This document shows positions 1 through 25,130 of a stretch of 25,130 nucleotides of DNA, piece by piece. Below the pieces are notes generated by a model. The model worked only from the letters and a program-made list of their open reading frames with translations, searched no databases and was not told the DNA's origin. Both the position numbers and the translations under genes were made by a program. The stretch is from the IMG/VR virus record IMGVR_UViG_3300025864_000048, positions 1 through 25,130 of that record, one strand, 5' to 3'. This DNA comes from a virus. The first letter of the stretch is position 1, and each line of letters starts with the position of its first letter.

Positions 1-1
1 T

Positions 2-1171
2 ATAATCGACAGTGTCACGAAATGGATTTCTGAAAGCTGCGAGACAACTTTAGATACACAGTTAAAGGTATCTTTATCTTTCAACCATCGCCATCTCGAT
101 ACACTCACAAGTATTTCTCAGATGGATCCGACTCGATTGATTTTGAAATTCGATGAAAACGAAGTATACAAAAGATTCCCTGAACAAAAGGGTTCTCCGT
201 ACGCTTTATCAATCAAAAACATTGCGCCAATCACAAATTACATAAATGAATCAGATATCGCAACTAACATCAAGTATATTTTAACTACGCCATACGCAGA
301 ATTCTATGGAATTAACTTTAAAGAATATACTAGAGGAATTCTTGAATGTAATTACATAGGTGGAAAAGATTACGCAAATAAACCTGAAGAAATTAAAAAT
401 GTATTGGAGTACTTTATTATTAAAACTTATCAAAGTATTAATGAAGAAGAATACAATGCTGCTGAAGAATTCGAAATGAAACGAATAACTGAGGGATTTG
501 AAAAAATGCAAATGGCATTCTACGATCCTGAAGTATTCATTAATGAATTTCAAAAGTTAAGAGTTTATGTTGATTTGCAAACATCACTACAAACAATTAA
601 AACGTTTTGGACTAATATACGAAAACCTATATTTGAAATGATCATTAATGGTGGATTGCGTGAAGGCCAATTTAATTTAGACACACAAATAGGAAAAATG
701 CAATTAAGAAAAGGAAAGCTTACAAATTCTTTAAACTCAATACGAGATATGGATTTGGTTCACTGCGAATTATCAGGAATAATGGAAAATTGCTCATTCG
801 TTTCATGTGATATTGGAAAAGCAAGAGTTTATAATTCCAAATTTATTAGCAACAACAAGATTCAGGATTCATATATGGAAGGCGTAAGTGTTAATAAAAG
901 TAATGAAATCATTAAATGCTATGTTGTTAACAATGAAGAAATTATAAATTGTTCTGTTACTGAAAGTGTTATTAAATTTGCCAGTCCCGGAAAAGGAATG
1001 GAAGCAGATGATAAAAGCACTATAATAGTTAAACAACAATCATTGCCACAATTAACCGATGCTGTTAAAATCGAAGGAATTCGAGATTACAGTTGGATAA
1101 AAAGCATGAATAAAAAATCCGATGATGTAGGCTATGGCAATGCTTATGATAAAAAGAAATATCCAAAATAA
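2..1171 (+). CDS. Virion-type protein with pentapeptide-like repeats (5' end outside window)
   Basis: The frame has no stop between base 2 and the first ATG at 122, so the gene very probably starts upstream of the window and the ATG at 122 is internal. At least 390 residues are visible. The middle is helical and acidic. Roughly residues 205-290, counted from the ATG at 122, carry a degenerate series of five-residue steps with alternating hydrophobic and Cys/Ser positions (for example DLVHCELSGIMENCSF and DIGKARVYNSKF). These look like pentapeptide or right-handed beta-helix repeats. No catalytic motif is visible. The gene is followed by short leader-type genes and a connector-like gene, so a structural or tail-associated role is plausible but is inferred from context. 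I do not recognise a specific T4 counterpart. Confidence 0.75.
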   Translation: MIDSVTKWISESCETTLDTQLKVSLSFNHRHLDTLTSISQMDPTRLILKFDENEVYKRFPEQKGSPYALSIKNIAPITNYINESDIATNIKYILTTPYAEFYGINFKEYTRGILECNYIGGKDYANKPEEIKNVLEYFIIKTYQSINEEEYNAAEEFEMKRITEGFEKMQMAFYDPEVFINEFQKLRVYVDLQTSLQTIKTFWTNIRKPIFEMIINGGLREGQFNLDTQIGKMQLRKGKLTNSLNSIRDMDLVHCELSGIMENCSFVSCDIGKARVYNSKFISNNKIQDSYMEGVSVNKSNEIIKCYVVNNEEIINCSVTESVIKFASPGKGMEADDKSTIIVKQQSLPQLTDAVKIEGIRDYSWIKSMNKKSDDVGYGNAYDKKKYPK

Positions 1172-1181
1172 ATAAAATGTA

Positions 1182-1370
1182 ATGAAATTAGTTAGAGAAA
1201 ATTTAAATGAGTTATTATTTTCAAAAGGTATTGAAGGAGTTCGCGAAGGCCCATTGAGAAAAGAAAAAAGAGGTGATGAGTGGTGGGTAATGGGAAGAGG
1301 AGAACTTCTATTTGCTGAAGATGAAGAAGATGCAGACAGAATTATACGAAATATAATAAGAAATATTTAA
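1182..1370 (+). CDS. Small hypothetical protein with leader but no handle (62 aa)
   Basis: This small protein starts with the decapeptide MKLVRENLNE, nearly identical to the leader of the - strand cargo genes around 12-14.6 kb (MKLVREHINE). It lacks the following D-P-x-x-D-M-G-I-G handle. A basic stretch (GPLRKEKRGDEWWVMGRGEL) and an acidic helix follow. Cutting after L-N-E would leave about 52 residues. It sits 10 bases after the preceding stop and 3 bases before the next leader-bearing gene, so it belongs to the same transcription unit. The match of its N-terminus to genes over 10 kb away supports both the start and its reality despite its size. No function is recognised. Confidence 0.65.
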   Translation: MKLVRENLNELLFSKGIEGVREGPLRKEKRGDEWWVMGRGELLFAEDEEDADRIIRNIIRNI

Positions 1371-1373
1371 AAC

Positions 1374-1772
1374 ATGAAAGCTAAGCTTGTAAATGAAAGA
1401 TTGGGATTTACAGAAGATGGCGATCCTGTAAAAGATATGGGCATTGGTTGGGATATCAAGAAAGAAATTGAGAAACGTTTAAAGAAAGGTGGCAATCCGA
1501 ATTACGATGGTAATACTATTACATATAGAGAATTCATGGAAGACTTCTTAGATAGATGTGCAAATCAGAATTCATCTGATATAGTTTTGGATTTGTATAG
1601 AATTATTGAGGCATTAATAGAAGAAGGAAAAACACGAGTAATAGATGATACTTTAGATGAAGATGAACATTTTATGGATTTAATGACTGACATGACGATG
1701 AAATTGTTGTCAAAATTATCTGTAAAGAAACAAATGGAATGGTATGAACCAATAATAGATGGCCAATATTAG
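1374..1772 (+). CDS. Leader-handle family protein, helical (132 aa)
   Basis: It begins MKAKLVNE followed by RLGFTEDGDPVKDMGIG, a full copy of the shared element. The predicted cut after V-N-E would leave about 124 residues. The remainder is mostly charged helix (IKKEIEKRLKK, then two longer helical segments rich in Asp/Glu and Met) with no recognised domain. Two extra residues sit between the cut site and the conserved Phe compared with most family members. The start has no Shine-Dalgarno sequence and is fixed by leader conservation. It lies 3 bases after the preceding gene. Its function is unknown; by family analogy it would be a packaged internal protein. Confidence 0.8.
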   Translation: MKAKLVNERLGFTEDGDPVKDMGIGWDIKKEIEKRLKKGGNPNYDGNTITYREFMEDFLDRCANQNSSDIVLDLYRIIEALIEEGKTRVIDDTLDEDEHFMDLMTDMTMKLLSKLSVKKQMEWYEPIIDGQY

Positions 1773-1803
1773 ATAGTTAACTTAATCACCAATAATAACA
1801 AAA

Positions 1804-2091
1804 ATGAAAGCACAATTTGTGAGCGCAAATTTTAAACAAACAACACCCTATTGCTTTTATGACATGTCAAATGCATTGGATATAAAACAGACTATTTTAC
1901 CTGTTTTAAGAAAACGTGGTATAAAATTTGAATATGATTCATACGCAAATTTTTTAACAGTAAGGCCATTAGATTCGAGTGAAGCTGCTTTAGCAAAGAA
2001 TATTATTCTTGAAATAGGCAAAGGCGTAGTCACTACTGAACCATTAACTGATGATGGGGCTGTTATTATCATGAACATTAATTTAAAATAA
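1804..2091 (+). CDS. Small protein with apparently altered leader (95 aa)
   Basis: The first six residues, MKAQFV, are identical to those of the leader-bearing gene ending at 14593. The sequence then reads SANFKQT instead of FEKF, so there is no Glu for the predicted cut and no D-P-x-x-D-M-G-I-G handle. The rest looks like a small alpha/beta domain of about 80 residues, with the strand FEYDSYANFLTVRPL, a following helix and the C-terminal strand GAVIIMNINLK. No known family is recognised. It lies 9 bases before the connector-like gene and is probably co-transcribed with it. It could be a former family member that lost processing, or a virion protein that resembles one by chance. Confidence 0.7.
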   Translation: MKAQFVSANFKQTTPYCFYDMSNALDIKQTILPVLRKRGIKFEYDSYANFLTVRPLDSSEAALAKNIILEIGKGVVTTEPLTDDGAVIIMNINLK

Positions 2092-2099
2092 ACAATAGA

Positions 2100-2834
2100 A
2101 TGACAAGAACAGAATTTGTAAGTCAAGTAAACGGAGAAATAACTGGAAGTTGCGGAATTCCATTTGCGCTTCCTCCAATCGAAATTGAACGTTTGGTTAA
2201 ATTGGAGGCAGAATGGATGTATCGTGAGTATCGTGACGCGGTGCAAGATGCATGGTATGTTCTTGACAAAAAATATTTTCACACGCCAGAATGGAAAGCT
2301 ACAAGAACATTTCAATTGCCTCCATGTGTAATGGCAATGAAATATGTATATGAAATGACTTCAGGTCAAAGAACATTTGGTATCAATGATCCAGATATGA
2401 GTTTTGATAGATTAATGGCTGCTGATATGTATTTGAGTCCACTTTCATCAGATCAAATAACATACAGAACAATTCAATGGAGTTTCTGGGATTTGGCAAG
2501 ATCTTTTAACTTAAGAGATATTCAACATCATTTTAATATTAACACTAAACGATTGATCATCACTGGTAGAGATCCTTCAGAATCTCTTTTTCTAGCAACA
2601 TTAAATCAAATTCCTGAAGAAGATTTGTACAGTGATCCTCTTTTTATTAAATGGGTCATTGCTAGAGGAAAACTTCAATTAGCTAGAATAATCGGTACAT
2701 TTAACTATACTCTTTTAGGAGGTGTTCAAATTAATTATGCAGATATAAGAACTGAAGGAGCTGAAGAATTAGCAGAACTTAAAGAAAAGATAAAAAGCGA
2801 TTCCCCACCCGATTGGTTTATGATGTTTCAATAG
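2100..2834 (+). CDS. Putative virion neck/connector-type protein (244 aa)
   Basis: This is a compact, aromatic-rich protein with no leader, signal peptide or membrane segment. Its C-terminal part (about residues 180-244) has a helix ARGKLQLARIIG, a segment LLGGVQINYADI, a charged helix and a terminal Pro-Trp-rich tail. This pattern resembles T4-like neck or head-tail completion proteins as I remember them. The middle segment ARSFNLRDIQHHFNINTKR is also reminiscent of phage structural proteins. Assignment to a particular T4 gene product is not secure. Its position among structural and cargo genes supports a late virion role. Confidence 0.6.
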   Translation: MTRTEFVSQVNGEITGSCGIPFALPPIEIERLVKLEAEWMYREYRDAVQDAWYVLDKKYFHTPEWKATRTFQLPPCVMAMKYVYEMTSGQRTFGINDPDMSFDRLMAADMYLSPLSSDQITYRTIQWSFWDLARSFNLRDIQHHFNINTKRLIITGRDPSESLFLATLNQIPEEDLYSDPLFIKWVIARGKLQLARIIGTFNYTLLGGVQINYADIRTEGAEELAELKEKIKSDSPPDWFMMFQ

Positions 2835-2858
2835 ATTGGTAATGAAATAGTTATATAC

Positions 2859-5000
2859 ATGAAAAACACAGACTTTATACCAATAACAGAATTTTTCGAA
2901 AATGTAAATGAGCGCTTTCATGATGAATCAGATTCGGATCCTGTTAAAGATATGGGTATTGGCACAATAAAAATAAATTTTGGTGACATAGCCAATCAAT
3001 ATTTAAAAAAGTTTAACGCACACACCAACCCTTCCAATAAAGTAGGTCATCAAATAGAAATAATACAACAATGGTGTACATGGTTAGCGACATTAAAAGG
3101 AAAAATTATTAGTGGAAACTTTAAATATAAATATTTTAAGAATATTGATGATGTATTCGAAGATTCTTTAAAAATTATTAAGATAGACAGTTATGGATTT
3201 GGCGGCCCTGGTTTAAGAATTGAATTAACTGGTAAAGATAAAGATAACGAAGTTTGTTTCATTTTAATGAATCAAACTTATTTTGTAACAGGAACAGGAT
3301 TATCTGAAAATGTTAATGAATCTGAACTAATCGATTACATGAAGCAAGTTGCTGGCATGTTTAAAGAACAAAGACAATCAGACTATTGGCAATGGAAAGT
3401 TGATAATGCAAAAGAATTGAAGCATGTAAGTACATCTGAAATTCGTGAAAAATATCCTCAAATCGATGCGTATTTAAAAAATAGTCGTCACAACGTAGTA
3501 CAGAAAGAATGCTATAAAAATGCAGGACAACTTTGTACTAACGTCGAAGGCGTATCTTATGTTGAAGGCGAAATATCATATCACGGAATTCCTATAGAAC
3601 ACGCGTGGAATAAAATTGATGGTAAGTATTTTGACATAACTAAAGATGTTTTATTCTCTAAAAATTCTGATTATGCTGAATATGTTGCGCTAATTGAACT
3701 TGATTTTAAAGAATATTCTCGCATGATATTGAAACACAAACATTGGGGCGGATTTGTTCATGAAAAATATGTTGAAGAAAAAGGAAAGAAATCAGTGTTA
3801 GAAAGTTCCAAAATGGACAATTATTATGAAAAGAATTTTGGAATAATACACGGATATAACACTCAAGTTATTAATTCTTATAATGTAGTTACTAAAATAG
3901 GAAAATACAAAACACCTATTATGCAGAATCCTAAATCACTAGAAGGATTCGATCCAGATGTAAGAGCTATTTCAGATCAAGAAGGAAATTTATATGTAGC
4001 ATATAAACATAAATATTTTAATCACGGTGATATGGCAAATGCTCTTATTAAAGCTAGTGTTATTGATACAATTGTATATAATCAAGAAGATGAAGAAAAC
4101 CTTAGGGGTGTTTATGAAGATCAGAATCATTTTTTATTATTTGATAGATTGGAAGATGAAGATATATTTGTTCCCAGCGATACTTTTGAATGGCAAGGAA
4201 CAGAAACCGACAAATTATTAAAAGCGGTGAAAGAAAAAAATCCACAATTTAAATTTGATATAAGATATTTCGAAGATGAGGATGATTACGATTTGGATGA
4301 TAACGATGATGAAATATCTGAAGGATTTCATTATCCTAAATTATTCGAATCTCCTGATCATTTTAGAATGGAAGGCTATCCTTATTCAACAGATGATTTA
4401 TCATATGCATTTGAAGTAGTTTGGGATGTAGATAATGAAAAAATACTTGATGTTTTAGTTTCTAATAAAAAGAACGCAAGTCATGGTGATGATGATGAAA
4501 CAAAAGGATTTTGGAGAGGTGGTCCCGAACATGCAATTAATAATAAAACAAAACCTTATGGCGTAAATTGGAAAAAAGCTTATCCAGGACGTTTATTTAT
4601 GGAGCCCAAAGTAATTACATTCTGGGTATACCCTAGCAATAAAGAATTAAAACAAATTGTTAACATAATTGAAGAAAAGAAAAATATTAAAATTTATGAT
4701 AATGATTGGAAGATAGAAATATATCGTGAAGGAATGCAAAATAAAGGTGAACATAATTATGAAAATAATTATCAAAGAAATTTGCCTTCTGAAATTATTC
4801 CTATCGAAAAATACATTGGGTCGAAAAAACCACCTGAAAAAGAATACTTACAACACTTAGATACAAAAACTAAACACAACGTTCCTTATGGATTTGGTTC
4901 TAAGAATCCAGCCTATATGGGTAAAAGACAATGGCAAATGGCTTCATTAACAGATGAAGGAAAAGATGAAGGCTTTTATCCAAAATTAGATTTAAAATAA
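2859..5000 (+). CDS. Leader-handle protein with Cys-His-Asp papain/transglutaminase-like domain (713 aa)
   Basis: This is the largest member of the leader family. Its leader is longer than usual, with V-N-E at residues 16-18, followed by RFHDESDSDPVKDMGIG to residue 35. Residues about 200-310 contain ECYKNA (Cys218), a glycine-containing strand, PIEHAWNKIDGKYFDIT (His248, Asp259) and WGGFVHEKY. The order Cys, then His-Ala-Trp-Asn, then Asp is typical of papain-like and transglutaminase-like folds. The activity could therefore be proteolysis, deamidation, transglutamination or amide hydrolysis; the substrate is unknown. Residues 35-150 form a separate alpha/beta domain. Residues 470-485 are highly acidic, and EGF(H)YPKL occurs at 488-495 and again at the C-terminus (704-710). 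The gene ends at a strong terminator. I infer a packaged effector enzyme. Confidence 0.8.
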   Translation: MKNTDFIPITEFFENVNERFHDESDSDPVKDMGIGTIKINFGDIANQYLKKFNAHTNPSNKVGHQIEIIQQWCTWLATLKGKIISGNFKYKYFKNIDDVFEDSLKIIKIDSYGFGGPGLRIELTGKDKDNEVCFILMNQTYFVTGTGLSENVNESELIDYMKQVAGMFKEQRQSDYWQWKVDNAKELKHVSTSEIREKYPQIDAYLKNSRHNVVQKECYKNAGQLCTNVEGVSYVEGEISYHGIPIEHAWNKIDGKYFDITKDVLFSKNSDYAEYVALIELDFKEYSRMILKHKHWGGFVHEKYVEEKGKKSVLESSKMDNYYEKNFGIIHGYNTQVINSYNVVTKIGKYKTPIMQNPKSLEGFDPDVRAISDQEGNLYVAYKHKYFNHGDMANALIKASVIDTIVYNQEDEENLRGVYEDQNHFLLFDRLEDEDIFVPSDTFEWQGTETDKLLKAVKEKNPQFKFDIRYFEDEDDYDLDDNDDEISEGFHYPKLFESPDHFRMEGYPYSTDDLSYAFEVVWDVDNEKILDVLVSNKKNASHGDDDETKGFWRGGPEHAINNKTKPYGVNWKKAYPGRLFMEPKVITFWVYPSNKELKQIVNIIEEKKNIKIYDNDWKIEIYREGMQNKGEHNYENNYQRNLPSEIIPIEKYIGSKKPPEKEYLQHLDTKTKHNVPYGFGSKNPAYMGKRQWQMASLTDEGKDEGFYPKLDLK

Positions 5001-5025
5001 GGGAGCAACGACTCCCTTTTGTTTT
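4999..5025 (+). terminator. Rho-independent terminator
   Basis: A 7-bp stem (AAGGGAG pairing with CTCCCTT) with a six-base loop CAACGA is followed by a T-rich run TTTTGTTTT. It begins within the stop codon of the 713-residue gene and ends about 26 bases before the gp25-like gene. It is the only clear intrinsic terminator I see in the window. It would separate the cargo/connector genes upstream from the baseplate wedge operon downstream. Confidence 0.85.
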
Positions 5026-5051
5026 ATAAAGATATATAAAATAAAAAGTAA
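5026..5051 (+). promoter_or_regulatory. Possible promoter ahead of the baseplate wedge genes
   Basis: The short gap between the terminator and the gp25-like start contains TATAAAGATATATAAAATAA. This could hold a -10 or phage-late TATA-type element (TATATAAA at 5033-5040). The main argument is positional: a terminator just upstream implies that the next operon needs its own promoter or relies on read-through. The sequence is A/T-rich like every gap here, so the motif itself is weak evidence. Confidence 0.2.
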
Positions 5052-5414
5052 ATGATAAAAGATTTATACATAAGAAGTTCAGAAGATCCAAACTATCAAT
5101 TTGGTGTGTTAGAACATCAAGATGCTATTGAGTCAATTATCACAAAGATTAAAATGATACTGGGAACTCATTCAGGTCAGATATTTGGAGATTTATCATT
5201 TGGAGTCGGTATTGAAGATTTGATCTTTGAAACGAAGATAAACAAAACACATTTAGAGGAAAAAATAAAAATGCAATTTGATCGTTATATTTCTGAAACG
5301 AAAGATTATTCGATAACACCTCAAGTTTCATTCGGTAAAGCAGATGGATATGATTATGCAGTTATCGATATTTTTATCAATGATCAAAAAGTAATTGGAC
5401 TTTTAATAAAGTAA
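5052..5414 (+). CDS. gp25/W-like baseplate wedge protein (120 aa)
   Basis: Its length, the amphipathic N-terminal helix (HQDAIESIITKIKMILGT), the G-x-x-F-G-D-L-S-F-G segment at about residues 50-60 and the following IEDLIFE with a helix LEEKIKMQFDRYI match the GPW/gp25 family. In T4, gp25 sits in the inner baseplate wedge and starts sheath polymerisation. The protein has no leader or handle. It is the first gene after the terminator and is followed 1 base later by a zinc-knuckle cargo-type gene, then by the gp6-like gene, its usual partner in contractile tails. The family call is confident; wedge function is inherited from the family. Confidence 0.88.
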   Translation: MIKDLYIRSSEDPNYQFGVLEHQDAIESIITKIKMILGTHSGQIFGDLSFGVGIEDLIFETKINKTHLEEKIKMQFDRYISETKDYSITPQVSFGKADGYDYAVIDIFINDQKVIGLLIK

Positions 5415-5415
5415 T

Positions 5416-5718
5416 ATGAGAGCAAAATATATAAATGAAGCTTTTGACGAAGAATCAGATCCAATTGAAGATATGGAGATTGGAAAAGTAGAATGCTCTA
5501 TTTGTCATGGATTGGGTTCATATCCTAAACACGATAGTAACTCATATGATCCTTTAACAGGAGAACATGATTGCCGATATTGTCCAATAGAAGTTGAATG
5601 TGAAACATGCGAAGGAACAGGATATGTAAGTAATAAAAAATTAAAAGAATATAAAAAACAAGAAAAGAAATTAACACAAAAATACGGGTCTTCAACATTA
5701 GATGATTTGCCTTTTTAA
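5416..5718 (+). CDS. Leader-handle protein with DnaJ-type zinc-knuckle motifs (100 aa)
   Basis: The N-terminus MRAKYINE is followed by AFDEESDPIEDMEIG, a slightly divergent handle in which MGIG is changed to MEIG. The mature part has three C-x-x-C pairs: Cys27/30 in CSICHGLG, Cys53/56 in CRYC and Cys62/65 in CETCEGTG. Two of these have the C-x-x-C-x-G-x-G form of DnaJ cysteine-rich repeats, so binding of one or two zinc ions is likely. A lysine-rich helix (NKKLKEYKKQEKKLTQKYG) follows. There is no J domain. The protein may bind unfolded protein or nucleic acid. It sits between the gp25-like and gp6-like wedge genes, an unusual place for a cargo-type gene. Confidence 0.8.
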   Translation: MRAKYINEAFDEESDPIEDMEIGKVECSICHGLGSYPKHDSNSYDPLTGEHDCRYCPIEVECETCEGTGYVSNKKLKEYKKQEKKLTQKYGSSTLDDLPF

Positions 5719-5733
5719 AAATAAAACAATAAT

Positions 5734-7638
5734 ATGCCAGAAATTTTCAGTACCAGTAGGATACGTTTCCAAGAGTTATACCAAGATGCGTTAAATTTTG
5801 TAAAAAACTCGTATGGAGAATTAGGACAATACTTTACATTGGCTTCTCCTATGGGTCATTTATTACAAATAATTCTTAGTTATGGACGTATGATTTTATT
5901 CTATAATGAAGACTCAGTTACAGAATTAAATATCAATACCGCAACTCGTCCCGCCAGCGTTAAAGGTGTTTCAACTTTAACAGGACATAATCCATCAAGA
6001 CCCATTTCAGCAAGAGGAACTTTGATTCTTCAATATAATGGAGCAAAATTGCCTCCTGGAACGAGTATCATTTCAATTCCTAACTATACGTTAATTGCCA
6101 ATAGTCAAAATGGCTTAGTATACACAGTTACACTTCCTGGAGAAGAATTAGTTTTTGATTTAAGTAGTGTAACAAATACAGTAGAAGTAAACATCGTTCA
6201 AGGAAAAACAGAATTTCAGCAAGCAACCGGAACCGGAGACCCATTACAATCATACAACTTCCAGAATAAAAAAGGTGCTTCTATAGATAATTACTATGTG
6301 AATGTTTTTGTTAATGGAGCAAAATGGGATGTTGTCGATTCAATTATTGATATGACTCTTGATCAACCAGCGGTAATGGTTAAAACAGGGCAAACTGGTG
6401 GTATTGATCTTTTCTTTGGTAATGCTTACAATGGTGCAGTGCCTCCTTTTGGATCAACAATTTTAGTCGAATATCTTTTAACTGATGGAGCAGCAGGAAA
6501 TTTAAATGCTCAAAATAACAACTTGAATAATACTTGGAAATTTAGCACACCGGGATTTTTAATGAATGGAGAGCAACTCGATTTAAACAAATATCTTAAT
6601 GTTCTTATTAAAAATGAGATTATGTTTGGTGCTCAGGAAGAACCTCTTTATTTAACAAGATTATTGGCACCACATATGTCAAGAAGTTTTGTTTTGGCAA
6701 ATCAAAATAATTATATTTACTTTCTTAAAAAATTAAACATTTTTACCATAATTGATGCTATACCTGGATTTGCAACCTTTGAAGATCAGTATGCATTAGA
6801 TAAATACAATCAAGCAAAAACAAAATTTGAACAATTAAGTACTCAGTATCAACAACTAATTTCTACAAATGGAGTTAGTTCAATTAAGGCAACAACATTA
6901 AAGCCTCAATTAGATAATGCTTCATCACAACTTAATTTTTATACACAACAAGTAGAAGCTCAAAAGAAAGATGATAACACAGTTTATTTGTTTTTAGTTC
7001 CTGATGTTAACAAAAGAATTCAATCAAATGAAAATTACTATACGTGTTCATTAGACGCTTTTGTTATGTCAGATAATGAAAAAACTGCAATCTTAGATTA
7101 TATCGAACAAAGTGGTCAAAGAATTTTAACTGTTGATAATGCTATTTTAAATTTGCAATTTCCAAAGTTTTCAATAAATATGTCTCTTATACTATGGGAA
7201 GGTGCAGCATATGATACAGTTAGACAGGCCATCATATCATCAACATCCGATTATTTTTTACAAAATACTCGTAGAGATAGAATTCCTGTTTCAGATTTAA
7301 TTCGAATCATTGAAGGACTTGATGGTGTTGACTCAGTTAACGTTTGGTTTGATGCCGACGCAAAAAATTTAAACATCTATAAAACATTTTATGGAATAGA
7401 TGATTATGGTGATATCATTCTTCAAAGATTTGTTCAAGACGCATTTGGAAATAGTGTTCCAGTTAATGATTTATACGCATTAATTCGCGGAAACTTTGAA
7501 AATGCGCAAGGAACATTTTATGAAGATAGTTTAGTTAAGAATAAATTATCAAATGTAAATATCCAAGTAAGAGGATATACTCAGAAAAATATCAATTCAG
7601 AAAACAATATAGCAATCGTAAATAACATCACAGGATAA
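5734..7638 (+). CDS. gp6/baseplate J-like wedge protein (634 aa)
   Basis: Residues about 1-110 match the N-terminal pattern of baseplate J/T4 gp6-like proteins: a helical start, LLQIILSYGRMILFYNEDS, then ELNINTATRPASVKGVSTLTGHN and SRPISARGTLIL. A beta-rich middle follows. Residues about 370-415 (YNQAKTKFEQLSTQYQQLI and onward) look like an inserted coiled coil. The C-terminal third has IPVSDLIRIIEGLDGVDSVNVWF, a common baseplate J dimerisation-type segment. gp6 forms the ring joining the wedges around the central hub. The length is close to T4 gp6. It has no leader or handle. The next gene starts 2 bases after it. Confidence 0.85.
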   Translation: MPEIFSTSRIRFQELYQDALNFVKNSYGELGQYFTLASPMGHLLQIILSYGRMILFYNEDSVTELNINTATRPASVKGVSTLTGHNPSRPISARGTLILQYNGAKLPPGTSIISIPNYTLIANSQNGLVYTVTLPGEELVFDLSSVTNTVEVNIVQGKTEFQQATGTGDPLQSYNFQNKKGASIDNYYVNVFVNGAKWDVVDSIIDMTLDQPAVMVKTGQTGGIDLFFGNAYNGAVPPFGSTILVEYLLTDGAAGNLNAQNNNLNNTWKFSTPGFLMNGEQLDLNKYLNVLIKNEIMFGAQEEPLYLTRLLAPHMSRSFVLANQNNYIYFLKKLNIFTIIDAIPGFATFEDQYALDKYNQAKTKFEQLSTQYQQLISTNGVSSIKATTLKPQLDNASSQLNFYTQQVEAQKKDDNTVYLFLVPDVNKRIQSNENYYTCSLDAFVMSDNEKTAILDYIEQSGQRILTVDNAILNLQFPKFSINMSLILWEGAAYDTVRQAIISSTSDYFLQNTRRDRIPVSDLIRIIEGLDGVDSVNVWFDADAKNLNIYKTFYGIDDYGDIILQRFVQDAFGNSVPVNDLYALIRGNFENAQGTFYEDSLVKNKLSNVNIQVRGYTQKNINSENNIAIVNNITG

Positions 7639-7640
7639 TT

Positions 7641-7922
7641 ATGGCAAAATCAGCAAATGTAACAAAAAGAGCTTTATATACGACCAGACCTTCGTATTAT
7701 TATCAGTCTAAACATTTTAATGATGTTTATCTTAATATGGGATTTAAGTACAAAGGTCAATTACTAAAAAAGGGTATTTCTCCGGAAATGTATGCCAATC
7801 AATTACAAGTTCCAATGTATAGCACTATAGAAGCGCTTCTTAATCAACTTATTGAAGAAACTAAAATAGTTAAAAAATGGCTTAGTATCGCACATGATAA
7901 AAAATCAATGAACATCAATTAA
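7641..7922 (+). CDS. Small baseplate-operon protein (93 aa)
   Basis: This is a small basic protein lying between the gp6-like and gp7/gpI-like genes with 2-base and 1-base gaps, so it is almost certainly translated with them. It has an aromatic N-terminal segment (RALYTTRPSYYYQSKHFNDVY) and a C-terminal amphipathic helix (STIEALLNQLIEETKIVKKWL). It lacks the leader and handle. By position it could be a small wedge component comparable to T4 gp53, but I see no diagnostic motif. Its function is unassigned. Confidence 0.7.
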   Translation: MAKSANVTKRALYTTRPSYYYQSKHFNDVYLNMGFKYKGQLLKKGISPEMYANQLQVPMYSTIEALLNQLIEETKIVKKWLSIAHDKKSMNIN

Positions 7923-7923
7923 T

Positions 7924-10900
7924 ATGAACATTCAAAATTTTAAAATATTTGATAAGGCAGGAAGCCAGTTAAATTGGAATCCTGATCCTTTAATACAATT
8001 AACTTTTACAGATTCTACTGGCACCGGTGCAGAAGGATTTCTGATAACAGATCCAAGCGGGCATGCTATTTCAGCAGAAATGATAAGTGGTGGCTATTTG
8101 TATGATCATACTGATACGTCAGTAGGTTATACATATGCATTAAACAGCGTCTCTCAGGATATCACGTCTGATGTATCTATAGACACCATTGATGTTTCTA
8201 TATTTGGTTCGAATGTTTCGAATCCGAATACAAAAAGTATTAGCGGCCTGCAAATTAGAGATTTAAGTATCAATTTTGTTTATCCTTCTGTAACTTATGC
8301 CAGCGCTATTTTCTTACAGCCTGTCGCATCAGGATTAGTTGAAACAGAAACGCTTTACATTTTAGATGAATTTGCTAAAGATCAATATAGACGTCCTTAT
8401 GATCCTACTAATTCAATTTTAGTTATGGAATTTGTTGGTGACGATGATCAAATTTCTTTTTTCAATGTTAATGAAGCCACCAATGAAATAACTTGGACGG
8501 ATTCACTTGCTTTTGATACAAGCACATTACAAGCTAACGTTCCTATTCAGGTTAACATTGGATTTAAAGCCGATAATGAGGGTGTTTACGAAAGAATTCT
8601 TAGAATGTATCATTTAGTTGGCACGACACTTTATACAATTGCCGAAATTGTAGTTAATGCTGAAGCTATTGGAGAAGATGAAAGATTTCGAACACTTATA
8701 GCAAACTTTGGTTTGCCTGATCCAATCGGAATGAAACAAATTTTTAAAGAAACAGATATTAACGAAGATTTGCCAGATTGGAAAATTTTAAACTATAAAT
8801 CAAAACATATTATTCTAGAGTATGATAAAATCATGCCATTTATTGGAACTTACAAAGGTTTGATAAATGCAATCAGGTGGTTAGGCTATGATGACATCTA
8901 TATTCGTGAATGGTTCTTGAATGTTAAAGAAAACAAAAAAATATCTCTTATCATTCCGTACGAAGCAAAGGATAGAACACAAACTATTTTAATGTTTAGT
9001 CCTGAACAAAGAAAAACAATCAAGAAATTAAATCAATTATCTCTTAATTATTGTTTGACAAGAGAAACAGGACAATTAGATGTTTATGGCACACCTGAAA
9101 CAGAAAACTGTTATACATATAATCTTCAGGAAGTTTTTGTTAAACTTTTAGGATTAAAAAATTGGCTTGAAAAAAATATAATAGGAGTTAACTGTCGAAT
9201 CACAGACATAACTGGAGAAGGCATTTATTTTGAAAGAATTCAAAATCTTGTTTATGAAACTGATAATCTTGGATTCAATTATTCTATTGAGCAAACATTA
9301 ACACCTTACGGAGTCGATAATATGTCTGAATTGATTATGGGTGATGCAAGTATTAAATTGACTTTCTTGGAGTTGACAAATACAACTACAGCAAATCTTC
9401 CCATGAGATTCGGCGATATGATTCAATACGCATGGAATCCTAATGATTCTTGTGCTAATAACGCGTATTCAATTACAGATCCATTATACCTTGCTAATCC
9501 AGATGCATTTTTACTTGTGGGTTCATCATTTCAATATCCTTTCATTAATATTGCAGATATTCTTTGGAGATTATCAGTTGAAAAACCTTTAGGCGGCGTG
9601 TTAGGAACAAATGTTTGCACGAATCCTTTATTTGTTTATGAAAATGAAATACGTTTCTATAACACTCATGATGTATCTACAATATTTTTTAATGCGTCAA
9701 CAAACTTAACAGTACTTTTAGAAAAAGCATATTTAAGAGATCCGAGCATTGATGACTGGATTAATTCAATTGCTTACTCAATTTATCCTGACCCTTCTAA
9801 ATTCTATGATTACATTATGGAATCTTCTATGGGTGATAAAGTTGGCTTCCATGATTATGCAGAATTTGCTCCTGATGTATCTGCAAGATTACAATACGCT
9901 TATGATGCAAATTATCGTGTGCCTCTTTTAAGTATGCAATATTTTAAGTTTTTAGATTCAAGCGGCAATAAACAAACTTTCGGAGATAAATCATACTATC
10001 TCGATATTTTAGATGGCAAACTTTATATGAATACTGGCAATGTGCCAGATACTTTAGAAAATTTAACTCTTTATCTTAACTTCAATTATGATACAAGCTT
10101 AATTGAACAAATGATAACTGTCAATGCTGTGTATGAATCTCCACGTATGAGATTGTTCCAATTTGATCCAAGTGCATATTATTGGGCAGATCCATCAGGA
10201 AAAACTGGCGGAAACGATCCAAATGTGTATTTTTCAGATAATAGCATATACACAATGTATGTTAATCATATTGGAGATTATCATATTGAATTATTTGCAT
10301 GGGATGATTACAATACGTTAATGTATAATCCAGCCAAAGAGTTATATTCTGTATTCACTAAAGCACCTACATTATGTACAGCTATAGATGCTTGTTGCAA
10401 TAATGTTTGTTCAAATACATTTATGACTATAGATGAAGTAAGTACTTTGATATCAGAAAATAATGCGCCAATATATGACAGACTTATTCCATTACAGGAA
10501 TTATCTCTAGGAATTGATCCAAGCGGAAATGCTTTTGTTTCTGTGCCTTCAATTACATACTTCCAAGATGTGCCTGAGCCTAATTCAATCAATAGATTTA
10601 TTAACTTAACAGAAAGAGTTATCGATGTATCTGGATTGATCATCACAATCGATCCATATTCTCAAAAATTCTATTCTGGAGATGATGTTAGATTAGTCAA
10701 ATTTGATAAAGGAAAATATTCTTTGATTTCAGAATCAAGTGCTCATATTATAAATGCAACTATGGGACAACCCGCATCTGCCACACTTGATCAAATTTCT
10801 TCAACATTTATTATTGATCCGTCAAGTGATCTTTACATTTTGAATAACACATATAGAAATGTAATAAATCCTAGCAACAATGGTTTGAACTTTACGGCAG

Positions 10901-11565
10901 ATATTGTAGGATATCAGTTTGAAGTTGATCAATTAGTTGGACTTATTATTACACATAACACAAATGGATATTCATGGGGATCGTCATATAAAGTTTTAGA
11001 TGTAAGCGGAACGACACATACATTTGATTTTCCTGTGCCCGATTTCTTTGTAAACAACCCAAGCACTTACACTATTAACGCAAAACATGCATTTTCTACC
11101 TATGCTGATTTTACAATTAATACTGAAAGCGCAAATGAAGAATCAAATAATTTTCAAATCTTTTTGAAGAATTCATATTGTCAGGAATATTATCTTGATA
11201 ACACATTTGTACTCATTAATATTTTATTCGATCAAGATAAAGTTAATCAACAGTGGTATGAACCTTCAGATAATTTAATCAATAAGACCTACTTTACATA
11301 TGATCAAAGTAAACCTTTGAATGTAGACATAAGTACACTCGTAATATTACAAGCACAATACGATTCTTCAAATTATCTTCTTAATCAAAAGAATATATGG
11401 GAAATCGTAGAACACGATTCAAGTATTGTTTTAATGAAAGTATTTAATCAAAGTATTCCTTACATATTTGATACTGCTGGAGTATACGATGTAGAATGCA
11501 CAGCATACGATAGTTACGGAAATACAATTATCAAAAAATATGAGGGATTAATTCAAGTATCATGA
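7924..11565 (+). CDS. gp7/gpI-like giant baseplate wedge protein (1213 aa)
   Basis: Residues about 299-340 read YDKIMPFIGTYKGLINAIRW followed by LGYDDIYIREWF. This is the G-T-x-x-x-L-x-x-x-x-x-x-L-G plus aromatic strand pattern of tail protein I and related wedge proteins. Residues about 404-438 (LGLKNWLEKNIIGVNCRITDITGEG) resemble the second conserved part. Around these are long beta-rich regions. Residues about 775-800 (YHIELFAWDDYN) and the C-terminus, about 1177-1209 (FDTAGVYDVECTAYDSYGNT), look like PKD/Ig-like sandwich domains. A Cys-rich stretch CTAIDACCNNVCSNT lies at about 818-832. T4 gp7 is a similarly large wedge protein, so the call is by family, position and size. Its stop overlaps the next start (ATGA). 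Confidence 0.75.
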   Translation: MNIQNFKIFDKAGSQLNWNPDPLIQLTFTDSTGTGAEGFLITDPSGHAISAEMISGGYLYDHTDTSVGYTYALNSVSQDITSDVSIDTIDVSIFGSNVSNPNTKSISGLQIRDLSINFVYPSVTYASAIFLQPVASGLVETETLYILDEFAKDQYRRPYDPTNSILVMEFVGDDDQISFFNVNEATNEITWTDSLAFDTSTLQANVPIQVNIGFKADNEGVYERILRMYHLVGTTLYTIAEIVVNAEAIGEDERFRTLIANFGLPDPIGMKQIFKETDINEDLPDWKILNYKSKHIILEYDKIMPFIGTYKGLINAIRWLGYDDIYIREWFLNVKENKKISLIIPYEAKDRTQTILMFSPEQRKTIKKLNQLSLNYCLTRETGQLDVYGTPETENCYTYNLQEVFVKLLGLKNWLEKNIIGVNCRITDITGEGIYFERIQNLVYETDNLGFNYSIEQTLTPYGVDNMSELIMGDASIKLTFLELTNTTTANLPMRFGDMIQYAWNPNDSCANNAYSITDPLYLANPDAFLLVGSSFQYPFINIADILWRLSVEKPLGGVLGTNVCTNPLFVYENEIRFYNTHDVSTIFFNASTNLTVLLEKAYLRDPSIDDWINSIAYSIYPDPSKFYDYIMESSMGDKVGFHDYAEFAPDVSARLQYAYDANYRVPLLSMQYFKFLDSSGNKQTFGDKSYYLDILDGKLYMNTGNVPDTLENLTLYLNFNYDTSLIEQMITVNAVYESPRMRLFQFDPSAYYWADPSGKTGGNDPNVYFSDNSIYTMYVNHIGDYHIELFAWDDYNTLMYNPAKELYSVFTKAPTLCTAIDACCNNVCSNTFMTIDEVSTLISENNAPIYDRLIPLQELSLGIDPSGNAFVSVPSITYFQDVPEPNSINRFINLTERVIDVSGLIITIDPYSQKFYSGDDVRLVKFDKGKYSLISESSAHIINATMGQPASATLDQISSTFIIDPSSDLYILNNTYRNVINPSNNGLNFTADIVGYQFEVDQLVGLIITHNTNGYSWGSSYKVLDVSGTTHTFDFPVPDFFVNNPSTYTINAKHAFSTYADFTINTESANEESNNFQIFLKNSYCQEYYLDNTFVLINILFDQDKVNQQWYEPSDNLINKTYFTYDQSKPLNVDISTLVILQAQYDSSNYLLNQKNIWEIVEHDSSIVLMKVFNQSIPYIFDTAGVYDVECTAYDSYGNTIIKKYEGLIQVS

Positions 11566-11936
11566 GATTAAATAAAACAGATAACGAACATATCGATCGA
11601 TCACAGACATTTGTTGAGGTTAATTCTGTTTCTTGGAGAGCGCCTCAACATATTTCTGTTGAGGATTTAGTACATGGCGTTAAATATCATATTGAAAAAG
11701 ATATCGATAATGTGACGTTGAAAATGGATCCAAGTACACATAAACTTGAAGTTGATTTTTCATCTCTTGAAACACCAAGTGTCCATAGTGCATCTTACGC
11801 TGACCAAAATATATTCTTTAATCAACCACCCAAAGATTGTTCTACGTTATCTGGTATGCACGTGGTTACCGATGGAAATTATTTGTATGTATGGGTAAAA
11901 AATAGATGGAAACGATCGATCTTAAGTGAGTGGTAG
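11562..11936 (+). CDS. Small tail/baseplate-associated protein (124 aa)
   Basis: It overlaps the preceding wedge gene by four bases (ATGA), implying translational coupling. The protein is beta-rich. It ends in DGNYLYVWVKNRWKRSILSEW, which resembles the C-termini of many phage tail and fibre-network proteins ending in an aromatic strand, basic residues and S-x-W. It has no leader or handle. It may be a small baseplate or fibre-attachment protein. The stop at 11934-11936 directly abuts the stop of the convergent - strand gene. Confidence 0.65.
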   Translation: MRLNKTDNEHIDRSQTFVEVNSVSWRAPQHISVEDLVHGVKYHIEKDIDNVTLKMDPSTHKLEVDFSSLETPSVHSASYADQNIFFNQPPKDCSTLSGMHVVTDGNYLYVWVKNRWKRSILSEW

Positions 11937-12554
11937 TTATGAGTAACTTTCTGCAAAGGCTGCATCTGCACCTATAATTTTTAAACCACATATATGAATT
12001 TTATTATTATGAAGAAATAGATGAACATAATTGTCTGTCATGTTTGGCATTCCATAACAAATAAAATTTCCTTGTATATCAACAGGCATCCCTTCAAGAG
12101 AATGTAATAGAGGATTTTTAGAACAATTAAAATCACCTCTAATTGATTTAGTACAGCCTTTTAAAGATGTTAATTTGTTTTCAAATAACATTAAGTTAAT
12201 TATGTCTCCAGTTGGTAATTCTTTAATAGATGTTAATTCATTATGTCCTAAGTAAATATTTCCAGACATAGTTTTTGGAAATCCGTGGAGATTTTTTAAT
12301 CCACTTTCATAAAAATTTAAATCTCCTTTAAGATGATTTATTTGAATAAATTCTGGCAATTCATCTAAAGATTTTTTGAAAAAATTTATACTTGAATTAA
12401 TATCAACTGTTTGATCAGAATTAATTGTATATTTTTCAATATCATATTTTTCCATCCATTTACGAATTAACATAGGTTTTCCTATTCCCATGTCATGTAT
12501 AGAATCGGACTCATCTGAGAATTTCTCGTTTAAATATTCTCTAACTAATTTCAT
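11937..12554 (-). CDS. Leader-handle protein with leucine-rich repeats (205 aa)
   Basis: The leader MKLVREYLNE is followed by KFSDESDSIHDMGIG, where the usual D-P is D-S. Residues about 60-167 form degenerate leucine-rich repeats of the short, phage-type pattern: LPEFIQINHLKGDLNFYESG, then LKNLHGFPKTMSGNIYLGHN, ELTSIKELP, KLTSLKGCTKSIRGDFNCS and LHSLEGMPVDIQGNFICYG. Such repeats normally make a curved binding surface, so a host-protein partner is plausible. The tail (residues 168-205) is not repetitive. This is the last gene of the - strand block and ends directly against the + strand stop. It follows the 153-residue gene by 2 bases. Confidence 0.85.
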   Translation of the reverse strand: MKLVREYLNEKFSDESDSIHDMGIGKPMLIRKWMEKYDIEKYTINSDQTVDINSSINFFKKSLDELPEFIQINHLKGDLNFYESGLKNLHGFPKTMSGNIYLGHNELTSIKELPTGDIINLMLFENKLTSLKGCTKSIRGDFNCSKNPLLHSLEGMPVDIQGNFICYGMPNMTDNYVHLFLHNNKIHICGLKIIGADAAFAESYS

Positions 12555-12556
12555 TT

Positions 12557-13018
12557 TTAAAACTTTAATGTTACGTGATAAGGCCTTATTAAATAAATTG
12601 CAAATTCGCTTTCCATAAGACTAATGCTATTATAATACAAACCTATTACATGAAAAAATTGTAAAGCATGAGGGTGAAATAATGATTTCAAACCAGCGTT
12701 CTTTATCTTTACTACTTTAATTTTTTTCGTAACCCATCCTTTATTTACTTGCCACATTCTTCCTTCAATGAATCTTCCAATAATAAATGGCTCAATTTCT
12801 TTTTTAAATTCTTCAAAACCTTTTCTCATTCCTGTTAAATTCATTTGATCTTTTAACGGATCATTGTAGTACGGATTGTATTTTCTATGATACTCATCTA
12901 AAAAGGGTTTAAAATTATCCATGAGTACAATGTCATATTCAGCACCAATTCCCATGTCTTTTACAGGATCAGATTCTTCTTCGAATTTCTCGTTTATATG
13001 TTCTCTAACTAATTTCAT
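12557..13018 (-). CDS. Leader-handle protein of unknown function (153 aa)
   Basis: The leader MKLVREHINE and handle KFEEESDPVKDMGIG are close to the family consensus. The body has a helical first half (NFKPFLDEYHRKYNPYYNDP, then FEEFKKEIEPFIIGRFIEG) and a beta-rich second half ending in YLIRPYHVTLKF. The layout is loosely like residues 35-140 of the 713-residue protein at 2859-5000 (a Y-x-x-K-x-N helix, then I-x-G-x-F and a K-I-x-K-I strand), which may be distant homology; this is weak. The start overlaps the stop of the upstream gene (ATGA). No catalytic motif is seen. Confidence 0.8.
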   Translation of the reverse strand: MKLVREHINEKFEEESDPVKDMGIGAEYDIVLMDNFKPFLDEYHRKYNPYYNDPLKDQMNLTGMRKGFEEFKKEIEPFIIGRFIEGRMWQVNKGWVTKKIKVVKIKNAGLKSLFHPHALQFFHVIGLYYNSISLMESEFAIYLIRPYHVTLKF

Positions 13019-13782
13019 TTAAATGAATTTATTGTTTTTCCTATAAATTTTTGGAAATATTTTTTAGTATTTTTCTTATAAATACATTTAACTCCCTGAT
13101 AAGAATCCGGTTCATCAAATTCAAAACCTGTGATTGTCTTAAATAGATGATCTAATCCAACTCCTTTAATGAGTTTTCTACAGTACGTAACTTTATTAAA
13201 GATAATTCCTTTTCTGCCAACAACCCGATCACCATACATATTTAAAAAATACGAATTTTCACGAATAACAATAGATTCAATAATAGTTCCTTGAACATTT
13301 TTATTTACGAATGAATATTCATTTTTATCTAAAAATTTTTGATCTAATTCAAAAATCTTTTTAGAAGAATCTTTAATAAGTCCAGGTATTCCTATTCCTA
13401 TATCTTTTACAGGATCAGAATCTTCAGTAAATGATTCTTGAAGTTTATCGTACATTATATGTTGTTTTAAATCATGACCATTGATGCCAGCTTTATATCC
13501 ATTAACCCTTAAATATGTGTTGCAATATTGAAATATTCTTGCAAAAAATGGGTCTTTAATTATTCCAATTCCATTAAGTCTAGGTTCTTCATCAGTATTA
13601 ATAATACTCTTAATATTATCACTATGAATTATATGAGGAATTAAATATTGACATACAAATTTATATAAATCTTCATCTGATTCAAAATCCTGACGTACGT
13701 TTAACATACCAATACTCATATCTTTTATGGGATCGGATTGATTGCTGAATTTCTCGTTAATATGTTCTCTAACTATCTTCAC
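13015..13782 (-). CDS. Two-module leader-handle protein, likely polyprotein (255 aa)
   Basis: It starts with GTG. The codon immediately upstream is an in-frame TAA, and the translated leader MKIVREHINE matches its neighbours, so this start is well fixed. The first handle is KFSNQSDPIKDMSIG. A second element occurs at residues 114-131: L-Q-E, then SFTEDSDPVKDIGIG. Cutting after both Glu residues would release modules of about 106 and 139 residues. Module 1 is helical and may be distantly related to the duplicated modules in the gene at 21859-22878. Module 2 is beta-rich with a basic C-terminus. No enzyme motif is recognised in either module. Confidence 0.83.
   Translation of the reverse strand: MKIVREHINEKFSNQSDPIKDMSIGMLNVRQDFESDEDLYKFVCQYLIPHIIHSDNIKSIINTDEEPRLNGIGIIKDPFFARIFQYCNTYLRVNGYKAGINGHDLKQHIMYDKLQESFTEDSDPVKDIGIGIPGLIKDSSKKIFELDQKFLDKNEYSFVNKNVQGTIIESIVIRENSYFLNMYGDRVVGRKGIIFNKVTYCRKLIKGVGLDHLFKTITGFEFDEPDSYQGVKCIYKKNTKKYFQKFIGKTINSFK
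13390..13443 (-). repeat. Internal cleavage-handle copy (LQE + handle)
   Basis: This encodes residues 114-131 of the 255-residue protein: L-Q-E followed by SFTEDSDPVKDIGIG. The hydrophobic-x-E triplet keeps the same spacing to the conserved Phe as in N-terminal copies, but the basic leader before it is absent. Confidence 0.85.
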
Positions 13783-14593
13783 TTACTTCTTGCATTGCAT
13801 CCTTTTCATATTTGCTATTCAATTTTCCATAATCCACAAATGTTACATTAAATTCCGGAAATTCTCTTCTATATTCTCCGTTTTTAATTATATGTTGAAC
13901 CGCAGGAACAAGTTTATATCGTACAATACTTGGCATTGTTTTTTTATAAGCAACAAAATAACATTGATGAAATTCAGGATTGATTAAAATTGAATCATAG
14001 CCCAATTTTGTAATAAGTTTTTGAACATAGTTATTTAATCCAAGTAACTGAGCTTTTGATTTTTCTCTGAGAACAATATTGCTAAACCAAAAATCTATAT
14101 GATCATCATTAATGGCAATCGTATAGATTGCCTGTTGTTTATCAGCAGCTCCAAATTTGTCAAATAATTCTTTATACATGTGTACTGCACCAATACCCAT
14201 ATCTTGTATAGCATCGTTATCTTCACTAAATTTCTCGTATATTTGTTTTCGATTAAATGGTTCGAAATACTCTTTAAAAAAATCGAAATTCCATCCCCAG
14301 ATATCTGATCGTGAAGGCGAATTATTTCTTAGAAAAGTTTTATCCGGGTAATATCTGTATTGAATAATTATGTCATCATTTTTCTTATAAGTTACTTGAT
14401 CAATTTCAATAATTCCCCCCTTTGAATAAAAACGAGGAGGCTCGCTATTTTCAATATCTAAACGTTTTTTAAATCTTACAAGATCACCTTGTTTAAGAGT
14501 TTTATATATTTGATACATGCCAATGCCCATATCTTGTACAGCGTCAGATTTATCTGTGAATTTTTCGTTTATATGTTCTCTGACTATTTTCAC
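13769..14593 (-). CDS. Two-module leader-handle protein, likely polyprotein (274 aa)
   Basis: It starts with GTG at 14593. The start is chosen because the leader MKIVREHINE exactly matches the next gene's. The first handle is KFTDKSDAVQDMGIG. The second element, at residues 118-135, is I-Y-E then KFSEDNDAIQDMGIG. Both copies have D-A in place of D-P and a Q-D-M-G-I-G ending, so they resemble each other more than other copies do. Module 1 has GDLVRFKKRLD and a strand-rich middle, like a small beta-barrel. Module 2 is mixed alpha/beta. The start overlaps the upstream stop by one base, and the gene's last 14 bases overlap the next gene, indicating coupled translation. Confidence 0.83.
   Translation of the reverse strand: MKIVREHINEKFTDKSDAVQDMGIGMYQIYKTLKQGDLVRFKKRLDIENSEPPRFYSKGGIIEIDQVTYKKNDDIIIQYRYYPDKTFLRNNSPSRSDIWGWNFDFFKEYFEPFNRKQIYEKFSEDNDAIQDMGIGAVHMYKELFDKFGAADKQQAIYTIAINDDHIDFWFSNIVLREKSKAQLLGLNNYVQKLITKLGYDSILINPEFHQCYFVAYKKTMPSIVRYKLVPAVQHIIKNGEYRREFPEFNVTFVDYGKLNSKYEKDAMQEVSEDS
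14189..14242 (-). repeat. Internal cleavage-handle copy (IYE + handle)
   Basis: This encodes residues 118-135 of the 274-residue protein: I-Y-E followed by KFSEDNDAIQDMGIG. It has the same triplet-to-Phe spacing as the N-terminal copies. The sequence upstream (FNRKQ) is unrelated to the standard leader. Confidence 0.85.
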
Positions 14594-15123
14594 TATTTTA
14601 CTTCTTTTTTGATATTTGTATCAATTCTTTGAATTATATCAGGCATTTGATCTTTTCTATATCTTCCCATTAAATTCTGTTTAACATCGCATTCTTTAGC
14701 ATTTCCAGCTTTCATATCTTGTTTTAATTCACGTAATTTAAAATTATCTTCATATTTATCCGTAGAGAATAGCGGAAGATTATCTCCACGTTTAAGTTTA
14801 CGAGCATATCCTACCCATTCTTTTCTTAATGAATAAATGTTTGGAGCTTGATGAGGCATATAAGTTATTGTGTATTTGTGTTTGTAAACATATACAGCTG
14901 CTCCGCCTTCATGGTTAGTTAATACTTCAAAATATGGTTTAATATCAACAAACATAATTGGGGATTCTTGTTTACGAATAGGCACCATCTGAAACTCATA
15001 GCCATGTGCATCTGCATATTTCTGCAAATATCCACCTGCGATACTGAGAGGAGTTCCAATTCCCATACTATGTATCGGGTCGTCTTCTTCACTAAATTTT
15101 TCAAATACAAATTGGGCTTTCAT
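14593..15123 (-). CDS. Leader-handle protein of unknown function (176 aa)
   Basis: A TTG codon lies in frame one codon upstream (15124-15126), but the ATG at 15121-15123 is preferred. It gives MKAQFVFE, matching the first six residues of the protein at 1804 and the general MKA/MRA leader type. The handle is KFSEEDDPIHSMGIG. The body is basic, with PLSIAGGYLQKYADAHGYEF, several beta strands including GGAAVYVYKHKYTITYMP, and a Lys-rich C-terminal third (LRKEWVGYARKLKRGDNLP). It might bind nucleic acid, but no family is recognised. It is transcribed after the 1090-residue gene, with a 22-base gap between them. Confidence 0.8.
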   Translation of the reverse strand: MKAQFVFEKFSEEDDPIHSMGIGTPLSIAGGYLQKYADAHGYEFQMVPIRKQESPIMFVDIKPYFEVLTNHEGGAAVYVYKHKYTITYMPHQAPNIYSLRKEWVGYARKLKRGDNLPLFSTDKYEDNFKLRELKQDMKAGNAKECDVKQNLMGRYRKDQMPDIIQRIDTNIKKEVK

Positions 15124-15145
15124 CAATGATTTATTTTATTTATCT

Positions 15146-18100
15146 CTAAATTGGAAGAGGCAATTGACCTGGAATTCCGAATGTTTTTGCTCCTGCAGTT
15201 ACGAAATCTCTATACAAGAAAGAGACGTAAGGAATGTTTGTTGGTGATAATAATTCATATTTCGGGAATGGATCTTTTGCAATCATCGTATTCATTCCAG
15301 CGCTTAATGTTTTTTTATATGCGCTATAATTAATTACAGTTGTAGATAATGTATTTTTATATGCTGTCGACATCATCGGAGCATTCTGAAGTTTAAACTT
15401 CTTTGTTATTGAAGAAACTATGCTTTCATTTACATTATTGTCTAACTGATCAGCAATCTTAATGATTGGTTTAGTGTTCTTTAGAGTTATTCCAAAGTTT
15501 GCAGTGTTAGGAGTCATAGAAATTGGAAGAGGCGATAATGTTTTATCTATGTTATCTGTCATTGCACTTAAATTATCTAATTGTTTGTTTATTTGTTTTT
15601 CTGATTGCGTCAACGCAGGATCAACGTCTTTAGTTGAACTTCCTGATTTAAGCGCATTACTTAATACAGCAGATATTTTTTCCAATTTCCATTTTTTTGT
15701 TTTTAATGTAAAAATTGCTTCATTAAACACAAGATTCTTTTCAGTCCATGTTGCTAATTGCTGAGTGTATTGTTTATTTTTCGAAGCATCATCATTATAT
15801 TTTTTTGGTTTAGCCGCTTTAATATCTTTTAATTGTTTTTGAGATTTAATTAAATTATCTTTGACAACATCAAGTTTTGCGTTATTATCGTCCAATGCTT
15901 TCTTAATAAATGTTTTCTTTAAATTTTTAATATTTATTGAAATTGATTTTTTAAGAACATCAATTTCATTCTTTAATGAAATAGTTGGGTCTAACAAAGG
16001 CGTATGATAATTAGACGTCATATTTACAAATAACGTCCATGGAAAGAACCAGATGCCACATATAGTTAGTCCAATAACTAAGAACCCATATTTTGTAGAA
16101 ATTGATTTAAAAGGAATATACACAACAGGTAAACGAATAGGCTTAGGTATTAACCATCCAGTTGACCATCCAGTTGCAGGATTTGTAACACTTGCCAATG
16201 TAGCTAATGAACAATATCTTAACCAATATTTAATATCGCCATACCCATATTTAGACTTAGGATTTAAACGAGGATCTGTTTCAAGAGATTTACATACAGG
16301 TTCATCAGAAAGAATGTATAATCTTGCTTGAGCTCCTTTGTAATCTGTAATTGAATATATAGAAAACGTGTTTAAATTATCGATTAAATTTTCAATGTTT
16401 GTTATTTCAATAGGAAGTGAATCACGCTCTTTCCAAATATCCCCGAAAAACGTAGAAATAGTGTTTCCTTCTTTAATTGTTTCTAATAAAGGTTTTGATT
16501 CTTTTTTAAGTATCGTGTATTTTTGCACTAATTGATCTGCATCAATAAACAAATTAAATAAAAAGATTGCTCTATTAACTTGTATGATTTTATCATCAAC
16601 ATTTAATTTCTTATTTTTATTTGCATACCCTGTTAGCCAGGTTTTAACATCATCCATTTTTTTACTTGTTTTGTAAATAGCCTGCGCTTGATCAAACCAA
16701 GAGATAATAGTTGACTTATCAATAATCACTTGCAATAAATCATTTAATTTCTTTGTCAATTTTTCTTTTCCATAACTGTCAATAACAAATCTTTTACGAA
16801 TAATATCATCAATAATATTTGTGTATTGTATTTCTACAGGTGTAGGATTTACTAAGTCATGGAGTATACTCCCGATATCTAATGTATAATAATCGAATAA
16901 AATAAATTCATCAGGTCTTGCCAAAACAACTTTTGCATCATTTTTACTTTTAGTTGCCATTAATTGTTCGTTATTATAGAATAATTTGGCTGCATCTTCT
17001 AATTCTGTTTTAATTACGTCAAGCGTTTCATTTTTGGCATTCTTTTCAATATTATCTTTACCGGCTATTTGTTTTATTTGTTTTTCGTAATTCGCCTTAA
17101 TATTAGCAAAAGATTTTTTTGTAAGTCCGAATAGAACATCTACGCCAATAGCTAAATTCTTTGTTGCATGAGTTGATGCATCATCTGTAACAGAAACATT
17201 GAGTAACACAGGATATAATGATTCGATATAATAGTCTTTAAGAAAAGCATTAATGTAGTTTAATCGTTGATAATCTGCGTTTAGTAAATCAACTTGAGTT
17301 TGTAAGAAATTATCTTGATCTGAGATATCTCGTAATACAACTTCATTCACGCTTATTTTATCTACATATCCTGTTACTGGAGAAAATAAAGCTTTTCCTT
17401 CAAATGTAGCGATTCCTTTATCTTGAGTTAAAAATGCATCAGGCACAACTGTAGGAACAAATATCGATTTACTTATGTTTCGTACTATGGCGTATGTTGC
17501 TAAATCAGGAGATTGTGTTGCATCTATTACAACTTCGAGATTTTGATTGACTTCACATGAGATTGGATTTTGCAACTTCAACTCTATTGGTTCGTGTGGC
17601 ACTGGAACATCATCAGTGATCACAGGACAATTTAAACTAATTTGAAAAGGAATCTTATTAACAGACACATCGAATGCAGGCGTTAAATCAATACATACAT
17701 TTTCAGAAGCAATTGTTTGTAAAGTTGCATGTGATTGTTTTTGCAATATTTTTCTATTTGCGATATAAATCGTCGAGGTCAATGCAATCGCAATCAGAAT
17801 ATCATCTATTGTATTTAATCCTGAAAGTAAATCATTTATTTGTTTTGCTTCGATTTTAGATACGTTTTTGATTTGTTGTTTCAAAAGTCCGTACGTATTT
17901 CGTATAAGTTTTTGATTATATTTTGTTCTATGTGGTGATGGAAACTCAGTTGCAAATAAATCTTTTGTTATTGTAATTATATGAGCAAATAAATACGAAA
18001 ACGTTAATATCATAACTGTATTATTCTCGAATTTAAGAATTAATTTGTTTAATTTGTTATAATTAATTTTCGAATTAATATCGTTTACAGAAGTTGCTAA

Positions 18101-18418
18101 AGAAATAAAATCTCCTGAACTCAAATCGTTAGGTATCATAGGTATTAAACAAACTTTCAATAAATCATTTAAATCATCATCATCAACATTAGTAGAAGTG
18201 AAAGCAAGTATTGATTTAATTTGTGAACTTCCATTGATGAATTGTTTTATTTCATCTTTACTTTTATGAGATTGAGCAAATTTATTAAGCAAAGCTAATG
18301 ACGTAACGCTTAAAGCAATCAAAACGTCAGGCTTACTAAAAAATTGTTTCTGACGTTTGAATTCCTGTGTAAATTGTTTATTGAATTTATCGATTAATGC
18401 TTTTATAAACTTATTCAT
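15146..18418 (-). CDS. Large virion protein with membrane segment and coiled coil (1090 aa)
   Basis: The N-terminal 230 residues are helical with several moderately hydrophobic segments (about 31-46, 133-150 and 205-221). Residues about 338-358 (FEGKALFSPVTGYVDKISVN) resemble a biotinyl/lipoyl-like hammerhead strand pair, followed by a long helix, as in HlyD-type adaptors. Residues about 728-800 include a Trp/Pro-rich stretch and one strong hydrophobic segment (YGFLVIGLTICGIWFFPWTLF) that could span a membrane. Residues about 810-925 are lysine-rich and predicted coiled coil. It has no leader or handle and no visible peptidase or lysozyme motif. Its size and location among tail genes suggest a virion protein that may contact the host membrane during DNA entry; a tape-measure role is an alternative. 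Confidence 0.75.
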   Translation of the reverse strand: MNKFIKALIDKFNKQFTQEFKRQKQFFSKPDVLIALSVTSLALLNKFAQSHKSKDEIKQFINGSSQIKSILAFTSTNVDDDDLNDLLKVCLIPMIPNDLSSGDFISLATSVNDINSKINYNKLNKLILKFENNTVMILTFSYLFAHIITITKDLFATEFPSPHRTKYNQKLIRNTYGLLKQQIKNVSKIEAKQINDLLSGLNTIDDILIAIALTSTIYIANRKILQKQSHATLQTIASENVCIDLTPAFDVSVNKIPFQISLNCPVITDDVPVPHEPIELKLQNPISCEVNQNLEVVIDATQSPDLATYAIVRNISKSIFVPTVVPDAFLTQDKGIATFEGKALFSPVTGYVDKISVNEVVLRDISDQDNFLQTQVDLLNADYQRLNYINAFLKDYYIESLYPVLLNVSVTDDASTHATKNLAIGVDVLFGLTKKSFANIKANYEKQIKQIAGKDNIEKNAKNETLDVIKTELEDAAKLFYNNEQLMATKSKNDAKVVLARPDEFILFDYYTLDIGSILHDLVNPTPVEIQYTNIIDDIIRKRFVIDSYGKEKLTKKLNDLLQVIIDKSTIISWFDQAQAIYKTSKKMDDVKTWLTGYANKNKKLNVDDKIIQVNRAIFLFNLFIDADQLVQKYTILKKESKPLLETIKEGNTISTFFGDIWKERDSLPIEITNIENLIDNLNTFSIYSITDYKGAQARLYILSDEPVCKSLETDPRLNPKSKYGYGDIKYWLRYCSLATLASVTNPATGWSTGWLIPKPIRLPVVYIPFKSISTKYGFLVIGLTICGIWFFPWTLFVNMTSNYHTPLLDPTISLKNEIDVLKKSISINIKNLKKTFIKKALDDNNAKLDVVKDNLIKSQKQLKDIKAAKPKKYNDDASKNKQYTQQLATWTEKNLVFNEAIFTLKTKKWKLEKISAVLSNALKSGSSTKDVDPALTQSEKQINKQLDNLSAMTDNIDKTLSPLPISMTPNTANFGITLKNTKPIIKIADQLDNNVNESIVSSITKKFKLQNAPMMSTAYKNTLSTTVINYSAYKKTLSAGMNTMIAKDPFPKYELLSPTNIPYVSFLYRDFVTAGAKTFGIPGQLPLPI

Positions 18419-18983
18419 CTAATTTAATTTTGATTCTATTCATTTTAGTTGAATTTCCTGTGGTATATGAATAAACTGCTGTATTAAATTTAACTTTAAA
18501 TGGACGTACCTTTTGATGATATTTCTTTCCTTTACCCGAAACAACATAAGAAATTGTTATGTGTGGGTGAAAACCCGGGAAATTTTGTGTATTAGGAAGA
18601 TTCGCAAGTAAAGCTTCATAATACTTTTTTAACTCAGGAATAACAGGCACGTCATACTTAACTACATCATATTCATCATTACTAAATCCAGATATCGTAT
18701 CTATCGTAACGGTAATTGGTTTGAAAGTTGCTATAAACTTTTTAATATCTTGAGGATCAGTTTCATCCAAATGAATTCCAAATAAAAGAGTGCAATGTGG
18801 CGTATGTTCCAATCCGTAATCTTTGAGTTCATCATCATAAATATCTTCTTTATCAATTATTGCTAATTTTTTATTCCAATCAGGTATTTGAGTGTACAGC
18901 ATTACACACCCATACTCAGTTTTCTTTGATTGTGTTTTCTTCGCTTCCATAAGCCAATTTTTAAAAGCTATAAATTTATGCAT
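18411..18983 (-). CDS. 2H phosphoesterase-like protein with leader (190 aa)
   Basis: Two H-x-T motifs mark the 2H phosphoesterase fold: HTPHCTLLFG (His63, Thr65) and FHPHITISYV (His141, Thr143). They lie about 78 residues apart, in the expected two-lobe arrangement. The family includes LigT/ThpR-type enzymes, viral 2'-5' oligoadenylate phosphodiesterases and the T4 anti-CBASS protein Acb1. The likely reaction is hydrolysis of a 2',3'-cyclic, 2'-5' or 3'-5' linked nucleotide; the substrate is not set by sequence. The N-terminus MHKFIAFKNWLME has a hydrophobic-x-E site (L11-M12-E13) similar to the neighbouring metalloprotease gene, but no handle. It overlaps both neighbours by 8 bases. Confidence 0.85.
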   Translation of the reverse strand: MHKFIAFKNWLMEAKKTQSKKTEYGCVMLYTQIPDWNKKLAIIDKEDIYDDELKDYGLEHTPHCTLLFGIHLDETDPQDIKKFIATFKPITVTIDTISGFSNDEYDVVKYDVPVIPELKKYYEALLANLPNTQNFPGFHPHITISYVVSGKGKKYHQKVRPFKVKFNTAVYSYTTGNSTKMNRIKIKLDE

Positions 18984-19389
18984 TTTTCCAGTATTTATTT
19001 AAAATATTATCGTACTCCTTAGATTTGTCAAAACCTGGAACATCTTTAAAACTTTTATATCCCTTTTTCTTTAAATGTTTAAATTGATTAGTATATGCTT
19101 TAACTTCAGTACTATTGTACGGGTATTCCTTTCCATCATCTTTCCATCCTTTTGTATGATGTAATTTGTAATGCATCATTTCGTGTCTCATCCATCCTGT
19201 AGGATCCTTTTTATAATCGTAATCATCACGAATTCTTACAACATCATGATCAGCATCAAATTCAGTAGGGTCTTTTTTTTCTTTTTGCCAATCTGCTTTT
19301 TTAACAATTTGTATTGGCACATTAAAGCCATCTACATTAAAAGATTGTAATTCTTCAGATAACCACATTTTAAATGCTATAAAATTCAT
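18976..19389 (-). CDS. HExxH zinc metalloprotease-like protein with leader (137 aa)
   Basis: Residues 64-77 read TGWMRHEMMHYKLH. H69-E70-x-x-H73 is the zincin active-site pattern on a helix, and Glu95 in NSTEVKAY is a candidate third zinc ligand in the E-x-x-A/x-Y style. The preceding segment DADHDVVRIRDDYDY looks like the edge strand of a minimal metalloprotease. The N-terminus MNFIAFKMWLSE shares I-A-F-K-x-W-L-x-E with the next gene and ends in a hydrophobic-x-E site at residues 10-12; there is no handle. The gene is coupled to the 2H phosphoesterase gene by an 8-base overlap. Proteolysis of a host protein is plausible; the target is unknown. Confidence 0.82.
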   Translation of the reverse strand: MNFIAFKMWLSEELQSFNVDGFNVPIQIVKKADWQKEKKDPTEFDADHDVVRIRDDYDYKKDPTGWMRHEMMHYKLHHTKGWKDDGKEYPYNSTEVKAYTNQFKHLKKKGYKSFKDVPGFDKSKEYDNILNKYWKNA

Positions 19390-19398
19390 CTTATATTT

Positions 19399-19689
19399 TT
19401 ATTTTAAAGGTTTATATCGTTCTACAATTCTCCAATGTACTGAATCTTTAAAGATATCTTTGTTATCTTTGTTGAGATCTTCATGTTCATCTACAAAATC
19501 CCACAAAGCTTTTTTACTATTAGAGTGATATGCTATGAGAAAATTATCATACGTTAAATAATAACCTGATATATTTTTATTATACATATCTATGATTTTC
19601 TTTTTATTCGTGATAAATCCGCCAATGCCCATATCTTTTATGGGATCACTTTGTTCTGTGAATTTTTCGTTAACTAATTTAGCTCTCAT
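19399..19689 (-). CDS. Small leader-handle protein (96 aa)
   Basis: The leader MRAKLVNE is followed by KFTEQSDPIKDMGIG. A predicted cut after V-N-E leaves 88 residues. The body has a basic helix (TNKKKIIDMYNKNI), an aromatic strand (YYLTYDNFLIAYHS), an acidic segment (EHEDLNKDNKDIFKD) and a final strand VHWRIVERYK, consistent with one small alpha/beta domain. No family is recognised. The start coincides with the last base of the upstream gene's stop. It is the fourth of four small cargo-type genes read in a row after the gp5-like spike gene, just before the metalloprotease gene. Confidence 0.8.
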   Translation of the reverse strand: MRAKLVNEKFTEQSDPIKDMGIGGFITNKKKIIDMYNKNISGYYLTYDNFLIAYHSNSKKALWDFVDEHEDLNKDNKDIFKDSVHWRIVERYKPLK

Positions 19690-20141
19690 TATTTATCATA
19701 TTTTATTTGACTTTTTAATAAAGTTTTTATTTTTCTATTTTCGGGATTATCATCAGATAAATTATCCAATTCAGACTTATCAGTAAATGATTTGCTTACA
19801 ATTGCGCCATGTTCTAATAAACATTTAACCATGAGATAATCATCATTGAAAAAAGCATATCTTAACGGAATTTCAGCAGTGTCAGTATTATTTAAAATAT
19901 GAATATTTGCACCACATTCAAGTAAGTGAGATACAAACTTAACGTTATGCATTTCTATAGAAATAAGAAATAAATTATCAATACTATTATAATTATCTGT
20001 GATTGCTAATCCTACATTTTGCGAATCATCATCCATAAATTTTTTGCATTCACGTTTAATTAAACCCTTTATGCCTATGCCCATATCTTTTATTGGGTTT
20101 CCGCCTTCTGTAAATTTCTCATTTACGAATTTTGCTCTCAT
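19689..20141 (-). CDS. Leader-handle protein with ankyrin-like repeats (150 aa)
   Basis: The leader MRAKFVNE is followed by KFTEGGNPIKDMGIG, with N-P in place of D-P. Residues about 55-88 (LFLISIEMHNVKFVSHLLEC then GANIHILNN) and about 90-122 (PLRYAFFNDDYLMVKCLLEH then GAIVSKS) match the ankyrin helix-turn-helix pattern with the L-L-x-x-G-A loop. Two repeats are clear, and flanking helices could cap them. Ankyrin repeats mediate protein binding and have no catalytic role by themselves. The C-terminal tail is acidic then lysine-rich. It is spaced 1 base from the gene upstream and overlaps the next by 1 base. Confidence 0.83.
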   Translation of the reverse strand: MRAKFVNEKFTEGGNPIKDMGIGIKGLIKRECKKFMDDDSQNVGLAITDNYNSIDNLFLISIEMHNVKFVSHLLECGANIHILNNTDTAEIPLRYAFFNDDYLMVKCLLEHGAIVSKSFTDKSELDNLSDDNPENRKIKTLLKSQIKYDK

Positions 20142-20142
20142 A

Positions 20143-20586
20143 TTAATTATCGTATTTTATTAAAATGTATTCCCAATCTCCACCACTGTCTTCACTACTC
20201 CATTCTTCCCAACCTTTATTAAACAATGGCTTAATTTTTTTATCATATACATAAGTTAATTGATCTCTCCAATCACCATAATATTTGGCTGGAACTTTTT
20301 CATCATCAGGATTAAATCCAATTACTTTAATTCGTTTCTTTCCTAAAAGGAGGAAAAGCCAAAATAATTCTTCTTTTTGATCAAAATCTAAATAAATATC
20401 AAATGCGGCTCCATATTCATCATTTGCTAAGTCAGTAATAAAGTCTTCAATAACATCTTCTTCTTTATGCCCACGCATTTTTTCAATTTCGCGTTGAACA
20501 TATTTTTTACTAAACGCGCCTATGCCCATTTGTTTTACAGGGTCTCCGCCTTCGGTAAATTTCTCGTTTATAAATTTGGCTCTCAT
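20143..20586 (-). CDS. Leader-handle protein of unknown function (147 aa)
   Basis: The leader MRAKFINE is followed by KFTEGGDPVKQMGIG. The body is acidic with a helical first part (KKYVQREIEKMRGHKEEDVI), a segment FDIYLDFDQKEELFWLFLLL and a strand KKRIKVIGFN. The C-terminus is Trp-rich (GWEEWSSEDSGGDWEYILIK). It could be one alpha/beta domain with a charged binding surface. The acidic Trp-rich tail is reminiscent of DNA-mimic or protein-binding segments, but that is only an impression. The leader-handle sequence differs from the next downstream gene's at only a few positions, suggesting recent duplication or exchange of this segment. Confidence 0.8.
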   Translation of the reverse strand: MRAKFINEKFTEGGDPVKQMGIGAFSKKYVQREIEKMRGHKEEDVIEDFITDLANDEYGAAFDIYLDFDQKEELFWLFLLLGKKRIKVIGFNPDDEKVPAKYYGDWRDQLTYVYDKKIKPLFNKGWEEWSSEDSGGDWEYILIKYDN

Positions 20587-20587
20587 T

Positions 20588-21073
20588 TTAATGAAATTTC
20601 ATTATGATTGGCAATAATTGTTGTTTTGAATCGAATTCAATTACTGCATAAATATCTCCAATGTATTGCATCACATCATCATTGTCTTCAGGAACTTCAC
20701 CTTCATAAGTGTAATGCATTGTAATTAACTTTCCAGCTTTTGTTTTATATCCTTTTATTATTGAGTATTCGTTACGATGTCCAGATGTTTTTATGCTTTT
20801 ATTAAATATTTCCGTTCCTTCATCAATAGCTTTATTTATATCATCAATATTATCAGGAACACGCTTATATATATCACCCAAATAATAAATTTTCTCTATA
20901 GGTAAATTGAAAAAATCAGTTAAAATTTTTACTGTTTGATAATCTAAGGCATCAAGAACTCGAGTAATTTCTAATTTTGTTACTTGCTTTCTGAATTCTT
21001 CTATTCCTATTCCCATATCATGAACAGGATCGGAATCAGCATTAAATTTCTCATTTATAAATCGTGCTCTCAT
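20588..21073 (-). CDS. Leader-handle protein of unknown function (161 aa)
   Basis: The leader MRARFINE is followed by KFNADSDPVHDMGIG. Residues about 25-90 are helical (EEFRKQVTKLEITRVLDALD, ILTDFFNLPIEKIYYLGDIY) and about 100-161 are beta-rich, ending IYAVIEFDSKQQLLPIIMKF. No family motif is seen. The start codon overlaps the last base of the gp5-like spike gene's stop, so this cargo-type gene is directly coupled to a structural gene. The arrangement implies late expression together with virion proteins. Confidence 0.8.
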   Translation of the reverse strand: MRARFINEKFNADSDPVHDMGIGIEEFRKQVTKLEITRVLDALDYQTVKILTDFFNLPIEKIYYLGDIYKRVPDNIDDINKAIDEGTEIFNKSIKTSGHRNEYSIIKGYKTKAGKLITMHYTYEGEVPEDNDDVMQYIGDIYAVIEFDSKQQLLPIIMKFH

Positions 21074-21855
21074 TATACACTTATCATTACGTTTGTTGAT
21101 GTTGCTGATTGTTTAGCAGCTTCTACTAATCCCACATTTACTCCCGGAGTGGCGGGCATTTTAGCATCTAATGCAGTCGCCATTGTTGAAAGTAAAGCCC
21201 AGAATGGCTCAGCCATTAAAGCATGATTGTAAGGTCCAGGACCGATTTTTGTAGTTTGTGATCCGTTTACTTTCACCTCATCTGCTGTTACTTCGACTTT
21301 ACTTGCTGCCGAAATATTTACCTCATTCTTAGTCGATATATTTATCGTATCTGTGTCCATCTGAACAATTGAATCTCCGTTTGGAGTTGATAACGTAACT
21401 AAAGCGTCAGGAGTTATTTGAAAGAAAGAACTCTTGTAAAAAATCTGAAAACCACTTTTTCTTTGATAAATAACTGTAAGCTCTTCGCCCGGATCATATA
21501 ATAGAACATGAGTCCCTTGATAATCATCTTTAATTCTTTTTATTAAATCTGTATCGATATTTTGAATTGTCGTATATTCAGGAGCGTAAAGATCTCCATT
21601 ATTAAATTGAACTCTAACAAATTGCCCAACTTTAGGAACAGATAAAGAACCTGCGCCATTACCCGCAAATATTGTTGAGTTGATTGGAGTAACCCAAGGT
21701 AAGTGTTCGTCTTTTATTCCATCCATTAATCCAAGTGTACGAATCTGAGCTCTTCCAGAAAACGTAGGATCATTGGTGTTAATAACAATGCCAACCCAAT
21801 CGTTGTCGTGAAGGTCATTTTGAATAAAGTCTATATCTACTGAGTATTGTGGCAT
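21073..21855 (-). CDS. gp5-like baseplate spike protein, OB fold plus beta-helix (260 aa)
   Basis: Residues about 15-110 match the OB-fold of T4 gp5/VgrG-type spike proteins: WVGIVINTNDPTFSGRAQIR, then LPWVTPIN, then SVPKVGQFVRVQFNNGD and LYAPEY. Residues about 130-200 form short alternating strands (TLSTPNGDSIVQMDTDTINI, then STKNEVNISAASKVEVTADE), typical of the trimeric beta-prism needle. The C-terminal region (PFWALLSTMATALDAKM onward) is an amphipathic helix. No lysozyme domain is present, unlike T4 gp5. It has no leader or handle. The protein should form the central puncturing spike of the baseplate. Confidence 0.87.
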   Translation of the reverse strand: MPQYSVDIDFIQNDLHDNDWVGIVINTNDPTFSGRAQIRTLGLMDGIKDEHLPWVTPINSTIFAGNGAGSLSVPKVGQFVRVQFNNGDLYAPEYTTIQNIDTDLIKRIKDDYQGTHVLLYDPGEELTVIYQRKSGFQIFYKSSFFQITPDALVTLSTPNGDSIVQMDTDTINISTKNEVNISAASKVEVTADEVKVNGSQTTKIGPGPYNHALMAEPFWALLSTMATALDAKMPATPGVNVGLVEAAKQSATSTNVMISV

Positions 21856-21858
21856 AAT

Positions 21859-22878
21859 TTATTTATTTTTAGGGTACCCTGCCATTATTAATATTTGATA
21901 CAATTCTCTTAGTGTTTGACTTTTAAAAGATGTGTCGTTAATAATGTATTTATGCAAATAATCTGTAATTAATTTTAAATATTCTGAATTAAACGCTAAT
22001 CTTACTCCTGTTTTTGGATCTACATAACCTATGGGATAAATAACGTCATCAGGAATTTTATCCATTTTCATTATATCTGACAAATTAGTATATATATGTT
22101 TTGCCGCAACATTAGCATGATTATATGTTTTCTTTACAAATACTCCAATACCCATATCTCGTATTGGATCTCCACCTTCAGTAAAAGCTTCATTAACATC
22201 TTTGGGATATCCTTTTTTCCGTAGTAATCTAAGTACTTCACTTAAAATTTTTGACCAAAATGAAAGCTCTCTTCTGCCATCTGGTGTTTTAATATAATTC
22301 ATCATAAATTCTTTTAAAATTGGCCAATATTTTTGATTTATGTTTTGCAATAATAATGGATCATCATGTTTTTTAATAATATTATTTGGAATTTTATCCA
22401 CTTTAAGAATAGTGCATAAGTGTTTAATTAAAAATTTAGCGGCCTGATTTGCTGTTTCATAATTTGCAGATCGATATATGCCGATTCCTATATCTCTAAT
22501 AGGATCAGAATCTTCTGAAAATTTCTCGTTTACTTTCTTTTTACGTTCGTATTTATTAACTTTTTTTCCTATAGCCAATTTAACTTTTTTAATTAAGCGA
22601 TTTTGATCAATATCGTATGACGTTATATATGAACCTGAATCTATAGGATAAATATCTGTTACGGCTCGCCAGTCATTATTTATACCGTCTTTATAAAGTA
22701 TGATATACATATTTCGATAAAACAGAATTTTATGCTCACGAGTAGTAATAATTTCATTAATAGTTGCATTAGAAAAAATCCACTTTCGTTTTTTAAGATC
22801 CGCGATCGCGCTAATACCCATATCTTTTACAGGATCTGATTCTTCTTTAAATTTTTCGTTAATGAATTTAGCTCTCAT
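21859..22878 (-). CDS. Three-module leader-handle polyprotein candidate (339 aa)
   Basis: The N-terminal leader MRAKFINE is followed by a handle ending DMGIS. Two more full elements follow: V-N-E at residues 116-118 with KFSEDSDPIRDIGIG, and V-N-E at 228-230 with AFTEGGDPIRDMGIG. Cutting after each Glu would give modules of about 110, 112 and 109 residues. Modules 2 and 3 are clearly related: both have an (A)NxAAK helix, a D-K-I-P turn, a Y-rich helix and end in a helix followed by GYPK. Module 1 is unrelated and beta-rich. Equal module length, preserved cut triplets and tandem homology strongly suggest a processed polyprotein. It lies between the spike gene and the repeat-bearing tail gene. 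Confidence 0.85.
   Translation of the reverse strand: MRAKFINEKFKEESDPVKDMGISAIADLKKRKWIFSNATINEIITTREHKILFYRNMYIILYKDGINNDWRAVTDIYPIDSGSYITSYDIDQNRLIKKVKLAIGKKVNKYERKKKVNEKFSEDSDPIRDIGIGIYRSANYETANQAAKFLIKHLCTILKVDKIPNNIIKKHDDPLLLQNINQKYWPILKEFMMNYIKTPDGRRELSFWSKILSEVLRLLRKKGYPKDVNEAFTEGGDPIRDMGIGVFVKKTYNHANVAAKHIYTNLSDIMKMDKIPDDVIYPIGYVDPKTGVRLAFNSEYLKLITDYLHKYIINDTSFKSQTLRELYQILIMAGYPKNK
21865..22479 (-). repeat. Tandem duplicated module pair in the 339-residue protein
   Basis: Residues 134-226 and 246-338 are divergent copies. They share N-x-A-A-K, a following helix with I-x-K-x-D-K-I-P, a central Y-x-x-I/L segment with M/L-x-x-Y-I, and a closing L-x-E-x-x-x-x-L then G-Y-P-K. Divergence is high enough that the duplication is old or under diversifying selection. 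Confidence 0.75.
22144..22197 (-). repeat. Internal cleavage-handle copy 2 of the 339-residue protein
   Basis: This encodes residues 228-245: V-N-E followed by AFTEGGDPIRDMGIG. It follows the GYPK end of module 2, and module 3 also ends at GYPK, so the element marks the boundary between duplicated modules. Confidence 0.88.
22480..22533 (-). repeat. Internal cleavage-handle copy 1 of the 339-residue protein
   Basis: This encodes residues 116-133: V-N-E followed by KFSEDSDPIRDIGIG. A basic run KYERKKK precedes it, which loosely mimics the positive charge of N-terminal leaders. Confidence 0.88.
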
Positions 22879-25130
22879 TATTCTTGTCCATTTTTAATTG
22901 CTTGACCTGGATCTGGTTGTTTAAACTTCCCATCTTCAATTGGTTTAAATGCTGAAGTTGGCGCATATTCTATAACTTGTGAAACGTCAATTTTTCTTGA
23001 TAAAATACTTGGTGCAGGTCTATCTATTTTATTTCCTTCTATTGTTGAACCTAATAAAGTTGATGCTACTGGAATTTTTTCGCCACCATTTAATTCATTT
23101 GCCAAAAGTACTGATGCACTTGGTTGATTTACTTTACCTTGAATTCCTGAATTTAATAACGATGAAGCGATTGGAATATCGACATTATTTTGCAAATTCG
23201 ATGTTAACAAAGTTGAAGACTTAGGCTGCGGTCCGCTGCCCGTAATATCACCGCTTAAATTTGCTGATGCCTTGGTTTCTGTAGAATTATTTTCAACTTT
23301 TGTCCCTAATTTAGATGATGGCGATGTTTGAACATTATTTGTTCCAATTTGACCTCCTAAATTAGAAGATGCAGCAAGTTCAGGATTTGTTCCACCTTCT
23401 GTTGAAGATACTAAACGTTCTGAAGCAATTCCTTCATTAATTTGATTTTGTGTAATATTTCCTGCTAATAAACTTGAAGCGCTTCCTTGATTAAGAATTC
23501 CTTCGCTAATTTTTCCTGATGCAGCATTTGCATCAATTCTTTGAAGAACTACAGGTACAGGAATTACAATTATGTTTGATTCTTTTTGTTGTATTTGCGT
23601 ATACGTATTTGGACTAGCAATTTTATTTTCGCTATTTACTTCACCTTTTCCAATAAGATTAGTAGCTAAAGATAAATCTGTTATTTTTTTCCAAACATTT
23701 GCATCATTCAACGCCATGTTTGCAGCACCTTGTAATGCCAATGTATCATCATCAGTAGCTTCTGATTTTGTAAGAGTAGTTAAAAAACCACGCATAATAT
23801 TATCGGTCTGAATAGGCTGATTCAATCTTTCTGATGGAGCATTGCCATATCCTTTAACTGTTTCGTTAATGCCTTTTCTAATTAATCCTAAAACACTAAT
23901 AATATCTTTTGATTGTATCGCTGCTTTAATCTCTGTGAATGAAACACCCAATCCTGGGATATCGGTTATTTTAGCTTTATCAACAACTTTTTTGATAATA
24001 TTTTTAGCAAATGCTGCCCCAAATTGTATTGCATTTCCAATAACTGTGTTTGGATTGTTAGGATCAACCGGCGCTGTAGTAGGCTGTCCTGATCTATCAT
24101 CATAAAAATGACTATTTAATTCTGATGATGGAGCTGGATCGGGAAGAATTCCTTGAGTATCAGTAATTGTAAGTTTATTTCGTTGTTCTGTATAAGGTGT
24201 TCCAGATATGTGCTGATTGTCTGGTGAAGCCGCATCTCTGGTCTGTGCAACTTGTAATGTTGCAGGATATACGTAAGAACTATTCGAATCACTTGAAGTT
24301 GATATTGTATCTTGTGCTCTATTGAGTCCATTAAGTTTTCTATCACTTAGAAACATATGCTGGAAAGTAGGATAAGTTTGTAATTCCTTAATGTTTCCGA
24401 TTTTAACACCAAACTTAACCGCGCCTTGTGCAGGATCAGTTGCAACAGATAATCCATTTAAATGATCATGTGTTACATCGGTTATATCGAATTCACACAT
24501 TTCGCAAGTTATTACCCATGTAGGCAATACATTATCTAATATTTTTAAATATAAAGGAGACGTAGCCAATGAATTCTGAGCTGGTGCTGGAATTATTGGA
24601 CTATATTGTTTTGGTCGTATTAATTGATTCGGGTCTACATTTGATTGAGGAACGTTAACAGCTGCTAGAGGAATTTGTCCAGTTCCGTAACCATCAGTAC
24701 CATTTGGTGTATGAAAAGTTCTAAATTCTGCTAAATAAATTGTGAGAGTAAAATATCTCATCATATCCGGGAGTACCCATCTTTGATAAACATCGTCCCA
24801 TACAATCTTCTTATAAAGATTCATTAAGTAACTCATTCTTAAATCTAAGCCTTCAAGACATGTAATAGAAATTTTCTTGTCATTTGATATTCTTTGGCCT
24901 TTTGTAGGATCAACTTTAAGTAAATCAGAAACGCCATCAATAGATTGGAAGTAATATGGATATTGATATTGAAGATTATTAAATTTAGTAATAAATTCTT
25001 CAAGCATAGAAACTCTAGTAGGTTCATTTGAATTGTTTAAATAGTCCATTGCAGAATATGCCACGCTTTCAGTTTGAGGAATAGTAACTCCAGATGAAAA
25101 TGCAGGTATAATTATTTTACTTGCAGGGTT
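22878..25130 (-). CDS. Tail/baseplate virion protein with 17-residue tandem repeats (5' end outside window)
   Basis: A GTG codon at 25064 could serve as a start, but the frame stays open to the window edge (PAFSSGVTIPQTESVAYSAM precedes the first Met), so the gene very probably begins beyond base 25130. At least 750 residues are visible. The N-terminal part (YYFQSIDGVSDLLKVDPTKG, ISITCLEGLDLRMSYLMNLY, YFTLTIYLAEF) looks like a folded tail-tube, hub or baseplate domain. A low-complexity linker region and then about ten 17-18-residue repeats follow. It has no leader or handle. Its stop overlaps the next start by 1 base. I infer a tail-tube-associated or baseplate hub protein; the precise T4 equivalent is not clear. 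Confidence 0.75.
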   Translation of the reverse strand, partial: NPASKIIIPAFSSGVTIPQTESVAYSAMDYLNNSNEPTRVSMLEEFITKFNNLQYQYPYYFQSIDGVSDLLKVDPTKGQRISNDKKISITCLEGLDLRMSYLMNLYKKIVWDDVYQRWVLPDMMRYFTLTIYLAEFRTFHTPNGTDGYGTGQIPLAAVNVPQSNVDPNQLIRPKQYSPIIPAPAQNSLATSPLYLKILDNVLPTWVITCEMCEFDITDVTHDHLNGLSVATDPAQGAVKFGVKIGNIKELQTYPTFQHMFLSDRKLNGLNRAQDTISTSSDSNSSYVYPATLQVAQTRDAASPDNQHISGTPYTEQRNKLTITDTQGILPDPAPSSELNSHFYDDRSGQPTTAPVDPNNPNTVIGNAIQFGAAFAKNIIKKVVDKAKITDIPGLGVSFTEIKAAIQSKDIISVLGLIRKGINETVKGYGNAPSERLNQPIQTDNIMRGFLTTLTKSEATDDDTLALQGAANMALNDANVWKKITDLSLATNLIGKGEVNSENKIASPNTYTQIQQKESNIIVIPVPVVLQRIDANAASGKISEGILNQGSASSLLAGNITQNQINEGIASERLVSSTEGGTNPELAASSNLGGQIGTNNVQTSPSSKLGTKVENNSTETKASANLSGDITGSGPQPKSSTLLTSNLQNNVDIPIASSLLNSGIQGKVNQPSASVLLANELNGGEKIPVASTLLGSTIEGNKIDRPAPSILSRKIDVSQVIEYAPTSAFKPIEDGKFKQPDPGQAIKNGQE
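22945..23530 (-). repeat. About ten tandem 17-18-residue repeats (51-54 bp) in the tail protein
   Basis: Successive units read ASSLLNSGIQGKVNQPS, ASVLLANELNGGEKIPV, ASTLLGSTIEGNKIDRP and SSTLLTSNLQNNVDIPI, with more divergent units upstream (ASANLSGDITGSGPQPK, PSSKLGTKVENNSTETK, ASSNLGGQIGTNNVQTS). The consensus is (A/S)-S-x-L-L-x-x-x-I/L-x-x-x-x-x-x-P-x. The period is constant at 17, or 18 in the first two units. This suggests an extended solenoid or an array of identical binding sites. Confidence 0.85.

Follow-up and report, generated by a model that had tools for sequence, protein, structure and literature searches.

A three-module phage ORF with repeated internal handles as a probable precursor of head-cargo proteins

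The ORF at 21859-22878 of the window, a 25,130-nucleotide stretch of viral DNA (IMG/VR record IMGVR_UViG_3300025864_000048), probably encodes three head-cargo proteins as one precursor, cut by an S77 protease at a repeated sequence termed here the handle. The phage is probably a T4-like jumbo phage and a relative of the Lak megaphages. Each handle combines a hydrophobic-x-E triplet with a second block, KFxEESDPIxDMGIG, and N-terminal copies also carry a leader.

Architecture of the three-module ORF

The ORF is encoded on the minus strand, starts with ATG, and specifies 339 aa. Its N-terminal handle (MRAKFINEKFKEESDPVKDMGIS) contains E8 and its two internal handles contain E118 and E230, splitting the chain into segments of 115, 112, and 112 aa. 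A sequence-only reading had described repeats at residues 116-133 and 228-245 that divide the protein into three nearly equal parts of about 110 residues; both copies and the proportions were recovered. The homology that it proposed between modules 2 and 3 also holds (30.6% identity over 98 aa, E=2e-12), with both modules ending C-terminally in GYPK. Neither module is significantly similar to module 1. Handle copy 2 has KKK directly before it, and an extra INE without a handle lies inside module 1 (residues 40-42). The ORF and its borders comprise the following features:

21073..21855, minus strand: baseplate hub/tail lysozyme (gp5)-like gene, downstream border of the cargo slot (phrog_430, 6.6e-17; synteny)
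21859..22878, minus strand: three-module cargo polyprotein ORF (predicted), 339 aa (ORF call; 100% identical copy on another IMG/VR contig)
21862..22143, minus strand: module 3, residues 246-339, family C1; 53% identity to a standalone ORF in the syntenic place (L075:3161-3520)
22144..22197, minus strand: internal handle 3, residues 228-245, VNEAFTEGGDPIRDMGIG; predicted cut after Glu230; disordered in AlphaFold, at residues 228-236 in the full-length model
22198..22479, minus strand: module 2, residues 134-227, family C1
22480..22533, minus strand: internal handle 2, residues 116-133, VNEKFSEDSDPIRDIGIG; predicted cut after Glu118; residues 80-124 with pLDDT <50
22534..22809, minus strand: module 1, residues 24-115, partly beta, family C21; 43% identity to the first module of L051:5747-6418
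22810..22878, minus strand: handle 1, residues 1-23, leader MRAKF + INE + KFKEESDPVKDMGIS; predicted cut after Glu8; residues 1-14 with low pLDDT
22878..25064, minus strand: conserved 728-aa protein, upstream border of the cargo slot (synteny)

An assembly error or one-off fusion is contradicted by the identical ORF on the second contig and by the 57 non-redundant multi-handle ORFs described below. Pfam and PHROG searches of the ORF returned nothing significant and no peptidase family was recognised in it. Searches of INPHARED by tblastn with the ORF or the handle revealed no known phage relatives, the 23-aa handle being an insensitive query.

AlphaFold predictions place the handles in disordered stretches. 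When module 3 was modelled with its handle, residues 1-19 almost all had pLDDT <50 and the remainder mostly >90. In the full-length model (pTM 0.37), low confidence coincides with the leader and both internal cut sites (residues 1-14, 80-124, and 228-236), and no compact fold spans the handles. Of the three independent domains that had been anticipated, modules 2 and 3 are mostly confident; module 1 is moderate, and its model is uncertain because its part of the shallow alignment (8 rows) is essentially a single sequence. A Foldseek search of module 3 gave no match below E 0.7, which is not evidence of a new fold, and all matches in a VIA fold search (Z at most 3.3, including a BEN domain, 8htx, Z 3.0) were within noise.

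Handles and cassettes across related phages

A handle profile search of viral sequences matched 71 loci, several of them in one 405-kb phage. Across all loci there were 342 matches in 224 ORFs (296 once near copies were removed), compared with 1 match in three rounds of shuffled proteins at the same threshold, and the handles are thus not due to chance. At least two handles occur in 57/206 non-redundant handle ORFs, with a maximum of 8 and a median spacing of 122 aa; in single-handle ORFs, a median of 138 aa separates the handle from the end. The 405-kb genome alone encodes 84 distinct handles, 23 of them internal. Many of the ORFs with 2-8 modules combine modules from different clusters, and 16/30 multi-member clusters mix internal and N-terminal modules. 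Family C1, to which modules 2 and 3 belong, has 45 modules (13 standalone, 12 first, 12 middle, 8 last). These distributions support internal handles as markers of module boundaries and modules as independent cassettes. Family C2 is found only as a first or middle module (0/15 last or standalone), a bias not predicted if module products were fully independent. Members of family C3 occur only as last or single modules. Among 86 single-handle ORFs compared with Pfam and PHROG names, only DUF6267 was a strong match. The same domain is present in a 731-aa ORF (L034:219-2414), where a nucleotidyltransferase-like start (GSYKPMHAAHVN) is followed by an internal handle at residue ~211 and then DUF6267.

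Synteny shows that modules behave as exchangeable cassettes, entering and leaving slots that lie between structural genes. The slot between the 728-aa gene and the gp5-like gene is empty in most relatives (gap of 40 nt or less). It is occupied by one ankyrin module in L123/L141, by two-module polyproteins in L046, L060, and L118/L142, the last accompanied by a separate single-module ORF, and by three modules in the window. In L075, it holds a single 119-aa ORF composed of leader, INE, handle, and a module 53% identical to module 3. Comparison of L075 with the window indicates that an N-terminal handle in one phage is internal in its counterpart, with the leader lost and the triplet kept. A further difference was observed between two near-identical phages (L050:4264-4728, L060:2416-3348), where L050 is without one ankyrin module and the deletion begins inside an internal handle.

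To avoid circularity, handle matches were chosen only on positions F to final G, and the residues upstream were then read. The hydrophobic-x-E triplet is kept in 104/106 internal and 169/178 N-terminal copies; the two internal exceptions are indel-shifted and most others likewise keep a displaced triplet. Upstream residues carry about 1.7-3.9 bits of information in N-terminal copies versus a nearly random 0.2-0.9 bits in internal ones, in which the N-terminal leader is near background level. The earlier observation that the triplet is retained without a basic leader is therefore borne out across the family, except that copy 2 of the ORF itself follows KKK. Internal copies also have subsite preferences of their own: L/V/M/F outnumber I at P3 (72 vs 32, against 36 vs 133 in N-terminal copies; p=4e-15), Asn outnumbers Tyr/Phe at P2 (76 vs 5, against 104 vs 54; p=5e-7), and Ser is frequent at P4 (30/104 vs 4/169; p=2e-10). 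Leaders are of several types, including the T4-CTS-like MxxFxSYKxW, and all finish in phi-x-E.

The stronger proposal, that this triplet is functional by itself, did not gain support. Depletion of bare [ILV]NE inside modules was looked for as support and not found, the motif being neither depleted nor enriched (36 vs 35.9 expected), so either the triplet alone is probably insufficient or folded modules hide it. In internal copies, the triplet is always accompanied by the second block, which is at least as conserved and would sit on the mature side of any cut; its conservation is not explained by cleavage alone. Small indels occur between the two elements, suggesting two separable functions. 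At conserved handle residues, the same codon is used at frequencies of 0.62 vs 0.64 and 0.55 vs 0.57 expected. Such random synonymous choice means that the constraint acts on the protein and that the copies did not arise recently. The repeated tags are genuine and subject to selection.

Proposed processing and its alternatives

The 25 kb window fragment is without head genes, and its protease and major capsid protein (MCP) were read from relatives. The handle-bearing 405-kb phage encodes an S77 protease joined to a region resembling a scaffold (306658-309003) and, as MCP, a protein of gp23 type (PF03420, PF07068), both of which match T4 structures by sequence. Its protease-scaffold ORF contains 11 [ILVMF]NE vs 1.4 expected, the most among 349 non-handle ORFs, and those of ten relatives contain 9-12 vs ~1.4 expected. 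The commonest form in the scaffold is L/V-N-E, which is also favoured in internal handles. One conserved VNE sits within the protease domain itself, implying that the triplet is not sufficient and that some copies of it may stay uncut. In ten MCPs, ALNE followed by A/S is invariant at the presumed cleavage site, the expected end of the propeptide, and four divergent MCPs have SINE followed by N; the same alignment column holds LYE in the MCP of LR756500 and LNE in that of Lak-A2, two huge-phage relatives. The P1' Lys of handles is unlike the A/S/N of these sites. In one small ORF (MKAKSINE followed by LMGAGASPGMGN...), a handle-type leader runs directly into an MCP N-arm homologue, which ties the leader to the head. 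An MCP N-arm-like segment is also fused behind a handle module in the 405-kb phage. Such junctions are found standalone in one phage and fused behind handle modules in another (L036:3318-3713 and L021:1255-2412, with leaders MKAKSINE / MKARTVSE).

By analogy with T4, the N-terminal leader would act as a capsid-targeting sequence (CTS) that brings the entire chain into the prohead core. The phage S77 prohead protease would then cut after the Glu of [ILV]-N-E at residues 8, 118, and 230, which would take off the leader and free three ~12 kDa proteins, each predicted to start with KF or AF and a second block ending DPIxDMGIG. Internal handles retain only the cut site and second block, plausibly because a chain already in the prohead needs no further leader. 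At the mature N-terminus, the second block probably serves a purpose of its own; retention, protease docking, and ejection are speculative examples. Generalizing, we lean towards the view that Lak-related jumbo phages make dedicated cargo polyproteins, in which up to eight bipartite-handle cassettes share one leader and are cut by the prohead maturation protease. The bipartite handle would then combine a protease site with a conserved 15-residue retention or ejection signal, and a single N-terminal signal would deliver several effectors.

A less likely account, though one to be taken seriously, is that the handle is a docking tag for the scaffold, shell, or another partner, with internal copies raising the avidity of cargo that remains uncut or loses at most its leader. 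This would suit a second block conserved at least as well as the triplet on the mature side of the cut, the presence of bare triplets inside modules, and position-biased families such as C2, which suggest that some modules work joined. It fits poorly with the occurrence of [ILV]NE in both scaffold and MCP site, with indels that reveal two separable elements, and with the convergence of several leader types on phi-x-E, as a cut site would require.

Two further explanations were weighed. Neighbouring handle ORFs follow one another head-to-tail, overlapping or separated by very little, which makes fusion easy, and the syntenic single-module gene shows that fusion-like gain has happened; nevertheless, internal handles are improbable as passive, functionless remnants of recent fusions between adjacent ORFs, given that the triplet is kept in 104/106 copies despite leader loss, that internal copies have distinct subsite preferences, and that synonymous positions are randomised. 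Least probable is a DNA element, either a recombination site or an internal translation start yielding separate proteins without proteolysis. Cassettes clearly shuffle, and the module loss in L050 relative to L060 is a deletion starting in a handle, but the random codon choice at conserved residues disfavours a DNA-level recombination site. Internal initiation is likewise disfavoured, as start codons are not enriched at P3 (8/104), in-frame ATGs upstream occur at 17% vs a 20% background, and Shine-Dalgarno-like sites are few.

Relation to known systems and neighbouring genes

The handle system probably operates as the CTS/gp21 system of T4 does and has its origin in the same head machinery, judging from homologous MCPs and proteases. 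T4 gp21 cuts after L/I-X-E and, in the CTS of IPIII, targeting (residues 4, 7) is separate from processing (residues 8, 10); Asp in place of the Glu at the corresponding CTS position blocks processing in T4 (PMC9026906). Leader loss with triplet retention in internal copies is the pattern predicted from this division. As in T4 IPI/IPII/IPIII and Alt (CTS, gp21, peptidase S77), a short leader ends in hydrophobic-x-E at about residues 8-13, as found in 169/178 N-terminal copies. Also alike are the pairing of an S77 protease with a gp23-type MCP within the same phages (here in a handle-bearing relative) and a small, diverse cargo that is gained and lost. Handle phages depart from T4 in that their cargo genes number in the dozens (one 405-kb phage has 84 handles), the cut site is followed by a conserved second block, and modules are strung in tandem with internal handles between them. 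For T4, the available part of PMC9026906 describes no internal CTS repeat.

Polyvalent proteins of phages and conjugative elements join 2-15 disparate domains per polypeptide, are predicted to enter with DNA and be processed, and often have embedded zincin or assemblin-like peptidases (Iyer et al. 2017, PMC5512222). Handle ORFs resemble them in carrying several unrelated domains per chain (2-8 modules). The ORF at 21859-22878 differs in having no recognised embedded peptidase and the same short handle at every boundary, which implies processing in trans. In SPN3US, the prohead protease (gp245) acts on numerous head and ejection proteins, where it cuts C-terminal to Glu after a short motif; in the available part of the source (PMC10052503), these cuts remove N-terminal propeptides, and a chain divided into several mature cargo proteins is not described.

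Among phage records, Lak megaphages are the nearest with MCPs of this type, the MCP being 48% identical. Several Lak-A2 ORFs of the MNKLIKRLIESLFDDIDD... type have a similar basic leader, phi-x-E, then F and an acidic stretch. In contrast to handle phages, their second block is an acid-rich LFDDxDD instead of DPIxDMGIG, and no tandem internal copies were seen in the ~125 kb examined. In two Lak-A2 (Prevotella phage) loci, L112 and L113, at least five ORFs share the leader MNKxIKxLLESLFDDxDD, with phi-x-E then F and acidic residues; this is possibly the Lak version of the handle.

A literature search for the handle motif letters found nothing, and no description of repeated internal targeting or cleavage handles was found in the partly covered literature. 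The best reading is that the T4-type capsid-cargo system is known and its extension to tandem-module polyproteins with repeated internal handles is new, with cleavage as the inferred step. As many unrelated, unannotated modules carry the handle, with 84 copies in one genome, it offers a sequence tag by which the otherwise invisible candidate virion cargo of uncultured huge phages can be catalogued. The handle system also predicts that many small proteins can enter a phage head by way of polyproteins. Should cleavage be confirmed, this would amount to a T4-type counterpart of the polyprotein strategy of RNA viruses, one that lacks an embedded protease, and several proteins could be loaded with one leader by using the handle as a modular tag.

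The window derives from a contractile-tail phage setting, with baseplate wedge and hub proteins (PHROGs), and contains ~17 handle copies, four of them internal. Besides the three-module ORF, two ORFs have an internal handle, and most other handle ORFs are single-module:

1374..1772, plus strand: single-module handle ORF (VNERLGFTEDGDPVKDMGIG); a spacer separates VNE from the second block
2859..5000, plus strand: 713-aa ORF with a handle at residue ~18 (FFENVNERFHDESDSDPVKDMGIG)
5416..5718, plus strand: single-module handle ORF (MRAKYINEAFDEESDPIEDMEIG), CxxC-rich, with a sub-threshold DnaJ zinc-finger match
11937..13018, minus strand: two single-module handle ORFs (11937-12554, 12557-13018)
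13015-13782, minus strand: two-module handle ORF, second handle from residue ~114
13769-14593, minus strand: two-module handle ORF, second handle from residue ~118
14593..15126, minus strand: single-module handle ORF (MKAQFVFEKFSEEDDPIHSMGIG)
19399..21073, minus strand: four tandem single-module handle ORFs (19399-19689, 19689-20141, 20143-20586, 20588-21073)

Leaders also occur on ORFs outside the handle set. In L010, three ORFs beside handle ORFs (7313-7570, 7905-8228, 10831-11097) have an MKAKLxxE leader but no second block, and a 155-aa cupin-like ORF (10349-10816) has the leader KKVREELYEE. In the window, a small ORF at 18976-19389 (minus strand) has the leader MNFIAFKMWLSEE and an HEMMH zincin-like motif, with an M76 match that is sub-threshold only. 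It overlaps the gene at 18411-18983 (minus strand) for a 2H phosphoesterase (2'-5' RNA ligase/LigT superfamily) with a weak match to the anti-CBASS protein Acb1. The phosphoesterase has a T4-CTS-like leader (MHKFIAFKNWLMEA) with the second block absent, and is a candidate packaged counter-defence enzyme.
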